In this document: one piece after another, positions 1 to 64,000 of the stretch
Layout of the letters: every line of letters starts with the position of its first letter
How positions within the stretch are numbered: position 1 is the stretch's first letter
NCBI GenBank assembly: GCA_026710435.1
Contig: JAPOQZ010000254.1
Coordinates: 1 to 64,000, forward strand
Length of the DNA stretch: 64,000 nucleotides
From: a bacterium
GTDB taxonomy: Bacteria; Actinomycetota; Acidimicrobiia; Spongiisociales; Spongiisociaceae
Direction: 5' to 3'
The notes under the pieces: model-generated
What the model saw: the letters and a program-made list of their open reading frames with translations, nothing else
The model's database searches: none
Told to the model about the DNA's origin: nothing
Program-made: the position numbers and the translations under genes

Positions 1-861
1 AACCCCACCACCACTAACCCTACCGAACCACACCCCCAAACACCCCCAAACACCGGCCATAACCGGCCAGGCCACACTCCCCGAGCCATGCCCACCCCCA
101 CCCCCGGCCACCGAAGACCAAACCCTCGGTGGATTCAGGCTTAGTAGGTGCTCGCCGCATCCGTCGCCGTCGCCAGGCAAGGGAAGTGCTTCGGTCATGA
201 AGCCGGCCTCTTCCATCAGCGACATCCATATCTTCAGCGGAAACAGACCGACGACATGAATATCGGTCTCGAGCCGCTGCTTCCCGTCCTCCGTGATCGC
301 GTAGGTGATCATTGACTCGATCATGGTGTCGGTGGGGTCCGGGTCGGTCAGGTGTTCCTCCACCGTCACTTCGATGGCTCCGGGTTCGGCCGGCAGGCGG
401 ATCGGCCAGCGCAGGACCTTGCCGTCTTCGAAGTTCTCCTGAACCAGATCAGGTGCGACCAGGAGCAGCCCTCCCGGGCGGAGGTGCTCGCGGGCGGTGG
501 CGAAGGCGGCCCGGAGGTCGTCCTCACACAACATGTAGGAGATGGCGTCGTGGATGAGCACCGCGTCGAAGGTCCTGTCGAGGCGAACGGTGCGCATGTC
601 TCCCACGTGGTGTTCCACGCCCGGATTGAGGCGCCTGGAGTGCTCGATCATGTTGGAAGACAGGTCAACCGCGGTGGCTTCGAAATCGGCGGTCAGGTGG
701 GACAGATTGTGGCCGCCGCCCGCTCCTAACTCCAGTATGCGGTGCCTGCCTGGTCCCAGATGGCTGCGGATGGCCCGGCGCCAGTACCCCGCTTCTTCCT
801 CGTAGTCCTCGGGCGGGCTGACGATCGGCCACAAGTAGGCGAGGTCTTGGTAGAGGCGCAT
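1..861 (-). CDS. SAM-dependent methyltransferase (3' end cut by window edge)
   Basis: Reading on the minus strand from ATG 861, the frame stays open to base 1, so the gene is incomplete here. The N-terminal 240 codons look like a class I methyltransferase: residues 43-50 read LELGAGGG (SAM-binding motif I), an acidic VDLSSNM turn follows, and later come FDAVLIHDAISYML and LRPGGLLLVAPD. The substrate cannot be told. It is last in the minus-strand cluster, 126 bases after the aldolase gene, so co-transcription is possible. From about base 150 to base 1 the translation turns into a Gly/Val/Trp-rich run encoded by C-rich short repeats and no longer looks like methyltransferase. The natural end is therefore uncertain. 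Confidence 0.75.
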   Translation of the reverse strand, partial: MRLYQDLAYLWPIVSPPEDYEEEAGYWRRAIRSHLGPGRHRILELGAGGGHNLSHLTADFEATAVDLSSNMIEHSRRLNPGVEHHVGDMRTVRLDRTFDAVLIHDAISYMLCEDDLRAAFATAREHLRPGGLLLVAPDLVQENFEDGKVLRWPIRLPAEPGAIEVTVEEHLTDPDPTDTMIESMITYAITEDGKQRLETDIHVVGLFPLKIWMSLMEEAGFMTEALPLPGDGDGCGEHLLSLNPPRVWSSVAGGGGGHGSGSVAWPVMAGVWGCLGVWFGRVSGGGV

Positions 862-987
862 CCCTAAGCGATGGAAGAGTCGGAGGGACTTTGCAGGCAG
901 TGCCCTCCCCCGCCCGGATTCCGGAGCGCCGGCACCGGACGGGTAGGCAGGACAGCAGGGTTGATGACCATCACCATCCCCGAGATA

Positions 988-1875
988 CTACGGACCGGTG
1001 CGGCGGTCCCAGGCGACCCCGTCCGTTACTGCGATCGCTCGGAGTTCGTCCAGCCGATCGGTACCGCTCGAGAGAGTCCTCTCCCCGGTGGCGGCCTCTC
1101 TCCACACGGCCCGGCCCGCGAGGAAGCCCGAGGCGCCGGACCCGCACGCGGTTCGCAGTTGCTCGCGGAACAGTCCGTAGTCGCCTCCCTCCGACAGGAT
1201 GGTCCACGGGACCGGGCTCAGCCGGTCGATCTCCCGGCAGGAATCGATCCATTCGTGGGCGGATAGAGGGTGGGGCCCCGAGTGGGGGAACTGGAGCTTG
1301 AGTACGTCAGCTCCGAGGGCACCGAAGAGCTTCACCCCTTCCAGCACTGCCCGCCGCCGGTCAGCCGGCTCGTCGTAGAGGGCCAGCGGCTCGCAGAAGA
1401 GCGGCATCCCGGCCTGCTCGCACTGGGCGACCACGTCGGCGACGAAGTTCTCACCTGCTGTTGTGTCCCCGTCGGGATCGAAGTAGACGGATATCTTCAC
1501 GGCGTCGACACCCAGACCGGCCGCCCTCTGCACATCCCAGCCGGGAAGGAGGCGCGGGCCGGTAGTCACGTCCTCGTAGTCTCCGTCCTCGATGCCGAGG
1601 ATGACGCCCGTTCCGCTGAGCGCTTCTCGCCGGGTCGTATACAGGGAAACGAGGAAGCCCGGATCCACCAGTACCGCTCCGGCGTGCGGTGCGAGACCCT
1701 CGATCAACCGCAGCTTGGCCGCCCGGATGTCGTCCATGGTGAGGGAATCCGGGTTGTCGGGGCGGACCGTGGTGGCGAAGGATCGGACATGGTCGATGGC
1801 CAGGACCGCGAAATGGCCGCTGCCGGTGGCGACCCTCCCCAGGCGAGCGGATCTGATGCCACCAGCGGTGTCCAT
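988..1875 (-). CDS. Class I aldolase of the LacD / YihT (tagatose-bisphosphate / sulfofructose-phosphate aldolase) type
   Basis: A 295-residue TIM-barrel aldolase, close to the length usual for YihT and LacD. The segment ADVLKLQFP (near residue 193 from this start) matches the Schiff-base lysine strand of the family. FAVLAIDH near the N-terminus and ILSEGGDYGLF late in the chain are also typical. Such enzymes split ketose (bis)phosphates into dihydroxyacetone phosphate and an aldehyde. I chose ATG 1875 because GGAGGG lies just before it; a GTG at 1890 that overlaps the preceding stop is the alternative. It directly follows an isomerase-like gene and a DhaK/DhaL kinase, which fits a route of isomerisation, phosphorylation and cleavage. 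The actual sugar is unknown. Confidence 0.82.
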   Translation of the reverse strand: MDTAGGIRSARLGRVATGSGHFAVLAIDHVRSFATTVRPDNPDSLTMDDIRAAKLRLIEGLAPHAGAVLVDPGFLVSLYTTRREALSGTGVILGIEDGDYEDVTTGPRLLPGWDVQRAAGLGVDAVKISVYFDPDGDTTAGENFVADVVAQCEQAGMPLFCEPLALYDEPADRRRAVLEGVKLFGALGADVLKLQFPHSGPHPLSAHEWIDSCREIDRLSPVPWTILSEGGDYGLFREQLRTACGSGASGFLAGRAVWREAATGERTLSSGTDRLDELRAIAVTDGVAWDRRTGP

Positions 1876-1886
1876 GCTCCCTCCGC

Positions 1887-3326
1887 TCACGTGTTCAGGC
1901 CGTCGACCTGCAGGTAGTCACGCATCGGAACGGGTCGGGTGGTCCGCATTCCCAGCCACGCCGCCACCTCGGCCAGCTCGGATGACAGATCGCCCTGCGC
2001 TACCGCGAAGTGATGCTCGTGTCCCTGCACCACCGACGTGTTGACCAGGTCGATCAACTCTATCGGCTCCCCGTTGAGCCGGAAGTGGGAGAACCACCCC
2101 CGGGTTCCGTCGAAACCGGCGCGGCCCGTCTCCACGACCTCGGCCGTGGCGATGAACATCTCGCTGAACTCGTCGCCCGCGTAAGCGATGGTCGTGTTCT
2201 GGGGAGCGAAGCGCAGATCGCCGGATACCCCGTAGCGCACGTCCGACTTGCGTCCAAGGGTCACGTGGTCGACCCAGCGGATGCCGTTTTCGCCGCCGAA
2301 GTGTCGGGGCGACACTCCGCAGTGCCACAGGAGCGCCGCGTCGGCCTCGAAGTCCACCGTCGTCAGGTCGAGCAGCGTTGACGAACCATGGACGGGTGAC
2401 ATGGCGTTCATGAGCAGCATTGAAACCGCCCCGGGCACGTCCCCTTCGCACGAGACGGCCAGCCCGTCCTCGGATCCGAGCAGGCTGTAGGCCATACATG
2501 GGGCCACATGGAAGTCATCCTGGAAACTTGGCCAGCACTGCACGGCCAGCGCGTCGTATCCCTCCGACTCGATGAGTTGCCCGAGGGCGAGGTAGATCCG
2601 GGCGTTGCGGTCCATCCCCAGGCTCGGGGCGGTGACCTCGGTGGCGATGCGGGTGGCGTGGCCGACGACTGAGACGGCTTCCCGATCGTCGACGGCACGC
2701 GCCCGCTCCACTATCTCGGCGATGGTGTGGTGACCGATCGTGGTGCCGAATCGGGCTCGAAGGTTGGCCTCCTCGAACTGCATGTTGTAGAAGCCGGGCG
2801 AGATACCGCCGATCCACCCGATACGGGCCGAGGCCATCGTCTTGATCCCCTGGAGAGCGCTGATGGTCACCCTCAGCCTCCGGTCCGTGTCCGGCTCGTC
2901 GATGTGGCCGTAGAACCACTTGAACGGTGTACCGCGCTCCCTCAGGTAGCGGCGGATGATCGACGCGTAATGGTTGATCGAGACCAGGGAGTGGAGCTGG
3001 ATCGAGCCTTCCAGGACCGGCTCCGGAGTCGCCCACAGCCCGAGGCGGGGCGCCACTTGCGCAAGCGGTTCGAGAAGTTCGCCGGAAGCGCAGGCGGCCG
3101 CCTGCAGCATGAGGAAGTCGATACGTTCCGACGACAGCCGTGCTGCCACCTCACGGGCGGCTTCGAGGTCTTCGATACCCGAGTCAATCGCCACCAGATC
3201 GAAGTCCATCTCGTCAGCCAGGCGGCCGAGGCCATCGATCGCCCGCCCGTACTGGTCGTGCTCGTCGGCGTAGTAGCTGCCGAATGCAACCCCTACGTAT
3301 CCAACCTTCAGTCGTCGATCCTTCAT
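1887..3326 (-). CDS. L-fucose/L-arabinose isomerase-like protein
   Basis: A 479-residue protein of the FucI/AraA-like fold. Family landmarks are the acidic SCEGDVPGA segment around residue 300, LLDLTTVDF some 35 residues later and LLWHCGVSP, which correspond to the metal-binding Glu/Asp region and the conserved HCG of the long FucI-like relatives. The expected role is interconversion of an aldose and a ketose with a divalent metal. Start ATG 3326 overlaps the DhaL stop (ATGA) and has GAGGTG just upstream. The open frame continues to 3359 but only through low-quality sequence. Position between kinase and aldolase genes supports a role in sugar breakdown. The substrate cannot be assigned from sequence. 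Confidence 0.8.
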   Translation of the reverse strand: MKDRRLKVGYVGVAFGSYYADEHDQYGRAIDGLGRLADEMDFDLVAIDSGIEDLEAAREVAARLSSERIDFLMLQAAACASGELLEPLAQVAPRLGLWATPEPVLEGSIQLHSLVSINHYASIIRRYLRERGTPFKWFYGHIDEPDTDRRLRVTISALQGIKTMASARIGWIGGISPGFYNMQFEEANLRARFGTTIGHHTIAEIVERARAVDDREAVSVVGHATRIATEVTAPSLGMDRNARIYLALGQLIESEGYDALAVQCWPSFQDDFHVAPCMAYSLLGSEDGLAVSCEGDVPGAVSMLLMNAMSPVHGSSTLLDLTTVDFEADAALLWHCGVSPRHFGGENGIRWVDHVTLGRKSDVRYGVSGDLRFAPQNTTIAYAGDEFSEMFIATAEVVETGRAGFDGTRGWFSHFRLNGEPIELIDLVNTSVVQGHEHHFAVAQGDLSSELAEVAAWLGMRTTRPVPMRDYLQVDGLNT

Positions 3327-3964
3327 GTGAGCACCTCGTCTTCGAGTTCGTCGGCCCATGCTTCGAAAATGAGGGCCACGGTGCAGGCTCCAGGATCCAC
3401 CGTCCCCATGCTGGCATCCGGGGCGTAGCGGGCCCTCCCGGCCGAGGGCCGCATCCCGGCGGTGGACGCGGCACCCTCCCGGGCGGCGCTCGCCGCCGCT
3501 CTCAGCACGGCACCGAGAGCATCTCCTCCCGCGACCACCGCAGAGGCGCTATCAGCAGCAGGCCCCAGCGCATCGATCATCGTCTTCTGGCGCGGCGCGG
3601 ACCTTCCGAGACGGACGACGCGGGCGAGTCCCAACCGGACCCCGTCGACGAAGTCGGCCGTGTCGGGCGCCTCCGCCCTGTCGAGGCGGGCACCGAGTGC
3701 GCTGAAGAAGGCTCCGAACAGGGCCCCAGCGGCACCGCCCACCGTATCGTGGAAGGCCTTGCCCGTGGTGCGGAACACGGCTGCGGCGGTGTCGTGGCCG
3801 GGCCGTTCGGACCGGCGGACAGCTTCCGCCAGCGCTATGGCCATGTTCACGCCGTGGTCTCCGTCGCCCGCCACCGCGTCGAGCCGGGACAGTTCGTCCT
3901 GCTGCTCGCTGATCCGGTGGGCGGCCGAGGCGACCAGCCGGCAGGAGATGCGATGGTCGATCAT
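3323..3964 (-). CDS. Dihydroxyacetone kinase-type ATP-binding subunit (DhaL-like)
   Basis: A 213-residue all-helical DhaL-type domain. DAVAGDGDHG near residue 30 is the Asp-rich magnesium/nucleotide-binding signature, and the later GKAFHDTVGGAAGALFG and MRPSAGRARY stretches are also characteristic. It supplies the phosphoryl-transfer half of a two-subunit ketose kinase with DhaK, whose gene ends 5 bases upstream. No DhaM-type PTS subunit is nearby, so ATP is the likely donor. Its stop overlaps the start of the isomerase-like gene. Related split or fused kinases act on dihydroxyacetone, tetruloses or apulose; the sugar used here is not known. Confidence 0.88.
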   Translation of the reverse strand: MIDHRISCRLVASAAHRISEQQDELSRLDAVAGDGDHGVNMAIALAEAVRRSERPGHDTAAAVFRTTGKAFHDTVGGAAGALFGAFFSALGARLDRAEAPDTADFVDGVRLGLARVVRLGRSAPRQKTMIDALGPAADSASAVVAGGDALGAVLRAAASAAREGAASTAGMRPSAGRARYAPDASMGTVDPGACTVALIFEAWADELEDEVLT

Positions 3965-3969
3965 GGCTT

Positions 3970-4986
3970 CTACCGGGGACCCGGCATGGTGAACCCAGCC
4001 CCCCGTGCGGGGGCGTCGTAGAGGCCGAGCAACTCGTCGTCCACGTGGCAGATGGCGAACGCGAACCCGGCCATGTCGAGGGTGGTGGCGTACGGCCCGA
4101 TCCAGGAACGGGCCACATCGATACCGTGCTTTTCCAGCGTGGCCCGGGCCCCCCTGTAGAGAACCGACAGTTCCATGAGCGTCAACGATCCGCCGTTGTT
4201 CAGGAGGAGTCCGACCCGGTCACCGGGACTGAGATCAGCGTCGCCCACCAGCCGGTCGATCATCAACTCCGAGATCTCGTCGGCTCGGGCATCCTCCCCG
4301 AGGCGCGTACCAGGCTCACCGTGAACCCCCATCCCCACGGCGACCGTGTTATCGGTGGGATCCCCAAGCGGCTGCCCGCTCACCGGATGGGCGACGGTGC
4401 CGACCGCCGCCGAGAGGGACCGCGCCCGGTCACGGGTCTTGCGCGCTATCCGGGCACAGGTCTGCAATGATGCGCCGCTTTCCGCAGCCGCCCCGACGGT
4501 CTTCCATACGAAGAACAGGCCGGCTCCCCCCCGCCGCTGGTCGATCCGGTCCCTTGGAGCCGAGGCCACGTCGTCGTAGAGCACCACCATCTCCACGTCG
4601 TCGACTCCCTCGTCCTCGGCCTCGGCGATGGCAAGATCGGCGTTCATTATGTCGCCGGCGTGGCTGGACACGAGGAGCAGCACGCCTCCTCCCCGGTCGG
4701 CTGCCCTGATGCCTTGGAGGATGGCGCCCGGTCCGGGCGACGAGAAGATCGGACCGGGAACGTTCACGTCGAACAGGCCTTCCCCCACCCATCCGATCAT
4801 GGCCGGCTCATGTCCGGATCCGTTGCCGATTACGACTCCGACCCGTCCCTCGGGTTTGGGTGTAGCCCGCACGACGAGGCCGCCGGACAGACGGATGATG
4901 TCGGAGTGGGCAGCGGCGTAGCCTTCAAGCATCTCTTGTACCGCCTCTTCAGGACGGTTGAGGAAGCGCCGGGTGCGGACGTTCAT
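3970..4986 (-). CDS. Dihydroxyacetone kinase-type substrate-binding subunit (DhaK-like)
   Basis: A 338-residue DhaK domain. GNGSGHEP (His59) and GMGVHGEPG (His222) are both kept; the latter histidine forms the covalent hemiaminal with the ketose carbonyl in characterised DhaK proteins. Start ATG 4986 overlaps the stop of the epimerase gene (ATGA), and AGGGAG lies upstream. Working with the DhaL-like protein encoded next, it should phosphorylate a terminal hydroxyl of a short or medium ketose in the cytoplasm. The aldolase two genes on would then cleave the product. The open frame runs further upstream to 5118, but that part is the epimerase gene read out of phase. Confidence 0.88.
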   Translation of the reverse strand: MNVRTRRFLNRPEEAVQEMLEGYAAAHSDIIRLSGGLVVRATPKPEGRVGVVIGNGSGHEPAMIGWVGEGLFDVNVPGPIFSSPGPGAILQGIRAADRGGGVLLLVSSHAGDIMNADLAIAEAEDEGVDDVEMVVLYDDVASAPRDRIDQRRGGAGLFFVWKTVGAAAESGASLQTCARIARKTRDRARSLSAAVGTVAHPVSGQPLGDPTDNTVAVGMGVHGEPGTRLGEDARADEISELMIDRLVGDADLSPGDRVGLLLNNGGSLTLMELSVLYRGARATLEKHGIDVARSWIGPYATTLDMAGFAFAICHVDDELLGLYDAPARGAGFTMPGPR

Positions 4987-5825
4987 GCGATGTTCTCCCT
5001 GATGAACCGCGCCGCGTCGGTCGCGTCCCGGTCGGGGTCGTCGGTCAGGTCCCGCCACGCGTACGTTGCCTGGCCGGTCTCGACCTTCGAGTTGGGGAAG
5101 GTCTCGAACACCACCCACCCGTCGTATCCGGCTTCGTCGAGAGCTTCCCGGAAAGGGTGCCAGTCGATATGGCCGTACTGGGGTGCCCGCCGGTTGTTGG
5201 CCGCCACCTGAACGTGTCCTATCCGGCCGGACGCCAGCCGGACAGCCCCCGCCAGGTCGTCCTCCTCCATGTTCATATGGAACGTGTCGAGCTCGACCTT
5301 GACCGAGGGATGGTCCACCATGTCGATGAACCGGAGACAGTCGGCAACGGTGTTGAACATGAAGGTCTCGAACCGGTTGAGCACCTCGAGACAGATGTCG
5401 ATTCCCAGCGTTGCCGCGTAACCGGCCACGTCGTGCAGCGCCTCCGCGGAACGCCGGCGGTAGCCGTCATGGCCACCCTCAGGGAAACCCATCCAAGGGG
5501 CGAAGGTCACCCCGCCGAGGATGGGGCTGCGCAACTGCGCGGCCTGGTCGAGAGACCTCCTCAAGTGGTCGGCACCGGCCGAGCGGATGGCGGGGTCCGG
5601 GCTGGAAATGTCCATCGTGGGGCTGAGCCCGGTGCTGCAGAGCACATCGAGGCCGAGCGAGGCGGCGGTTCGCTCCATCCTCGCGACGCCTACGTCCAGC
5701 CCGGCCACGAGCGAAATCTCGACCCCGTCGTATCCGGCCTCGGCGGCCTTGCCGAATACCGACGATTGGTCGTCGGACCAGTTGTCCAGCCAGTAGAAAA
5801 TCTCGATTCCCACCCGTCGGGTCAT
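4983..5825 (-). CDS. TIM-barrel sugar isomerase/epimerase (ketose 3-epimerase or hydroxypyruvate-isomerase type)
   Basis: A 280-residue AP-endonuclease-2-like barrel. CLEVLNRFE (Glu147), VKVELDTFHMNMEE (Asp180) and VVFETF (Glu241) match three of the four metal ligands of D-tagatose/D-psicose 3-epimerases. The fourth position, expected as the second His of a GHxH motif, reads GHVQ (Gln206), as in the hydroxypyruvate isomerase/OtnI branch. The enzyme is therefore an isomerase or epimerase of a ketose or 2-oxo-aldose; sequence alone does not separate the two. Its start overlaps the DUF35 stop (ATGA) and its stop overlaps the DhaK start, so it is translationally coupled within the sugar operon. 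Confidence 0.85.
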   Translation of the reverse strand: MTRRVGIEIFYWLDNWSDDQSSVFGKAAEAGYDGVEISLVAGLDVGVARMERTAASLGLDVLCSTGLSPTMDISSPDPAIRSAGADHLRRSLDQAAQLRSPILGGVTFAPWMGFPEGGHDGYRRRSAEALHDVAGYAATLGIDICLEVLNRFETFMFNTVADCLRFIDMVDHPSVKVELDTFHMNMEEDDLAGAVRLASGRIGHVQVAANNRRAPQYGHIDWHPFREALDEAGYDGWVVFETFPNSKVETGQATYAWRDLTDDPDRDATDAARFIRENIA

Positions 5826-6298
5826 TGGCTCTCCTTCACAATCGCGAACGCCACCCGCAGCAAGGGGTGGGCCGGCTCATCCTCCACGAACGTCGCCTTC
5901 ACCACCGTATCCTTCACGGGTTTCTCATCGCCCAGCACCCGATGGGTGATCCCTCCTTCCACCCCGTCGAGGGACATCGACGCAAGGATGTAGGGGGCTT
6001 CGATCCCTCCGAACGGCGGGGGACTGTGACCCCTTGTGGCGGCCACGACGCTACCCGTCCCGGGGAGGTTGTACCAGCCGGTCTCCTTCAAGTCGGTGTC
6101 GCAGAACCTCCGGGGAGGGAACCAGGACCGACCGCAGGTGTGGCAGCGGGTCGCGCGGAGGGTCCCCTGCTCGAGTCCCCGGTAGAAGGACTCCGAGAAC
6201 CCCACCGCGTGGCGGTAGTTCTGCGACATCTCGATGTGCCAGAGACCGCGTGGCCGGCCCGATGGGTCCTCCACCCGCTCGACTCCTGTCACTCGCAC
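5822..6298 (-). CDS. DUF35 / OB-fold Zn-ribbon protein (thiolase partner type)
   Basis: A 158-residue protein with an N-terminal zinc-ribbon-like segment (CHTCGRSWFPPRRFCDTD) followed by an OB-fold. The second CxxC knuckle is broken because the last cysteine is Asp, so zinc binding may be weakened or lost. DUF35 proteins pair with thiolase-fold enzymes, for example ChsH2 and Ltp2 in steroid side-chain cleavage and HMG-CoA synthase/thiolase in archaea. A thiolase-fold gene lies 350 bases upstream on the same strand, which supports such a pair. The frame begins at GTG 6298, but ATG 6229 (MSQNYRHAV) is a reasonable alternative; neither has a clear ribosome binding site. Confidence 0.8.
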   Translation of the reverse strand: MRVTGVERVEDPSGRPRGLWHIEMSQNYRHAVGFSESFYRGLEQGTLRATRCHTCGRSWFPPRRFCDTDLKETGWYNLPGTGSVVAATRGHSPPPFGGIEAPYILASMSLDGVEGGITHRVLGDEKPVKDTVVKATFVEDEPAHPLLRVAFAIVKESQ

Positions 6299-6647
6299 TG
6301 CCGACTCCGGTCATCGAGCAGGACCACCGATCCACATGACGTAGACCTCGCCAAGAATGTCTGGTCCATAGCGATTGAATCCGCAACCCGGATAGTCGAC
6401 AGCGTTCTGGACCAAGCGCCCACGCGGGCTTGCGCACCGAACGGAACAACAGCGCACGGGGAGACCGCCCCAGCGGAGATGGGTTCGACGCGCCCCTCAC
6501 CCAGGCAAGGTGGTGGTGGCGGTGGACCCGAAGAGAACAGTTCTCGAGGGTCGGTTCGCGCTGATCCGGCCCTGGGTACTGGTCCTAACTCGCGGGCGAT
6601 TCCTCCGGCCCTCCGACGGATCCAGCGATGCCCGGGGGCCGGGAGGT
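6299..6647. other. Intergenic gap with no recognised feature
   Basis: About 350 bases between the thiolase-like and DUF35 genes. Frames crossing it have no family-like sequence, and I see no strong promoter or hairpin. It may hold a promoter for the sugar operon. Confidence 0.4.
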
Positions 6648-7847
6648 TCATGCCACCCTCCCGAACACGTTGACCACGCTGAGCGAGCCCAGTCCGGCAT
6701 GGGTGTCGGTGATGCCGATACGAGCATCCGGAACCGACCGCTCCCCCGCCACCTCTCCACGCAGTTGGCTGACAATCTCGACCGCCTGTGCGATCCCCGT
6801 CGCGCCGACCGCCGACCCACGTCCCAGGAGACCGCCCGAGGTGTTGACCGCAACCTGCCCGCCCAGATCGAAGCGCCCGACCGCGGCGGCGGGCCCGCCC
6901 TGTCCGACCGGACACAGTCCCAAGTCCTCGTATGCCTGCAACTCGGCACCGCTGAAGGAGTCGTACAACTCCGCTACGTCAACCTCGCCCGGGGGATCGA
7001 TGATGCCTGCCTCACGGTACGCAGCCCGGGCGGCGCGCCGTTTCGCGGCGAAATGGGGAAACGTCTCCTCCGGGCGGTCCGAGAGCCGGGGATGGTCGGT
7101 GGACGATCCGGTCCCGAGCAGCGCGACAGGGGGACGCTGGGTGAAGGTCGACGAGTGTTGCTCGGCCCATTCCGGGGTGGCCAGCAGGACGGCTGCGGCC
7201 CCGTCGCTCAGGAGGCTCGCGTCGAAGAGCCGGTACGGGTCGGCGAGAGGCACCGACCTGCGTACGTCCTCCACGGTGATCGACATTCCCTTGTGAGCCA
7301 GGGGATTGTCCAGGGCTATGCGCCGGTTCTTCACCGCGATCGCCCCGAACTGCTCCGCGGTGGTCCCGTACCGGCGCATGTGCTCGGTGATCATCAGTGC
7401 GTACGGGGCGGCGAAGGTACCGAATACCGGCGTCTCCCATTCGAAGTCCGCGGACATGGCAAGGATCTCGGTCGCCGTAGCACGATCGACCGACTTGCCG
7501 TTGGTTTCCCCTCCGAACACGAGCACGGAACGGGCTGCTCGCGAGCGCAGGGCCATCACGGCGGTACGGATCGCCAATGCACCCGTGGCCCCGCCCCCCT
7601 CCACCCGCACAGTGGGCTTGCCGACCAGCCCGACAGCGTTCTGTAGCACGTGACCGAGGCTCACCTGGCGGTTGAAATGGTCACTCTCGTACGCGGCCAC
7701 ACCCATGTCGACGGGTGATGCGGTAGTGCCGGCATCGATAAGAGCGGCCCGAGCAGCCTCCCCCACCATGTCCCGGACGTTGGCGTCCTCGCTGAATCCC
7801 AGGAAGGGAGTCATGCCTATCCCGACCACCAACGCAGCTTCGCTCAT
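6648..7847 (-). CDS. Thiolase-fold protein lacking thiolase catalytic residues (SCP2/Ltp2-like, possible retro-aldolase)
   Basis: A 399-residue SCP2-type thiolase fold, with typical LLSDGAAAVLLATPEWAE and NTSGGLL motifs. All three usual catalytic signatures are changed. The nucleophilic Cys motif reads VEGGGATGALA (Gly86 where Cys is expected), the His of the VHD motif is Tyr (ELYDSF) and GHP near the C-terminus is GRGS. Loss of Cys with a Tyr in the YD motif recalls Ltp2-type proteins, which work as retro-aldolases on acyl-CoA thioesters together with a DUF35 protein. Such a partner gene lies next on this strand. Ordinary thiolysis or Claisen condensation is therefore unlikely. No clear ribosome binding site precedes ATG 7847. 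Confidence 0.82.
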   Translation of the reverse strand: MSEAALVVGIGMTPFLGFSEDANVRDMVGEAARAALIDAGTTASPVDMGVAAYESDHFNRQVSLGHVLQNAVGLVGKPTVRVEGGGATGALAIRTAVMALRSRAARSVLVFGGETNGKSVDRATATEILAMSADFEWETPVFGTFAAPYALMITEHMRRYGTTAEQFGAIAVKNRRIALDNPLAHKGMSITVEDVRRSVPLADPYRLFDASLLSDGAAAVLLATPEWAEQHSSTFTQRPPVALLGTGSSTDHPRLSDRPEETFPHFAAKRRAARAAYREAGIIDPPGEVDVAELYDSFSGAELQAYEDLGLCPVGQGGPAAAVGRFDLGGQVAVNTSGGLLGRGSAVGATGIAQAVEIVSQLRGEVAGERSVPDARIGITDTHAGLGSLSVVNVFGRVA

Positions 7848-7925
7848 GAGGGGAGCCTTCTCTGTGAAGCTGCTCGAGTCTGTTCATCCTGCACAGTCGG
7901 AGGACGTGGCAACTCCAGCGGTGCC

Positions 7926-8459
7926 TCACTCCAGGAAGAGATTCTGTCGGGCTGTCCATGTCTTGAACTCACCGGGCCCGAAGGGTAGGCGATACTCCGT
8001 CCGGATGAGTTCGTCCGCGATTTCACTCACGAAATCAATGGTCAGGAGCTTGCTATGAACAGCCTCACAAAGAAGGTTCAGCGTACGGGAAAAGATGACT
8101 CGCTCCTTCCTTGCGATGTCACAGGCATCCCAGTCGTCGATGACCGCGCGTGCGGGGACTGTCTGGGCAAGCGCCAGGACAGCGGCGTCGCCGACATTGC
8201 GATCACCTGACACCAGGCGTCGTCCGAACTTTGCGTAAGCCTTTGCCTCTGCGGTGGTCTCGATAGTGCGGTGCTCGATCCAATCGGCGTCGAGCACCGC
8301 TTGGACTCGCGAGTCGACGTGCAGCCCCTCCCTCAGCTCCGTCAGGACTGCTTCAGGGACGATGGCGCGGCGTTCGCCTACGACAACTTTGAGGACGCCG
8401 AGGATATCGGCGCGAGCGAAATGACTCAGCGGACCGGTATCGAAGACCAGGACATCCAT
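7926..8459 (-). CDS. PIN-domain protein, probable ribonuclease partner of the adjacent HTH-ImmA regulator
   Basis: A 177-residue protein opening with MDVLVFDTGPLSHF. The acidic set expected of a PIN active site is present: Asp7, Glu41 (LTELREG), Asp91 (RNVGDAAVLALA) and Asp108/109 (AVIDDWD). PIN domains are metal-dependent endoribonucleases, often toxins. The gene starts 10 bases after the HTH-ImmA gene ends and must be co-transcribed with it. That order, regulator or metallopeptidase followed by PIN nuclease, is a known toxin-antitoxin-like arrangement; activity here is inferred. The open frame runs upstream to 8732, but that extension is the regulator gene out of frame. Confidence 0.8.
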   Translation of the reverse strand: MDVLVFDTGPLSHFARADILGVLKVVVGERRAIVPEAVLTELREGLHVDSRVQAVLDADWIEHRTIETTAEAKAYAKFGRRLVSGDRNVGDAAVLALAQTVPARAVIDDWDACDIARKERVIFSRTLNLLCEAVHSKLLTIDFVSEIADELIRTEYRLPFGPGEFKTWTARQNLFLE

Positions 8460-8469
8460 CCCAGGGCGG

Positions 8470-9573
8470 TCAGGACACGAACGACCAGATAGCGTCTGCC
8501 GGGAGCATCGCCAGTTCGGGGAGGTCGTCCTCATCCCACGTTTCCAGCAGAAAGGAGAGGGCGCGGGCTGCTGATATCTCGCGCCTCTGGTAGGCATCCA
8601 GCACGGACTTGACGTACACCCTTGGGAGATCCGGAGGGTCGAGTTCCCTAGGTACGAAGAGGTCGTGTTCCACGATGTCGGCCTTCCGGGTGACAGTGGA
8701 ACGGACCTCTGCCGTTTCGTCTGGCGATGCAAGATCGAGTTCGGAGAGTCGCGTCGCCAATGTAGCCATGTCGACTCGGAACCTGGCGGCGATGAGGACA
8801 GCGTCCGTGCGGGTGTCCTCTCCGGCGCGCCAGAGGTTTCTCATCGCACCAGCGGGAAGGAGCAACGCCCGGGCGAAACGATCGATTAGGGACTCGGTGC
8901 GAGAGGCCGAGCCATCGAGCAGGTTCCAATCGGTCGAGTACTCGTCGCCGAAGACGTAGTGGCCGATCTCGTGCGCCGCCGTGAGGCGGCGACGCCCGAG
9001 GTGACGGTTGCCGTTAACCACCGCCACACCGCCGCGGTCTAACAGGACGGACGCGCCGTCGGCGGCGCCGGGGCCGCAATCCAGCGAGAAGACCAGCAGC
9101 CCGATCCGCGCTGCCCGCTCGACCAACTCGAGCGCCGGTTGGCGGCCCTTATAGCCGAGCCGGTCGCGCACATCGCTAGCCACCCTTTCGGCATCCGGCG
9201 TATCGGTCGGAGCCGGCAGCCCGGGGCTGGCAGGCAAGTCGAGGCTGTCGACGATTGATCCCAGGAAGGTCAACTCGCGGGCCAACCGTTCAACATACCG
9301 GTCGATTCTTTGGATGGGTACCCCAGGCTCGGCCGAACCACGCCGGGAGACCACTGTCGGTGGAGCATCTTCGAAGAACCATTCGATGCGCATGTCAAGG
9401 GCATTCGCTAGCCTCGCCAACTCCACCGCCCCCACACGACGCGCGCCGGTCTCTATCTTCGCCAATACGGTGCGCCCCATCTCCGCCCTTGACGCGCACT
9501 CCTGCTGGGTCATCCCCGCGTCGCGTCGCGCCTGACCAATCCTGAGACCTAACTCATCAAACCCGATTGACAT
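8470..9573 (-). CDS. XRE-family HTH regulator fused to an ImmA/IrrE-type metallopeptidase
   Basis: A 367-residue two-domain protein. Residues 7-65 form an XRE helix-turn-helix (RIGQARRDAGMTQQECASRAEMGRTVLAKIETGAR). Residues 140-260 form an ImmA/IrrE (M78) peptidase domain with the zinc motif AAHEIGHYVFGDEY (His201, Glu202, His205). The C-terminal 60 residues are variable. Proteins of this build act as self-regulating repressors or antitoxins that may be cleaved under stress. Start ATG 9573 is chosen because a strong -10 box ends 7 bases upstream, which leaves no room for an upstream start or a Shine-Dalgarno site. The PIN nuclease gene follows after 10 bases. Confidence 0.88.
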   Translation of the reverse strand: MSIGFDELGLRIGQARRDAGMTQQECASRAEMGRTVLAKIETGARRVGAVELARLANALDMRIEWFFEDAPPTVVSRRGSAEPGVPIQRIDRYVERLARELTFLGSIVDSLDLPASPGLPAPTDTPDAERVASDVRDRLGYKGRQPALELVERAARIGLLVFSLDCGPGAADGASVLLDRGGVAVVNGNRHLGRRRLTAAHEIGHYVFGDEYSTDWNLLDGSASRTESLIDRFARALLLPAGAMRNLWRAGEDTRTDAVLIAARFRVDMATLATRLSELDLASPDETAEVRSTVTRKADIVEHDLFVPRELDPPDLPRVYVKSVLDAYQRREISAARALSFLLETWDEDDLPELAMLPADAIWSFVS

Positions 9574-9591
9574 GTGTGCGATTATAGCACA
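9574..9591 (-). promoter_or_regulatory. Extended -10 promoter inside a palindrome; leaderless start for the HTH-ImmA gene
   Basis: Read on the minus strand, TGC-TATAAT forms an extended -10 (TATAAT at 9586-9581) and the ATG follows after 7 bases, where transcription should begin. TGTGC and GCACA (9587-9591 and 9575-9579) flank the box as a perfect 5-bp inverted repeat, a likely operator for the encoded HTH protein. No good -35 was seen. Confidence 0.72.
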
Positions 9592-9598
9592 TTCACGA

Positions 9599-9740
9599 AG
9601 GCTTGGGAGGGTGATGAGAAACCCCCGGTTGGCCCGACGGTCGTTGGCAAACCGCAGGCCAGCGGCCGAGGGGACACCCAAACCAGTACTTTTAAGCACG
9701 CTCCTCGGAGGGTGTCATTGTTCAGCACTCTCCCAAGCCT
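9599..9740. repeat. 142-bp inverted-repeat element, divergent member of family A
   Basis: Perfect 11-bp terminal inverted repeats AGGCTTGGGAG / CTCCCAAGCCT enclose about 120 bases without coding capacity. The right end continues inward as the reverse complement of GTGCTGAACAATGAC (9714-9728), the sub-terminal sequence of the A elements at 25.0, 26.0 and 32.6 kb. Confidence 0.6.
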
Positions 9741-9762
9741 CCGTTGGTGAGATCCGATCTGC

Positions 9763-12027
9763 TCAGTCAAGCTTGAAGTTGACCTGTGATACGTTGCCCG
9801 TGAAGGGGTACTCCCCCTCGTACGAGTAGCTGACCGGCGACAGGGTGTCGGCAGCGAGGCTCAGCGAACCCCAGGACAACATGCCCCTAGCCATGTCGGA
9901 CATCTCCGCCTCGCGGAGGACCTTCCCGCCGGCCTCCAGCCGGCCTACGCCCTGGTAATCCCCCGTCTTCTCGAAGCGGAACGACAGTTCGGTGGATCCG
10001 GGTGCGACCTTGCTGTCCGACACCAGGGTTTGGCGGTCGCCGAGGTAGCAGTACTCGAAGGCGAGGCGTCCGCCCATGACGTACAGCACGTAGCCGCCGC
10101 TCACATCTCCCGCCGCCACCAGCACGCCTTCGTCGGAGGGGCGGAGCGGAGCTATCCGGGCGGTGATCGAGAAGTCCCGGTTGAAGACGAGGGGCGTGGC
10201 GGCGCCCGGGATCCGGCTGGACCCGCCCAGGTAGGAGAAGCTATCCCGAGCCCGCGGAGTTCCGGGCGTTGTGAAGGTCGAAGCCCGGACGGCCAGGTAG
10301 CGATCGTCGAGGGGGAACACCGAGTAGCGAGCGGCGTCCTCGGACCACTGCCGAACCAGGTCGGTCAGTTTCTCGGGGTGCGCATCGGCCAGGTCGTTGC
10401 ACTCCGAGAAGTCGGAGTCGATGTGGTAGAGCTCCCAGGGGTCGTCATCGAAGGGTTCGTTGCGCCGGTGGCGGGTTAGCGCTTTCCATCCCTGCTGCCA
10501 TATGGCCCGGTGGCCGATCATCTCGAAGTACTGCTGGTCTCGGGGCGCGGGTGATCCGGCGCCATCCAGCACGTCGCGCAGGCTGGCGCCGTGGTAGGGC
10601 ATCTGGGTTATCCCCCGGTAGGAAGGCTGCGGCTCCACTCCTACCAGGTCCAGCAGGGTGGGTGCTATGTCGATGGCGTGGACGAACTGTGTCCGTACCC
10701 CTCCGGTGTCGGTCACACCGTCCGGCCACGAGACGATGAGCGGAGTCCGTACCCCTCCCGCGTAGGTGTTCTGCTTGTACCATCGAAGCGGCGTGTTGGC
10801 GGCCTGCGCCCATCCCCAGGGAATGTTGGTCTGCGAGTGGGGACCGCCGATGGTGTCGTACCGCTCCATGTTGAACTCGACGGTGCAGAACCGGTCCTCT
10901 TCATAAGTCACGATGTCGGCGCCGCCGTCCGGTCCTCCTTCCTGGCTGGCGCCGTTGTCCGACAGCACCACGAAGATCGTGTTGTCCAGCCTCCCGATCA
11001 AGTCGAGGAAGTCCACCAGCCGGCCCAACTGGGCGTCGGTGTGGTCCAGCATGGCTGCGTATGCCTCCTGGAAGCGGGCGAATAGCTTCTGCTGGTCGGC
11101 TGTCAGGTTGTCCCACTCCTCCACGCCCGGGTTGAGAGGGGCCAGCACCGCGTCCTCCGGGATGATCCCGAGTTCCTTCTGCCGGGCGAACCGGCCCTCC
11201 CGGATCACGTCCCAACCGTCGTCGTAGCGACCCCGGTACTTGTCCAGGTACTCCTGGGGGGCCTGATGGGGGCAATGAGCAGTCCCGAACGCTGCGTACA
11301 GGAAGAAGGGCTGCTCGGGCTTGACCGAGACTTGGTCCCCTACATAGGAAATGGCATGGTCGATCAGGTCTTCGGTCAGGTGGTAACCGTCCTCCGGCCT
11401 GCCCGGCGGATCCACCCGGTGGTTGTCCTCCACCACGTCGGGGTAGAAATGGTCTGTGAGCGCGTCGAGGAACCCGTAGTACCGCCCGAAACCCCGTCCG
11501 AGCGGCCATTCGTCGTACGGTCCGGCAGCAGTGGTCTCCTCGAGCGGCGCGAGATGCCACTTGCCGATCGCCAGCGTGGCGTAGCCGGCGCCTTGGAGCA
11601 CTTCGGCTACGGTGCCCGCCGACTTCGTCACCCGGCCCCGGTGCCCGGGGAATCCGGAGTCGACGTTCGAGAGGTACGCCATCCCCACGCTGTGGTGGTT
11701 CCGGCCGGTGAGCACGCAGGCCCGGGTCGGGGAACACAGCGGAGTGACGTTGAAGTCGTTGAAACGCAGTCCCCGCTCCGCCAGTGCGTCGATCACCGGT
11801 GTCTCTACTTCGGCTCCGTAGCAGCCCAAACCGGCGAAACCAACGTCGTCGAGGACTACGAGCACCACGTCGGGCTTGCCCCGGGCATCGTTCTTCATGG
11901 GTGGCCACCACGGCACCGAGGTGCGGAAGTCGTGTCCTATTACCCCCTGGAACCCTTCCTCGGGGAGAGTGGGGCCGGTATCGTGCCTCCCCTCCGAGGG
12001 CTGTTCGGGGAACGTACTGGTGTTCAT
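9763..12027 (-). CDS. Arylsulfatase-type sulfatase (formylglycine Cys type)
   Basis: A 754-residue sulfatase. Asp60-Asp61 (VVLDDVGFAGLGCYG) are metal ligands, and TPLCSPTRACVLTGR carries the C-x-P-x-R motif with Cys98 as the residue converted to formylglycine. IAIGKWHL and FVVLSDNGAS follow in the usual order. A C-terminal beta-rich extension of roughly 200 residues is common in the long actinobacterial arylsulfatases. No signal peptide is evident, so a cytoplasmic role is likely. GGAGA precedes ATG 12027. The gene is divergent from an enolase-superfamily gene 120 bases away, so both may be controlled together. The substrate is unknown; marine sulfated glycans or small aryl sulfates are possible. 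Confidence 0.92.
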   Translation of the reverse strand: MNTSTFPEQPSEGRHDTGPTLPEEGFQGVIGHDFRTSVPWWPPMKNDARGKPDVVLVVLDDVGFAGLGCYGAEVETPVIDALAERGLRFNDFNVTPLCSPTRACVLTGRNHHSVGMAYLSNVDSGFPGHRGRVTKSAGTVAEVLQGAGYATLAIGKWHLAPLEETTAAGPYDEWPLGRGFGRYYGFLDALTDHFYPDVVEDNHRVDPPGRPEDGYHLTEDLIDHAISYVGDQVSVKPEQPFFLYAAFGTAHCPHQAPQEYLDKYRGRYDDGWDVIREGRFARQKELGIIPEDAVLAPLNPGVEEWDNLTADQQKLFARFQEAYAAMLDHTDAQLGRLVDFLDLIGRLDNTIFVVLSDNGASQEGGPDGGADIVTYEEDRFCTVEFNMERYDTIGGPHSQTNIPWGWAQAANTPLRWYKQNTYAGGVRTPLIVSWPDGVTDTGGVRTQFVHAIDIAPTLLDLVGVEPQPSYRGITQMPYHGASLRDVLDGAGSPAPRDQQYFEMIGHRAIWQQGWKALTRHRRNEPFDDDPWELYHIDSDFSECNDLADAHPEKLTDLVRQWSEDAARYSVFPLDDRYLAVRASTFTTPGTPRARDSFSYLGGSSRIPGAATPLVFNRDFSITARIAPLRPSDEGVLVAAGDVSGGYVLYVMGGRLAFEYCYLGDRQTLVSDSKVAPGSTELSFRFEKTGDYQGVGRLEAGGKVLREAEMSDMARGMLSWGSLSLAADTLSPVSYSYEGEYPFTGNVSQVNFKLD

Positions 12028-12147
12028 CGAAGTCTCCGGTTTGTCTGGTCGGCAGATGCTGCGTTCCGGATGCCCGGGTCGGTCGGGACCGGTCGACGCC
12101 CGGCACCCGAATCGCTCCCGGCACCTCGGGCAACGATACTCCGGGCC

Positions 12148-13338
12148 ATGGAGAGCTCGGTCAGCGGATCCTCCTCCCCGGACGGGTTTCCGGACATGGA
12201 ACCGATCGAAGTCGACGAGGTGGTGGTCGCGGTGTACCGTGCCCCGGTTTCCCGACCGGTGCGCACCTCCTTCGGGACGATGCGAGACCGCCCGGCGGTA
12301 CTCGTCCGGGTGCGCGACCCGGAGGGCGTAATCGGGTACGGGGAGGCATGGTGCAATTTCCCTGCACCGGCCGCCGACTACCGGGCGGCGATCATCGGCG
12401 AAGTTCTCGCCCCCCAGGTCGTGGGTCGACCGTGGCCCGACCCGAAAGCGGTCTTCGACCATCTGTCGGCCGGTACCCGGACCGTCTCTGTCCAGGCCGG
12501 CGAGCGCGGTCCCTTCTCCCAGGCCATAGCCGGCATCGACATCGCTCTCTGGGACATGGCAGCCCGGCGCGCCGGCCAACCCCTCCGGCGCTACCTCGGT
12601 GGCGCGGGTAGCCGCCGGGTACCCGTCTACGCGAGTGGCATCGGACCGGAGGACGCACTGGTGCATTCCTTGGAAGCGAGAGCCGCGGGTCACCGTGCCT
12701 TCAAACTGAAGGTCGGATTCGGTCGTGACGTCGACCTGGCGAACCTCGCTTCGTTGAGGCAGGGACTCGGTGGGGACACGGTGATCGCAGTCGATGCAAA
12801 CCAGGCCTGGTCCGTGGAGGAGGCTGTCCGCAACTGCCGGGACCTGGCCGCCTACTCCCCTGTCTGGTTGGAGGAACCCATCGGAGCTGATCGCGCCGCC
12901 GATGATTGGAGGCTCGTGGCCGAGTCCTCCGCGATCCCTTTGGCCGCCGGGGAGAACGTCTACGGTGCTCGAGGGTTCGATCAGGTGATCGGGCGGGGAG
13001 CTGTGGCCGTCGTTCAGCCCGACGTTGCCAAGTGGGGCGGCATCTCGGGCTGCCTGCCGATTGCACGGCGGGTCATCGCGGCCCGCCGGCGTTACTGTCC
13101 CCATTACCTGGGCGGTGGCGCCGGTTTGCTCGCCTCCGCGCACCTACTGGCGGCGGTCGGTGGCGACGGCCTCCTCGAGGTGGACAGCAACCCGAATCCT
13201 CTCCGGGAAGGACTGGCGCAGCCCTTTCCCGCTCTCGCCGACGGTCACCTACTTCTCAGCGATGTCCCCGGACTGGGGGTGGAACCCGGCGACGAGGTCG
13301 CTGAGCTGATGACGCGGCGGGTGGTCACGGCTCGCTGA
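12148..13338 (+). CDS. Enolase-superfamily enzyme (mandelate racemase / muconate lactonizing type)
   Basis: A 396-residue protein with the superfamily capping domain and barrel. FKLKVGF supplies the KxK pair (Lys186, Lys188), and the metal ligands are Asp216 (DANQAW), Glu242 (EEP) and Glu269 (GEN). QPDVAKWGG and CPHYLGGGAG (His319) follow, giving a mandelate-racemase-like Asp/His arrangement. Such enzymes remove a proton next to a carboxylate, usually as sugar-acid dehydratases or racemases. ATG 12148 is the longest sensible start; ATG 12196 (MEPIEVDEVVV) is closer to the family N-terminus. It diverges from the sulfatase gene, and a hairpin follows its stop codon. Confidence 0.87.
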   Translation: MESSVSGSSSPDGFPDMEPIEVDEVVVAVYRAPVSRPVRTSFGTMRDRPAVLVRVRDPEGVIGYGEAWCNFPAPAADYRAAIIGEVLAPQVVGRPWPDPKAVFDHLSAGTRTVSVQAGERGPFSQAIAGIDIALWDMAARRAGQPLRRYLGGAGSRRVPVYASGIGPEDALVHSLEARAAGHRAFKLKVGFGRDVDLANLASLRQGLGGDTVIAVDANQAWSVEEAVRNCRDLAAYSPVWLEEPIGADRAADDWRLVAESSAIPLAAGENVYGARGFDQVIGRGAVAVVQPDVAKWGGISGCLPIARRVIAARRRYCPHYLGGGAGLLASAHLLAAVGGDGLLEVDSNPNPLREGLAQPFPALADGHLLLSDVPGLGVEPGDEVAELMTRRVVTAR

Positions 13339-13352
13339 CCGCCAACGGCGGT
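13338..13352. terminator. Perfect 6-bp hairpin at the stop codon of the enolase-superfamily gene
   Basis: ACCGCC-AAC-GGCGGT begins at the last base of the stop codon and lies between two converging genes. It lacks a T-run, as is common in GC-rich actinobacteria. Confidence 0.4.
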
Positions 13353-13409
13353 TGACCCTGCTGATTCCATGGATTGACCCGGTGCGCGGTGGTGGCGATC
13401 CGCGGACGG

Positions 13410-14639
13410 TCAACCCGGTACGGGACGGTCTCCCCCTTCGGACGGACGGAGTTGCGTCCAGATGGACGCATAAGCTTCCTTCCGTCCCCTGTTCAGCCCG
13501 AAGACCGGTCCAGAGGGCAGGCCCTGCTCGGAGGACAGCCGGATGGCGGCCTCCGCGAAGCGGCGTCCTCCTCGCTCCGATGACTCAGAGCGAGCCTGAC
13601 CCACGACGGATTCGAACCTCCTGACGAGGGACCGGAAGGAGGAGCGGTACTCTTCAACCGTCGCGTCGTACCAGGTCCAGAACTCTTCGGGAATGTCGTT
13701 CCTGAGACTTGCGACCGGGTCCCGACCACGATGGGCGGTCGCTTCCACCGTTTGAGGGTCCATCCTGAGCCGGGCCGCCGCGGTCCTGATGTCAAGGCCT
13801 CGTTCCAGAGTGTCAGTGACTGCGACGACCTCCCAGACCCGCAGGGACGTGAGACCGGTCACGAATCGGTGAGCGACCACGTATTCGGGGAACTTCAACT
13901 TGAAGCGTATGTGGGGACGGTCGGGTCCCGAGTCGAAACGCACCACGTAGCCCTCCCGGGCTGCCTCTTCGCTCGCTGCGACGTGGTCCAGCAACTCCCG
14001 TAAAGAACGCACGCGGTGGGAGTCGGCGACCGGACCGGGCCAGTCGATCCGCCCTAGTGGCACGTCGGCACCGCTGCGGATGTCGATTGCGGCCAGTAGG
14101 ACGAGATCCCTCATGTTGCCGTAGTCGACCACCACCCGGTTGGCGGGGTAGATGATCTCGAAGAGCGGGGTGAGGTTCTCGTCAAAGCGGACCTCCCGGT
14201 AGTTGTCCCGCCAGATGGCCGTGGCCTCCACGGCCTGCCGCGAGGTGAGCGACCCGCGTGTCGCGATGCGGATGTCCCCGCCGGGATCGTGGTAGGCGAT
14301 CCCCAACGAACCGTCGAGTTTCTCGGTGACGACCATCGGCAGGCCCTTGGGCACCGGTGGGGCGTCGGGTTCGTCCGGGTTGAAGAACTTCGGGAAGGGA
14401 CGGGCCAGTACGCGGTCCTCGCCGTCGACGATCAATCCGCGGCACAGCAAGGTGGCGGGGTTCCAACTGCGGGAGTATGTAGCTCGTGGCGTGTAGTTGA
14501 GTATGCGAAGACCGCCTTCCCCCCGAACCGACACCAGACCTTGGTCGATGGCGGCGGAAAGCACGGCATCGTCGATCAGTTCGCCGAGGTGCAGGGGGGT
14601 GTAAGCACCCGGCGTGCTGCTCGGTTTCTCGGTAGCCAT
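13410..14639 (-). CDS. T4 RNA ligase 1-like ATP-dependent RNA ligase
   Basis: A 409-residue covalent nucleotidyltransferase. VVTEKLDGSLGI holds motif I (KxDG, Lys107 as the AMP-accepting lysine) and CRGLIVDG lies upstream as in T4 Rnl1. LFEIIYPANRVVVDY gives motif III, EGYVVRF motif IV and RFKLKFPEYV motif V. The order and length fit the Rnl1 family, which seals 3'-OH and 5'-phosphate RNA ends, for example in tRNA repair. No end-healing kinase/phosphatase gene is adjacent. ATG 14639 is preferred because GGGAG lies 7 bases upstream; the in-frame ATG at 14645 is too close to it. It is divergent from the MFS gene and converges on the enolase-superfamily gene. Confidence 0.87.
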   Translation of the reverse strand: MATEKPSSTPGAYTPLHLGELIDDAVLSAAIDQGLVSVRGEGGLRILNYTPRATYSRSWNPATLLCRGLIVDGEDRVLARPFPKFFNPDEPDAPPVPKGLPMVVTEKLDGSLGIAYHDPGGDIRIATRGSLTSRQAVEATAIWRDNYREVRFDENLTPLFEIIYPANRVVVDYGNMRDLVLLAAIDIRSGADVPLGRIDWPGPVADSHRVRSLRELLDHVAASEEAAREGYVVRFDSGPDRPHIRFKLKFPEYVVAHRFVTGLTSLRVWEVVAVTDTLERGLDIRTAAARLRMDPQTVEATAHRGRDPVASLRNDIPEEFWTWYDATVEEYRSSFRSLVRRFESVVGQARSESSERGGRRFAEAAIRLSSEQGLPSGPVFGLNRGRKEAYASIWTQLRPSEGGDRPVPG

Positions 14640-14822
14640 CAACATACTCCCGTGCGTCCGGAGCCTCCCGGGGTGTCCCGCCGTGACCGGTCCCCCGGCG
14701 AGTACCCTCCGACCGCAGAGTAGAACCTTCCCGAACCAACCGAGGGAGTCCAGGGCATCGAGCAGATCGTCGACACAGACCCCGAAGGGACCGGACGCTC
14801 CGGCCGAGTCGGCCTGACCATC

Positions 14823-15965
14823 GTGCTCGCGTCCGGTATGGCGCTCTCGATGGTTCCGGGTCCGATCATCGGGATCCTGTCCCGTTTCTTCATCGACGAT
14901 CTCGGTCTTACCCGAACCGAGATGGGCGCGGTGGCCACGGGCCACGCCTTCGTGATCATGGCCGCGAGCCTTCCCCTCGGGTATCTCGCGGACCGGATCA
15001 GTGGACGGTGGATGCTGGTCCTCATGCTCAGCTTCGTGTTCCTCGGACTGATGACCATGTCCTTCTCATGGAGCCTGTGGTCGCTCTTCGTGTTCGCAGG
15101 GTTAGCGGGGTTGCCATCCGGGGGCGGCAACTCAGCGACCAACAACATCATCGTCGAGAACGTCCCGCCCGGTGCCCGGGGTTGGATCACCGGTATAAAG
15201 CAGGCCGGGGTCCAGATGGGCGTGTTCCTGGCCGGTGCCCTGCTGCCTGCAATGGCGCAGGCGCTCGGATGGCGGAGGGCGCTGGCGCTCTGGTCACTCA
15301 TGGCCTTGGTCGGCATCGGGTTCACCCTGGCGATCGTTCCGGCTCGGCCCGTCCGCCGGCCCGGAAAGGAGGCTCTGGAGGCCGGTGGCCCGGTGCCGAG
15401 AGCTGTATGGTGGGTGTCGGTGTACGGTGTGACCATGGGCATCGGGATGGGTGCCTTCTTTGCGTTCTTACCTCTGTACGCGCAGGAACGGGTCGGCGTA
15501 AGCGTCGGGTTGGCAGGTATGGTTGTGGCCGTCTCCGGGGTGTCCGGGGTTGGCGCCAGGATGGTCTGGGGACGGATAGCGGAACGTGCCGGTGACCCGA
15601 TCAAGCCACTGATCGGTGTCGGACTCCTTGGCATCGGTGCCGTCGCTCTCGTCTGGGCCGGTTCCTATTCAGCGCTGCTGATGTGGTTCGGGTCGGGACT
15701 CATGGGGATAGGACCCGGCGCGTGGATGTCGGTGGGAATGTTCGCGGCGATCAGCATGGCAGGACCGAACCGGACGGGAACAGGCACCGCCATGGTCATG
15801 CTGGGATTCGGGCTAGGGTTGACGATCGGGCCCGTGATCTTCGGGTGGGCGGTGGACACCACCGGTTCCTACGACATCCCCCTCGCAGCAGTCCTGCTCA
15901 ACTTCGCTGCCTCGGTGCTGCTGATGCTCGCCTGGAGATCCCGAAAGGCCCGGCTTGCCGTCTGA
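14823..15965 (+). CDS. Major facilitator superfamily transporter
   Basis: An integral membrane protein of at least 380 residues with about 12 hydrophobic segments. LPLGYLADRISGRWML after the second segment is the MFS loop signature, and MVWGRIAERAGDP repeats it in the second half. The first codon is uncertain. GTG 14823 lies inside the first hydrophobic segment and has no Shine-Dalgarno site. The frame is open back to a TAG near 14731 but offers no ATG, GTG or TTG before 14823, so a rare start or a sequencing frameshift is possible. The cargo is unknown, probably a small organic anion. Confidence 0.8.
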   Translation: MLASGMALSMVPGPIIGILSRFFIDDLGLTRTEMGAVATGHAFVIMAASLPLGYLADRISGRWMLVLMLSFVFLGLMTMSFSWSLWSLFVFAGLAGLPSGGGNSATNNIIVENVPPGARGWITGIKQAGVQMGVFLAGALLPAMAQALGWRRALALWSLMALVGIGFTLAIVPARPVRRPGKEALEAGGPVPRAVWWVSVYGVTMGIGMGAFFAFLPLYAQERVGVSVGLAGMVVAVSGVSGVGARMVWGRIAERAGDPIKPLIGVGLLGIGAVALVWAGSYSALLMWFGSGLMGIGPGAWMSVGMFAAISMAGPNRTGTGTAMVMLGFGLGLTIGPVIFGWAVDTTGSYDIPLAAVLLNFAASVLLMLAWRSRKARLAV

Positions 15966-16554
15966 TTAGCGGCTGCGTGTTCTTTGGGCGCTCACGTCCG
16001 GGAGACCGGCCTCCGAGTTGAACGGTTCCCATGCGAGCGTTGTATGTGATTCTGCACGCCTAACCCCCGGTCCGTCTCCGGCCCGGGCGGAGGGAATCGG
16101 GATCAGGTTGCCGGAGCCGGCCCGAACGGGAGGAAGGGACGCTCTCCGAACGCAGCAGGTCGTGGCAGGCGAGGGCTCGTAGCACTAACCCTGATTCTCC
16201 TGTTCCCGGACACGCCCACGGCAACACGCCAGATCAACCACATCGTCGCGACCGGGCCGGGTCCCACCCGACGGGTGAGGTCGCGCCGATCCGTGACGGG
16301 ACCATTGAAACGGATGTAGTCCCTGGTCAGATACTTCACATTCCATGCCCCGATCGTCCAGTACAAACCCCCGCACGAAGAATCGGGGCTAGGGGGCGCG
16401 GCTGCATTTCGCGTCTTGGCCTCAGTGTCGGCCGAGGAGGGAACCTCTGGCGGGTTGCCACCGGGCCGGACTCCTCTCAGCGACGCTGCCGTCTCGGGCT
16501 GTCCGCGACCTGCAACAATATCGAACGCACTACTCATCGACCCTGGAACCGACA
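15966..16554. other. Intergenic gap holding an R element
   Basis: Nearly 590 bases between the MFS gene and the lipoyl gene. The only recognised content is the R repeat at 16185-16392. The 160 bases after it probably carry the promoter of the lipoyl-SDR-E1 operon, but no clear -35/-10 pair was found. Confidence 0.5.
16185..16392. repeat. R element, copy 1 (about 208 bp)
   Basis: The left end CTAACCCTGATTCT and the right end AGAATCGGGGCTAG form imperfect terminal inverted repeats. The interior aligns along its length with 25412-25624, sharing segments such as CCCACGGCAACA, ATCAACCACAT, CACCCGACGGGTGA and GTAGTCCCTGGTCAGA. The right end carries CAAACCCCCGCA..GAAGAATCGGGG, able to fold as a small hairpin. 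No transposase is nearby. Confidence 0.75.
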
Positions 16555-16803
16555 ATGACCGACGCACAAGAGCGAGTTCCCCTCATCGTTCCCCAGATGG
16601 GAGTGGTCGAGGAGGTGTTAGTCATCGAGTGGCTGGTCGATACGGGTTCTCGGGTTGTGGCAGGCCAGGAAGTGGTGGTGGTCGAGACGGAGAAGGCCGA
16701 GGTCGTGCTCGAAGCGCCGGCCTCGGGAATGCTGGACATCACTGTCGGAGTAGCGGACTACGAGATTCCGGTTGGAACGGCCCTGGCATACATCTCACCG
16801 TGA
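16555..16803 (+). CDS. Stand-alone lipoyl (biotinyl) attachment domain protein
   Basis: An 82-residue single domain. VVVVETEKAEVVLEAP matches the E(T)DKA hairpin of E2 lipoyl domains, with Lys48 as the expected lipoylation site. The flanking VPQMG and GTALAYI strands complete the fold. It lacks the subunit-binding and catalytic domains of an E2 acyltransferase. It is first in an operon with an SDR (4-base GTGA overlap) and the E1 alpha and beta genes, so it likely accepts the acyl or hydroxyalkyl group from E1 as a free carrier. Which enzyme then takes the group is not visible here. Confidence 0.85.
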   Translation: MTDAQERVPLIVPQMGVVEEVLVIEWLVDTGSRVVAGQEVVVVETEKAEVVLEAPASGMLDITVGVADYEIPVGTALAYISP

Positions 16804-17552
16804 CCCTTCCCACCTTCGGGCTGGACGGGAGGGTCGCGCTGGTCACGGGTTCGGCGAGCGGTCTCGGCAAGGCGATCACCCTCGGCTTGGCCGCGTGCGG
16901 AGCCCGGGTTGTCTGTGTGGATATTGACGACGCTGCGAACCGGCAGGTGGCCGACCAGGTCGGAGGGGTCGCCATCACTCTCGATGTGACGGATGCCGGT
17001 GCGGTCGAGCGGTCGGTCGATGAGATTGCAGCCCAGACGGACGGCATCGACATCCTGGTGAACAGTGCCGGTATCGGGGGGCGCTGTCCTGCCGTCTCCT
17101 ATCCCCTCGATCTGATGGACAGGGTCATCGATGTCAACCTGAAGGGCACGTTCTTGATGTGCCGGTCCACGGGACGTCGCATGGTCGAGGCCGGCCGTGG
17201 TTCGATCGTCAACATCGCTTCGATCGGCGGCCTGGTGGCCTTCCCGGGAAGCGTCGGGTACCAGGCCAGCAAGGGCGGGGTCGTGCAATTGACCCGAGCT
17301 CTGGCTGTCGAATGGGCATCTTCCGGGGTCAGGGTCAACGCGGTGGCACCCGGTCACGTGGCGACCGAACTGGTCCGCAGGCAGTGGGAGTCCGAGCCGG
17401 AACTCAAGGAGTACTTCCTGTCCCGGACCCCGCTCAACCGCCTCGCCACACCCCGAGAGATAGCTGGTCCGGTGGTATTCCTAGCCGGCGACGCCTCAGC
17501 GATGGTGACCGGGCAGGTGATCGCGGTCGACGGGGGTTACACGGCGCAATGA
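16800..17552 (+). CDS. Short-chain dehydrogenase/reductase
   Basis: A 250-residue classical SDR. TGSASGLG (residues 16-23) is the cofactor loop, and Asp41 at the end of the second strand suggests NAD rather than NADP. VNSAG (88-91), Ser141 and the Tyr154-xxx-Lys158 catalytic pair are all present. Start GTG 16800 overlaps the lipoyl gene stop, and its own stop overlaps the E1 alpha start. Its place in a 2-oxoacid/acetoin dehydrogenase-like operon suggests it makes or uses the substrate of that enzyme, for example by oxidising an alcohol to an alpha-keto or acyloin compound. The specific substrate is unknown. Confidence 0.88.
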   Translation: MTLPTFGLDGRVALVTGSASGLGKAITLGLAACGARVVCVDIDDAANRQVADQVGGVAITLDVTDAGAVERSVDEIAAQTDGIDILVNSAGIGGRCPAVSYPLDLMDRVIDVNLKGTFLMCRSTGRRMVEAGRGSIVNIASIGGLVAFPGSVGYQASKGGVVQLTRALAVEWASSGVRVNAVAPGHVATELVRRQWESEPELKEYFLSRTPLNRLATPREIAGPVVFLAGDASAMVTGQVIAVDGGYTAQ

Positions 17553-18529
17553 CAGTCCCGGCCGGTATGACCCCTGCCACCGCCCTGCGCATCCACAGCA
17601 CGATGGTCCGCATCCGGCTGTTCGAGACGACGGTCGAGGAACTCTTCAAGGTGGGGAAGCTGCCTGGGTTCGTCCATACCTACATCGGCCAGGAGGCCAT
17701 CGCGGCCGGGGTGTGCGCGGTGCTGCGGCCGGACGACTACATCACGTCGACTCACCGGGGTCACGGACACGCGATCGCGAAGGGCATCGAGCTCGGCTCG
17801 ATCATGGCCGAGCTGTACGGCAAGGAGACCGGCGCATGCCGCGGTCGGGGCGGCTCTATGCATGTAGCGGACTTCTCGATCGGCATGCTGGGGGCCAACG
17901 GCATAGTCGGAGGCGGGTTGGGCATCGCGGCCGGTGCGGCCCTCTCGGCGAGGTATCGACGTACGCGCCAAGTGGCAGCCTCGTTCTTCGGCGACGGCGG
18001 AATAAACAAGGGAACCTTCCACGAGGCTCTGAACTTCGCTGCCGTGCACCGGCTCGGAGTGGTCTACGTGTGCGAGAACAACCAGTACGCCCAGTTCACG
18101 TCACGCCACCGGACCACCTCGGTGGAGGACCTGGCGTCACGGGCAACGGCCTACGGGATCCCGGGACGCACCGTGGACGGCAACGACGCCGGCGCGGTCC
18201 ACCGGGCCAGCCGCGAGGCGGTGGAACGAGCCAGGGCAGGAGAGGGTCCGACCCTTCTCAACATGGAGACCTACCGGTTGCGAGGCCACTACGTGGGTGA
18301 CGCTGAGGTGTACCGCGAGGCTTCGGACGTAGACCGGCACCGCCTCGACGATCCCATCGACCGGTGGGAGAGGACCCTCGGGGAAGAGGGGTTGATGACC
18401 CCGGGCGAGCGGGCCGAGGTATGGGAGCAGGTCGGCGAGCAGGTGTCCAAGGCAGTCCGGTACGCCGAGGAGAGCCCGCTCCCCCACGGAGACACCGCAC
18501 TCGACGCGGTGTTCACGGTAGATCGGTGA
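17549..18529 (+). CDS. Thiamine diphosphate-dependent dehydrogenase E1, alpha subunit
   Basis: A 326-residue E1 alpha chain of the pyruvate/acetoin/branched-chain dehydrogenase family. The TPP/Mg motif runs from FFGDGGINKG (148-155) to CENNQYAQ (177-178 NN). GRGGSMHV and TYRLRGHYVGD are also typical. It oxidatively decarboxylates or cleaves a 2-oxo substrate and passes the product to a lipoyl group, with the beta subunit encoded next (start overlaps the stop). Because the operon also holds a lipoyl domain and an SDR but no E2 core, an acetoin-dehydrogenase-like or other non-pyruvate role is plausible. Confidence 0.9.
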   Translation: MTVPAGMTPATALRIHSTMVRIRLFETTVEELFKVGKLPGFVHTYIGQEAIAAGVCAVLRPDDYITSTHRGHGHAIAKGIELGSIMAELYGKETGACRGRGGSMHVADFSIGMLGANGIVGGGLGIAAGAALSARYRRTRQVAASFFGDGGINKGTFHEALNFAAVHRLGVVYVCENNQYAQFTSRHRTTSVEDLASRATAYGIPGRTVDGNDAGAVHRASREAVERARAGEGPTLLNMETYRLRGHYVGDAEVYREASDVDRHRLDDPIDRWERTLGEEGLMTPGERAEVWEQVGEQVSKAVRYAEESPLPHGDTALDAVFTVDR

Positions 18530-19524
18530 TGTCGTCGCGGACCGTGCCCGTGAGGAGGATGTCCTTCGGACAGGCAACCGTCGACGCGATGCGGATGGCG
18601 ATGCGGGAGGACAAACGGGTATTGGTGCTCGGGGAGGACATCAGCTGGGGCGGTAACTTCGGCCAGTTCAGAGGCCTCGCCGAGGAGTTCGGACCGGACC
18701 GGGTGATCGACATGCCCATCTCCGAGGCGATCATCATGGCGGTCAGCGTGGGAGCTGCGGTTACCGGCTTGCGGCCGGTTGCGTCGATGAGTTTCGTGGA
18801 GTTCACGCTGGGCGCCATGGACGAGATCGTGAACCAGGCTTCGAAGTTCCGCTACATGTTCGGAGGTCAGGTATCGGTCCCGCTGGTCCTGCGGGCCTCC
18901 GACGGGATCCTGCGGTCGTCGGCCGGTCAGCACTCTTCGAGTCTTGAAGGACTGTTCACCCACCTGCCCGGGCTGAAGGTCGTCGCCCCGTCCAACCCGG
19001 CGGATGCCAAGGGCCTGCTGAGAGCGGCCATCGCCGAGGACGATCCCGTCATCTACCTCGAGAACAAGCGGATCACCTCCAAGCGGGGCCCTACCCCCAC
19101 CGGTGACCATCTGGTACCGCTCGGTTCGGCGGCGGTCCGTCGCGAGGGAACCGATGTCACCATCGTTACCTACTCGGCCATGGTTCTTCAGGCCGAAGTT
19201 GCGTGCCGGCGCTTGGCACAAGAGAGCATCGAGGCCGAGTTGATCGACCTGCGCTCGCTCGTCCCGCTCGACCTCGACGCAGTGGTCGGATCGGTGCGCA
19301 GGACCGGGCGGGTGATCGTGGCTCATGAGGCGTGGGAGTTCGGAGGCTTCGGCGCAGAGTTGGTGGCCTCGATCACCAGCCGAGCCTTCAAGGAACTCCG
19401 AACGGCGCCGGTACGGGTGGGAGCCGCCCATGCCCCGATCCCCTTCAGCCCCCCGCTGGAACGGGCTGTGGTCCCCGGAGCGGACGAGATAGTCGCCGCT
19501 GCTCGGAGGCTCATCCGAGTCTGA
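18529..19524 (+). CDS. Thiamine diphosphate-dependent dehydrogenase E1, beta subunit
   Basis: A 331-residue transketolase-type beta chain: VLVLGEDISWGGNFGQFRGL near the N-terminus, MPISEAIIMAVSVGAAVTGLRPV with the catalytic Glu, and AGQHSSSLEGLFTHLPGLKVVAPSNPADAKGLL in the middle. The C-terminal domain (VIVAHEAWEFGGFGAELVA) is complete. The ATG shares one base with the E1 alpha stop (TGATG). It pairs with the alpha subunit to form the decarboxylase/dehydrogenase. No E2 acyltransferase or E3 gene follows; the next gene is on the other strand. Confidence 0.9.
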   Translation: MSSRTVPVRRMSFGQATVDAMRMAMREDKRVLVLGEDISWGGNFGQFRGLAEEFGPDRVIDMPISEAIIMAVSVGAAVTGLRPVASMSFVEFTLGAMDEIVNQASKFRYMFGGQVSVPLVLRASDGILRSSAGQHSSSLEGLFTHLPGLKVVAPSNPADAKGLLRAAIAEDDPVIYLENKRITSKRGPTPTGDHLVPLGSAAVRREGTDVTIVTYSAMVLQAEVACRRLAQESIEAELIDLRSLVPLDLDAVVGSVRRTGRVIVAHEAWEFGGFGAELVASITSRAFKELRTAPVRVGAAHAPIPFSPPLERAVVPGADEIVAAARRLIRV

Positions 19525-20340
19525 TCAGCGATCGGGGCGGCGAGTGTCCAGCCAATCCACAGTTCGGGATCCGAGCATCCGGTGAAGTGCGATCGCCAGT
19601 TCCGAGGATGACGACCCCGGGCCTGCGTGGGCCCGACCGCCGAGACGGAAGGTGTAGGTTCCCGGTCCCAGCCGGTACGTTTCCTCCTTCCCGGCTTCGA
19701 GTTCCGACCCTGCATACCTGCCCAGCCGTTCGGTCACTACGAACTCACCCTCGAGCACGAACGACTCCTCGGCCGAATCGTGGACATGCCAGGGTCCGTC
19801 GTCGTTGCTCCACTCGCGGGCGCCGGCCAACCAGACCCCCCCGTTGGGGCCGTCCGCAAGGGTGCGGACGAAGCGGCCCGGGAGTTCGGGCACCGCTTCC
19901 CAGGGAGCCCCGGTGGCGAGACCGATGAGCGGCTCTGACAGCAGTCCTCCGACCGAGGTGTCGTAGCGAACGGGAGCCGAGGTCATCATGAGGGCTAGCG
20001 TGGACGACTGCGCCCGTATACCTCCGATCACCTGCCCGGCTTCGACAGCGGCGTAGTCGTACTGACCGATCCGCTCCCCTGCGACAACCAGGCTACCCCG
20101 GATCACGAACAGTTCCAGGTCGGCAGTGAAGGCTCCGACGACCGCGGAGCCCCAGCCGGCCTGTATCCTCGCCAGCCTGGTGGCCGGACCCGAAAGGTCC
20201 TTCGAGAGGATGCGCGCTTCGATGCGGCCCTCGCAACCGGCGATCGTCATGGTTCGGCTCGGCAGGTCGCCCTCTGCCACGGCCCGCAGCGATCGGCGGC
20301 GCCGGTCGACGAGCGCGGGATCAGCGAACGAGTGGCTCAT
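19525..20340 (-). CDS. Cupin-domain protein
   Basis: A 271-residue protein with two beta-barrel halves. The second half has the cupin pattern WHVHDSAEESFVLEGEFVVTE around residues 180-200, with His and Glu positioned to bind a metal. The first half (ELFVIRGSLVVAG) looks like a degenerate cupin. Bicupins include dioxygenases, isomerases and sensor proteins, and no specific function can be read. Start ATG 20340 (MSHSFADP) is the first sensible codon; a GTG 18 bases upstream is possible. It converges on the E1 beta gene with no spare bases between the stop codons. Confidence 0.72.
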   Translation of the reverse strand: MSHSFADPALVDRRRRSLRAVAEGDLPSRTMTIAGCEGRIEARILSKDLSGPATRLARIQAGWGSAVVGAFTADLELFVIRGSLVVAGERIGQYDYAAVEAGQVIGGIRAQSSTLALMMTSAPVRYDTSVGGLLSEPLIGLATGAPWEAVPELPGRFVRTLADGPNGGVWLAGAREWSNDDGPWHVHDSAEESFVLEGEFVVTERLGRYAGSELEAGKEETYRLGPGTYTFRLGGRAHAGPGSSSSELAIALHRMLGSRTVDWLDTRRPDR

Positions 20341-20597
20341 CCGTTCGTTCCCGAACACGCGAGTCGGTACGCATGCTGGGCCACCTCCTCTTCCGTTGCC
20401 ATCCCAGAACCCTGCGGAAGGGGTCCGGACTCCCCAAGAAGATACCCTCTGACATGTTCCTGCCGCAGACCCTTCTCGTGCTGAACCTCCCCTGAGGGGA
20501 TACGTCCTGCCTACGGGCAGAGACTTCGAGCTCTGCACGATGCCGACCGCTGAGCCCGAGCTCCTGCTTCGCCTATCCGCCTCCTTATTGCGATAGG

Positions 20598-20625
20598 TTG
20601 TAATAGCGTCTAGTTGTCCTATAAT
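20598..20625 (+). promoter_or_regulatory. Sigma-70-type promoter of the CDF exporter gene
   Basis: TTGTAA (20598-20603), a 16-base spacer and TATAAT (20620-20625). Transcription would start near 20632, so the in-frame ATG at 20624 is inside the -10 box and cannot be the start codon. Confidence 0.65.
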
Positions 20626-20701
20626 GTGGCAACGCTTCGGAGCGTCGGAGGACCACGGCGTTCGTAGTGTTCGGACCACCCGGCAACCCGAGGAATCCCC
20701 C

Positions 20702-22015
20702 ATGCCCGACCATAGGAATACCGACTCGGAGGACACTGCGAGAGGGGACCGCGACGCCCCTTCCCATGGTCATCACGGGCACGAGTCGGGTGAGCACGGT
20801 CATCCACACGATACGGAAGCCCATCATGGTCATGAGTCGGGTCATCATGGGCATGAGTCGGGTGAGCACGGTCATCCACACGACTCCGAAGACGCCCATG
20901 AGCGGAACCAGCATCATTCCCGCCATGACCATCACGGGGATCATCACCAGGATCGAGAACACGATCATCACCCTCATGGAAGCGGGGACCACGGCCATGC
21001 TCATCCGCACGCGACGTCTTGGACGGGACGGGTGAGGCACGGTCTCAGCGAGTTCTTCGGGATGCATTCGCACGATCACGCCGAATCGATCGACAAGGCG
21101 CTGGAGTCCAGCGAGGTTGGGATCAGGGCGCTGAAGATCTCGTTCAGCGTTCTCATGGTCACTGCCGTGATCCAAGCCGTCATCGTCTGGTTCACCGGGT
21201 CGGTGGCGCTTCTCGCCGACACGGTTCACAACTTCTCGGACGCACTCACCGCAGTCCCGCTGTTCATTGCTTTCAAGTTGGGGAGGCGGGCTGCGAACCG
21301 CAGGTACACCTACGGGTACAAGCGGGCTGAAGACCTAGCCGGCCTGTTCGTCGTGCTGATGATCCTGCTCTCGGCCATCCTCGCCATATGGGAGTCGGTC
21401 GAACGGCTCCTGAATCCCCACGAGGTCCAGTACATCGGGGTGCTGTTCACCGCCGGAGTTGTAGGGTTCCTCGGCAACGAACTGGTGGCTCTATACCGGA
21501 TCCGGATCGGGCGGCAGATCGGATCGGCGGCACTGGTGGCGGACGGCTACCACGCCCGCGTAGACGGCCTGACATCTCTCGCCGTGGCGGCGGGCGCGGT
21601 GTTCATCTGGATGGGTTTCGGCATGGCGGATCCGATCGTAGGTATCGCAGTGGGGATCCTGATCCTGCGCGTTCTCTGGAGTGCGCTGAAGGAGATCTAC
21701 GGACGCATCATGGACGCGGTGGATCCGCAGTTGGTGGATCGTATCGAGCACACTGCCGGCTCGGTTTTCGGTGTTACCGGGGTGACCAGATGCCAGGTGC
21801 GGTGGATGGGCCATCGCCTCCATGCCGACATCGCGATCAGCGTGGAAGGTTCCATGTCAGTGGCGGAGGGCCACACAGTGGGCGAGCAGGTGAAACAAAG
21901 CGTGTGCCGGGATGTCCGGTTCCTCGAAACCGTGGTGGTGCATGTCGATTCCGCCGACCTCGTGGAGTGTTCCACGATGGCAGGCGAAAGGGAACTGGTC
22001 GGCGCCGGCCACTGA
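20702..22015 (+). CDS. Cation diffusion facilitator (probable zinc exporter) with long His-rich N-terminus
   Basis: A 437-residue inner-membrane antiporter. The first 110 residues are extremely rich in His, Gly, Asp and Glu (repeats of HGHESGEHGHPHD), a soluble metal-sensing or buffering tail. Six membrane segments follow. FTGSVALLADTVHNFSDALT and VADGYHARVDGLTSL supply the HxxxD and HxxxD tetrahedral site that selects zinc in this family. A C-terminal cytoplasmic ferredoxin-like domain ends the protein. ATG 20702 follows GAGGAA. The Fur/Zur-type repressor gene converges with it 150 bases away, consistent with zinc control. The His-rich coding DNA itself contains a 35-bp near-identical direct repeat. 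Confidence 0.92.
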   Translation: MPDHRNTDSEDTARGDRDAPSHGHHGHESGEHGHPHDTEAHHGHESGHHGHESGEHGHPHDSEDAHERNQHHSRHDHHGDHHQDREHDHHPHGSGDHGHAHPHATSWTGRVRHGLSEFFGMHSHDHAESIDKALESSEVGIRALKISFSVLMVTAVIQAVIVWFTGSVALLADTVHNFSDALTAVPLFIAFKLGRRAANRRYTYGYKRAEDLAGLFVVLMILLSAILAIWESVERLLNPHEVQYIGVLFTAGVVGFLGNELVALYRIRIGRQIGSAALVADGYHARVDGLTSLAVAAGAVFIWMGFGMADPIVGIAVGILILRVLWSALKEIYGRIMDAVDPQLVDRIEHTAGSVFGVTGVTRCQVRWMGHRLHADIAISVEGSMSVAEGHTVGEQVKQSVCRDVRFLETVVVHVDSADLVECSTMAGERELVGAGH

Positions 22016-22160
22016 CACGACTCTCCACGTTCGGCATCCGTACGAACGGTTCTGCGGTAGATCACCCGGTCGCTCGCGCCTCCCCCTTGTGCAGGATCCG
22101 GCTCGTTCCGGCTGGACCAGCTTTCCCGGGCATGACCTGTTGCGGCCCCTTTCTTCACGC

Positions 22161-22619
22161 CTACGGATGGAAGTGATCTGTCTGATCGGGACAGTCTCGG
22201 CAGTAACCCAGATACGCGAAATGGTGGGGGGTAGGGCGGAATCCGTACTTGTTCCGGAGGAGATCGTACAAGGGGGAGAAGTCCGACTTCGGCACCTCGA
22301 TGGTGGTGCCACAGCCCTCGCAGACCAGGTGCTCGTGAGTGTGGTCAAGCGTCAGATGCCACATGCCGGGTTGACCGCTCCCCAGATGGATGAGATGGAG
22401 CAGCCCTATGCGGGCAAGTTCGTCGAGCGTGCGGTAGACAGTCGACGCGTCCACCTGTCCCGCCGACCTCGACACTTTCTCGGCGATCATCGACGCGCTC
22501 AGGAAGGCTTCATCGCTGCGAGCTAGGACACGGCAGATCGCCCTGCGCGGAAGGGTCAGCCGCAGGCCCGCTCGCTGGATGGCTCCGGTCAGCAGTTCTT
22601 CGGAGAGGTGATGCGCCAT
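22161..22619 (-). CDS. Fur-family transcriptional repressor, probably Zur-like
   Basis: A 152-residue Fur-type regulator. Residues 1-85 form the winged helix (VDASTVYRTLDELARIGLLHLI). The dimerisation domain has HLVCEGCG (Cys100, Cys103) and YLGYCRDC (Cys140, Cys143), a structural zinc site. DHTHEHLVCEGCG is the usual regulatory metal region. The neighbouring zinc-type exporter and the absence of iron genes nearby favour a zinc sensor, although Fur itself cannot be excluded. A Fur-type 7-1-7 inverted repeat sits just upstream of ATG 22619, suggesting self-repression. Confidence 0.88.
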   Translation of the reverse strand: MAHHLSEELLTGAIQRAGLRLTLPRRAICRVLARSDEAFLSASMIAEKVSRSAGQVDASTVYRTLDELARIGLLHLIHLGSGQPGMWHLTLDHTHEHLVCEGCGTTIEVPKSDFSPLYDLLRNKYGFRPTPHHFAYLGYCRDCPDQTDHFHP

Positions 22620-22625
22620 TGGTAC

Positions 22626-22640
22626 TGATCCTAATTCTCA
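22626..22640 (-). promoter_or_regulatory. Fur/Zur-type operator (7-1-7 imperfect palindrome)
   Basis: On the minus strand TGAGAAT-T-AGGATCA, matching the 7-1-7 Fur-type consensus TGATAAT-N-ATTATCA at 11 of 14 arm positions. It ends six bases before the repressor ATG. Confidence 0.5.
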
Positions 22641-22760
22641 CTTCGAGGTTTGAGCCGGACTGATGGAGGCTCTGCAGGAATCGAGACCGGCGGCGGTCCA
22701 GCCCGATGCGGTAGCGAGACCAGCACCGGGTCGCAGGCGTACGGTCTGGTTGTGGCTGGG

Positions 22761-22898
22761 TCAACCTCGGTCAACTGGTTCCTCGTCGGGGGCGTTGAAC
22801 CTCTTGCGGAGGATGGACCATGCCCCAAGGGTCGCCACCGTTAGAACGGCTCCGGTGAATAGCACCAGAAGAATCAAGAGAATCACTTCCACTAGCAC
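22761..22898 (-). CDS. Small single-pass membrane protein (45 residues), unrecognised
   Basis: From GTG 22898 the frame encodes a 20-residue hydrophobic helix (VILLILLVLFTGAVLTVATL) followed by a basic stop-transfer RKRF and an acidic tail. GGGGGAG lies 4-5 bases before the GTG, a good ribosome binding site, which is the reason for preferring it to the longer frame from 23018. No family is recognised. It is on the same strand as the Fur-type gene and may be expressed separately. Confidence 0.45.
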   Translation of the reverse strand: MLVEVILLILLVLFTGAVLTVATLGAWSILRKRFNAPDEEPVDRG

Positions 22899-23291
22899 GC
22901 TGCTCCCCCTCTTCCTGATCCTGGTGAGACACTGTATCCCATCGAATCGCCGAGACCCAACGACTCTAGTTTGAGCGTGGTCAGTCTGCATTGCGAGCGG
23001 CGTGTTCTGGACCGCCATCGACGCCTTTGGCTGCGTCCTGCCTCCTCAACCAGCCAGCCACACCGGCCCGGGGACCCTTCTTCCGAGAGCCGTTCCCAGA
23101 GTCAGTGGAGTTCCTCCTGGGTGTCGCATGCTACGGCCCACGGGACAGCCGGGGTGAAGTTGAATATTCGGACGCCCGTCAACCGCCAGGAACACCCCTG
23201 GCGGTCGAATCACGACTTGACCAACGAACCGCCGGGAGACTGGCGGACACCTACCCCGGCGGTGATTCCCGAGCTAATGCGTGGCAAGCTG
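22899..23291. other. Intergenic gap with no recognised feature
   Basis: About 390 bases between the small membrane protein gene and the end of the DmdA-like gene. No family-like frame, strong promoter or repeat was seen. Confidence 0.35.
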
Positions 23292-24488
23292 CTATTCCCG
23301 AGAGTCCCGCCCGCTCCACGGAGCCCGAGGCAGTTGCTTTTGCTTGTCGACGAATGGCGGGGTGTCCACTGTGGCCGCGTGCGCGGTTCCATCACCGTCA
23401 AGCAGGGAGACCTCCCTGCCGAGCCAGCCACCAGCCACAGGCTCATCGAACCGGACGTATCCGACACCTGCGTTCAGCGTGGGTGACCACGTTCCGATCG
23501 TCAAGTGTCCGACCGGACGGTTCTCGAAGTGGACACGCATACCGGCTTGCGGTGAGGCACCAGCACAGATCAGGCCGTACAAGAGCTGGCTGCGGTCGGC
23601 GTTCGCCAGCGCAGCCCGGCCGATGAACTCCCCCTTGTCGAGCCTGACGAACTGACCGAGGCCCGCGCCGAAGGGGGTCAGGTCCGGTTCGATATCGCTG
23701 CCGTTGTCGAGGATCCCGGACTCGACTCGTCGGATTCCCATGGACGAGGAAGAACTGAACTCCATCCCGAAGGCCTCTCCAGAGGCGAACAGGTCATTCC
23801 ATAAGGCGTCATGATCGGTAGGCTCCGTACCGCTGTTGCAGTAGATCTCGATTCCTACCTCTCCGGTCCATCCCGTACGAGAGACCCACAATGTTTGACC
23901 GCGGATCTCGAAGAACCCAGCCCGAAAGTACTTGAAGTCCGTTGTCAACCCACCACCAATCGCAGCGTCCAGTACATCGAGTGACTTCGGACCCTGGATC
24001 TGTAGGACCCGTGAATCAGGATCCGAAACCTCTACATCCAGTCCGATAGCTTGAGCCTGGAGCCAGCTCATGAATTCGCCGTTCGCCTTGACATACCAAT
24101 ACCGATCATCGGCGAGCCGCATAACGACACCGTCCATCAGGACTGTTCCATCCTCGTTACAGGCTATTCCGTAACGACATCCCCCGACTGCGAGTGTCTC
24201 GACCTGGCATGTCAGAACGTTCTCCAACAGTCTGATTGCGTCTGGCCCGACGACTTCCAGCGGTTTCTCCGGCACGTCGTACAAGAGGACACCATTGCGT
24301 AGCCTCCAATAATTAGGGACAGGATCCTCATCATGGCTCATCTTGAGGGGATACAGGCGGTCACAGTAGATTCCGAATATCGTCTGATCAGTGACGTAGC
24401 GATGAGCGAACGGGGACTGAGAGATCCTATATGAACTCAACCGTACCGTGTCGAAGGAGTCGATGTAGAAGTGCTTGGTTCTCGTCAT
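23292..24488 (-). CDS. GcvT-family folate-dependent demethylase, resembling DMSP demethylase DmdA
   Basis: A 398-residue aminomethyltransferase-fold protein. It is closer in pattern to DmdA than to GcvT: RISQSPFAHRYV near the N-terminus, DSRVLQIQGPKSLDVLDAAIG in the middle, then KYFRAGFFEIRGQTLWVSRTGWTGEVGIEIYC and RRVESGILDNGSDIEPDLTPFGAGLGQFV. DmdA moves a methyl group from dimethylsulfoniopropionate to tetrahydrofolate. Related enzymes act on other methylated osmolytes, so the substrate is a guess. ATG 24488 is chosen for the GAGG site 7 bases upstream. The open frame extends a further 30 codons. It stands alone beside a repeat-filled gap. Confidence 0.72.
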   Translation of the reverse strand: MTRTKHFYIDSFDTVRLSSYRISQSPFAHRYVTDQTIFGIYCDRLYPLKMSHDEDPVPNYWRLRNGVLLYDVPEKPLEVVGPDAIRLLENVLTCQVETLAVGGCRYGIACNEDGTVLMDGVVMRLADDRYWYVKANGEFMSWLQAQAIGLDVEVSDPDSRVLQIQGPKSLDVLDAAIGGGLTTDFKYFRAGFFEIRGQTLWVSRTGWTGEVGIEIYCNSGTEPTDHDALWNDLFASGEAFGMEFSSSSSMGIRRVESGILDNGSDIEPDLTPFGAGLGQFVRLDKGEFIGRAALANADRSQLLYGLICAGASPQAGMRVHFENRPVGHLTIGTWSPTLNAGVGYVRFDEPVAGGWLGREVSLLDGDGTAHAATVDTPPFVDKQKQLPRAPWSGRDSRE

Positions 24489-24636
24489 TCGTAACCTCAT
24501 GGTGTGGGGTGAGCAGCAAGTTGACCGCCAACAGTCAGTGCCGGAGATCTCGCGATTGCATGGGATCCGGTTCTGCATGTACTACCGAGAACAGGATTCC
24601 AAGGTCCCGCATTGTCGTGCCCTCTGTGCTGGGGAA

Positions 24637-24873
24637 TCATATACTTATGTCACGGACACGGGTCCGCGGACCGTTTCGACCCATCCCCGGCTCGACCCCA
24701 TACCCAGCACGGCCTGCGCCGGTTGCTCGGGATGTGGCTCCGTGACAGTCGGCAGGACGCTCCTTACGTCGCTTCCGTCGCCTCCGCTGCTTCTCTGCCC
24801 GTGTATGGACCGGACAGGGCCCGGCCGGCATCCCGGTCGTCTCGCACGTCCAGTCGTTGGGATGGTCGGTCAC
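24637..24873 (-). CDS. Very small hypothetical protein (78 residues), doubtful
   Basis: Starts at GTG 24873, overlapping the stop of the upstream tiny frame by 4 bases (GTGA). The N-terminus has three cysteines and a His (DWTCETTGMPAGPCPVH) and then a very basic run (RAEKQRRRRKRRKE). The remainder is low in complexity. The overlap with a hydrophobic partner is the main reason to list it; no family is recognised. Confidence 0.22.
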   Translation of the reverse strand: MTDHPNDWTCETTGMPAGPCPVHTRAEKQRRRRKRRKERPADCHGATSRATGAGRAGYGVEPGMGRNGPRTRVRDISI

Positions 24874-25022
24874 AGGTGCTCCCTTCGATCGACTCCTGGT
24901 CTGGTAACGCGTCGGATCAGCCAGCCGACCACGGCCACGGTGAAGCCCGTAACGGGATCGTCGCCGATGGTGGCGAGTATCAGGCCCCATACGACTGCGA
25001 CGGTGCCGAGGACCCGTATCAT
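24870..25022 (-). CDS. Very small hydrophobic protein (50 residues), doubtful
   Basis: MIRVLGTVAVVWGLILATIGDD followed by a second hydrophobic stretch (GFTVAVVGWLI) and a basic tail, so one or two membrane passes are possible. The ATG sits exactly at the left tip of the A1 repeat, so any promoter would lie inside or beyond that element. There is no ribosome binding site. Confidence 0.25.
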   Translation of the reverse strand: MIRVLGTVAVVWGLILATIGDDPVTGFTVAVVGWLIRRVTRPGVDRREHL

Positions 25023-25130
25023 CTAGAACGGTGCTGAACAATGACGATTGATCGGGCCTGCCGCCCACCGACCCAGGAATAATGTCGCCGGTTGGCAGGC
25101 CGCTGGTGGATTGCTCAGTACCCTCCTAGA
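25022..25130. repeat. A element, copy A1 (about 109 bp)
   Basis: The left tip TCTAGAACGGTGCTGAACAA and the right tip (read inward) TCTAGGAGGGTGCTGAGCAA form terminal inverted repeats of over 20 bases. Inner segments GCCTGCC and GGCAGGC also pair, so the whole element can fold into one long hairpin. It is non-coding and similar along its length to A2 and A3. Confidence 0.78.
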
Positions 25131-25411
25131 ACAGTACGACTCGCGCCATCGGTCTGCCTGTGAATGGGTTGGCCATCGGCGGTACGAGGGGTGGGCGATC
25201 CTCGGAGTTCTCGCTAATAGACCAGGGGTTGAACTGTCGGTACGGGTAGCCGCCACCGTGAATCCTTGACGGAAGGGCAAGAATCCTCGGCGCACCGCCG
25301 ATGTCGAACCGACCGTGACGCAGCAGCCGAGGGCGGCCTTGTGCTGGTCCAGTACCGAACGGAACGTCCGCAGCGTGTCGATGGAGCGGTGCTGACCCTG
25401 CCTGACTTGAG

Positions 25412-25624
25412 CTAGCCTTGATTCTTCTTCATGTTTCCAGACACACCCACGGCAACAGGCCACATCAACCACATGATCGTGACTGGGCCTGGCTTCACCC
25501 GACGGGTGAAGGTCCCACAGGGCCGAGACAGGATTGTGGAAATGGCCGTAGTCCCTGGTCAGAAGCTTATATCCCGCACTCTGCTCGCCTAGTGCAAACC
25601 CCCGCATCAAGAATCGGGGCTAGA
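25412..25624. repeat. R element, copy 2 (about 213 bp)
   Basis: Aligned along its length with copy 1 at 16185-16392. Ends are CTAGCCTTGATTCTTC on the left and AAGAATCGGGGCTAG on the right. The right-end hairpin CCCCG..CGGGG is intact. Confidence 0.78.
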
Positions 25625-25984
25625 GCTAGCCGGGACTTCCAGTCGTAGGGCCGTGTCGCGAGGCGGGCGCAGCCGAGGATTCCGTCGCAAGTGTCGGTAG
25701 CGTGCCTCTGCGGAAGCGCAGGCTGGCGACTCTGTGACCAAGGCGCCGTAGACCCGACTTCCTGGCAGCCAGGTGGACCTCGGTGAGAGCAAGGCAGCCT
25801 CTCCCCGACATGGCGCCCCTTCAGTGTACGACGGCCGCGGTCGAACCGACCCAACCTCGCACGGCAACGGCTCACGAGTCCGGCTTCAACAGGTTTCGCC
25901 ACTTCACGCCGTACCATAATCCTTCAGGGTCCGAGAAGGGTGATCGAAGCGACGCCATCGGCTGGGAGTGGTGGTCCCCCATCA

Positions 25985-26086
25985 GGCATGCTGAACAATG
26001 ACGACTATTCGGGCATGCCGCCCGCCGGCGCAGGAGTAGTGCCGGCCCTTGGGGGCCGCCGGTGGATTGCTCAGCACCCTCCTAGA
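25985..26086. repeat. A element, copy A2 (about 100 bp)
   Basis: GCTGAACAATGACGA at the left and ATTGCTCAGCACCCTCCTAG at the right, as in A1. The left outer tip is eroded. The interior keeps GCCGCCCGCC and GGGGGCCGCCGGTGG, which pair. Confidence 0.72.
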
Positions 26087-26104
26087 CAGTGACCTCTAAC
26101 TTCA

Positions 26105-26116
26105 ACCACATGTGGT
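26105..26116. promoter_or_regulatory. Perfect 12-bp palindrome in the transhydrogenase leader
   Basis: ACCACATGTGGT is perfectly symmetric and lies about 250 bases before the transhydrogenase start, a possible operator. No cognate regulator is recognised. Confidence 0.25.
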
Positions 26117-26365
26117 GACATCCCTGGACGTGACCCGGGTCGCCCGACGTGCGGTACATACCGGCCGAAAGCAGGATGCTATTTCTATCTGGGACGGATC
26201 AACCCACCGAGGCGGCTAGCCTGACCGTGAGAGTGCGCAGCGACGATCGCCCGTGGACATCCGGGTAGCCGGTGCCCGCGAGACACCGGGCCTGGTTTGT
26301 GTTACCAATAGGCGACGGGGTGCGGGTCTCCCCGACCGAATACCGAAGGAGTGAGCGGATCAGCA

Positions 26366-27769
26366 ATGTCCGGCTATGACTATGACTTGGTGGTGATCGG
26401 ATCGGGGCCAGCCGGCCAAAGGGCGGCGATCCAGGGATCGAAGCTTGGCAAGCAGGTCGTGGTGGTCGAGCGGGAACCGCAGGTCGGGGGTCTCAACGTC
26501 ACCGCGGGAACGGTCAGCAAGACCATGCGGGATGCTGCCCTGTATCTGACGGGCTACCGGGAACGGAACTTCTACGGCGAGTCTTACGCGGTGAAGGACA
26601 ACATCACCATGGGTGACCTGATGGTGAGGACCCGCTACGTGATGCAGCAGCAGTCGGACATCCTGCGCAGCCATCTGGCTAAGAACCGGGTGGAGGTCAT
26701 CACGGCGGAGGGCTCATTCGTCGATCGCCACACCATCAATCTCTCATCACACGACGGCAAGTCCAACCGGACGATCACCACCGACAAGGTGGTCATCGCG
26801 GTAGGGACGTACTCGACCACTCCGCCTGTGGTGTACGCGGACGGAAGGATGATCTTCGTCAGCGACTACATCCTCGGGCTGGACAACCTGCCACGCACGT
26901 TGAGCATCGTCGGCGCGGGGGCGATCGGGCTGGAGTACTGCAGCACCTTCGCTGCTCTCGGCATCCGGGTCACCATGGTCGACCGGAACGATCGGCTACT
27001 CACCTTTGCCGACGAGGAGCTAGCAGACGCGCTGGCCTTCCACTTTCGCCAGAGGGGGGTGACGCTCCGGCTTCGCGAGATGGTGCACGACGTCGAGTAC
27101 CTAACCGACCAGCGGGGTCCACGCGTGAGGGTCAAGTTGGACAGCGGCAAGCAGATCATCAGCGAAGCGGTCATGTACTGCGTCGGGCGCACCGGCTCAA
27201 CCGACATACTCAACCTGGCTGCGATTGGGCTGGAGGCCGACGGACGGCGTCGGCTGACCGTGGATGAGAACTGCGAAACCAACGTGGAGGGCGTATACGC
27301 GGCTGGAGGTGTCGTAGGATTCCCCGACCTTGTCTCCACGTCGCGGATGCAGGGTCGACGAGCAGCTCGCCATGCCTTCGGTGAGCCATGCGACACGTAC
27401 CAGGACCTGCTGCCGTACACCATCAAGACCATCCCCGAAGTGGCGATGGTCGGCAAGACCGAAACACAGCTCACCGAGGAGGGCGTCCCATACGAGATCG
27501 GCAAGGCTCTGTACCGGGACACCGAGAGCAGCATGGTCAGAGGTGACGATACAGGCTTCCTGAAGATGCTCTTCCACCTCGAAACCAAGGAATTACTGGG
27601 AGTCCACATCATCGGGGACGAGGCAGCCGAGCTGATCCACATCGGTCAAGCGGTCATAGCCCACGGCGGAACGATCGACTACTTCGTCGAGGCGGTCATC
27701 GGCTATCCAACCCTAGCCGAGTGCTACACGACGGCGGCACTCGACGGAATGACCCGTCTCGGGCTGTAG
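26366..27769 (+). CDS. sthA: Soluble pyridine nucleotide transhydrogenase (Si-specific type)
   Basis: A 467-residue flavoprotein disulfide reductase-fold enzyme that moves hydride between NADPH and NAD. VIGSGPAGQRAA binds FAD, and IVGAGAIGLEYCSTFAALG binds the nucleotide. The C-terminal interface domain is complete (GVHIIGDEAAELIHIGQ). The segment YLTGYRERNFYG resembles mycobacterial Sth. The usual redox-site motif GGxCxxxGxxPSK reads GGLNVTAGTVSK, so both cysteine positions are lost, in line with an enzyme that needs no disulfide. ATG 26366 (MSGYDYDL) is preferred; AAGGAG lies 14 bases upstream, nearer to a GTG at 26351. Confidence 0.85.
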   Translation: MSGYDYDLVVIGSGPAGQRAAIQGSKLGKQVVVVEREPQVGGLNVTAGTVSKTMRDAALYLTGYRERNFYGESYAVKDNITMGDLMVRTRYVMQQQSDILRSHLAKNRVEVITAEGSFVDRHTINLSSHDGKSNRTITTDKVVIAVGTYSTTPPVVYADGRMIFVSDYILGLDNLPRTLSIVGAGAIGLEYCSTFAALGIRVTMVDRNDRLLTFADEELADALAFHFRQRGVTLRLREMVHDVEYLTDQRGPRVRVKLDSGKQIISEAVMYCVGRTGSTDILNLAAIGLEADGRRRLTVDENCETNVEGVYAAGGVVGFPDLVSTSRMQGRRAARHAFGEPCDTYQDLLPYTIKTIPEVAMVGKTETQLTEEGVPYEIGKALYRDTESSMVRGDDTGFLKMLFHLETKELLGVHIIGDEAAELIHIGQAVIAHGGTIDYFVEAVIGYPTLAECYTTAALDGMTRLGL

Positions 27770-27950
27770 GCCACACTCCACTCGGAACACCCCCGTTCAT
27801 GCCGTCGTACCCCCTGGTCGGCATCCTGGGTGATTCCCCGGGTGAGCATCTATCCTCGCACGCTCCAAACCCGTCTCTCCGACAACGACGCCGACCGCTT
27901 GGTATTGTGCTCGACATGTCGTGTGTCTTCTTCTGGCCTGCGGAGGAAAT

Positions 27951-28808
27951 ATGTTGACCGGCGCCCAGATCGATAGCTACCACAAAGACGGCTACCTGAT
28001 CGTCCAAAACGTGCTCCCTACTGATGAGATCGAAGCACTTATACGGGTCACCGATCGACTGCTGCAGCAAGCCCTCTACGTCCAAGGCCACGACGATGTG
28101 TTCGACGTCGGACCGGGCCACTCGCCCGCTACACCTCGGGTCCGGCGGATTAGACACCCGAATCTCGTTGATCCCGTGTACGACAGAGTGCTACGGCACC
28201 CGGCAATCCACCGGATCGTGGAGCAGTTGGTCGGTTCATCCGGTATCCGGTATCAAGAGACCAAACTGAACGTCAAGGCAGCCGGTAGCGGCGAGCCGGT
28301 GGAGTGGCATCAGGATTGGGCCTTCGTCCCCCACACGAACGACGATCTGCTCGCCGTCGGGATACCCCTCGACGACATGACTGTCGAGAACGGCTGTCTG
28401 AGAGTCGTTCCCGGCTCGCATCGTGCCGGCATCTTCGACCATCACGCCGATGGCCTATTCGTCGGAGCAGTGGATCCGGAACCGATTCGGAGTGTCCTGG
28501 AGACCGCGGTGCCGATCGAGGTCGAGGCCGGCGGCATCTCGATCCACCACGTCCGAGCCCTGCACGGCTCGGCGCCGAACCCGTCGCATCGTTCGCGCCG
28601 TCTTTACCTGCTGGAGTTGGGCGCTGCTGATGCCTGGCCTCTCATGGGGGTGGACGACCTGGCCGAATTCGACGGCCGCATCGTCCGTGGCCACCCAACG
28701 ATCGAACCCCGCGTCGAGCCCGTACCGGTCCGGATTCCGCTGCCGAGAAGACCCGCTGGATCGATCTACCAACTGCAGGAGTCCGTGCCTTCGTCCGCGT
28801 TCGGCTAA
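27951..28808 (+). CDS. Phytanoyl-CoA dioxygenase (PhyH) family Fe(II)/2-oxoglutarate oxygenase
   Basis: A 285-residue double-stranded beta-helix oxygenase. VEWHQDW gives the H-x-D pair (His120, Asp122), and ALHGSAPNPSHRSRR gives the distal His205 and the arginine that binds 2-oxoglutarate. LRVVPGSHRAG is also typical. Members hydroxylate small molecules such as acyl-CoA, ectoine or alkyl phosphonates; the substrate is open. GGAGGAAAT directly precedes ATG 27951, a strong start. It follows the transhydrogenase gene by 180 bases on the same strand and is probably a separate unit. Confidence 0.87.
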   Translation: MLTGAQIDSYHKDGYLIVQNVLPTDEIEALIRVTDRLLQQALYVQGHDDVFDVGPGHSPATPRVRRIRHPNLVDPVYDRVLRHPAIHRIVEQLVGSSGIRYQETKLNVKAAGSGEPVEWHQDWAFVPHTNDDLLAVGIPLDDMTVENGCLRVVPGSHRAGIFDHHADGLFVGAVDPEPIRSVLETAVPIEVEAGGISIHHVRALHGSAPNPSHRSRRLYLLELGAADAWPLMGVDDLAEFDGRIVRGHPTIEPRVEPVPVRIPLPRRPAGSIYQLQESVPSSAFG

Positions 28809-29151
28809 TCGCGATGTTCATCCGTGGAGGGCCACGGCTCCAGTAACCGGCTCAGAGGCGAAGTCCCCTGACCGGGGATTTGGACGTTGGCGAGGCTCTG
28901 CGCCCCATGCATCAATACCTGGTCCGGAGCGTGAGCGGTGGGTTCGTATCTCGAAAAGCGGGTTCGCCGGTCCTGGAACTCAGGCTCGAGTGTAAGTCAG
29001 GTCAGGCCGGGCTAACCGTTTCGTACCTATGGATTACCTCGTTCATACAGTGCCGCCGCTATCCGATTGCGCTGTCCGCAAACCAGTTGCGGCCTCCGCA
29101 ACACAGGGTTAGAGTCGAATTGCCAGGCCCCCGGCGAAGAGGTACCCCGTC
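28809..29151. other. Intergenic gap containing an IclR-type operator candidate
   Basis: About 340 bases between the oxygenase gene and the amino acid importer. The only structured element found is the three-half-site sequence at 29067-29091. No convincing -35/-10 pair was seen. Confidence 0.45.
29067..29091 (-). promoter_or_regulatory. Three-half-site operator candidate, site 1
   Basis: On the minus strand CGCAA-CTGGT-TTGCG-GACA-GCGCAA. The spacing is the same as at 52633-52657 and 59707-59731. It lies 60 bases before the amino acid-binding lipoprotein gene, in the opposite orientation to the other two relative to the downstream gene. Confidence 0.6.
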
Positions 29152-30048
29152 ATGCGTAGCAGCCGCAAGCCCCATCATGTAAGATCGCTCCTGATCAGCA
29201 TGGCAACTGTGATGCTGGTCTTCACAGCGTGTGGGGAATCGGAACCGGAAGAGACAACAACGGCGGCGACGGCGCCGGCCACCACGGCCGCGCAACCAGA
29301 GCATGCTTTTGGTGGTCGGTTGGCTGAGGTGGTTGAGCGTGGTGTGTTGCGGGTGGGTGTTGCGTTCTACGCGCCGACGTCTATCGAGACTCCCGAGGGG
29401 GACATCAGGGGTGTTGACATCGATGTGACGGGCCAGCTTGCCGAGCGGCTGGGTGTTGACATCGAGTACATTCCGGTGGGGTGGGACGTGATCGCGGCGG
29501 GTGTGCAGGCCGATCGCTATGACATGACGGTCACTCTGGTGGTGAGTGATGAGCGGGATCAGGTTCTTGATTTTTCGGATCCGCTGTATTCGGTCGACCA
29601 ACTGTTCCTGGTGCGTGCTGACAGTCCGTATCAGACGCTTGACGATCTGAACGATCCGTCGGTTACCGCGATTGTGAGTGTCGGTTCTTACGGGGAGACG
29701 GTGGTCGACACCTATATACCTAATGTGACCAAGCGGACTGTGGCGGGGATCACGAACGTTCAGGCGTTGGCCGAGGTGTTGACGGGCCGGGCCGATGTGG
29801 AGGTTATCGAGACGCCGTTCACGACTCGTCGTGTGAAGGCACGGTATGGGGATGATGTGAGGTTCATTCCCGATGTCACCGAGCCGTTGCAGAGCGACTT
29901 CGTGGCTTACGGACTCCCGGAGGGCGACAGCGAGTTTGTGGAGTACGTGAACGCGTTCCTCGCCGATCTCAGGGCCGCCAACGCGATCGAGCCACTGTTC
30001 GACAAATACGTGGAAGAACTCCTCGAACCGATCATCATCGAGGAGTAG
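29152..30048 (+). CDS. Polar amino acid ABC transporter substrate-binding lipoprotein
   Basis: A 298-residue SBP_bac_3 protein. A signal peptide ends in VFTACGES, so Cys27 should be lipidated and anchor it outside the membrane. A short Thr/Ala-rich linker follows. The mature domain shows VLRVGVAFYAPTS and GVDIDVTGQLAERLGVDIEYIPV, typical of His/Gln/Arg-type binding proteins. The coding region from about 29300 to 29900 prefers G- and T-ending codons (GGT, GTT, GTG, TTG), unlike the C-rich codons of its neighbours, which hints at a different origin. The permeases and ATPase follow after 176 bases. An IclR-type operator candidate lies upstream. Confidence 0.88.
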   Translation: MRSSRKPHHVRSLLISMATVMLVFTACGESEPEETTTAATAPATTAAQPEHAFGGRLAEVVERGVLRVGVAFYAPTSIETPEGDIRGVDIDVTGQLAERLGVDIEYIPVGWDVIAAGVQADRYDMTVTLVVSDERDQVLDFSDPLYSVDQLFLVRADSPYQTLDDLNDPSVTAIVSVGSYGETVVDTYIPNVTKRTVAGITNVQALAEVLTGRADVEVIETPFTTRRVKARYGDDVRFIPDVTEPLQSDFVAYGLPEGDSEFVEYVNAFLADLRAANAIEPLFDKYVEELLEPIIIEE

Positions 30049-30224
30049 ATCGTCAGGACGGGCGAACGCGAGCGGGCGGACGGCCGCCGTTCCCGGGTCC
30101 GCGGTAGTAGGCTGTTTACGGTATCAGTCCCTAGCCGTGGGCCTGACGTTTCCGATCCGTCCTTATCGTGCCATGCGGGGACAGGACTAGTTCCTGGCGG
30201 TACCGGTGCTGACCGGGAGCACGT

Positions 30225-30881
30225 ATGGAACTGAGCTTCGACCCGGTCTTCGCTCGGATTCCGTTGCTTCTCCAAGGTCTGTGGCTAACCGTCTCCCTGG
30301 CCGTGTTGGCATTCGTCATGGGAACCGTGGGGGGGCTTCCCCTCGCCTTGGGGCGTATGTCCTCGGCGCTGCGGTCCGTGATTACGGGGCTGATCGAAGC
30401 AACCCTGTCGACTCCGGTCCCCCTCCAGCTGTTCCTGGTGTTCTTCGGCTTGACCACGTTCGACCTCTTTTTCACACCGTTCCAAGCAGTCCTGATCGTC
30501 TTGACCTGGAACCAGGCAGTCGTAATGGCCGAGAACTACCGGGCTGGACTGCAGTCGGTACCCGAGGGCTACAAGCGCGCAGGCGTCGTCCTCGGTCTGA
30601 GCCGGACCGACCGGTACCGGTTCGTGATCCTCCCGCTGGCGATACGGGCCGTCCTCCCACCGATGACGAGTTCGACCGTCAACCTGATCAAGGATTCAGC
30701 CCTCGCCGGCTTCATCGGTGCGACCGACCTTCTCAACGCAGGCTTGATAGGTGCCACGGAGAGCTTCAGACCGATCGAGTTCTACACGGTCGTTGCCATC
30801 GTCTACTTCGTGATCTCCTATCCGGTCGTGTTGCTCGCGGATCGCATGGAAAACGCGATGGCAGTCTCAAGGGACCGGTGA
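30225..30881 (+). CDS. Polar amino acid ABC transporter permease (first)
   Basis: A 218-residue HisM/GlnP-type inner-membrane subunit with five to six hydrophobic segments. YRAGLQSVPEGYKRAGVVLGLSRTDRYRFVILPLAIR holds the EAA loop that contacts the ATPase. The gene is followed three bases later by the second permease, and the two should form a heterodimer. It belongs with the lipoprotein gene upstream; the specific amino acid is not known. Confidence 0.88.
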   Translation: MELSFDPVFARIPLLLQGLWLTVSLAVLAFVMGTVGGLPLALGRMSSALRSVITGLIEATLSTPVPLQLFLVFFGLTTFDLFFTPFQAVLIVLTWNQAVVMAENYRAGLQSVPEGYKRAGVVLGLSRTDRYRFVILPLAIRAVLPPMTSSTVNLIKDSALAGFIGATDLLNAGLIGATESFRPIEFYTVVAIVYFVISYPVVLLADRMENAMAVSRDR

Positions 30882-30884
30882 CGT

Positions 30885-31553
30885 ATGGAGTTCGTAGGTG
30901 AACTCATCGACTACATCCCGGCATTCTGGCGCGGGTTGCGCTACACGCTCGGGCTCGCCGCCATTGCGCTAACACTCGGCGTGGTGCTCGGCCTCTTGAT
31001 TGCCCTTGCCCGGATGTCAAGATACCGATTCTTCAGGATCCCGGCCACCGTGTTCGTCGAGTTCTTCCGGACCACTCCCCTAGTCGTCCAGATAGTCTGG
31101 ATCTTCTTCGTGCTGCCAGTGATTCTCGACATCTCGCTCTCATCCTTCCACGCAGGAGCGATCGCCCTGGGTATGAACCAGGCGGCATACAAGTCCGAAC
31201 TCTTCCGTGCCGGTCTGGAGGAGGTGACAGGCAGCCAGCGTCGGGCCGCACGGGTCCTCGGGCTCAGCCGGCTGGATGCCTTCCGGTTCGTTGTGGCACC
31301 CCAGGCAATCGCGGTCATCCTGCCGGCATTCATGGCCCATACGATGCTGCTCGTCAAGGGGACAGCATACGTCAGCATCCTGCGGGTGCCGGAACTGACG
31401 CATACCGCGACCCTGATCTCGCTGGACTCCTTCCGGTTCCTCGAGGTCTACGTGGTAGTCGGTGTGATCTACTTCCTGATGATCTACCCACTTGGTGGGC
31501 TCGGACGCTGGTTGGAGAAGCGAGGGAGCGGCAGATGGAGGGTACAGCAATGA
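30885..31553 (+). CDS. Polar amino acid ABC transporter permease (second)
   Basis: A 222-residue permease of the same HisMQ type as its upstream neighbour. [36 protein letters not shown] is the EAA loop. [16 protein letters not shown] near residue 65 is the family hallmark. Its stop overlaps the ATPase start (ATGA), so both are made together. Confidence 0.9.
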
Positions 31554-32353
31554 GCAAAGGCAGGTCGTCAGGATCACGGTCGGCGAAGGTCACCGTGAGA
31601 TCGCTTGACAAGTCGTATGACTCCTTGGCAGTGCTGCGTGACATCTCACTCGAGGTCGAGCCCAGTGATGTACTGGTATTGATCGGCCCCAGTGGCTCGG
31701 GCAAGAGCACACTGCTGCGGATGATCGCCCGGTTGGAACCGTTCGACCGGGGCGAGCTATGGATAGGGGACCAACTCGTCGGGGTCGGGCAACACCAGGA
31801 GCCGGATACTGAGAGGTCCCTCGCAGCCCCCGATGTCCGCCACGCCCTTCGCAAGGAGGTGGGCATGGTCTTCCAGCAGTTCAACCTCTTCCCGCACCTA
31901 ACCGTACTCAGAAACGTGACCCTCGCCCCAGAACGGGTCAGGAAGCTCAGCCAGGACGATGCCGAGAAACTGGCCATGACCCTGCTCGAGAATGTGGGCC
32001 TGTCGGAGAAGGCCCACGAGTACCCGGCGCGCCTGTCGGGTGGGCAACAACAACGCGTCGCGATCGCACGAGCTCTCGCAATGGGTCCGGAGGTGATGCT
32101 GTTCGACGAGGTGACGTCCGCCCTCGACCCGGAGCTCGTTGGCGAGGTTCTCGCCGTCATGAGAAAACTCGCGGATGAGGGGATGACGATGATCGTCGTC
32201 ACGCACGAGATGCATTTCGCTCAGGACGTTGCAGACAAGGTCATCTTCATGGACGAAGGAAGGGTGGTTGAGATAGGCCCACCCGACCAGATATTCCACC
32301 AACCCCGTCAACCGAGAACCCAGGCATTCTTGAGGAGGCTGCTAGCCCGGTGA
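31550..32353 (+). CDS. Polar amino acid ABC transporter ATPase
   Basis: A 267-residue GlnQ/HisP-type ATPase. [14 protein letters not shown] is Walker [17 protein letters not shown] the Q-loop region, [17 protein letters not shown] the signature and [15 protein letters not shown] Walker B, followed by VVTHEM with the switch His. About 25 residues between the Walker A region and the Q-loop ([20 protein letters not shown]) are longer than usual. The last codons and the stop lie inside the left end of an R repeat, so the natural C-terminus may have been altered slightly by that insertion. Confidence 0.9.
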
Positions 32354-32422
32354 CTCGACACCTACCCGGTCTTGGTGCGGGGGTTCGTTCGGCACAAACC
32401 CCCGCATGAAGAATCGGGGCTA
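32342..32422. repeat. R element, copy 3 (about 81 bp, internally deleted)
   Basis: The left end CTAGCCCGG and CGACACCTACCCGG match the start of other copies, and the right end CAAACCCCCGCATGAAGAA followed by TCGGGGCTA matches their end. The middle is missing. The element begins within the last codons of the ABC ATPase gene. Confidence 0.6.
32376..32406 (+). terminator. Strong hairpin after the amino acid ABC operon
   Basis: TGCGGGGGTT (32376-32385) pairs perfectly with AACCCCCGCA (32397-32406) across an 11-base loop, 22 bases after the ATPase stop. It is made in part from the R element right end. There is no T-run. Confidence 0.6.
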
Positions 32423-32559
32423 ACGCAAGCAAGGCCGCAACCAATAGGACGCTCCATCCATTGAGTAAGAACGAGTTCTAGCCGAGCCGTGCCACGATAG
32501 CTTGGATCATGGAGAGGTGGGCTTCTCTCTTACGCGTCATGTCTGGTGGGTCTTACGAG

Positions 32560-32668
32560 CCTAGAAAGGTGTTGAACAATGACGATTGCTCGGGTGTGCC
32601 GCCCGCAGACCCAGGTACTATGCCAGCGGTTGGCAGGCCGCTGGTGGACTGCTCGGCGCCCTCCTAGA
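32560..32668. repeat. A element, copy A3 (about 109 bp)
   Basis: Left tip CCTAGAAAGGTGTTGAACAA, right tip GCTCGGCGCCCTCCTAG. The interior is very close to A1, with GTTGGCAGGCCGCTGGTGGA shared exactly. Confidence 0.75.
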
Positions 32669-32827
32669 ACGTCCTACGGCTGTCCCCAGTCTCGGATTGC
32701 AATCAGACTCCGTCCTCTTGGCAAGGAAGCTGTTTCGGAAATCCGGAAGAGCAAGGTTGATCCGGAGTATGCGGTTGAACACCTTGACGCCCCGGAACCT
32801 GTGGCGTACGCGGCTGATTCGTTCCGA

Positions 32828-33631
32828 TCAGGTTTTCTTGGCGGCCTTCGTGTAGCGGCGGACAGATAGCGGGGCAAAGATCGCGATGACGATCCCGGCC
32901 CAGATGATCGAGTAGATGACGGGATGCTGGAGGGGCCAGACGGTGGGTTCGGGGGTTCCCGGGGGGATGTTACCGAACAGGGTCCGGGTGGCGTGGGCGA
33001 GCGACGAGATCGGGTTCCACTCGGCGAACACTCGCAGCACCGTCGGTAGGTTCTCGGAGGGGACGAACGTGTTGGCGATGAACGTGATCGGGAAGATCAC
33101 CATGAACGAGGCGTTGTTCAGCACCTCGACGCTGGGAACTATGAGCCCGACCAGAGCCATCATCCAGGAAATGGAGTAGGCGAACAGCAGGAGCAGGCCG
33201 AACCCCGCCAAGGCGTCGAGGATGCTCCCGCGCATTCTCCAGCCCACCAGAAGGCCGGTTAGCCCCATGATCAACAGGGTGAGAACGTTGTAAATGACGT
33301 CGCTGGCCGTGCGTCCCAGCACCACTGCCGCTCGGGACATGGGCAGCGACCGGAACCGGTCGATGATGCCCTTCTGCATGTCGTCGGCTAGGCCGGCCCC
33401 CGTGAAGGTGGCGCCGAAGACCACCGTCTGGGCGAAGATCCCCGCCATCAGGAACTCCCTGTATGAACCGCCGGGTATCTGGATAGCGCTGCCGAACACG
33501 TATGCGAAGAGCAGCACGAACATGATCGGGGATATGAGAACGAACACCAGAATGTCGGGGACGCGCTTGATCTTGATGAGGTTGCGCTTGGCGATGACCA
33601 TCCCGTCGTTGATCGCGTACAGAACGTTCAC
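32828..33631 (-). CDS. ABC-2 type exporter permease (DrrB-like)
   Basis: A 267-residue membrane protein with six hydrophobic segments and the ABC-2 domain pattern: PIMFVLLFAYVFGSAI, FGATFTGAGLADDMQKGIIDRFRSLPMSR and FPITFIANTFVPSENLP. These are typical of daunorubicin-resistance DrrB-type permeases. Start GTG 33631 overlaps the ATPase stop (GTGA). With the ATPase it should form an exporter for a lipophilic compound or a cell-envelope lipid. The substrate is unknown. Confidence 0.9.
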   Translation of the reverse strand: MNVLYAINDGMVIAKRNLIKIKRVPDILVFVLISPIMFVLLFAYVFGSAIQIPGGSYREFLMAGIFAQTVVFGATFTGAGLADDMQKGIIDRFRSLPMSRAAVVLGRTASDVIYNVLTLLIMGLTGLLVGWRMRGSILDALAGFGLLLLFAYSISWMMALVGLIVPSVEVLNNASFMVIFPITFIANTFVPSENLPTVLRVFAEWNPISSLAHATRTLFGNIPPGTPEPTVWPLQHPVIYSIIWAGIVIAIFAPLSVRRYTKAAKKT

Positions 33632-34617
33632 GCTGCTCCCCTTCCCTCCGTATCCGGTTTCGATCCGTCGTCCTCCGGCTGGGTGACGTGACCCGTCAAA
33701 GCCAGGAAGACATCGTCGAGAGTGGGTCGGCGCAGCACCACGTCGCTCACCTCGATGCCTTCGGTGTCGAGATCTTCCAACACTCGGGCCAGCACAGGTG
33801 CCCCGCCGGAAACCGGTGCGACGACCACCCTCGGGCGCTCGTCGTCCTGGAGTTCACCCACCGCGACCCTGGCCAGAACTTCTCGGGTGGCAGGAAGGGT
33901 CTCGGCATCCGTCACCTTCACCTCGAGACGTTCGCCCCCTACGAGGTCCTTGAGCTCGTCGGAAGTTCCCTGGGCAATCGCCTTGCCGTGGTCGATCACC
34001 AGGACATCATCGGCCAGCCGATCTGCCTCTTCCAGGTACTGGGTGGTGAGCAGGAGGGTGGCACCCCGCTTCACCAGGTCACGAATGATCCGCCACAATT
34101 CCTGGCGGCTGGGTAGGTCCAGCCCGGTGGTCGGTTCGTCGAGAAACAATACCGGGGACTCAGCCACCAATGCCCCGGCGAGGTCCAGGCGGCGCCGCAT
34201 ACCGCCCGAGTAGGTCTTGACAGGGCGGTCCGCGGCGTCGGCAAGGTCGAACCGTTCGAGCAGTTCACGGGCCCGAGTCCTGGATCTCTTGCGTCCCAGC
34301 CGGTAGAGCCGACCGATCATGTCCAGGTTCTCGAAGCCGGTCAGATGCTCGTCGACCGCGGCATACTGGCCGGACAGGCCGATCAGCTTGCGAACCTCGG
34401 CCGGCTCACGTAGGACATCCACCCCGGCCACCGTCGCACTTCCCTCGTCCGGTTCGAGGAGCGTGGTGAGGATCGACACGGCTGTCGTCTTGCCGGCTCC
34501 GTTCGGCCCGAGCAGCGCCACGATGGTGCCCTTGCGAACCGACAGATCAAGCCCGTCCAGCGCCACCACGTCGCCGTAACGCTTCACCAATCCCTTGGCC
34601 TCGATTATGTTCTCCAC
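33628..34617 (-). CDS. ABC exporter ATPase (DrrA-like, daunorubicin resistance type)
   Basis: A 329-residue ATPase. LLGPNGAGKTTAVSIL is Walker A, TYSGGMRRRLDLAGALV the signature and VLFLDEPTTGLD Walker B, with LLTTQYLEEADRLAD as the DrrA-specific switch region. A C-terminal domain of about 90 residues (DUF4162-like) ends in LRRPTLDDVFLALTGH. Start GTG 34617. It is first of a two-gene operon with the permease. Confidence 0.92.
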   Translation of the reverse strand: MENIIEAKGLVKRYGDVVALDGLDLSVRKGTIVALLGPNGAGKTTAVSILTTLLEPDEGSATVAGVDVLREPAEVRKLIGLSGQYAAVDEHLTGFENLDMIGRLYRLGRKRSRTRARELLERFDLADAADRPVKTYSGGMRRRLDLAGALVAESPVLFLDEPTTGLDLPSRQELWRIIRDLVKRGATLLLTTQYLEEADRLADDVLVIDHGKAIAQGTSDELKDLVGGERLEVKVTDAETLPATREVLARVAVGELQDDERPRVVVAPVSGGAPVLARVLEDLDTEGIEVSDVVLRRPTLDDVFLALTGHVTQPEDDGSKPDTEGRGAA

Positions 34618-35024
34618 TGCCTACCATCCATTGACGATCACTACACACGCGCCTGGTCGGTGCCCGCTCTCCCCGATACCCGCACGGAACGCCGAGGCGT
34701 CCAGACGACCCTCCGGCGCAGGAGTTTAGAGGGTTGCAGCCTCTACCTGAATCCTGCCGCGTCGAGCTGTGCGGTCAACGACCGATAACGATGCGTTCTG
34801 AGGTTTTCCAACCAACGTGGAGAGTTTCCAGACCGCCACGACATGGGCGGCGTCTGTGTCGGCAGTTCCGGAGGCGGCCGGCAGTTGCCAACCTTGACGG
34901 CATCCACCCGGTCGAGTGGTACGACCTGTGTTCCCGGGCTGCGTACCAGTCGCTCCAAGCGAATCGGGTGCTCGGGTTCGGATCGCCTGTGCCTGGGCTG
35001 TCGCGGGGATGGTCACGACAGAAC

Positions 35025-35226
35025 TTGTTTGACTCCGCATTCTCCGGACACCTACCCGTGAATGGCTTCTCCAAACCTGTTTGGTGGCTTCTCTCGCGTG
35101 CAAACGACGGGCAAAGGTCGCTCGAGTCGGCGGGCTTGTCCAGTCCGCCGCTATTCCAGGTCAGGGAGTCTGCCAATGGCTACCCATTCGCTCAGACAAA
35201 CCCCACGTATGAAGGATCGGGGTTAG
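35025..35226. repeat. R element, copy 4 (about 200 bp, diverged)
   Basis: ATTCTCCGGACACCTACCCG at the left and ACAAACCCCACGTATGAAGG followed by ATCGGGGTTAG at the right align with the ends of copies 1-3. The interior has drifted. It ends 27 bases before the iron box of fbpC. Confidence 0.5.
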
Positions 35227-35252
35227 CCGATCGCGAACCAAGCCGACGAATG

Positions 35253-35271
35253 GTATATTAGGCTACCCTAA
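35253..35271. promoter_or_regulatory. IdeR/DtxR-type iron box over the -10 of the FbpC-like gene
   Basis: The 19 bases match the consensus TTAGGTTAGGCTAACCTAA at 15 positions (core ATTAGGCTACCCTAA). The box covers an extended -10, TGG-TATATT (-10 at 35254-35259), so a metal-bound repressor would block transcription. Confidence 0.65.
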
Positions 35272-35339
35272 CGTGTTCGATCAGGTACCGGTTAGTCACG
35301 CGAGTAGCCAGTCACGACAGACTCAGCCCGAGAGCCCTT

Positions 35340-36359
35340 ATGCCATACCTGCAGGCAAGCGACATCTCCAAACGCTTCAACGGTACGGCCGCGCTGGCCG
35401 GTGCGGATCTCGCTGTTGAGCAGGGTGAGTCGCTTGCGTTATTGGGGCCGAGCGGCTGCGGTAAGACCACCCTGCTCAGGGTCCTTGCCGGCCTAGAGGT
35501 GCCAGACCGCGGCACCGTCACGGTAGCGGGCAGCGTCCTTGCCGATGAAACGACCTTCGTCGCGCCGGAGCGGAGACGGATCGGGATGGTGTTCCAGGAT
35601 TGGGCCCTCTTCCCCCACATGACCGTGGCAAGGAACGTCGCATTCGGACTGGACAAGGCTGAGATCAATCGCGGCCGGGTCTCCGAGACGTTGGAGTTGG
35701 TAGGACTGCAGCACCTAGCCGACCGGTACCCCGACGAACTGTCGGGAGGGCAGGCACAGCGGGCGGCTCTGGCCAGGGCCCTGGCCCCGAGGCCCCGCGT
35801 GTTGCTCTTCGACGAGCCTTTCTCCAACCTCGACACCGGACTACGCACCAGGGTGCGGGGGGACGTAGCGGCGCTGATGCGTGAAGTCGGTATGACATCC
35901 GTGTTCGTCACCCACGATCAGGAGGAGTCATTCGTGGTCGGTGACCGTGTAGCCGTGATGCGGGACGGAAGGATCGTGCAGGTCGGGCGACCTGCGGAGA
36001 TGTACCAGTATCCCGCTTCGCCCTGGGTGGCCACGTTCCTGGGTGAGGCGAATGTTCTTGCAGGCGAAGCTGTTGACGGCCAGGCGGCAACCCTGGTGGG
36101 CGAAGTCGGTCTAGTCGACCCGGTGAAGGGGGCATGCCGGGTGGTGGTCCGTCCCGAGCATCTGACGGTCATCGAAGGAGATCGGGCGGTCGTGTCTGCG
36201 GTGGAGTTCTACGGGCACGACACCTCGTACCAGGTGACGCTCGCAGGGACCACGCTCACTGTTAGAGCGATCGCAGGACCGAACTTCGCGCCCGGTGATC
36301 GAGTATCGCTTGCCTACACGGGTCCCCCGGTGGTGGCATTCTCGGGCGGAGCCCACTGA
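35340..36359 (+). CDS. fbpC: Ferric iron ABC transporter ATPase (FbpC-like)
   Basis: A 339-residue importer ATPase. LLGPSGCGKTTLLRVLAG is Walker A, FQDWALFPHMTVARNVAFG the Q-loop region, LSGGQAQRAALARALA the signature and VLLFDEPFSNLD Walker B. A C-terminal TOBE-like domain covers the last 110 residues. It fits the CysA/FbpC class. Association with iron rests on the iron box at its promoter and on the FbpA- and FbpB-like genes 850 bases downstream, beyond a ferritin gene on the other strand. Confidence 0.85.
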   Translation: MPYLQASDISKRFNGTAALAGADLAVEQGESLALLGPSGCGKTTLLRVLAGLEVPDRGTVTVAGSVLADETTFVAPERRRIGMVFQDWALFPHMTVARNVAFGLDKAEINRGRVSETLELVGLQHLADRYPDELSGGQAQRAALARALAPRPRVLLFDEPFSNLDTGLRTRVRGDVAALMREVGMTSVFVTHDQEESFVVGDRVAVMRDGRIVQVGRPAEMYQYPASPWVATFLGEANVLAGEAVDGQAATLVGEVGLVDPVKGACRVVVRPEHLTVIEGDRAVVSAVEFYGHDTSYQVTLAGTTLTVRAIAGPNFAPGDRVSLAYTGPPVVAFSGGAH

Positions 36360-36466
36360 CCGATCCTGGGTTTGACCCCCCGCCTGTCAGCCGTGCGGGA
36401 AGTGCTTTGGTGGCTGTCGGTTGCCGGTCGAGCCGAACCCGGGGAACTACAGTCGATCGGGACTTG

Positions 36467-36970
36467 CTACTCGGTCTCGGCTTGCCGCGCCCCGAGTTCC
36501 TGCTCGATCATGGCCAAGCCGATCTCGCTCTCGCCGATGCGCCGCAGCCGCTCGCAGATGGTCCCGATAGTGGACTCTTCCTCGATCTGTTCGTTCAGGA
36601 AGGTCTGGAGGAATGGGAGGCTGTCGAGATCGCCGAGTTCGCTTGCGAGTCGGTAGAGACCTCTGATCTCTTCGCTTACGTGCTGCTCGTTCCGGAGTGC
36701 TTCCTCGAAAACGTGGAGAGGGCTGTCGAACTTTGACGTCGGATTGGGAATCGCACCTATCTCGACCCTCCCGTCCCTGTCAAGCACGAAGTCGATGAAC
36801 ATCTGGGCATGTACTCGTTCCTCGCCCGACTGACGACTCATCCACGCCGCCATACCAGGACGGTCGTCGGCTTCGAAGTGTGCGGCCATCTGTAGGTACG
36901 TCAGCGAAGCAGCCAACTCACAGGTGATCTGATCGTTGAGGGCTACCTCCATCTGCTCGGTCAGGGCCAT
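36467..36970 (-). CDS. Ferritin
   Basis: A 167-residue ferritin of the non-haem bacterial FtnA type. GEERVHAQMFIDFVLDRDGR supplies the ExxH of the ferroxidase centre, and the N-terminal helix ALNDQITCELAASLTYLQMAAHFE supplies the first ligands. It oxidises Fe(II) and stores it as mineral in a 24-mer shell. AGGAG lies 8 bases before ATG 36970. It is divergent from the FbpA-like gene, and an iron box lies in the shared upstream region; IdeR-type regulators are known to activate ferritin genes from such sites. Confidence 0.92.
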   Translation of the reverse strand: MALTEQMEVALNDQITCELAASLTYLQMAAHFEADDRPGMAAWMSRQSGEERVHAQMFIDFVLDRDGRVEIGAIPNPTSKFDSPLHVFEEALRNEQHVSEEIRGLYRLASELGDLDSLPFLQTFLNEQIEEESTIGTICERLRRIGESEIGLAMIEQELGARQAETE

Positions 36971-37077
36971 CGAAGTGCTCCTATTCGTCGTGTCATGCCG
37001 GGCCAATTGTAATTCCGGGGACTGTTGTAATTAGGACATGGCCGCTTCATACAGATCAGGGTCTCTATCCATAAGCA

Positions 37078-37096
37078 TCAGGGTAGCCTAAGTAAT
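37078..37096. promoter_or_regulatory. IdeR/DtxR-type iron box between ferritin and the FbpA-like gene
   Basis: GGGTAGCCTAA core; 13 of 19 positions fit the consensus. The reverse strand shares TTAGGCTACCCT with the box at 35253-35271. Confidence 0.55.
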
Positions 37097-37110
37097 ACTC
37101 ACTGGCTGCC

Positions 37111-37140
37111 TTGACATAGTAGATTTGGGCGTTCTACTGT
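37111..37140 (+). promoter_or_regulatory. Promoter of the FbpA-like gene
   Basis: TTGACA (37111-37116), an 18-base spacer and TACTGT (37135-37140). The start codon lies 70 bases further on. Confidence 0.55.
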
Positions 37141-37209
37141 ATGTCCCGCGCAAAGGATCAACACCGGAGTGCTTGGAGCACGACGGAACGGCTCGGAAGG
37201 GAGCGGAAG

Positions 37210-38214
37210 ATGAATCGTTCGGTGCTCACCATCGTCCTCGTGTTGGCAGGCATCATCGCCTACTCGTGCGCCGGCTCCGAAGACAGCATCACGGTGTATT
37301 CGGGCCGTACGGAGAACCTGATCGGCCCGCTCATCGAGCAGTTCACAGAGACCACCGGGATTGACGTTGAAGTGCGGTACGGGCAGTCGGCTGACCTGGC
37401 TCTGCTGATCCACGAGGAGGGCGACCGGAGCCCAGCCGACGTGTTCATCTCCCAGAGTCCCGGTGCTATCGGATTCCTCGCGGAGCGGGGACGGCTTAGG
37501 CCAATAGATCACGACACCCTGGCTCTCCTGCCCGCCGAGTTCCGCAATGCGGAAGGGAAGTGGGCCGGCATGTCCGGCAGGGTCCGGGTGGTGGTCTACA
37601 ACCGTGATCTCGTCGACCCGTCGGAGCTGCCCGGTTCGGTATTCGAACTAACGCAGGAACGGTTCCGGGGACAGGTTGCGGTGGCGCCGGCCAATGGCTC
37701 CTTCCAGGACTTCGTCACGGCGATGCGAGAGATCCACGGTGACGAGGTAACCCTTGGTTGGCTGAGGGGATTGAAGGCCAACGACGCGCGCAGCTATGCG
37801 AACAACACATCGATAGTCCAAGCGGTGGGCCGGGGTGAGATCCCACTGGGCCTGGTGAACCATTACTACAACCTACGAGCCAAGGCCGAGGACCCGTCTG
37901 TCGCTTCCGAGAACTACTTCTTCCCCAACCGAGATATCGGCTCCCTGATCATCGTCACGGCCATCGGGATCCTGACCACCACCGACGACACTGCCCCGGC
38001 CGACCGATTGGTCCAATACATGTTGGGCGAGCAGGCGCAAGAGTTCTTCAGCGAGCAGACCTTCGAGTACCCGCTCGCCGGCGGGGTGCAACCCTCCCCT
38101 GGCCTGCCTCCACTAGCAACCATCGAGGTTGCCACCTACGATTTCGATCGGCTCGGAGGAGGGCTGGAGCGTACGAAGGAACTCATCGATGAAAGCGGGC
38201 TCGAAGGTTCCTGA
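37210..38214 (+). CDS. fbpA: Ferric iron-binding lipoprotein (FbpA-like)
   Basis: A 334-residue periplasmic-type binding protein. The signal sequence ends in IIAYSCAGSE (lipid Cys20). ITVYSGRTENLIGPLIEQF is the usual mature start of the FbpA/FutA family, and NHYYNLR (Tyr219-Tyr220) is the tyrosine pair that binds ferric iron. ADVFISQSPGAIGFLAERG is also diagnostic. GGGAGCGGAAG precedes ATG 37210; the open frame to 37141 is ignored for that reason. The permease gene starts inside its 3' end. Confidence 0.92.
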   Translation: MNRSVLTIVLVLAGIIAYSCAGSEDSITVYSGRTENLIGPLIEQFTETTGIDVEVRYGQSADLALLIHEEGDRSPADVFISQSPGAIGFLAERGRLRPIDHDTLALLPAEFRNAEGKWAGMSGRVRVVVYNRDLVDPSELPGSVFELTQERFRGQVAVAPANGSFQDFVTAMREIHGDEVTLGWLRGLKANDARSYANNTSIVQAVGRGEIPLGLVNHYYNLRAKAEDPSVASENYFFPNRDIGSLIIVTAIGILTTTDDTAPADRLVQYMLGEQAQEFFSEQTFEYPLAGGVQPSPGLPPLATIEVATYDFDRLGGGLERTKELIDESGLEGS

Positions 38215-39796
38215 CGTCCGATCCACTCGGAGGACCGGAGCGAACCCATACCGCTGGGTCCTTACCTTCCTGGTAGGACTGGTCGGCGTGGTGTTCCTAG
38301 CCCCGACCGGCTACCTGCTCGCGGGAACCTTGAGCCTGGGCGGGGAAGTGTGGGCGACTCTCGCGACTTCTCGTACCCTCCGGCCGCTGGCCAACTCGGT
38401 GGCCATAGCAACCAGCGTCGCTCTGTCCTGCATGGTGCTGGGGACGACCCTGGCCTGGCTGGTCGCCCGAACCGATCTCCCCGGACGAAGGATGTGGAGG
38501 GTCGTGCTTCCCCTTCCCCTCGTGATTCCCTCCTTCGTTGGCGCCACTGCCCTGCTTTCGGCTTTCGGCCCAGGGGGTCTCTTACCGCTCGTCCCTAGGA
38601 CTGAAGGGTTTCTGGGTGCGTTCGTAGTGCTCACGCTGCTGAGCTATCCGTTCGTCTATCTGCCGGTACTGACTCGCCTGCACACCACCGATCCCAGTCT
38701 GGAGGAGGCCGCCCGGCTTCTGGGTAACAAACCGGTACGTATCGTCGCGAGGGTGGTACTCCCACGGATACGGAACACGATGGCGGCCGGAACGATGCTC
38801 GTATTCCTGTACGGACTGAGTGACTTCGGCGCCGTTTCCCTGATGCGATACGACACCATCACCAGGGCGATCTACTCGGCACGACTCTTCGACCGGTCAA
38901 CATCCTTCACGCTCGGGCTGGTTCTTGCCGTGCTCGCGCTGAGCGTGGTAGCACTGGAGCGAAGTTTCGGTCGCGACCCGCGTCCCGGACGATCCGGGGG
39001 GGAAGAGCAGGTCAGTTATCGGTTGGGAGCCGCTGTTCTTCCCGCTATGGGCTTGGTTATCGGAGTTGCCGGAGCGGGTCTCGTCGCACCGTTAGGGGTT
39101 TTCGTTTTCTGGGTCTTGCGCGGCTCTTCGACCGTCGGCAGCGGCTACGCGGGTATCGGTGAGGGATTGGGGTTCCTGCTCCGGCCGGTCGTGGGTTCCG
39201 GGCTCGCTGCTGTGGCGGCGGCGGTCTGTGCGGCGGCGGTCACGCTTCCCGTCGCCTACAAGGCCGCCCGGCATCGCAGCCGGGTATCGGGCTTGGCCGC
39301 AACCACCGTAACCTCGCTGTTCGCTCTTCCGGGACTGGTTGTGGCGCTGGCGATCGTCTTCTGGGCAATCCGGGCCCCGGGTCCCCTGGCAGCCCTCTAC
39401 CAGAGCTTCCCCCTGCTGGTGGCAGCTTACGTGCTTCACTTCGGCGCTCAGTCGATGCGCGCTTCCAGAGTGGCGATCGCAGACGTATCCCGGCGTTACG
39501 ACGACGCCGCCCGGACCCTCGGTGTGAAGGCCTACCGGCGGTTCTTCGCGGTCGACCTGCCGCTCATTCTGCCCGGGGTGGTGGCCGGCGCAGGATTGGT
39601 GCTGCTGTCAACCCTCAAGGAGTTGCCAGCGACCCTCTTGCTTGCGCCTATCGGGTTCGACACGCTGGCCACACGGATATGGAACGCCGCCGAGGATGGT
39701 TTCTTCGCAGAGGTCGGAATAGCGTCGCTCGTCCTTATCCTGCTATCGGGCATCCTGACCTGGGGACTGGTGCTACGTCGCGAACTGAGATTGTGA
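38189..39796 (+). CDS. fbpB: Ferric iron ABC transporter permease (FbpB-like, fused two-domain)
   Basis: A 535-residue protein with about 12 membrane segments in two similar halves, each with an EAA loop (EEAARLLGNKPVRIVARVVLPRI and DDAARTLGVKAYRRFFAVDLPLI). Single-chain permeases of this build are the rule for Fbp-type iron importers. ATG 38189 is preceded by AAGGAA and overlaps the FbpA-like gene by 26 bases. It should assemble with the FbpC-like ATPase encoded 3 kb upstream. Confidence 0.9.
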   Translation: MKAGSKVPDVRSTRRTGANPYRWVLTFLVGLVGVVFLAPTGYLLAGTLSLGGEVWATLATSRTLRPLANSVAIATSVALSCMVLGTTLAWLVARTDLPGRRMWRVVLPLPLVIPSFVGATALLSAFGPGGLLPLVPRTEGFLGAFVVLTLLSYPFVYLPVLTRLHTTDPSLEEAARLLGNKPVRIVARVVLPRIRNTMAAGTMLVFLYGLSDFGAVSLMRYDTITRAIYSARLFDRSTSFTLGLVLAVLALSVVALERSFGRDPRPGRSGGEEQVSYRLGAAVLPAMGLVIGVAGAGLVAPLGVFVFWVLRGSSTVGSGYAGIGEGLGFLLRPVVGSGLAAVAAAVCAAAVTLPVAYKAARHRSRVSGLAATTVTSLFALPGLVVALAIVFWAIRAPGPLAALYQSFPLLVAAYVLHFGAQSMRASRVAIADVSRRYDDAARTLGVKAYRRFFAVDLPLILPGVVAGAGLVLLSTLKELPATLLLAPIGFDTLATRIWNAAEDGFFAEVGIASLVLILLSGILTWGLVLRRELRL

Positions 39797-39808
39797 GGGT
39801 TGCGGATC

Positions 39809-42634
39809 TCAGTTGGCGCCCGGTGTGGGATCGGAGTGTTCCTGGTCCGCTTGGGGCTCGGTTTCCCCGCTTTGCGTCAGAGCCGACGGGGGCACCGGGG
39901 CCAGGTACCCGACGATAAGGAGCAGGACACCCACTCCCAGGAACGACACCACCCGCTCGAGCGTTCCGGTGTTGGCCAGGTCGAAGAGGAACAGCTTGAT
40001 GACCACCAGGCCCATGAGCGAGGCGCCACCCACCCAGACCATCCGCCGGGCCAGCCGCACGCCCACCACCATACCGCTGAGGCCGCCCAGGCCCCACACG
40101 ATCGACAGCGAAGCCTGGAGGGTGGTGGATTCGACCATGGAGTCGAACTCGAACGGAACTCCCGACCAATGGTGGACTGTCCTGGCGACCACCATGGCAA
40201 TCAGCACGATGCCCACGATGGTCAGAGGCGGTGCCCAGTTCCCTCCCAGGATTCCCTTGCCCGCAATGTCGGGCTCCTCGTCGGCCAGCTTCTTCCAGGC
40301 GAGAACTCCCACCGCAACCAGGATGGTGACCAGTTCCAGCGGGTTGAGCAGCGGCAGGTAGGTCAGCGGCGGGGTATGGCCGTCCGACGAGAGGTTGGTG
40401 GACAGTGCCAGCAACGCCAGAGCGAGAAAGACCGGGCCCGAGCATGCCACCACGTAGGTCCGCCAATGGACGACCAGCGGCCACCGCAACGCCAGACGGG
40501 ATAGCAGGGTACCGCCCGCCGGCGCCAGCACCGCCAGCAGGGCCATGCTGATCGGCCAAGCCCCTGAGGAGACCCGCTCGACCTGCCAGTGGACCTCGGT
40601 CCCGAGCAGGATCGCTACCACCCAGTAACCCGCTGTGTGCATGATCGGTGTCGCCCGGGGGAAGGCACCCTCGCATACTCTCAACACCGAGTAGTAGGTC
40701 ACCAACGCGACGATCCAGGCCGCCCATCCATTCCTCCCGAGGGGGTGGTCCTGTGACGTGAGCGCCAGGATCACGAACACCACCAGGGCCGGCAGCAGCG
40801 CAACTCCTACCGTCTTCAGTCGCGGCCAGTCGAGTGCCGGCGATGCCAGGGCCAGACCGCCAAGGGAGACCGTGACGAACACGATCGCGACGCTCAGCCT
40901 GCGATCCACCTGCACATGGAGCATCGTCTCAGCGAGCCCACCGAAGATCCACCATCCGACACCCCAGACAAGAGCCAGCCAGGTAAGGGTGACGGTGTCC
41001 TCCTGCCGGTCGCCCTTGCGGTCGAGCAACCGGCCTGAGAACAGACCCACTACCGCAAGCAGCATTGCTCCGAGGAAGAGTCCGTTGAGAACGGGCGTCA
41101 GATCGCCTGCTTCGGAGGCCGGTCTGTCTATGAGGTAGGCGATGAATGACAGGCCGCCCATGGCCTGCAGGATGGTCCCGCCGTAGGTGGCGAGCCGGCG
41201 TTGAAGACGAACTCCGAACCAGACGAGAACGCCACCTTGGATTACCCAGGCCACCGAGGTGTACTGAGCGCCGAGCGCGAGCGGAACCGTGAGTGCCACG
41301 AACGCAACGGAGAGCGCCACGTACGCATCTCGAAGAGAGCGGGATCCGTCGCCGAGCCGGTGGGCCAAGAAGGCGAACCCCCCGAGGATCACCGCGATCA
41401 CACCGGAACTGATCGCCGGACCGTACTCGAAGTGGTCGGTCAGGATCCACTGCAGACCGAGACCTGCGAACGGGAGACCGAAGACAAACGGGCTGGTCGT
41501 CCAATCCCTCACGTCTAGGCGCTGCCGAACGGCGAACAGTAGAGGGATGGTCAGGTAAAGGAAGACCAGGAGAGCGATCAGTGGCTGAGTGGTTGCCCAG
41601 TCAACTTCCCGATACCGGCTGAACAGCCAGAAAGCCGATACACCCAGGGTGAAGCCAAGACCGAGCAGGTTGAGTTCGGGCCAGGTCTTGAACCAGGCGA
41701 CGGCGACAACGGCGGCGCTGAGAATCAGGTAGAAGCCGAATACGAGTACATGATCTCTTGCGTTGGAATAGGCGAGGACCGGTGCGATAAAACCACCGAC
41801 GATGCCTAGCACCGCCATGGAGCGCGCATCTTCGAGCACCGCCAGCACGCCTGCACCGACGGTGATCACCACGACCGCAACTGCCGCAAAGGATGCAGGC
41901 ACCAAGTCGTACACCGCGTGCGCCACGTATGTGGTCAAGTAGAGGACCGCGATCCCACCTCCTTGGAGGCTCAGCCCGTAGGCCGGGTTGCGACCCCGGA
42001 CACGCCAACCAACTACCAGCAGCAACACACCGAAGAGGGCGACCAGTATGTGCCTCACCTGGATGGTCAGGGTTATCCATCCCTGCTCGAGCGCCACGCC
42101 CAGCAGGAAGCCGAGCCCGATCAGCGAGATCAGGACTCCCATCTTGACCGGTACGTTGCCGGTGGTGGCCCACGTCTTGGCGAGGTCGAGAGCTCGTGCG
42201 CCCACCGACGGTCCGGGCGCGGCAAGCGTTGGTGTTGTAGCCGGGACCACAGCGCCGGATGGGGCCGGCCGTTCGACAACTGCCGGTTCAGCGGCACGAA
42301 CCGGCTCGGGTCGGGTCTGGTCGGGATCCGGGAAGACCTTGCGGAGGGTCGGCCCCACCTTGTCATCCTCGAAGAGTTCCGGGGGTACTGGCGGCAAGGC
42401 AGGCTCGTCAGCCTTCGCCGACTCATCGGGGAGGCGGCGGAGATCCTCCAGTTTCTCGGAAGATAGAGGCGTGACCGATGGTCCGCGCTCGACGGCCTCA
42501 AGCCGCTCCTCAAGCCGTCGGATCCGCCCGGCGAGGACGAGACAGTAGAAGAAGGCGAATATCCCGGCGCCGAAGACTGCGACAGCGAGGAAAACAAGGA
42601 ACCCCAGGGCTTCTCCCGGTTGTGTGCCCGACAT
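39809..42634 (-). CDS. DUF2339 large polytopic membrane protein
   Basis: A 941-residue protein. One N-terminal helix (GFLVFLAVAVFGAGIFAFFY) is followed by a charged coiled segment (RIRRLEERLEAVERG) and a proline-rich linker of about 90 residues. Some 25 hydrophobic segments then fill the rest. VVIKLFLFDLANTGTLERVVSFLGVGVLLLIVGYLAP at the end is the DUF2339 hallmark. Function is unknown; a role in the cell envelope has been suggested for the family. Start ATG 42634 (MSGTQPGEALGF) is chosen because sequence before it is not conserved in style. It converges closely on the FbpB-like gene. Confidence 0.85.
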   Translation of the reverse strand: MSGTQPGEALGFLVFLAVAVFGAGIFAFFYCLVLAGRIRRLEERLEAVERGPSVTPLSSEKLEDLRRLPDESAKADEPALPPVPPELFEDDKVGPTLRKVFPDPDQTRPEPVRAAEPAVVERPAPSGAVVPATTPTLAAPGPSVGARALDLAKTWATTGNVPVKMGVLISLIGLGFLLGVALEQGWITLTIQVRHILVALFGVLLLVVGWRVRGRNPAYGLSLQGGGIAVLYLTTYVAHAVYDLVPASFAAVAVVVITVGAGVLAVLEDARSMAVLGIVGGFIAPVLAYSNARDHVLVFGFYLILSAAVVAVAWFKTWPELNLLGLGFTLGVSAFWLFSRYREVDWATTQPLIALLVFLYLTIPLLFAVRQRLDVRDWTTSPFVFGLPFAGLGLQWILTDHFEYGPAISSGVIAVILGGFAFLAHRLGDGSRSLRDAYVALSVAFVALTVPLALGAQYTSVAWVIQGGVLVWFGVRLQRRLATYGGTILQAMGGLSFIAYLIDRPASEAGDLTPVLNGLFLGAMLLAVVGLFSGRLLDRKGDRQEDTVTLTWLALVWGVGWWIFGGLAETMLHVQVDRRLSVAIVFVTVSLGGLALASPALDWPRLKTVGVALLPALVVFVILALTSQDHPLGRNGWAAWIVALVTYYSVLRVCEGAFPRATPIMHTAGYWVVAILLGTEVHWQVERVSSGAWPISMALLAVLAPAGGTLLSRLALRWPLVVHWRTYVVACSGPVFLALALLALSTNLSSDGHTPPLTYLPLLNPLELVTILVAVGVLAWKKLADEEPDIAGKGILGGNWAPPLTIVGIVLIAMVVARTVHHWSGVPFEFDSMVESTTLQASLSIVWGLGGLSGMVVGVRLARRMVWVGGASLMGLVVIKLFLFDLANTGTLERVVSFLGVGVLLLIVGYLAPVPPSALTQSGETEPQADQEHSDPTPGAN

Positions 42635-43157
42635 GGTAGCAACCACATCCCCGTGAGGGGCTGAGCAGCAGGTCATTCCTAATGAAGCTACGTGGACATC
42701 CACGAGGAAGGCCCGAGCCCCGCGGCCCGCTTGCTCGCATCGGAACGCCTTGACACGGCTACAGGTAGATGGCAGCATCGTCCATCGCGAACGCGCTTAT
42801 CAAGAGTGGTGAAGGGACAGGCCCAGCGAAGCCACGGCAACCGATCCGTTCGGTGCCAATGCCTGATCGATGAGGCAGCCCACGGCGGACTCCGCTGTCG
42901 GCGCTCACTGTGGAGCGCGTACCGACAAAGGAGAACGCCGACTATGAGCCTGCACAGAGCCGCCTGCGTCCGTTCGATACCGGGAGCCTTCCGCCTGTCA
43001 CTTGCGCCTGCGTGTCCGCGCTCTCGGGTGACAAGCCCCGGGCAACCCCGGTTGCCCTTCTGATCGCCGGCACCCGAGAGCTGGATCCGGCGCAGCAAAC
43101 CCAACAGCCCAGGGCGCTAGCCGTGTCCGGGGACACCTACACGAGGAAGGAACACGG
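42635..43157. other. Divergent gap with no recognised feature
   Basis: About 520 bases between the DUF2339 and OsmC-like genes. No promoter pair, repeat or small gene could be supported. Confidence 0.35.
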
Positions 43158-43679
43158 ATGACAACGCAGACCGAACAGAAACTCAACGACGTAGACATCG
43201 GGGCCGTCGGAGCCCTCGTCACCGCGGTGGCGGAGGATCCGGATAAGGGTCAGACCGAGTGGCAAGCGACCGTGAACTGGACGGGCGCCTTCCGGTCAGA
43301 GGCTTCGATCCGGGATTTCGACCCGATCCCGTCGGACGAACCGGCCGGGCTCGGTGGGACCGACACCGCCCCCAATCCGGTAGAACAGGTGCTCGCAGCG
43401 CTGGGCAACTGCCTGGCGGTGGGGTACGCGGCGAACGCCACTGCGGTCGGAGTCGAGATCAACGACCTGAGGATCGAACTCAGTGGGGACGTAGACCTGC
43501 AGACTTTCTTGGGCCTGAAGCCCGGCCATGCCGGCTACGGTGGCCTGTCGGTGAAGGTCCACCTTGACTCCGACGCCACGGACGAGCAACTGGCCGCCCT
43601 CCACGACAAGGTCGTCAACAGTTCCCCGGTCGGGCACACGCTGAGCAACCCGGTACCGCTGAACATCGAACTGGCCTGA
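43158..43679 (+). CDS. OsmC-family protein with a single conserved cysteine
   Basis: A 173-residue OsmC/Ohr fold. ALGNCLAVGYAANATAVGVEI carries the first reactive Cys85. The second, expected in the stretch reading VVNSSPVGHTLSNPV, is Ser. Classic Ohr/OsmC peroxidases use both cysteines, so peroxide reduction by the usual disulfide route is doubtful, and the protein may belong to a less studied OsmC subgroup. GGAAGG lies 7-8 bases before ATG 43158. It is a single gene. Confidence 0.85.
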   Translation: MTTQTEQKLNDVDIGAVGALVTAVAEDPDKGQTEWQATVNWTGAFRSEASIRDFDPIPSDEPAGLGGTDTAPNPVEQVLAALGNCLAVGYAANATAVGVEINDLRIELSGDVDLQTFLGLKPGHAGYGGLSVKVHLDSDATDEQLAALHDKVVNSSPVGHTLSNPVPLNIELA

Positions 43680-43945
43680 TCGGACGGACCCGCTCGCGGC
43701 CGATTCGCCTCTTGTTACCGCGAATACCGGGGTCTTCGCGACCACTCCCGACCAGGGGTAATGGTAGGGGTCCCAGGAGTCTGTCTCCTCCTCAACCGGA
43801 ATCTGTCTCCCTCTTCTCAGCTTCCTTCCGATTCTGGAGACCGCAGCAACCATCGGGGTTAGACAACAACACAACTCCCGCTGGCTGTCTAACCCAGGAG
43901 GGAACGGGTGACAGCCCGCCGGCCTTTTCGGGTATCCTTCGGGAC

Positions 43946-44500
43946 ATGTCCGTTCCTGCGGTTCCAACAATCCGCGGTGGTATCGAAGTTGAGATCAACG
44001 ACGACGATAGCAACTGGGTTCAGAAACGGTATCGGGCTGCTGAACTGCCCGAAGTGCTCGCCCGGGACCGTGACGTGCCCCGCGCCGAGGTGGTGATCAT
44101 CACCCAGTTCTGCCGTGACTGGCGGACCTGGCCAGAAGACCGCGAATGGATGCTCGAAGGCGAACCCGACCCGGCCGGCGACCCGTACGACCTCGCCAAG
44201 GTCGCAGCGATCGTCCGCGGCCTGTGCGAACGCTGGGATCATCCGACACCTGCCTGGATCGAAGGCGTCCGAGCCCCAACCTAAATACTCCTATTCCTAG
44301 ACAAGGGCCGCCCGGTCAACCCGGGGTACGAGGCGACCCGTCGGGCCCTTGCGCCCTCCGCCTGCGCGAAGCATGGCGTCTACTACGAAGCCGAAATGCT
44401 GGAGTACAAAAATGACGTGTTCGCACGGATCCGCGCTGTGTCACACACCGCCAGAGAACAGAACTCTCAAAGGAGCCGACGCACTGGCACAGACCTTTGA
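43946..44500 (+). pseudogene. Hypothetical protein gene interrupted by an in-frame stop
   Basis: The first segment (43946-44281) encodes 112 residues containing WVQKRYRAAELPEVLARD and WMLEGEPDPAGDPYDLAKVAAIVRGLCERWDHPTPAWIEG. A TAA at 44282 ends it. The same frame then continues, without a start codon, for 71 more residues with protein-like sequence (KGRPVNPGYEATRRALAPSACAKHGVYYEAEMLEYK), including a Cys-x-x-His segment, to TGA 44498. The simplest reading is one gene of about 184 codons with a nonsense mutation. A shorter intact gene of 112 codons cannot be excluded. The family is not recognised. Confidence 0.45.
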
Positions 44501-44712
44501 TCTACGTACCCTATGTCGTCGCACATGAACGAGATGACGTGGTTCGTCGCGCCGTCCGAAGGGTGGACGGCGAGTTCGGCTGACGGGAGCCGGAAGAGCA
44601 GCCCACCGTCTCCGACATCGATGTTTTCGAAACCGAACGCATCGGCGAGGACCGAGCGCACGTCTTCGGGCTCGGGTGTGTTGATGAGAAGATGGACCCC
44701 GATGATGGCCAC
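44467..44712 (-). pseudogene. Truncated VOC (glyoxalase/bleomycin resistance) family gene
   Basis: From GTG 44712, with GGAGG 6 bases upstream, the frame reads VAIIGVHLLINTPEPEDVRSVLADAFGFE and FMCDDIGYVD, a VOC-type beta-alpha-beta-beta-beta module. It then stops after 81 residues, whereas VOC proteins usually have 120 or more. The family-like part ends at CDDI, near where the interrupted gene on the other strand also ends. The gene appears cut by a rearrangement and is probably not functional. Confidence 0.5.
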
Positions 44713-44944
44713 ACTGCCTCCTCCCCCGGCGGATCGATCCTCACCCGGCATCAAGTGCGTGGCATCGTAACCGCTCGGGACGGCAGCCTCTATCCCCGAT
44801 AGACTCAGCCCGTTGTCGCCAGCCGGTCGCGAGGGCGCGTTCACACTACGCGCAGTCGTTACGGTACCCGCGGGTCCCACGATCAAACTAGCCTGAGCGT
44901 CTACACGCGAGTTCGCGGCGGCGCGAATTCCGGTGGAGGAGCCC

Positions 44945-45997
44945 ATGGCGCATGTAATGACGGTGCAAGGTCCTATCAACCCGGCAGACCTAGGCCCCAC
45001 CATGACCCACGAGCACATCTTCGTGGACTCCCGGCATGCATGGAGCCCGTCCCCGGAGATCCTCGATCCCGAAGCCGCCACTCGGCCATTCGAGGTACGT
45101 CTGGCCGGGGTCAGCCGATGGAACCAGTCGGCCTACCGGCAGAACCTCGTCCAGAGTCCCGACGACGACTACGACTTGATCTCCGAAGAGGTCGGAGAGT
45201 ACGTGCGGGCGGGTGGTGGCACGATCGTGGAGCTGACCACCATCGGTCTGAACCCTGCGCCGCTGGCGCTGGCCCGGCTCTCTGCCGATCTGCATCTCCA
45301 CATCGTGGCCGGAACAGGCTTCTATGTCCAGGCGTTGCATCCACCGTGGGTGGAAGGTATGAGCGTCTCGGATCTGACCGGGTTTCTCCGGCGGGAGGTC
45401 ACCGAGGGAATGGGCGGGACGTCGGTCCGTCCGGGAATAATCGGAGAGATAGGGACGTCGGAGACACTGTTCGACGTGGAAGAGAGGATCCTGCGAGCTT
45501 CGGCACGGGTCGCGGTCGAGACCGACACGGCGATCAACGTGCACTGCCATCCTCCTGCCCTAGAGGTGGTGCAGCGCATCCTCGACATACTCGAAGAGGA
45601 GGGCCACCCGCTCGATCGGACATCTCTGTCCCATCTCGATGAGATCACCGATCTGGTCTATCACCGGGCTGTCTTGGAGCGGGGACCCCTGGTGGGGTTC
45701 GACAGCTTCGGCCAGGACGGCTACTTCGAACCCACATGGAAGTCCAAGAGCGACCAGGCCAAGCTCGAGACCATGCTCGCACTCGTCGAGGACGGGTTCG
45801 AGGATCAGTTGCTCATGGCCCAAGACATGCACAAGAAGCATTACCTTCTCCGCTACGGCGGCTTCGGCTACAACCACGTCCTCGCTCGGGTCGTACCGAG
45901 GATGAAGGTCACCTACGGCGTCGACGATCGGCTGGTTGACAAACTGCTGGTCACCAACCCGGCTCACCTCCTGACCAGGAAATCTGGCGCGGCATAG
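44945..45997 (+). CDS. Phosphotriesterase-family metal hydrolase (lactonase-like)
   Basis: A 350-residue TIM-barrel amidohydrolase. THEHIFVD (His22, His24) begins the metal site. GIIGEIGTSE has Glu in place of the carboxylated Lys seen in true phosphotriesterases. NVHCHPP, LSHLDE and LMAQDMHKKHYL supply the remaining His, His and Asp ligands. Members with this pattern are mostly lactonases or amide/ester hydrolases of natural metabolites. GGAGGAG lies just before ATG 44945. It leads a plus-strand run with the dimethylformamidase-like and phosphodiesterase-like genes. Confidence 0.87.
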   Translation: MAHVMTVQGPINPADLGPTMTHEHIFVDSRHAWSPSPEILDPEAATRPFEVRLAGVSRWNQSAYRQNLVQSPDDDYDLISEEVGEYVRAGGGTIVELTTIGLNPAPLALARLSADLHLHIVAGTGFYVQALHPPWVEGMSVSDLTGFLRREVTEGMGGTSVRPGIIGEIGTSETLFDVEERILRASARVAVETDTAINVHCHPPALEVVQRILDILEEEGHPLDRTSLSHLDEITDLVYHRAVLERGPLVGFDSFGQDGYFEPTWKSKSDQAKLETMLALVEDGFEDQLLMAQDMHKKHYLLRYGGFGYNHVLARVVPRMKVTYGVDDRLVDKLLVTNPAHLLTRKSGAA

Positions 45998-46090
45998 GAA
46001 TTGCCTGACGTTCCGGGCGGGCTGGTCGGAGCACTGCGCGCCATAATGGGACGGCTTGGCAGTACCCCGATTGGGGAGCCTCGGAGGTAG

Positions 46091-47680
46091 ATGGTGCTGG
46101 TCGGATACGTGAGCGACGAGTTCTACGTCGCCATCCCGGATGTCGAGATCGAGTTCACGAGCGGAACGACCTCGGTCCGGTCCCGATCCCGCGCATCCGG
46201 GTCGGTTCATGCCGCCGTCGATCCGGGCGCCTACCGTGTCTACCTGACCCGCGGGGGCTTCACGCCCAAGTGGGTCGACATGGAGGTTGAGGAGGGCCGG
46301 ATTCACCACTTCCGGCTGCTGTCGGACAATCTCAGCGGCTATGTGTGGCCTAAGTGGACCAGGTCCGGCGAGGTTGGACAGGTCCGCCTCCACTCACCGC
46401 ACGACTCGGTCGTGACCCTCTGGCGGTACGGATGGGAACGCGAGTTCATCTCAAAGCTGGGTCACTTCGACGACGAGCCGCGCGGGGCATACGCTCAGAT
46501 ACTCCCGGACGGTGACGTGACCCGGTCAGGCGTTAAGTGGAGCGACCACGGTTACTCGTTCCCCGAGGTCGATCCGAGGGTCTACGTGACGGCGCCCGAG
46601 CGATCAGGGCTCTACTATTTCCACGCCAAGGACACGACCGGGGCTTTCTTCTCCTTCCCGTGGATCGTTGCGCCCCGGAAACCGCATCAGCGGTTGGCCG
46701 TCCTTGCGTCCAACATCAACTGGAACTGCTACAACCATTACGGGGGACGCAGCAACTACGTCTCCGCCATCACGCTCTCCCCCATACCCCACTTCAACTT
46801 CCGCCAGGAGGAGGTCTACTACACGGACCCGGCTCTCCAGCCTTGGATAGCGGACGAGTACGACCCGCTGTCGTTCGACCGTCCCGAACCCCTCAACATG
46901 ACGGAAGAGAACGGGAAGATCATCGATCCGATGGAACGCCGCGGCGAGGAACACGTCGCGCCGGCCGAATGGCGGCTGCTCGGATGGCTCGAGCGGGAGG
47001 GGTTCGGCTACGACTATTACGCCGAGACCCAGTTGCACTTCGACGAGATGCCCCTCGAGGACTACGAGGTGTTGATCATCAGCACCCATCCCGAGTACTG
47101 GTCGGCCAAGATGTACTACCAGGTCAAGTCGTGGGTGTTCGACGGGGGTGGCAAGCTCATGGTGCTAGGAGGCAACAGCCTCAACTGCGAAGTGGAGTTC
47201 TTGGATACTACGACGATCACCGTGCGGAACAACGACCACCGTAAGCGCCCTCGGGGCTACGAGAGCCGGTTCGGGACCCGGCACGAATCCGAGGCGCATC
47301 TGACCGGAGTGGTAACGACCCACACCGGCTACGAGACCGGCGCCCCCTACCGGGTGATCGACCCTTCCCATTGGGCTCTGGCAGGAACCGGCCTATCCGA
47401 AGGTGACCTCTTCGGCACGGAGTCGCTTGACCGGCGGGCGCCGGGCGGCGCCTCCGGGCACGAGACCGACAAACGGACTCCATCGTCCCCACCTGGAATC
47501 AGCCTGATCGCCAAGGGAACAAATCCCGACGACGGCGGCGCGGAGATGGTCCATCACCGGACCCCGAGCGGCGGCGAGGTGTTCTCGGTCGCTTCCATCT
47601 CCTACACCTGCTCGATCGCGGTCGACGACCAGATCTCGAAGGTGACCCGTAACGTTCTCGAACGGTTCCTGGGCTCGTGA
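46091..47680 (+). CDS. N,N-dimethylformamidase large-subunit-like protein
   Basis: A 529-residue protein. An N-terminal beta domain (MVLVGYVSDEFYVAIPDVEIEF, YRVYLTRGGFTPKWVDM) is followed by a catalytic-type domain with LAVLASNINWNCYNHYGGRSNY, DPLSFDRPEPLN and EVLIISTHPEYWSAKMYYQVKSWVFDGGGKLMVLGGN. These match the large subunit of dimethylformamidase, which hydrolyses small amides using a mononuclear iron site. No gene for the small subunit was seen. GGAGGTAG precedes the ATG. Many environmental homologues have other, unknown amide substrates. It lies 31 bases upstream of the next plus-strand gene. Confidence 0.75.
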   Translation: MVLVGYVSDEFYVAIPDVEIEFTSGTTSVRSRSRASGSVHAAVDPGAYRVYLTRGGFTPKWVDMEVEEGRIHHFRLLSDNLSGYVWPKWTRSGEVGQVRLHSPHDSVVTLWRYGWEREFISKLGHFDDEPRGAYAQILPDGDVTRSGVKWSDHGYSFPEVDPRVYVTAPERSGLYYFHAKDTTGAFFSFPWIVAPRKPHQRLAVLASNINWNCYNHYGGRSNYVSAITLSPIPHFNFRQEEVYYTDPALQPWIADEYDPLSFDRPEPLNMTEENGKIIDPMERRGEEHVAPAEWRLLGWLEREGFGYDYYAETQLHFDEMPLEDYEVLIISTHPEYWSAKMYYQVKSWVFDGGGKLMVLGGNSLNCEVEFLDTTTITVRNNDHRKRPRGYESRFGTRHESEAHLTGVVTTHTGYETGAPYRVIDPSHWALAGTGLSEGDLFGTESLDRRAPGGASGHETDKRTPSSPPGISLIAKGTNPDDGGAEMVHHRTPSGGEVFSVASISYTCSIAVDDQISKVTRNVLERFLGS

Positions 47681-47711
47681 CTCCACTCCCCCACATCCGC
47701 CGGACCGTTCC

Positions 47712-49730
47712 ATGAACCGGGTACTCCTGTTCGGGATCGACCAGATGATCCTGCCCCTAACCGAGCAACTGATGCAGCAGCGGACCTACGCGAACCTGGA
47801 ACGGGTCCTCCATGGCGAGGGTGCGGTGTCGGAAGCCATTCCGTGCTGGCCTGCCTGGACCCCGACCAATTGGGCAACCATCGCTACCGGGGCGGATCCC
47901 GGGGCGCACGGGGTAATAAGCTGGGAGGTGTCCCTGCCCGATGGCCGCTGGCTGACCAGCTTCCACTCCTCGGCAGTGCGCGCCGAGACTCTATGGGAGG
48001 CCGCCGACCGAGCCGGGTTGAAGGTCGGGCTGGTGCACTACCCTGCGTCGTGGCCATCACGCTTGGAGAACGGCTTCGTGATCGACGGCTGCGCCCTGCC
48101 CGACTACGGCCAGACCCCCTTCGAACTGGTGTCGGGTCAGGGGTACTGCACCGACACCAACCTTCCCATCTCGCAGCGGGTCTCCTTCGATTCCGAGTCC
48201 CGGTGGACCAATCTCGGCGGGGGATTGCAACCCAGAACCGGCACGCTCGAGGTAGTCGCCAAGGTGGGCGGGGCCGTCACCCGGGTGCCGTTCGCGGTCA
48301 CCGGCGACAACCGGTACGACCGTATCGTCCTCAGCCTGTCGAGGGACGGGCACGACCTACTGGCCACGGTGCAGGTAGCGGAGTGGAGCGATTGGTTCGT
48401 AGTCCCGGTAGGTGGGATCGAGGGGCGCACCCGGATACGGCTGATCCGCTGCGACCCGCAGAGGGGAGACTTCCACCTCTGGCGTAGCCAGATACTTCCG
48501 GTCAACGGTCCATCCGAACCCGGTTGGATCCTCGATGACCTCACGCGGCGGCTCGGGCCCTACCAGGAACACGTCAGCGAGATCGCCGCGCTGGGCGGAG
48601 CGGCCGACTACGAGAGCCTCGCCGATGAAGCCCGCTATCAGATCCGCTGGTTCGCCCGCGCCATGCTGGAGTTGCTGGACCGATACGGATGCTCGCTGGT
48701 CGGGTTCCACTGGCACTGGCTGGACTGGGTCAACCATTTACATCTCGGGCATGTGGACCCCGACTGGGCCCACTACCGAGCGGACGGAGCAGAAGAACAC
48801 CTCGAAGTGATCCACGACGCGGTTGCCATGATCGACGAGGCGCTCGGCATCGTCCTCGACGGTCTCCGGGACGACGACCTCCTCATCCTCGTGGCGGACC
48901 ACGGCAACCTGCCCGTGGACCGGATGATCAACTTCCGGCGCTACTTCGTGGAGACCGGGCGGACCGTGCTCGTCGACCCGGGGGGTTCCATCGACGAGGC
49001 GAACACGGATTGGGACCGGACCCAGGTGTACGTTCCCGACCGTCTCAACGCCCCGGAGATACGCCTCAACCCGGCGCTAGACCCCGGACAGGCCGGGGAA
49101 GTGATGACAGAGGTGATACGGGATCTTCGCACTCTGGTCGATCCCGACACCGGTAAGACGCCTATCGCCCTGGCCTTGCCCAAGCGCGAGGCGGCACTGC
49201 TCGGCTGGTACGGCCCGGACGCCGGTGACATCCTCGTCATCCTCGAATCCGGGTACGTGTGGGACACCGAGGCCCATATCGACGCCGAGATCATCGATGC
49301 GGCGATAGAAAGCGACGTGGCTCCGCACTGGCATGGCGCCGTTCCGTCTCCGGTGTTCTCGGACCATCCCCCACCCGAGACAGCCGCCCACGGCCATGTA
49401 CTTCCCACAGCCGCAACCTCGCTGTCGTCCAATATGGCCATCCTCGCCATGGTCGGCGGTCCGGCCAGCCGCGGGTACCGGAGGGATCCGGAACGGTTGG
49501 GTCCGGTATGGCTCAAGGACATCGCGCCGACCATCGCCCATGTGCTCGGTATCCCACCACCCCGCCACAGCTCGGGTGGCGTTCTGCACGACTTCCTGGG
49601 TCGGGATCCCGGAACCCTGGAGCGGGACACGGACCCGCCTTCCCACTACCGGATACCGAGAGATGTCAAGGATGCCCAAGTCGGCATGTACGACTTCTCG
49701 ATCCTTGACACGCCTGCCGCCGATAGCTGA
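47712..49730 (+). CDS. Alkaline phosphatase-superfamily enzyme (type I phosphodiesterase / nucleotide pyrophosphatase like)
   Basis: A 672-residue cytoplasmic protein. LLFGIDQM holds the first metal Asp10, and WTPTNWATIATGADPGAHGV carries the threonine nucleophile (Thr52) and the GxHG motif of NPP-type enzymes. LLILVADHGN supplies the later Asp-His pair. A middle domain of about 200 residues (residues 150-350) is an insertion of unknown function. It should cleave phosphodiester, phosphonate or sulfate ester bonds. It appears to be co-transcribed with the dimethylformamidase-like gene. Confidence 0.82.
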   Translation: MNRVLLFGIDQMILPLTEQLMQQRTYANLERVLHGEGAVSEAIPCWPAWTPTNWATIATGADPGAHGVISWEVSLPDGRWLTSFHSSAVRAETLWEAADRAGLKVGLVHYPASWPSRLENGFVIDGCALPDYGQTPFELVSGQGYCTDTNLPISQRVSFDSESRWTNLGGGLQPRTGTLEVVAKVGGAVTRVPFAVTGDNRYDRIVLSLSRDGHDLLATVQVAEWSDWFVVPVGGIEGRTRIRLIRCDPQRGDFHLWRSQILPVNGPSEPGWILDDLTRRLGPYQEHVSEIAALGGAADYESLADEARYQIRWFARAMLELLDRYGCSLVGFHWHWLDWVNHLHLGHVDPDWAHYRADGAEEHLEVIHDAVAMIDEALGIVLDGLRDDDLLILVADHGNLPVDRMINFRRYFVETGRTVLVDPGGSIDEANTDWDRTQVYVPDRLNAPEIRLNPALDPGQAGEVMTEVIRDLRTLVDPDTGKTPIALALPKREAALLGWYGPDAGDILVILESGYVWDTEAHIDAEIIDAAIESDVAPHWHGAVPSPVFSDHPPPETAAHGHVLPTAATSLSSNMAILAMVGGPASRGYRRDPERLGPVWLKDIAPTIAHVLGIPPPRHSSGGVLHDFLGRDPGTLERDTDPPSHYRIPRDVKDAQVGMYDFSILDTPAADS

Positions 49731-49748
49731 ACGCTGCCGAGACCCCGC

Positions 49749-50639
49749 TCACTCCCAATCCGGGAAGGGCTGCTTCCAGTTCTCGTAGATGATCGCGTCT
49801 TGTATCTCCCTGGGAATGGTCGGCAGCCTCGTACCTTCGACGATGTCGTTGATACGTCTCAGGCCGCTGATCACATTGGTGATGGTCCCTGACGGGTAGT
49901 CGGAGGCCAGCAGCAGCTTGTGGTCGACCCCGTATTCCATGGCGGTGACCATCGCCTGCCAGTAGCGCCACGGCCGGTAGTGGACAGCCGATATGTCCGC
50001 GTACATGTTGGGCGATTTTCGGACCAGGGCGACGAGATCCTCTTCCCAGGGGTGACCGAGATGCGCGACGATCATCCTCAACTCGGGGAACTCCATGGCT
50101 ATGTCCTCCAACTGGAGAGGCAGAGCCCAGCGCAGCCGGGCGCGGCTGGGGAAGGTGGTGCCCTGGTGCCAGATGATGGGGATGCCATATCCGGCACACT
50201 TGCGGAAGAAGTCCCAGTAGGCCCTGTCGGTCGGATCGAAGTGCTGGTAGGTGGGCCCGAGCTTTAGCCCATGTAGACCGAGGTCCTCCACGCAGTGGGT
50301 CAGCTGGTCGATCGCGTCGGATGCCGTCGGGTTCACGGACGCCCAGCCGATCAGCTTCTCCGGATGGGTAGCCACGTATTCGGCAATGAGCTGGTTGGGC
50401 ACCACGATGCCTGTGGGCTCCGCCTGTATCCCGAACACCACGACCTTGTCCGCCGGCGTAGAAGCCTCCCAATGGTCCTCCGGCCGTGAATCGTAGGAGT
50501 GCAGATCGAGATGGGCGCTGTGCACCTCGCCCCCGGACTGCTTCATCTTGACCAGCTTGGACGCCAGGGCTTCCTGGGCGGCCTCCTCCGACCAATGATC
50601 CGGGTACCAGCCTATGTGGGTGTGGATATCGACGATCAC
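49749..50639 (-). CDS. Amidohydrolase family 2 (ACMSD-like) metal enzyme
   Basis: A 296-residue barrel. VDIHTHIGW gives the HxH pair, IIWHQGTTF and IVAHLGHPW the two later histidines and LLASDYP the Asp. The sequence GLHGLKLGPTYQHFDPTDRAYWDFFRKC is nearly repeated in the gene at 55697-56560, so the two are paralogues. ACMSD-type enzymes decarboxylate or hydrolyse ring compounds. Start GTG 50639 follows GGAG by 8 bases. It leads an operon-like minus-strand set only in position: the upstream MBL-fold gene ends 65 bases before it. Confidence 0.87.
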   Translation of the reverse strand: MIVDIHTHIGWYPDHWSEEAAQEALASKLVKMKQSGGEVHSAHLDLHSYDSRPEDHWEASTPADKVVVFGIQAEPTGIVVPNQLIAEYVATHPEKLIGWASVNPTASDAIDQLTHCVEDLGLHGLKLGPTYQHFDPTDRAYWDFFRKCAGYGIPIIWHQGTTFPSRARLRWALPLQLEDIAMEFPELRMIVAHLGHPWEEDLVALVRKSPNMYADISAVHYRPWRYWQAMVTAMEYGVDHKLLLASDYPSGTITNVISGLRRINDIVEGTRLPTIPREIQDAIIYENWKQPFPDWE

Positions 50640-50703
50640 GCTTACAGCTCCTCTCCAGGCCGGCCCCTGCCCCGACGGTGGGCCGGATGGGATGTCGGCG
50701 GGA

Positions 50704-51489
50704 TCATGGGGCGATGATCCCGTCCGGATACCGGTCGAAGACCTTGACGTCGTGGATCGGGACGATGTGCCGGGCCGTTGCCCGCACCCGCGCGTAGCAG
50801 TCGAGCGCCTCGTACATGTTCTCGCAGAGACCGAGCATCTCACCGTCCTCCACGTTCTCGTAGAAGAAGTACGAGTCGGAGATGGCGACCGTTCCGACCG
50901 CGGTGTCAACCTCCACGACGATCGACTCCCGGTGGTGAGCCCCCGACCACCATGTCCGGAGGCCCGGAGCGACCTCGTCCTCGTCCTCCAGCAGGGCGAC
51001 CCGATCCCAGCTGTCGGTGACGAGATCCACCAGGGTGTCCCGGGGAATCGACCGCCAGCGGTCGTCGTGGGGGTGGTCGTGCGTGGTGTGGAAGTGGATC
51101 CAGCCCCGTCTGGCGATGCAGATCCGGGCAGATCTGAACTTGTGGAGCGTCCCGGTGGTGTACAGCTCCAGCGGGGTCAGCAAGATATGGGTGATGTCAT
51201 CGGGTGTGAGGCCAACAGTCTCCAGGGCGCCGGTCATGTAGTGCTCCGGCTGCCTCTTCAGGTCGCCCTTCGGGGCGTCGTGGAGGTAACGCATCTTCGG
51301 CCAGCCTTCCTCGACCATGGCGGTGTCATCCGGGGGGGAGGTGTTTACGAGAGCCGTTATCCCTCCTCCCTGTATCAGGGTCACGTTGAACCCCAGCGGG
51401 TACATCTTGTCCCAGTGGCTCATCCAGAAGACCTCCGGTCCCGCGATCAGCGACTCGCCGACGCTCAGGACTCTCACCGAGTACTCCAT
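50704..51489 (-). CDS. Metallo-beta-lactamase-fold protein with a degenerate metal site
   Basis: A 261-residue protein with the overall order of N-acyl-homoserine-lactonase-like MBL proteins: VTLIQGGGITALVNTSPP, then ITHILLTPLELYTTGTLHKF, then WWSGAHHRESIVVEV and VAISDSYFFYENV. The canonical THxHxDH motif is replaced by TPLELYT, removing three or four zinc ligands. Catalysis by the usual mechanism is therefore unlikely. AAAAGGAG precedes ATG 51489. It sits between the amidohydrolase and oxidoreductase genes on the same strand. Confidence 0.78.
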   Translation of the reverse strand: MEYSVRVLSVGESLIAGPEVFWMSHWDKMYPLGFNVTLIQGGGITALVNTSPPDDTAMVEEGWPKMRYLHDAPKGDLKRQPEHYMTGALETVGLTPDDITHILLTPLELYTTGTLHKFRSARICIARRGWIHFHTTHDHPHDDRWRSIPRDTLVDLVTDSWDRVALLEDEDEVAPGLRTWWSGAHHRESIVVEVDTAVGTVAISDSYFFYENVEDGEMLGLCENMYEALDCYARVRATARHIVPIHDVKVFDRYPDGIIAP

Positions 51490-51517
51490 TACTTTGCTCC
51501 TTTTCAGAGGTGACCAT

Positions 51518-52513
51518 TCATCGAGAGAGATCCACCGGCCTGCCCGTCCATGACGATTCGTCCAATGCCAGAGCAACCTCCAGCGCCGCCCGGGCGTCCT
51601 CCAAGGACACCGGCCAATCGCGTATGCCCCGAACCCAGCCCAGGAAGTGGCGGTCCTCGATGGCGACCGAACCTGCCGCGGTGCCTCCGACGTCGAACGA
51701 ACCGTGAGTCCTGAGCCACTTGTTCTCCTCGAGCGAGTAGACCCTCGTCGCCGGATCGCGCATCTCGACGTATCCGGCGCCGCGAGTACCGAAGACGGCA
51801 AGCCGGTAGTCCCCCGCCAGCCTCGACCGGTCGTTCATGACCCAGTTGAACTCCACCAACCCGACCGCTCCGCTCGCAAAGCGCAGGGTCGCCACGACTG
51901 CGTCCACCGCGCCGTCTCCCACCGAGGCGGTGGACGCCGGCATGGACTGGACCCGGACGATATCGCCCGCCAGCCAGCGGAGCAGGTCGAGGTCGTGGAC
52001 GCCCACCTCGACGGGTAGGGTCGTCCGGTGTGCCAGGAGGCGTCCCTCGAACGCCGGCACGTTGCGGCGAGCACTCAGGCTGACCGGATCACCGATATCA
52101 CCGCCCTGCACGCTCCTCGCCAAGGCCAGGTAGTCGGGCTCGAAGCGCATGGTGTGACCCACCGCTAGCCGGCCACCTGTTTGCCGGGTGATCGCGATGA
52201 TGGCATCGGCGTCGTCGAGGTCGTGGGCGATCGGCTTCTCGCAGAATACGGGAAGGCCAGCTTCGAGGCAGCGGGCCACTACCGGAAGATGCTGCTCTTG
52301 CGGGGTGCAGACGAAGACCGCTTCGAGCTTACGGCTTGCCAGTAACCGGTCCACATCGGCGAAGAAGCCGACCCCGGAGGGCAAGCTAGCGGCCACGCCC
52401 GGGTCCAGGTCGCAACATGCAACCAGGTCCGCTTCGGGAAGCGCGTCCAGGACCCGGACATGCACCGAGCCCATCATCCCGATACCCACTACCGCGCAGC
52501 GGACTGGATTCAC
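51518..52513 (-). CDS. Gfo/Idh/MocA-family NAD(P)-dependent oxidoreductase
   Basis: A 331-residue protein. CAVVGIGMMGSVHVRVL is the Rossmann nucleotide site, and PVFCEKPIAHDLDDADAII has the EKP motif. EVGVHDLDLLRWLAGD carries the GxxxHxxD catalytic pair common in inositol or sugar dehydrogenases of this family. It probably oxidises a cyclitol, sugar or related alcohol. GTG 52513 follows GGAGGC. It is the first gene of a minus-strand set divergent from the U32-like operon, so it may share control with it. Confidence 0.9.
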   Translation of the reverse strand: MNPVRCAVVGIGMMGSVHVRVLDALPEADLVACCDLDPGVAASLPSGVGFFADVDRLLASRKLEAVFVCTPQEQHLPVVARCLEAGLPVFCEKPIAHDLDDADAIIAITRQTGGRLAVGHTMRFEPDYLALARSVQGGDIGDPVSLSARRNVPAFEGRLLAHRTTLPVEVGVHDLDLLRWLAGDIVRVQSMPASTASVGDGAVDAVVATLRFASGAVGLVEFNWVMNDRSRLAGDYRLAVFGTRGAGYVEMRDPATRVYSLEENKWLRTHGSFDVGGTAAGSVAIEDRHFLGWVRGIRDWPVSLEDARAALEVALALDESSWTGRPVDLSR

Positions 52514-52596
52514 GCTTGCCTCCTTCCGGCGGTGCCACCGACAGCCGGCACGCTATCGGCTGTTCGGGACCGGTGCTCCATCGGCCGGTATCTTGG

Positions 52597-52625
52597 TTGA
52601 CGCGGCCGGGCAATTACCCAATAAT
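52597..52625 (+). promoter_or_regulatory. Promoter of the U32-like / hydrolase / enolase operon
   Basis: TTGACG (52597-52602), a 17-base spacer and AATAAT (52620-52625). Predicted start of transcription is about 52632, at the edge of the operator that follows. Confidence 0.65.
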
Positions 52626-52632
52626 CATGCCA

Positions 52633-52657
52633 CGCAACACCGTTGCGATGCGCGCAA
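52633..52657 (+). promoter_or_regulatory. Three-half-site operator candidate, site 2
   Basis: CGCAA-CACCG-TTGCG-ATGC-GCGCAA, directly after the -10 box and 16 bases before the first start codon. A bound protein would block transcription, as expected of an IclR-type repressor. Confidence 0.7.
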
Positions 52658-52673
52658 CGCCGGGGAGGGTCGG

Positions 52674-53597
52674 ATGAAGATACAGGAAGCGCTCCGCCGG
52701 CAGGGCCTGGTCAATGCGGTGACGCCGGCGGATAGCGACCGCCGATTTCCCGACGGCGCCGAGTTCCGGATCGAGATCCCGAGCGTCGAGGGTCCCACTG
52801 TGCTGGCCGCGGTGGTAGAACAGGCGGATCGGTACGACCTCACCGTCAACCGCATCTCTCAGGGCAGCGGGGGCATGCTACTCGAGGAGGGCGAACTCCG
52901 GGAGATGGCCGCCATCGGCGCAGAGACGGGTCTCGAGGTGTGCCTGTTCACCGGGCCCAAGGCCGGTTACGACATCGGCGCGTTCAGCCGGTCGGAAGAC
53001 GGGCGCAGCCAGTTCGCCCAGATAAGAGGTATGCGCCAGCTGCGGTACGCTGCGGCAGACATCGCCAGGGCTACCGAGGCAGGGATCCGCAGCTTTCTGG
53101 TGGGTGACCTCGGCCTGCTGGCGGTCCTGACCCGGATGCAGGCCGACGGCGACCTCCCCGGCGAGACCGTATGGAAGATCTCGGCCTACATGGGGGTCTC
53201 GAATCCGGCCTCCGTCCGGCTGCTGGAGGAGATGGGCGCCGGATCGGTCAACATTCCGGCAGACGTGACCCTGGAACAACTCTGGGAGATCAGGTCGGCC
53301 GCATCCATTCCCATCGACCTATACCTGGAGACTCCCGACAGTATGGGTCCCGTCGTCAGGGGCCACGAGATCGCCGACTTCGTGGCGGTCGGGGCACCGC
53401 TGCACGCGAAGATGGGCCTTGCCAACGCGGGTGGCGTCTACCCTTCCGGTGGCCAGACGGTCGACACCGCCATTGCCAATGCCCGCGAGAAGGTGCGCCG
53501 GGCTGCCCTCGCTCTGGAATGGCTGAAGAGGGAAAGACCGGCCTCGGTCCAGTCGAAGCCACACGCTGCGGGGCTCGGCATCCCGGTTGTCCCCTAA
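52674..53597 (+). CDS. U32-peptidase-like TIM-barrel protein
   Basis: A 307-residue protein without a signal peptide. VNRISQGSGGMLLEEGELREMAAIGAETGLEVCLFTGP, FLVGDLGLLAVL, VWKISAYMGVSNPASVRLLEEMGAGSVNIPADVTLEQL and LYLETPDSMGPVVRGHEIADFV recall the U32/UbiU-type barrel. The iron-sulfur cysteines of UbiU/UbiV are absent. Its enzymatic role is not established. GGGGAGGG precedes ATG 52674. It is the first gene of a six-gene plus-strand catabolic set under the operator at 52633-52657. Confidence 0.55.
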   Translation: MKIQEALRRQGLVNAVTPADSDRRFPDGAEFRIEIPSVEGPTVLAAVVEQADRYDLTVNRISQGSGGMLLEEGELREMAAIGAETGLEVCLFTGPKAGYDIGAFSRSEDGRSQFAQIRGMRQLRYAAADIARATEAGIRSFLVGDLGLLAVLTRMQADGDLPGETVWKISAYMGVSNPASVRLLEEMGAGSVNIPADVTLEQLWEIRSAASIPIDLYLETPDSMGPVVRGHEIADFVAVGAPLHAKMGLANAGGVYPSGGQTVDTAIANAREKVRRAALALEWLKRERPASVQSKPHAAGLGIPVVP

Positions 53598-53632
53598 GGG
53601 AGTGTGATCCGCGTCATGAGCAATCCGGTGTC

Positions 53633-54490
53633 ATGTTCCGCGACCTCACCCAGCCTGCACGGTCACGTTCATCCATCCGGCGCGGTGTGGGTTCCTCGGT
53701 GAGGCTTCTCTTCGCCGAGTTGACTCGTGATGAGTCCCGAACGATAGCCAGGGACGGCCTGCTGGTCCTACCTGTCGGTGCTACCGAACAGCACGGGCCT
53801 CATTTGCCGGTCGGGACGGACTCGATCGGCGCCGAACACGTGGCACGGTCAGCGGCGGCGACCGTGGCCGACCGGTTCCCGGTAGCGGTGGCCCCGACCC
53901 TCTGGTACGGGTCGTCTCCCCACCACATACCATTCGGGGGCACAATGTCGCTGACCGCCGGAACATTCCTGTCAGTTCTGATGGACCTCGGGCGGTCGAT
54001 CGCCCGCGCTTCCTTCCGGCGGCTCTTCATCGTCAACGGTCACGGCGGGAACCACGAGTTGATCGGTCTCGCCGCACGTGACCTGGCGCTGGAGGAAGGC
54101 ATGGATGTGGCGGCATGCTCGTGGTGGCATCTGGCTGCCGAAGGGCTTGCAGCCGCCGGAGCCCGCGAGATCGGTCGGCTTCCCGGCCATGCTGGTGCAT
54201 TCGAGACGTCGGTGGTGCTGGCGTTGGAGCCTTCGCTGGTACGAAACCCTCGACCCCATCGACCGGGATGGGTTTCATCCGTCGGCTCCATCGACGTGCC
54301 GGTGAGGGTCGAACGTCCGGGAAGCTGGGAGGCGACCGATGGGTTCACCGACAGCCCTGCTGCCGCATCCGAGGAGTTGGGCCAAACCTTTCTGAAGATC
54401 GGCATCGAATCGGTGGCTGCTGCCATGATCGACTTCCACGAGGGTTCACCGAGCGCGGAGGGCACTCCTGACGAAAGGAAGAGGACATGA
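53633..54490 (+). CDS. Creatininase-family amidohydrolase
   Basis: Up to 285 residues. LVLPVGATEQHGPHLPVGTDSIGAEHVA holds the Glu, His and Asp ligands. IVNGHGGNHELIGLAAR and GHAGAFETSVVLAL (His and Glu) complete the two-metal site. The family opens cyclic amides such as creatinine or cleaves formamides. Start ATG 53633 is the longest option; GTG 53699 (VRLLFAEL) is closer to where homologues usually begin. The stop overlaps the M20 gene start (ATGA), tying it to that gene. Confidence 0.88.
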   Translation: MFRDLTQPARSRSSIRRGVGSSVRLLFAELTRDESRTIARDGLLVLPVGATEQHGPHLPVGTDSIGAEHVARSAAATVADRFPVAVAPTLWYGSSPHHIPFGGTMSLTAGTFLSVLMDLGRSIARASFRRLFIVNGHGGNHELIGLAARDLALEEGMDVAACSWWHLAAEGLAAAGAREIGRLPGHAGAFETSVVLALEPSLVRNPRPHRPGWVSSVGSIDVPVRVERPGSWEATDGFTDSPAAASEELGQTFLKIGIESVAAAMIDFHEGSPSAEGTPDERKRT

Positions 54491-55659
54491 GCGACTTGTT
54501 CGAACGGGCCGCCACGGCCATCGACACCAGACGCGTGGTCGACCTGGCCCGAGCCTTGTGCAGCATCTCGTCGGATGATCCCCGAGCGGAGGGTCCACGG
54601 GCGGAAATCATCGCGGATGCCTTGGACCGCGCCGGGGCGGAGGTTCATATAGCGGACGTAGTCGAAGGCCGCCCGAACGTCATAGCGAGGGTGAAGGGTG
54701 ACGGCCGGAGAGCGCCGCTGGTGCTGCAGGGACACATCGACGCCGGCGTGTACCAGACTGGCTGGACCCGACCTGCCCACAGCCCCTGGGAGTCAGGCGG
54801 GCGGCTGTACGGCGGAGGTGTCACAGACATGCTCGGAGGGGTAGCGGCAATGGCTGCGGCTGTCGAGGCTGCGACCGGATTCGGACCCCTTCCCGGTGAC
54901 CTCGTACTCCACGCGACGATGTATCACGATGGCATCGGGCTCGGCTCGAAGTATGCACTGATGACCGAAGGACCCGACGAGGGCTACGGGATCTGCGGAG
55001 AGCCCTCGGATCTGAACATCCATACGGGCAACGGGGGGGCATTCAAGTTCGAGATCACGCTTACCGGGTCTCCCGCGCACGTATCGCGCATGGAGTCTGC
55101 CGTAGACACCCTCCGCCCGGCGGTGGCGGTCTACGACAGGCTCGTAGACCACGAGTTCTCGCACCGACCCGAGCCCCGGCTCCCCGACCTGCCGCGGCTG
55201 CTGGTCGGGGAACTCAAGGCCGGCGACTCACCTGCGGCCGTGGCAGAGTCGGCGACCATCCGTGGTGATCTGCGTTACGTCCCCGGGATGGACAGGGTCA
55301 CAGTCAGGCAGGAGATCCTGGATATTGTCGACGGCGTGGTGCCGGACGAGGTAGCCCGCAGGGTGCGCATCATCGGTGTCCATCAGCCCTTCCTGGGGGC
55401 GACTTCGGGTCCGTTGATCGATGCCATATCGGCCGCCCAGGCCGCCATCGTCGGCCATGTTCCGCGAGTGACCCATGAGTTACCCGGCCAAGCCTTCGTC
55501 ACCGACGCCGCGGACCTGGCGGCGGCCGGACTGGAGACCGTTGTGTACGGCGTCGGGGCCTGGTACTACGCCCCGGACGAGTGGGTCTGGATCGACCATC
55601 TGGCCGGGTCTGCACGTGTGTACCTGGCTGTGGCGGCCATGCTCGGCGCCGATTCGTGA
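54487..55659 (+). CDS. M20-family metallohydrolase (ArgE/DapE-like) with altered active site
   Basis: A 390-residue protein with the M20 domain order. LQGHIDAG (His83, Asp85) and GVTDMLGG (Asp114) are metal ligands, and a lid domain (GNGGAFKFEITLTGSPAHVSRMESAVD) lies in the middle. The DEE motif that holds the catalytic base and a bridging ligand is replaced by YHD (146-148, in MYHDGIGLGS). Either the chemistry differs from classic deacylases or the protein is inactive. Family members remove acyl groups from amino acids. It is coupled to the creatininase gene. Confidence 0.82.
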   Translation: MSDLFERAATAIDTRRVVDLARALCSISSDDPRAEGPRAEIIADALDRAGAEVHIADVVEGRPNVIARVKGDGRRAPLVLQGHIDAGVYQTGWTRPAHSPWESGGRLYGGGVTDMLGGVAAMAAAVEAATGFGPLPGDLVLHATMYHDGIGLGSKYALMTEGPDEGYGICGEPSDLNIHTGNGGAFKFEITLTGSPAHVSRMESAVDTLRPAVAVYDRLVDHEFSHRPEPRLPDLPRLLVGELKAGDSPAAVAESATIRGDLRYVPGMDRVTVRQEILDIVDGVVPDEVARRVRIIGVHQPFLGATSGPLIDAISAAQAAIVGHVPRVTHELPGQAFVTDAADLAAAGLETVVYGVGAWYYAPDEWVWIDHLAGSARVYLAVAAMLGADS

Positions 55660-55696
55660 CCGACCGAGCGGGGCGACCTTCCGGATCCCGGACGGC

Positions 55697-56560
55697 ATGA
55701 TCGTCGACGCCCATACCCATGTCGGCTCCCGCGAGCACTTCAGCCCCCGGTTCGTGGCGGAGATGGTCCGAGCGTGGGGCGAGATGAACTGGCCGGAGGA
55801 CGATCTCGCCGCCCACCGGGAGGCCATGGAAGAGGTCGACCGGGCGATAGTGGTGGCGATGGACGCCCCGGCGGTCGGGATGGTGGTGCCTGATCGGTAC
55901 GTCAGCGAGTACGTGGCATCCCAGCCGGACAAACTGGTGGGGTTCGCGAGCGTCGATCCCAACCGGCCCGACGCGTTGGAGCGCCTTACCTTTGCGGTGG
56001 AGGAACTCGGTCTCACGGGCCTCAAGGTAGGGCCCATCTACCAGCACTTCGACCCGACCTCCCCTCCTGCGATCGCCTTGTTCCGGCGGGCCGAAAAGCT
56101 GGGCCTACCCGTGCTGTGCCACCAGGGCACCACCTTCGTCTCGGACGCGCCGCTGCGCTGGGCCAGACCCTTCCTGATCGACGATGTCGCCCGTGCGTGC
56201 CCGGATCTGCGACTGTTCATCGCCCACCTCGGGCACCCCTGGTGCGAGGAGACGATGGCGGTCATCCGCAAGCACCCCAACCTGTACGCGGATGTCTCTG
56301 CCCTCCACACCAGGCCGGTCCAGTTGTATATGGCGCTGCGGTCCGCAATCGAGTATCGGGCCACCGAGAAACTCCTGTTCGGAAGCGACTTCCCTTTCGC
56401 CACACCTGCCGGCACCGCCGAAGCCTTGCGGTCCGTCAACGACTCGGTAGGCGTGGGCTGGCCGCCGATTCCCACCGAGATCATCGAACAGATCATCCGG
56501 AGTCCCGCGCTACGGGTACTGGGGCTCGAAGATGAAGTAGCCCAGGAGGGTGTTGTATGA
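55697..56560 (+). CDS. Amidohydrolase family 2 (ACMSD-like) metal enzyme, paralogue
   Basis: A 287-residue barrel. VDAHTHVGS (HxH), VLCHQGTTF, FIAHLGHPW and LLFGSDFPF give all the metal positions. GLTGLKVGPIYQHFDPTSPPAIALFRRAEKLG mirrors the gene at 49749-50639. ATG 55697 is preferred; the frame is open further upstream but overlaps the M20 gene. Its stop overlaps the next start (ATGA). The two paralogues flank this catabolic block and may act on related substrates. Confidence 0.87.
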   Translation: MIVDAHTHVGSREHFSPRFVAEMVRAWGEMNWPEDDLAAHREAMEEVDRAIVVAMDAPAVGMVVPDRYVSEYVASQPDKLVGFASVDPNRPDALERLTFAVEELGLTGLKVGPIYQHFDPTSPPAIALFRRAEKLGLPVLCHQGTTFVSDAPLRWARPFLIDDVARACPDLRLFIAHLGHPWCEETMAVIRKHPNLYADVSALHTRPVQLYMALRSAIEYRATEKLLFGSDFPFATPAGTAEALRSVNDSVGVGWPPIPTEIIEQIIRSPALRVLGLEDEVAQEGVV

Positions 56561-57675
56561 GAGTCGAGCGGATACGTACCACGGCGGTGGCTGTGCCCAT
56601 GATCGAGGAACGGATCATCGCCGGAGCCAGGGGAACCCACAGCCGTTCGCCTTTCCTGATCGTCGAAGTGGACACCGACGAGGGTCTGGTGGGTCTCGGC
56701 GAGGTGTCCTGTACACCTCTATGGAGCGGCGAGGACTCTGCCACGGCCCGGCATGTGATCAGCGCCTACATTGAGCCGGCGGTCTCCGGCCTCGATCCCC
56801 GGTCCCCCGAAGCGCTCCAGCCGATGATCAACGGAGCCATCGCCGGTCACTACTTCACCAAGGCCGGGGTGGAGATGGCGCTGTGGGACATCGCAGGCAA
56901 GGCGGCTGGGCTTCCCGTTCATCGGCTGCTTGGAGGGCCGGTCATGCCACGTATCCCCACCAAGTTCTCAGTGACCGGTCGGGAACCGGAACGTGCCGCG
57001 GAGGTCGCCTCCTGGGCAGTGGAGCAGGGCTTCGGAGCGATGAAAGTGAAAGTCGGCAGGGGCGGGGTCAAGGCCGATGTCGCCAGGGTGGCAGCGGTAA
57101 GGGCAGCGATCGGTGACGATGTGGTCCTCGGAGTGGATGCGAACGGCGGATGGAACCGGGGTGAAGCGATCCAGGCCGGCGGACAGATCGCCCCGCTGGG
57201 TGTTTCGTTCATGGAACAGCCGGTACCGGCCCGGGACCTGGCGGGAATGGCCGAGGTGAGGCGCCAGGTCAGGATGCCGGTGGTCGCCGACGAGTCAGCC
57301 GGTACACCCGAAGACGCGGCCCTGCTCGCCGTGAACGAGTCATGCGACATCCTGTCGATATATGTCGGAATGGCCGGCGGGATAGCCTCCGCTCGGAGGG
57401 TGGCGGCCGTGGCCACCTCCTTCGGGCTGGGATGGACCATCGGATCCAACCTGGAACTCGGAATAGCGCTGGCGGCGCATATCCACATCGCAGCCTCGAC
57501 CCCCGGCTTCGATAGGCGTGTCCCAGCCGACATCCTCAGCCCCTTCTACTACGAGGGAGACGTGATCGCCGAGCCTCTCGACGTGAGAGCGGGCGAAGCC
57601 ATAGCCCCTGAAGGTCCCGGGCTGGGCGTGAGTCTCGACCGGGATGCCCTGGAACGCTACCGGGACACCGGTTGA
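56557..57675 (+). CDS. Enolase-superfamily enzyme (MLE/dipeptide-epimerase-like branch)
   Basis: A 372-residue protein. MKVKVGRGG gives the KxK pair, DANGGW the first Asp, MEQPVP and ADESAG the next metal ligands. The second catalytic Lys expected in the muconate-lactonizing branch is missing: the segment reads CDILSIYVGMAGG. A one-base mechanism such as dehydration or ring opening is therefore likelier than two-base racemisation. ATG 56557 overlaps the amidohydrolase stop. Its close neighbour at 57707 is a paralogue. Confidence 0.85.
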   Translation: MRVERIRTTAVAVPMIEERIIAGARGTHSRSPFLIVEVDTDEGLVGLGEVSCTPLWSGEDSATARHVISAYIEPAVSGLDPRSPEALQPMINGAIAGHYFTKAGVEMALWDIAGKAAGLPVHRLLGGPVMPRIPTKFSVTGREPERAAEVASWAVEQGFGAMKVKVGRGGVKADVARVAAVRAAIGDDVVLGVDANGGWNRGEAIQAGGQIAPLGVSFMEQPVPARDLAGMAEVRRQVRMPVVADESAGTPEDAALLAVNESCDILSIYVGMAGGIASARRVAAVATSFGLGWTIGSNLELGIALAAHIHIAASTPGFDRRVPADILSPFYYEGDVIAEPLDVRAGEAIAPEGPGLGVSLDRDALERYRDTG

Positions 57676-57706
57676 AGCGGCCTGAACTGGTCGCACGGAT
57701 GCTGAT

Positions 57707-58831
57707 TTGCGGATAACCGGGGTTGCCGCCACCCCAGTCGAGGTTCCGCGGCTGGCCCGCTTCCAACCCAAGACTGCGCACGGCGCGGTGCGGGCGAGTC
57801 GCTACGTCGTGCTCGAGATCGAGAGCGGTCCGGGAAAGGTGGGAATCGGGGAGATCACCTGCGATCCACTTTGGAACGGCGAGGAAGCCACGGAAACGTC
57901 CAGGCTGCTGAACGGTCCTCTCGGGAACGTCCTGCTCGGGGCCGATCCTCTCCAGTGGGCCGATGTGTCTGCCCGGATCGACCGAGCGATTACGGGACGG
58001 CCGTTCCTCCGGGCGGCTGTCGAGATGGCCTGCCTGGATGTTGTGGGGCGACACTTCGGGGAACCGGCCCATGCGTTCTTGGGGGGCGCCTACCGAACGG
58101 AGATCGACACCAAGCTCGTGCTTCCCGCTCGGGATGTGGACACTGTGCGAGCCATGGCTGCGGACGCTGTCGGGCTAGGAGCGACCACCTTGAAGGTAAA
58201 GGTAGGGCTCGGGGTTGAAGAGGACCTTGCCCGCGTCGCCGCGGTCCGCAGCGTTGCCGGACCGGATGTCCGGATCACCGTCGATGCGAACGAGGGCTGG
58301 ACCCCGGAGGAGGCGACCGCGGCGTTCGGCGGCTTGGCCCCTCTCGGCGTGGTTGCGGTCGAGCAGCCGCTGGCGAGAGGATCCGCCGGCGCGTCCGCCG
58401 CTCTCGTCCGGAAGACGTCGATGGCTGTGATGGGTGACGAGTCGATCTGGACGGAGCAGGACGTGGTCGAGGCAGCCCGGAATGGTTCCTTCGATACCAT
58501 CAACGTCTATCCGGGCAAGTGCGGAGGGCTCAGGCGAACGATCCGGATGGCGAGCCTGGCCCGAACGCTCGGGCTGGCGGTCTCCTACGGCTCCAATCTC
58601 GAGCTCGGTATCGGGGCCGCGGCATTGGCCCACACGGTGGCGGCTACGAAGGTTCTGAGCCCGGTCGTGCCTGCTGATCTCATCGGACCGCTCTACTTCG
58701 AGGAAACCATGGTCGAGAACCCGGGCTTCGTGGGATGGCGATCAGCCAGTGTTCCGGCCGGGTCCGGCCTCGGAGTGAGGCTCGACCATGCCGCGGTGGA
58801 CGCTTACCGGATCCGTGAGGGTGCAACTTGA
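57707..58831 (+). CDS. Enolase-superfamily enzyme, second copy
   Basis: A 374-residue protein, similar in order to its upstream neighbour: LKVKVGLGVEEDLARVAAVR (KxK), VDANEGWTPEEA, AVEQPLARG, MGDESIW. Here the strand that lacks Lys in the paralogue reads FDTINVYPGKCGG, with a Lys two residues later. GEITCDPLWNGEEA near residue 50 parallels GEVSCTPLWSGEDS in the other. The start is TTG 57707, the only reasonable codon. The last 28 bases overlap the convergent IclR gene. Confidence 0.83.
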   Translation: MRITGVAATPVEVPRLARFQPKTAHGAVRASRYVVLEIESGPGKVGIGEITCDPLWNGEEATETSRLLNGPLGNVLLGADPLQWADVSARIDRAITGRPFLRAAVEMACLDVVGRHFGEPAHAFLGGAYRTEIDTKLVLPARDVDTVRAMAADAVGLGATTLKVKVGLGVEEDLARVAAVRSVAGPDVRITVDANEGWTPEEATAAFGGLAPLGVVAVEQPLARGSAGASAALVRKTSMAVMGDESIWTEQDVVEAARNGSFDTINVYPGKCGGLRRTIRMASLARTLGLAVSYGSNLELGIGAAALAHTVAATKVLSPVVPADLIGPLYFEETMVENPGFVGWRSASVPAGSGLGVRLDHAAVDAYRIREGAT

Positions 58832-59586
58832 TCCGTCGCGCTCCGAACGATAGGGACGGCTTTGAGTGCTCGGACCTGCTCCAGCAGTACTGGCTCGAGT
58901 TCACCCATCGTGTCCTTGTTCCATCGACCGGACGGTCCGGTGATAGAGACGGCTACCGGGTCCAGGTTGCTCCCGAGGCGGAAGCCGAACCCCATACAGC
59001 AGACACCTAGGCGGCCCTCCTCGAAGTCGAGGCTGTAGCCGCGTCCCCGGGTGCGAGCCACTTCAGCCATAAGTACCCCGGCCGAGGTGATCGAAAAGGG
59101 TGTCAGCCCCACCAGGTCGAGTTCCCCCAGCAGTGAACCCAACTCGGGTTCGGAGAGAACCGAAAGGTAAGCCTTGCCGAGCGCGGAGGTATGCATAGCG
59201 TCCCTGCTTCCCAGCTGGCAGGCAACCCGGAGGGGGTTGGGACTGTCCGCTCTCCCTACGATCAGCATTCGTTGGCCATGGGGCACTGCGACATGCACCG
59301 TTTCCCCTGACATGTCGCGGAGTGTCTCAGCGAGTTGCAAAGCCTGCTGGATCGAGGTTCCTCCAGCTGCGGCCTGCCCGACCGCGCACAGATGCGGGCT
59401 GACCATGTACGATCCTCGATCGTCGAGCACGATCCAGTCGAGTTCGCGCAGCGTATTCAGCAGGCGCAGGGCGTTCGACTTGTGGACCCCGATTTCCGAC
59501 GCCACATCGTCGAGCCTCACCCTTCCCTCCCTAGCCACGTACTCGACCGTACGAACGGCCCGGGCCACAGTCTCGATCAAGACCAC
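58804..59586 (-). CDS. IclR-family transcriptional regulator
   Basis: A 260-residue regulator. Residues 1-65 form the winged helix (VARAVRTVEYVAREGRVRL, GVHKSNALRLLNTLREL), and the rest is the IclR effector domain (SALGKAYLSVLSEPEL, GRGYSLDFEEGRLGVCCMGF). GTG 59586 has GGGAGG 5 bases upstream, which makes it the best start; ATG 59664 would add a short cysteine-rich leader. It lies between a catabolic operon and an importer, both carrying the same operator design, so it is the likely controller of both. The effector is probably a substrate of the pathway. Confidence 0.88.
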   Translation of the reverse strand: MVLIETVARAVRTVEYVAREGRVRLDDVASEIGVHKSNALRLLNTLRELDWIVLDDRGSYMVSPHLCAVGQAAAGGTSIQQALQLAETLRDMSGETVHVAVPHGQRMLIVGRADSPNPLRVACQLGSRDAMHTSALGKAYLSVLSEPELGSLLGELDLVGLTPFSITSAGVLMAEVARTRGRGYSLDFEEGRLGVCCMGFGFRLGSNLDPVAVSITGPSGRWNKDTMGELEPVLLEQVRALKAVPIVRSATDQVAPSRIR

Positions 59587-59670
59587 TGTTCCTCCCCAAC
59601 GGCGGCAACAGCACAGTACCCGATCGAGTCGCGGAGAAAAACCTTCGTACGAGTGCTCGCTCATGATCAC

Positions 59671-59700
59671 TTGACACGTTCGAGAGCCGGGCACCACAAT
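59671..59700 (+). promoter_or_regulatory. Promoter of the PotD-like lipoprotein operon
   Basis: TTGACA (59671-59676), an 18-base spacer and CACAAT (59695-59700). The operator follows at once, in the same arrangement as at 52.6 kb. Confidence 0.6.
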
Positions 59701-59706
59701 GACTAA

Positions 59707-59731
59707 CGCAAACCGGTTGCGCAGAGCGCAA
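59707..59731 (+). promoter_or_regulatory. Three-half-site operator candidate, site 3
   Basis: CGCAA-ACCGG-TTGCG-CAGA-GCGCAA. TTGCGC-AGA-GCGCAA within it is a perfect palindrome. It lies between the iclR gene and the divergent importer gene, so it could serve both. Confidence 0.72.
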
Positions 59732-59777
59732 TCACGTTGACCATGTGGAGATAGAACCCTTCACGGAGGAGGACTCG

Positions 59778-60989
59778 ATGACGATTCGAGGACGCGTTGT
59801 TATCACGCTTATGGCGCTCGCTCTCGTGGTGGCGGCCTGCGGTGAGGACGAGCCTGCACCGACGACGGCGGCTGCCACAACAGCTGCACCCACAACAGCC
59901 GCCGCAACTACTGCGGCACCTACGACCACCGAGGCGATGGTCGAAGCCATGGGCGCATGTGAAGGAGCAACTCTGAGCTTCATCGGGCTTGACGGCGAAG
60001 CCGGAGAGGTCGAGCTCGAGGCATGGCGCGGCGAGCACGGCGTCGCCTTGGAGACCAACTGGCCCGGCAGCTGGCCGCAGTTCGTGGCGGCCATCAAGGT
60101 TGGTGACGTTTATGACCTGGCAACGATCGCCTACCATGTCGGTCCCCGGCACATCGAGGCAGGCCTCTTCCAGCCGATCGACACTTCCAGGCTGGAGAAC
60201 TGGGACAAGATGTTCCCCGGGCTCAGGGAGAACTCGTCTCTGCGGGGTGCGGATGGTCAGGTGTACGGCGTGCCGATCGCGTGGGGCGACGGGCCTTTCA
60301 TTTACCATCCCGGACGGGTACCCAATCCTCCCACCTCGATCACCGAATTGATGGAGCCTGAGTGGGAAGGGCGCTTCACGATCTTCGACTCTCCGACCCT
60401 CATCTTCTCGATGCTGGCGGTGGCGAACGGGTTCGACGACGGCGTGGGTGATCGCACCAACATCACCGGAGACCAGCTTGAGGTTGTGAAGGACCAGGCA
60501 CTGCAGATCGTTCGTAACGCCTCCGCATTCGCCAATGGCTATCGCGACGCGACCGATGTCATGGTTGCGGGCGACTCCGACCTCAATGTCAACGGCTGGG
60601 AGGCCATGCTGACATGGGCAGAAGAGCAGGGCGAGACCTTGGACTTTGCCTTCTTCGAAGAGTCCGGTGGCGGCGGTTGGTGGGACGGGCTCGCCATTCC
60701 CGTCACAGCAGACGACGTGGACTGTGCCTACGAGTACATCGACCTGATGATCTCCGATGAGATCAACGCCCAGGTGGGCGAGAACCTGGTGTCCGGTGTG
60801 GTCAATGCCAACTCGGCAGAAATCGCCGGTCCGGGAGCTCAGATATACGACTACGACCTTGTGCGGACCGACACTTCGTCCGTTTCCTTCCGGAACGCTC
60901 AGCCGCCTGAGGACGAGGAGGCACCCGAGGGCATCTCGACGATCTCCGACTGGCTGGACGCTTGGGAGGAGATCAAAGCCGAGGCGTAG
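59778..60989 (+). CDS. PotD/PotF-type ABC transporter substrate-binding lipoprotein
   Basis: A 403-residue binding protein. The signal ends in LVVAACGED (lipid Cys21), followed by a Thr/Ala/Pro repeat linker of about 35 residues. The mature domain has the spermidine/putrescine-type pattern with GVPIAWGDGPFIYHPG and WWDGLAIPVTADDVDCAYEYIDLM. Ligands of this class range from polyamines to other small cations and organic acids. GGAGGA precedes ATG 59778. Two permeases and an ATPase follow in order. Confidence 0.88.
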   Translation: MTIRGRVVITLMALALVVAACGEDEPAPTTAAATTAAPTTAAATTAAPTTTEAMVEAMGACEGATLSFIGLDGEAGEVELEAWRGEHGVALETNWPGSWPQFVAAIKVGDVYDLATIAYHVGPRHIEAGLFQPIDTSRLENWDKMFPGLRENSSLRGADGQVYGVPIAWGDGPFIYHPGRVPNPPTSITELMEPEWEGRFTIFDSPTLIFSMLAVANGFDDGVGDRTNITGDQLEVVKDQALQIVRNASAFANGYRDATDVMVAGDSDLNVNGWEAMLTWAEEQGETLDFAFFEESGGGGWWDGLAIPVTADDVDCAYEYIDLMISDEINAQVGENLVSGVVNANSAEIAGPGAQIYDYDLVRTDTSSVSFRNAQPPEDEEAPEGISTISDWLDAWEEIKAEA

Positions 60990-61024
60990 GGACTACGCCT
61001 GACGGTGTCACCCTTCGACGTAGG

Positions 61025-61954
61025 ATGACCGACAGAGTCTCAACAAGGCGAGGACCTCGCAGGCGGCGTTCCGGAGCGGGAACACCCAGCGAGGTCCTCG
61101 CTGTGTTTGATCGCCGTCGGAGACTGGTTGCGTGGTTGCAGTTGTTCCCCGGCTCGGTGTACTTCACGCTGCTGTTCCTCGTACCCCTGGCCGGTCTGCT
61201 GGCCATGAGCTTCTTCCGGCTGGTCGACTTCGATCCCGTTCCGGCTTTCGTGCTCTCGAACTACGTCGAGGTATTGACAACTTCGATCCATGTCCGGCTG
61301 GGTCTCCGGACCATCCAGGTGGCGGGGATCCTGACGGTCATCGTCCTGCTCGTCAGCTTCCCTTGTGCCTACGTCCTGAACTTCGTGTTCCGGGCCAAGC
61401 GCCAGCTTCTCTATTTCCTGATCCTTGTCAGCCTGTTCGGCGGCTACATCGTCCGGATCTACGCCTGGCGGAGCATCCTGGGCCGCCAGGGAGTCATCAA
61501 CCAGACCCTCCTCGGGATGGGCTTCATCGATGAACCGATCCGCTACCTGCTGAACAGCATGTTCGCTGTCGGGGCTTCCCTCGTGAACTTCCTGATCCCG
61601 CTGGGAGTACTCCCGATCTATGCAGCGATGCAGAACGTCTCGCCCCATGTCATCGAGGCGGCGCGCGACCTCGGCGCCTCGCGTATCAGGGCAGCGCGCC
61701 AGATCGTCCTTCCTCTCTCGATGCGGGGAGTGCGGGCGGCCACGGCTTTCGTGTTCATAGCGACGCTGGGTGAATGGGTGACTCCGCGCCTCCTTGGTGG
61801 AACCAATGACTTGTTGATAGGTAACCGCATCGAGTTCTACTTCGGCCAGAGCCTGGAATGGCCACAAGGAGCGGCCCTGGCCATGACCTTGATGGTGGCG
61901 ATGGGCGTCTTCGCTTACATCATCATCTCACTGATGAAACGGCTCACCCGATGA
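61025..61954 (+). CDS. PotB/PotH-type ABC transporter permease
   Basis: A 309-residue inner-membrane subunit with six hydrophobic segments after a basic N-terminus. VSPHVIEAARDLGASRIRAARQIVLPLSMRGV is the EAA loop. FGGYIVRIYAWRSILGRQGVINQTL is typical of the spermidine/putrescine class. ATG 61025 (MTDRVSTRR) begins 35 bases after the lipoprotein gene, and its stop overlaps the next start. Confidence 0.9.
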   Translation: MTDRVSTRRGPRRRRSGAGTPSEVLAVFDRRRRLVAWLQLFPGSVYFTLLFLVPLAGLLAMSFFRLVDFDPVPAFVLSNYVEVLTTSIHVRLGLRTIQVAGILTVIVLLVSFPCAYVLNFVFRAKRQLLYFLILVSLFGGYIVRIYAWRSILGRQGVINQTLLGMGFIDEPIRYLLNSMFAVGASLVNFLIPLGVLPIYAAMQNVSPHVIEAARDLGASRIRAARQIVLPLSMRGVRAATAFVFIATLGEWVTPRLLGGTNDLLIGNRIEFYFGQSLEWPQGAALAMTLMVAMGVFAYIIISLMKRLTR

Positions 61955-62763
61955 CCGCGCCGGATTGGCGACGAACGATGGTGCGCATGCAGCGGCGCCC
62001 CGTCGGATCGGCGGCCTTCCTGGTCCTGGTGTTCGTATTCCTGTTCGCTCCCCTGGTAGTCATGGTCGCATTCTCCTTCAACTCATCTCCTCGCCTCAGC
62101 TTTCCGTTCGCAGGGGTTTCGATTCGCTGGTACCAGGAGATCTTCACCGACACGCTGGTGTTGAGGGCTTTCCGGCGCAGCGTTCAAGCGGCGGTGGTCA
62201 CCGCCGGCATAACCGGTGTTCTCGGACTGCTTGCTGCGTTGGGGATACTGAAGGTGGCTGCCCGTTGGAGGACGGTCTTCCTAACCACCGCCCTCGGTCC
62301 GCTCGCCATCCCAGGACTGCTCTACGCGATCGGGCTGGCGGTCTTCTACCGGCAGATCGGTGTGGGACGTTCAATCTGGAGCGCCAACCTCGGCCACGCC
62401 CTCGTCGCGTTGCCGTTCGTATTCTTGATCATCGGCGCCTCTCTCGAACGCTTCCGGTTCGGTCTCCTGGAGGCGGCCCAGGATCTTGGCGCGACACGCT
62501 GGTACGCCTTCCGGACCATCACGCTCCCCCTGATCCTGCCGGCCGTCATCGGCGCCATGCTCTTGGCGGCGGCGATCTCGGTGGATGACTTCGTGATCGC
62601 CTTCTTCACAGCCGGGCAGGACAAGACTCTGCCGCTCGTGATGTACGGAAGGGTCCTCAAAGGCATTGATCCGACCCTGAACGCGATAGGTACAGTGATG
62701 CTGATACTCACGACCGGTTTGGCTTTCATGGCCGCCAGTAGAACCACGATCGGCGAACGATGA
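61951..62763 (+). CDS. PotC/PotI-type ABC transporter permease
   Basis: A 270-residue permease. FLFAPLVVMVAFSFNSSPRLSFPFAGVSIRWYQEIF is the classic PotC opening. LLEAAQDLGATRWYAFRTITLPLILPAV is the EAA loop, and ISVDDFVIAFFTAG is also diagnostic. It overlaps both neighbours by ATGA and forms the transmembrane pore with the preceding subunit. Confidence 0.92.
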   Translation: MTAPDWRRTMVRMQRRPVGSAAFLVLVFVFLFAPLVVMVAFSFNSSPRLSFPFAGVSIRWYQEIFTDTLVLRAFRRSVQAAVVTAGITGVLGLLAALGILKVAARWRTVFLTTALGPLAIPGLLYAIGLAVFYRQIGVGRSIWSANLGHALVALPFVFLIIGASLERFRFGLLEAAQDLGATRWYAFRTITLPLILPAVIGAMLLAAAISVDDFVIAFFTAGQDKTLPLVMYGRVLKGIDPTLNAIGTVMLILTTGLAFMAASRTTIGER

Positions 62764-63902
62764 CCAACGCTCCCGGACAACCCGTTCATCCGGCGATCCT
62801 GCTGGAAGGTGTCACGAAGCGCTTCGGCAGTGTTGTAGCCGTCGACAACGTGACGCTAGCCGTGGAGGAAGGGGAATTCTTCTCCCTCCTCGGACCGAGC
62901 GGTTGCGGGAAGACCACCCTGCTGAGGATGCTGGCCGGGTTCGAAACACCCGACGAGGGGTCTGTATACCTCCGTGGAGAGGATGTGACACTGGTCCAGC
63001 CCAACAAGCGGGCCACCAACATGGTGTTCCAGAACTACGAACTTTTCCCGCACATGACCGTGTTCAACAACGTGGCGTACGGTCTCAAGCTGAGGAGAAC
63101 TCCCAAAGGCGAGATCAAGCAACGGGTTAGCGAGATGCTCGAGGTCGTGGGCGTAGGTGGTCTGGGCGCCCGGGCGGCTGATCAGCTGTCCGGGGGCCAG
63201 CAGCAGCGGGTGGCCCTGGCCCGGGCGCTCATCAACAGGCCCGCGGTGCTCCTTCTCGACGAACCGCTCAGTGCTCTGGACGTCAAGCTCCGAAAACGCA
63301 TGCAGCTCGAACTCAAATCCATCCAGGACTCCCTCGGGACCACATTCGTCTACGTGACCCACGATCAGGAGGAAGCGCTATTGATGTCGGATCGTGTGGG
63401 AATCATGGACCACGGACGCCTCCTGCAGATCGGCGCGCCTCGCTCTATCTACGAACATCCGAGGAACGAGTTCGTGGCTGACTTCGTGGGAACCCTCAAC
63501 GACTTCGCCATCACCGTGACCCGCACGGATGGTGATCTGGCGGTGGCGGAACATGGCGAGGGCGACCGGATCGTCGTGATGGCCGGAGAGGCCGGTAGTC
63601 GGGGCGACACCCTCCGGATCGCGGTGAGGCCGGAGCGGATCGTCGTGGCGCCGGTGGGAGAGGAGTCCGACTCCGGGAAACTCGGGAACCGGCTATCGGG
63701 GCGGGTACAGGATGTGATCTACATGGGTCCGATAACCCAGTACCTGGTCGATACCGGAATGCTGGGGCGCGTTGTCAGCCAGAGGGTTAGCAACGAGGAG
63801 GCCACCTCCATCACGCCCGGTCTGGAAGTCACGGTCACGTGGGCAGTGGACGCGGCCTTCCCGCTCAGCGAACGGGACTCGTTCGATCCCGCGATCGCTT
63901 AA
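62760..63902 (+). CDS. PotA/PotG-type ABC transporter ATPase
   Basis: A 380-residue ATPase: LLGPSGCGKTTLLRMLAGFE (Walker A), FQNYELFPHMTVFNNVAYG (Q-loop), [15 protein letters not shown] (signature), VLLLDEPLSALD (Walker B) and VYVTHDQEEALLMSD (switch). A TOBE domain forms the last 120 residues. It powers the importer encoded upstream. The next gene, an amidase, begins 8 bases after its stop, so it is probably part of the same transcript. Confidence 0.92.
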   Translation: MTNAPGQPVHPAILLEGVTKRFGSVVAVDNVTLAVEEGEFFSLLGPSGCGKTTLLRMLAGFETPDEGSVYLRGEDVTLVQPNKRATNMVFQNYELFPHMTVFNNVAYGLKLRRTPKGEIKQRVSEMLEVVGVGGLGARAADQLSGGQQQRVALARALINRPAVLLLDEPLSALDVKLRKRMQLELKSIQDSLGTTFVYVTHDQEEALLMSDRVGIMDHGRLLQIGAPRSIYEHPRNEFVADFVGTLNDFAITVTRTDGDLAVAEHGEGDRIVVMAGEAGSRGDTLRIAVRPERIVVAPVGEESDSGKLGNRLSGRVQDVIYMGPITQYLVDTGMLGRVVSQRVSNEEATSITPGLEVTVTWAVDAAFPLSERDSFDPAIA

Positions 63903-63910
63903 CAGATCCG

Positions 63911-64000
63911 ATGAACCGTATCACCCGTGACATCGTGTCCTACTTCTACGAGGTCACGGATTCTCCACGGCTCGAGATCTCACCCGGCGAGAAGGTGGTC
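63911..64000 (+). CDS. Acetamidase/formamidase family protein (5' end only)
   Basis: Only the first 30 codons are in the window. MNRITRDIVSYFYEVTDSPRLEISPGEKVV resembles the start of acetamidase/formamidase (FmdA/AmdA) proteins, where a short strand leads to a conserved G-x-x-V segment. Its close spacing after the ATPase suggests that an amide taken up by the importer is hydrolysed by this enzyme. The assignment rests on a short stretch. Confidence 0.5.
   Translation, partial: MNRITRDIVSYFYEVTDSPRLEISPGEKVV

Follow-up and report, generated by a model that had tools for sequence, protein, structure and literature searches.

The probable operator before the remote importer

Which regulator controls an ABC importer operon whose nearest look-alike operators lie beside an iclR gene tens of kilobases away? 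The question arises in the window, the 64,000-nucleotide (64-kb) stretch of DNA analyzed here. A first-pass annotation had read CGCAA-CTGGT-TTGCG-GACA-GCGCAA on the minus strand at 29067-29091, in the gap before this importer, with the spacing of two sites near iclR about 30 kb away. Both statements hold: the sequence has 0 mismatches to the pattern of the sites at 52633-52657 and 59707-59731 and lies ~30.6 kb from iclR. The pattern common to the remote and the two iclR-proximal sites is CGCAA-N5-TTGCG-N5-CGCAA and is exact at all three. The annotation had overlooked a second exact copy on the plus strand (29077-29101), offset by 10 bp from the first and on the opposite strand. This copy has the same orientation to its own gene as those at 52633-52657 and 59707-59731, and its center lies 63 bp before the start codon of the gene for the importer's binding protein. 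Beside the exact copies, a third one with one mismatch occupies 29057-29081.

The resulting array (29057-29101, assigned to neither strand) consists of five boxes with a 10-bp period, CGCTA (29057), TTGCG (29067), CGCAA (29077), TTGCG (29087) and CGCAA (29097), that is, four perfect boxes and one degenerate box (CGCTA) forming two exact three-box sites. By sequence, it shows the hallmarks of three-box operators: close to a gene start, boxes in alternating, inverted orientation recur at intervals of about one turn. A promoter scan found no clear -35/-10 pair around the array; weak promoter-like alternatives recognized by eye are TTGCGG at 29087 combined with TAGAGT at 29110 and, before the array, TACAGT at 29046. 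Copying of the operator by DNA duplication was considered and rejected because the surroundings of the remote site hardly match those of the other two: its 60-bp flanks agree with theirs at only 10-15 of 60 positions and its spacers at 2-4 of 10.

Scanning the window with ≤3 mismatches of 16 positions yielded 6 matches versus 0.56 expected, a number reached by 0 of 100 shuffles. We then applied a 15-position motif to the whole genome (4,914,624 bases, 4.9 Mb). With ≤1 mismatch, there were five matches at three places, all inside the 64-kb window (before the remote importer, before a catabolic operon and between iclR and a Pot-like importer), and none for the reversed-pattern control. Allowing ≤2 mismatches added two single places (C66, C241) versus eight in the reversed control. 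Base composition predicts ~0.012 exact three-box and ~1e-5 four-box sites for 4.9 Mb.

The regulator and its neighborhood

The iclR gene (58804-59664, minus strand) probably starts with the ATG at 59664, within an ORF listed to 59697. Its product belongs to the IclR family on the basis of Pfam matches to HTH_IclR (31.8 bits, cut-off 22) and IclR_C (93.5 bits, cut-off 24). The adjacent catabolic operon (52674-58831, plus strand), in which gene order is kept in relatives, encodes a protein without a Pfam match, a creatininase-family protein, an M20 deacylase, an Amidohydro_2 protein and two MR/MLE enolases, the first of which, the one examined, is related to N-acylamino acid racemases and dipeptide epimerases. 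The protein without a Pfam match is the product of the first gene (52674-53192) and has 173 amino acids; it also lacks a solved relative and is conserved at 78-93% in family relatives and at 52% in genome G168 of another family. On the other side of iclR, the Pot-like ABC importer (59778-63902, plus strand) comprises a binding protein, two permeases and a TOBE ATPase. In NCBIfam, its ATPase passes the PotA subfamily model (389 versus 355.6) but no Pot equivalog, and its binding protein scores 48 versus a PotD cut-off of 582.

Both operators near iclR follow promoter-like sequences on the plus strand. Before the catabolic operon, the pair TTGACG-17-AATAAT (52597-52625), conserved in relatives, is succeeded 7 bp after the -10 box by the exact motif at 52633-52657. 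Between iclR and the Pot-like importer, the pair TTGACA-18-CACAAT (59671-59700) precedes the exact motif at 59707-59731, which begins 6 bp after the -10 box. Relatives keep -35/-10-like pairs directly upstream of both operators, and exact sites were present at both in 5/5 family relatives found via the iclR protein. Across these six genomes, our own included, 30/30 box positions were invariant at the two operators versus 9/20 spacer positions (Fisher 4e-6; four of the six genomes are close relatives of one another). Only genomes retrieved with the iclR protein were counted, because box conservation in motif-found genomes is circular; a seven-genome version includes the motif-found G002. The start of transcription is a repressor's usual operator place, and the position of the two iclR-proximal operators directly after conserved -35/-10 boxes suggests repression that is lifted by an inducer.

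Co-occurrence of motif and iclR across genomes

Among the 15 genomes of the family, own genome included, seven contain the exact motif and six a close iclR ortholog (72-78% identity). The eight genomes lacking both nevertheless contain further IclR-type matches, although weaker ones. Extending the search to 395 genomes of the class gave 11 with the exact motif and seven with an iclR ortholog at E 1e-35. The motif was present in all seven ortholog-containing genomes and in 4/388 others (Fisher 1e-12); because the genomes are related, the independent evidence for this link amounts to two clades, the family and G168. The annotation had further proposed a single regulon linking the remote importer, the Pot-like importer and the catabolic operon. 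This co-occurrence supports one regulon across the three transcription units with iclR as its likely regulator, whereas the term 'amino acid importer' survives as a family label only, since the remote binding protein reaches none of the curated substrate-specific cut-offs.

In G168, where the IclR protein is 39% identical, the iclR region holds the same catabolic core with the 173-amino acid protein, creatininase, M20, amidohydrolase and two enolases. An exact motif is found ~84 bp upstream of the position where an Opp-type importer (SBP5/OppBC/two-ATPase) probably starts, a one-mismatch site precedes the catabolic operon, and sites with two to three mismatches are located between iclR and a formamidase-family gene. 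The arrangement of iclR, importer and catabolic operon is therefore repeated with a different importer family.

Four motif-containing genomes lack the ortholog. One is G002, in which both iclR-proximal operators are kept exact. There, the stretch of ~510 bp that separates the second enolase gene from the Pot-like importer (C18, L091:15595-16108) lacks iclR and any detectable remnant of it, and the best match elsewhere in the assembly is 29% identical. Operators can thus outlive their regulator, or another protein may read them; possible explanations are a recent loss of iclR, its move to an unassembled part or a different reader. The other three, G222, G073 and G038, have one site each. Within 20, 14.7 and 20 kb, respectively, no regulon enzyme genes or iclR were detected near these sites (E 1e-8), and the surroundings in G073 gave ABC ATPase matches only. 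The reversed pattern also produces three single matches in the 395 class genomes, and these three sites are therefore probably background.

The remote importer is part of a probably inserted block

The remote operator lies within a 5.07-kb block (27768-32834, plus strand) that is absent at the same junction in the sister species, G002. It comprises a PhyH dioxygenase gene (27921-28808) and, on the plus strand, the importer operon, with an SBP_bac_3 binding protein (29152-30048; Pfam PF00497, 88 bits), two BPD_transp_1 permeases assigned by Pfam (30225-30881 and 30885-31553) and an ABC ATPase of the polar amino acid or EhuA-like type (31535-32353) that scores below the EhuA cut-off. In G002, of the same genus, sequences aligning to 26346-27767 and 32835-34616 of the window are merely 113 bp apart; 27768-32834 was therefore either inserted here or lost there. 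In G005, G006, G008, G010 and G013, these two flanking units likewise lie close together and the block is missing. In G009, G012 and G014, a different gene of ~550 codons, apparently for a Ppx/GppA-type phosphatase, separates them (L148, L146, L147), and the spot is therefore variable. This comparison leaves out G011 (similar gap), G007 (partly split over contigs), G001, G003 and G004. The absence of the block from so many relatives favors a gain in this lineage over losses in the others.

For the binding protein itself, the remaining 14 of the 15 family genomes yielded no ortholog (best ~31% identity), and none appeared in 395 sampled class genomes (E 1e-40) or 396 sampled phylum genomes (E 1e-35), with up to six candidates per genome scored in both searches. 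A foreign origin judged by composition was rejected, as the block genes, at 59-62% G+C versus 64% for the window and 62% for a neighboring gene, are not distinctive. Plasmid matches all had <60% identity and none covered 80%; Rfam returned no match in 24500-33000. Two kinds of repeated sequence were noted in this part of the window. A dispersed, non-coding MITE-like repeat of ~110 bp with inverted ends CTAGgAgGGTGCTGA...TCAGCACCCTCCTAG and at least ~40 genome copies occurs at 32561-32670, near the right edge of the block, and at 25023-25132 and 25989-26086, to its left. A terminator-like hairpin GCGGGGGTT...AACCCCCGC is found at 32377-32430 and 25595-25630, with several further genomic occurrences of its right part.

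Comparison with known systems

The regulator and its site belong to a known type; the remote site is most likely a further member of a well-defined IclR regulon, notable chiefly for having a lineage-specific insertion as its target. IclR three-box operators of the PcaU, PobR and HmgR type resemble the present sites in their alternating box orientation, two overlapping palindromes per site and location near the gene start, but have GTNCG/CGNAC boxes instead of CGCAA/TTGCG; the remote array, with four perfect boxes and a degenerate fifth, also departs from them in box number. PMC8222616 predicts three-box operators in 32 IclR-family ortholog groups and reports 18-22 nt for tandem sites, a range that includes the 20 bp between the palindrome centers of the remote array. 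Its Table 1 lists the TphR operator of Comamonas sp. E6 (TTTTTGCGCATAGCGCAAAAA), which likewise has TTGCG-N5-CGCAA with the same spacing but is given as a single palindrome, serves terephthalate genes and comes from another phylum. Of the glyoxylate-responsive regulators BhcR, AllR and IclR, BhcR is the best NCBIfam match of iclR, and the group is among its best PDB matches; yet iclR scores 110 bits versus a BhcR cut-off of 350, and its target genes are unrelated to those of the group. A limited search on the motif and on IclR regulon capture retrieved no description of the present regulon.

Assignment of the remote site and its alternatives

On this evidence, we consider it likely that the window's IclR genuinely uses the remote site as a multi-box operator and that the inserted importer is thereby added to a conserved catabolic regulon. 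In this genome, the site otherwise occurs only beside iclR and its operon, so the inserted importer is probably under the resident regulator. In this model, IclR dimers or tetramers occupy the CGCAA/TTGCG boxes, phased at 10 bp, at three promoters, which would most likely stay repressed as long as no inducer is present; the inducer may be an amide-type compound that the pathway encoded at 52.7-58.8 kb has as substrate or product. The second importer, apparently inserted with its 5-kb block in this lineage, would join the regulon in this way. IclR is thus predicted to bind the remote promoter too and, more probably than activating it, to repress it. A nitrogen compound as shared inducer, as the annotation had suggested, for instance an amide-type molecule, is plausible in light of the amide-hydrolase gene content.

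A chance or non-functional match at the remote site appears very improbable. The site is not conserved, with nothing orthologous found for comparison, and the exact motif occurs once, apparently as background, in 3/395 genomes; but four perfect phased boxes would be expected in the genome only ~1e-5 times, the plus-strand site is centered close to the transporter start codon (63 bp), and all three genomic places fall into one 64-kb window. We also regard it as improbable, though less so, that the sites are read by an IclR paralog or a regulator of another family, with the window's iclR merely a neighbor. G002, with both exact operators and no iclR, would suit such a reader, and so would the six IclR_C matches in the own genome, the window's iclR among them. 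Against this, the motif accompanies iclR in 7/7 ortholog-containing genomes, the eight family genomes devoid of ortholog and motif retain weaker IclR-type matches, motif and iclR are again associated in G168, of another family, with sites adjoining that genome's own iclR, and PMC8222616 describes box patterns of this type for IclR proteins.

More open to discussion, although still unlikely, is that the same IclR activates the remote promoter or affects it in some other way; the array would then lie upstream of a core promoter with, for example, the -10 sequence TAGAGT at 29110-29115. TTGCGG at 29087 and TAGAGT at 29110 are spaced by 17 bp, the scan detected no canonical promoter near the array, and activation of the main operon is described in PMC11323563 for BhcR, a related regulator of the IclR type. 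With a TTGCGG/TAGAGT promoter, however, the array would overlap the -35 box, an arrangement that also suits repression, and the other two operators are directly downstream of a -10 box.

If the remote site is an operator of the resident IclR, the regulon may have a constant catabolic core and regulator to which importers are swapped or added. Importers with the IclR motif are Pot-type in the family and Opp-type in G168, with the polar-amino-acid type additionally present here. It is an even call whether the regulon evolves by such importer capture through operator possession, the block either having brought a ready-made multi-box operator or having gained one after insertion. The case is compact: there are three operator places genome-wide, the candidate regulator is clear and the added target is an importer specific to this lineage. 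It lends itself well to studying how a resident regulator takes control of inserted transport genes. With its four to five boxes, the array would also suit experiments on a question posed in PMC8222616, namely whether IclR proteins have two modes of dimerization on multi-box sites.

What the remote importer may carry

Co-regulation also hints at the cargo of an otherwise unassignable importer, for which no NCBIfam substrate assignment exceeded its cut-off. Ectoine uptake by EhuABCD with an ectoine hydroxylase was considered on account of the EhuA-like ATPase and the adjoining PhyH gene, weakly like ectoine hydroxylase, and was rejected: EhuA, although the best NCBIfam match of the ATPase, scored 317/345, EhuB 53/191 and ectoine hydroxylase 55/337, all below cut-off. 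A single-sequence structure prediction of the binding protein had a mean pLDDT of 36 and was left unused. Its nearest solved relatives are cyclohexadienyl dehydratase-type proteins. Aligned with its relatives, the binding protein keeps an arginine and has threonine where two solved chains of this type have aspartate. In this fold, we take the conserved arginine to hold a carboxylate as a rule and the aspartate position to contact the alpha-amino group of the ligand. Provided that these roles are right, threonine in place of aspartate would point to a carboxylate without a free alpha-amino group; our guess is a ligand of this kind, for example an N-acyl amino acid, and the M20 deacylase, enolases and amide hydrolases of the co-regulated operon would agree with it.

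Follow-up and report, generated by a model that had tools for sequence, protein, structure and literature searches.

Gene content of the cluster

The window, by which we mean the whole 64,000-nucleotide stretch of DNA analysed here, contains an iclR gene on the minus strand that stands between two plus-strand operons, one for a putative breakdown pathway and the other for a PotD-type transporter, with a third operon for a polar-amino-acid-type ABC transporter at lower coordinates. The genes of these operons are:

29152-32353, plus strand: ABC operon of the polar-amino-acid type (SBP_bac_3, two permeases, ATPase), preceded by operator C
52674-53597, plus strand: U32-like protein, with which the pathway operon begins (weak match to Pfam Peptidase_U32, 27 bits)
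53711-54490, plus strand: creatininase-family amidohydrolase (Pfam Creatininase, 202 bits)
54487-55659, plus strand: M20 deacylase/peptidase, ArgE/DapE-like (profile matches)
55694-56560, plus strand: Amidohydro_2 hydrolase (profile match)
56557-57675, plus strand: enolase-superfamily enzyme 1, muconate-cycloisomerase-like (profile matches)
57707-58831, plus strand: enolase-superfamily enzyme 2 (profile matches)
58804-59586, minus strand: iclR, the proposed regulator (start GTG at 59586 or, by RBS spacing, TTG at 59580)
59778-60989, plus strand: PotD-like solute-binding protein, with which the transporter operon begins (Pfam SBP_bac_6 and SBP_bac_1)
61028-63902, plus strand: PotB-, PotC- and PotA-like transporter genes (ORFs downstream of operator B)

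The iclR product matches two Pfam models above their curated cut-offs, HTH_IclR at the N-terminus (31.8 bits, cut-off 22) and IclR_C at the C-terminus (93.5 bits, cut-off 24), and by these profile matches is an IclR-family protein. Because a Shine-Dalgarno sequence (GGGGAGGA) can be read directly at 59590-59597 on the minus strand, translation probably begins at one of the two starts listed, TTG 59580 or GTG 59586. We also attempted a finer classification of this protein. The best-scoring NCBIfam IclR model is that of BhcR from Paracoccus denitrificans, with 110.9 bits against a cut-off of 350 (NF045644), and the BhcR pathway is a different one, so that identity with BhcR was rejected. Membership of the PcaR/PcaU/PobR subfamily was likewise rejected, at 82.7 bits against a cut-off of 284.75 (TIGR02431), and no TphR model appeared among the NCBIfam matches.

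On the transporter side, the gene order downstream of operator B is conserved in seven genomes, and the product of the first gene (59778-60989) is only a distant match to the PotD model. Just past the end of the window, an acetamidase/formamidase-family gene (FmdA_AmdA; locus L046, 115-816) follows the PotA-like gene and probably belongs to the same operon.

Operator architecture and promoter position

Arrays of a short CGCAA box, which we call operators A, B and C, precede all three operons. Their positions, and those of the promoters that accompany the first two, are:

29067-29101, plus strand: operator C, upstream of the SBP_bac_3 ABC operon
52597-52625, plus strand: promoter of the pathway operon (TTGACG at 52597-52602, 17-bp spacer, AATAAT at 52620-52625)
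52633-52657, plus strand: operator A, preceding the pathway operon and centred 29 bp ahead of the ATG
59671-59700, plus strand: promoter of the PotD-like operon (TTGACA at 59671-59676, 18-bp spacer, CACAAT at 59695-59700)
59707-59731, plus strand: operator B, in the interval from iclR to the PotD-like operon, centred 59 bp ahead of the ATG

Read directly from the window, operator A is CGCAA-CACCG-TTGCG-ATGCG-CGCAA and operator B is CGCAA-ACCGG-TTGCG-CAGAG-CGCAA. Both conform to CGCAA-N5-TTGCG-N5-CGCAA, that is, three boxes that alternate in orientation and recur uniformly every 10 bp, a spacing that would set adjacent boxes one helical turn apart. An earlier note on this DNA had described the site next to iclR as CGCAA-N5-TTGCG-N4-GCGCAA; the site stands, at 59707-59731, but the extra G is replaced by A in the orthologous sites of four relatives (G007, G008, G011 and G012), and because it is not conserved the third unit is better written as N5-CGCAA. 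The second site that the note had placed at 52633-52657 with identical spacing is present, with three boxes and the same N5/N5 arrangement. Operator C, absent from that note, is a four-box array (TTGCG-N5-CGCAA-N5-TTGCG-N5-CGCAA) made up of two palindromes whose centres are 20 bp apart; the start of its operon follows 51 bp downstream. Across 35 boxes from divergent genomes the box consensus is RCGCAAC, with the TTGCG-N5-CGCAA pair as the probable minimal unit.

A good -35/-10 promoter directly before both three-box sites, as the same note had recognised, is found with TTGACG/AATAAT (17 bp) at operator A and TTGACA/CACAAT (18 bp) at operator B. In the seven family genomes that carry these operators (see below), the TTGAC element is invariant and lies exactly 36 bp upstream of the first box at all 14 promoters of A and B, and in the alignment a TATAAT-like -10 ends 7-8 bp ahead of the first box. 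The start of operator B coincides with the expected +1 of the PotD-like operon promoter. This promoter geometry implies that the operator spans about +1 to +25, a position that would suit a repressor.

Sites of this kind have precedents among IclR-family operators. Suvorova and Gelfand (2021) predicted three-box IclR sites of alternating orientation for 32 orthologous groups, in which both known palindrome geometries are represented by one pair of boxes each, and for 94 groups they predicted tandem IclR palindromes 18-22 bp apart (PMC8222616). Operators A and B similarly have three boxes of alternating direction, with one pair in the group 1 geometry (GTT-11-AAC) and the other in the group 2 geometry (xGCAAC-N3-GTTGCx). 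Specifically, boxes 2 and 3 read GTTGCG-N5-CGCAAC where the last base is C, as at most sites, which gives the GTT-11-AAC arrangement, and boxes 1 and 2 read CGCAA(C)-N3-GTTGCG, the second known IclR palindrome type. The operator centres, 29, 59 and 68 bp before the gene starts, also fall within the zone of -20 to -80 common to the published sites. Unlike the published consensus GKTYCR / YGRAMC (GTTYCR), the box here is GTTGCG, which fits at five of six positions with a G rather than Y at the fourth, and unlike the published three-box sites operator C has four boxes. Its 20-bp palindrome spacing nevertheless falls within the 18-22-nt tandem spacing of the 94 IclR groups, and its four boxes recall TtgV-type operators, at which an IclR tetramer can bind four recognition sites, although TtgV controls efflux and the window IclR is only distantly related to it (E 4.6e-8 to 2xrn).

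Two further comparisons concern individual regulators. The TphR site TTTTTGCGCATAGCGCAAAAA from Comamonas sp. E6 (terephthalate; PMC8222616, Table 1) contains TTGCG-N5-CGCAA, with boxes and spacing identical to those found here, but it is listed with no third box and belongs to a proteobacterial aromatic-acid pathway; no terephthalate genes were recognised among the annotated genes of this locus. The palindrome plus third repeat of PcaU, which the earlier note had offered as an architectural precedent, holds in the literature (PMC8222616): the PcaU and PobR operators of Acinetobacter baylyi combine an IclR palindrome with an external direct half-site repeat, which PcaU needs for binding, although their box (GTTCG/GTCCG) is unlike the one here. 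Judged by their architecture, operators A, B and C appear to belong to an already described kind of IclR site, and a literature search found no publication on this regulon.

Genome-wide distribution and conservation

The motif is far more frequent in the window than expected, with six matches at three or fewer mismatches compared with 0.56 expected, a count reached in none of 100 shuffles. Throughout the 4.9-Mb window genome (270 contigs), the exact pattern occurs at three places only, namely operators A, B and C, all on the window's contig, against a zero-order expectation of about 0.012 exact matches per genome; a backwards-read control pattern had no exact match in the same genome. Placement at random positions at the chance rate, the outcome that the earlier note had named as telling against the motif, was not what we saw, as exact sites are confined to the promoters of this cluster. 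In keeping with that note's suggestion that hits should cluster before transport and hydrolase genes, the promoters at which sites were found are those of the transporter, hydrolase and iclR genes in one cluster. A chance origin was therefore rejected, on the control patterns together with the conservation described below.

Other motif matches were set aside as background. Isolated two-box palindromes elsewhere in the window genome (G000) and in the same-genus genome G002 are about as numerous as matches to the backwards-pattern control, and nearly all of those sampled overlap ORFs; these were kept out of the regulon. One of them in G002 (G002:C93:32720) is identical to half of operator C and has no SBP_bac_3 operon alongside. 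Matches in three further genomes of the class (G222, G073 and G038) lie inside unrelated genes, in genomes without an IclR relative at E<=1e-40, and the number of these genomes equals the count of backwards-pattern matches (three) in the class scan. Separately, a stretch adjoining the regulon (44933-51801) carries phosphotriesterase-family, dimethylformamidase-like, phosphodiesterase-like, amidohydrolase and oxidoreductase genes, has no exact box pair and is largely conserved in regulon-bearing relatives.

Within the family, exact motif copies were found in 7 of the 15 genomes searched, each time at both orthologous promoters. When these seven genomes were aligned without gaps outward from the operator, all 30 box positions were invariant (15/15 each at A and B), compared with 6 of 20 spacer positions (4/10 at operator A, 2/10 at operator B). 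Across the class, an IclR relative at E<=1e-40 is present in 7 of 395 genomes, and the exact motif in all seven of these, which bears out the co-occurrence with this iclR that the earlier note had anticipated; the M20 pathway gene, at E<=1e-100, is present in eight of the 395, again with the motif in every one. The association of IclR and motif gives a Fisher p of about 1e-12, uncorrected for shared ancestry, with counts that are not independent given the kinship of the genomes and with the presence of the IclR confounded with that of its surrounding pathway. Outside the class, no match to the IclR at E<=1e-30 was found among 396 genomes of the phylum.

The most telling comparison comes from a different family of the class, represented by the complete genome G168. 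The IclR of G168 shares only 38-39% identity with the window IclR overall but 52% over the HTH stretch, with an identical recognition stretch (VHKSNALRLL). One TTGCG-N5-CGCAA pair occupies the interval that separates iclR from the divergent gene next to it, directly upstream of iclR; a second such pair precedes a U32-like/creatininase/M20/MLE operon; and a full three-box site stands before a divergent Dpp-type transporter, which replaces the PotD-type (locus L056, sites at 8751-8775 and 9033-9047, the pathway operon having the two-box form only). Relative to the divergent gene, this three-box site stands ~85 bp ahead of the ATG and not at a clear +1. In TtgV, DNA is contacted by Ser48, Thr49, Gln51 and Arg52 (PMC8222616), and alignment through the (R/K)-S-(T/N) pattern suggests that KSNALR comprises the DNA-reading residues of the window IclR. 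The predicted DNA-reading helix and the boxes appear, then, to have been conserved together down to an IclR of 38% identity.

A different situation was observed in G002, which alone among the other scanned genomes shares the window's genus. Both operators are kept there with perfect boxes and diverged spacers, but the interval from the MR_MLE gene to the PotD operator lacks iclR altogether (C18, locus L013 1053-1500). The 450 bp at this position contain no iclR remnant that we could find, and no IclR with a VHKSNALRLL-type recognition helix was found elsewhere in the 96%-complete assembly. Recent loss of iclR, a move of the gene to a part of the genome that was not assembled, or its replacement by another regulator may account for this gap. 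That the operators outlived iclR in G002, either as another protein took them over or as more than one regulator reads such 10-bp arrays in two dimer registers, we regard as unlikely.

Proposed regulation and its alternatives

Taken together, the sites, their conservation, the promoter geometry, the restriction to one cluster and the co-occurrence suggest that the boxes are very probably the operator of the adjoining IclR, which would repress the pathway and uptake operons until released by a ligand. Dimers or a tetramer of IclR would bind the boxes at about +1 to +25, directly past the -10, and would thereby repress the two operons that begin at 52674 (pathway) and 59778 (PotD-like uptake), with repression relieved by a ligand that is probably a substrate or intermediate of the pathway. 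In the window genome, IclR probably would also repress the later-acquired ABC operon with its four boxes (29152 onward). The iclR start is a little over 120 bp from operator B, which could additionally serve to autoregulate iclR.

The IclR family includes activators and dual regulators (PMC8222616), and the protein might bind these boxes as an activator rather than a repressor, as PcaU and PobR can. However, both operators lie over the transcription start, immediately past the -10, and protein bound there should block RNA polymerase; we consider activation distinctly unlikely. Slimmer still are the prospects of a reading in which another transcription factor, encoded elsewhere, binds the boxes and iclR is merely a neighbour. 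The retention of both operators in G002 without such an IclR would fit this reading, but it is equally explained by recent gene loss or an assembly gap. Moreover, the conserved neighbourhoods that we examined yielded no other recognisable regulator, the confinement of the motif genome-wide to this cluster suits a local regulator, a TTGCG-N5-CGCAA pair stands directly upstream of iclR in G168, and the recognition helix and boxes persist jointly while the rest of the IclR diverges to 38%. An RNA-leader role, with boxes 1+2 and 2+3 as mutually exclusive hairpins of an attenuator or riboswitch, is highly improbable: the sites do begin at the predicted +1, and the predicted RNA folds of sites A and B do pair boxes 2 and 3, but folding stability is unremarkable at A (z 0.55) and C (z -0.39) and modest at B (z -2.3), seven genomes show invariant boxes and not one compensatory change, the G168 three-box site lies ~85 bp before its ATG and not at a clear +1, and no terminator or anti-terminator partner was seen.

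Regulation by the adjoining IclR would give an uncharacterised Acidimicrobiia regulator a concrete candidate target sequence and regulon, the latter covering the creatininase-, M20-, amidohydrolase- and enolase-type enzymes of a breakdown pathway as well as its transporters, and would make both substrate and inducer searchable. The two- and three-box forms that precede orthologous U32-like genes, along with the four-box site, also provide a series for the two predicted dimer registers of IclR proteins.

The same comparisons suggest that transporters have been swapped between lineages with the boxes kept, the PotD-type being found in the family, the Dpp-type in G168 and an added amino-acid-type operon in the window genome, so that the regulon would present a clear small case of transporter recruitment through its operator. 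For the last of these, the stretch that carries a PhyH dioxygenase gene and the SBP_bac_3 operon (about 27.8-32.7 kb) is absent from G002, in which lpd directly precedes the ABC-2 genes, and its GC content (27850-32700) is 60.9%, compared with 64.1% for the window. A search of other family genomes for the binding protein of the 29152 operon yielded no orthologue, only paralogues of 28-31% identity. The PhyH/ABC stretch was probably gained by the window genome together with its four-box operator.
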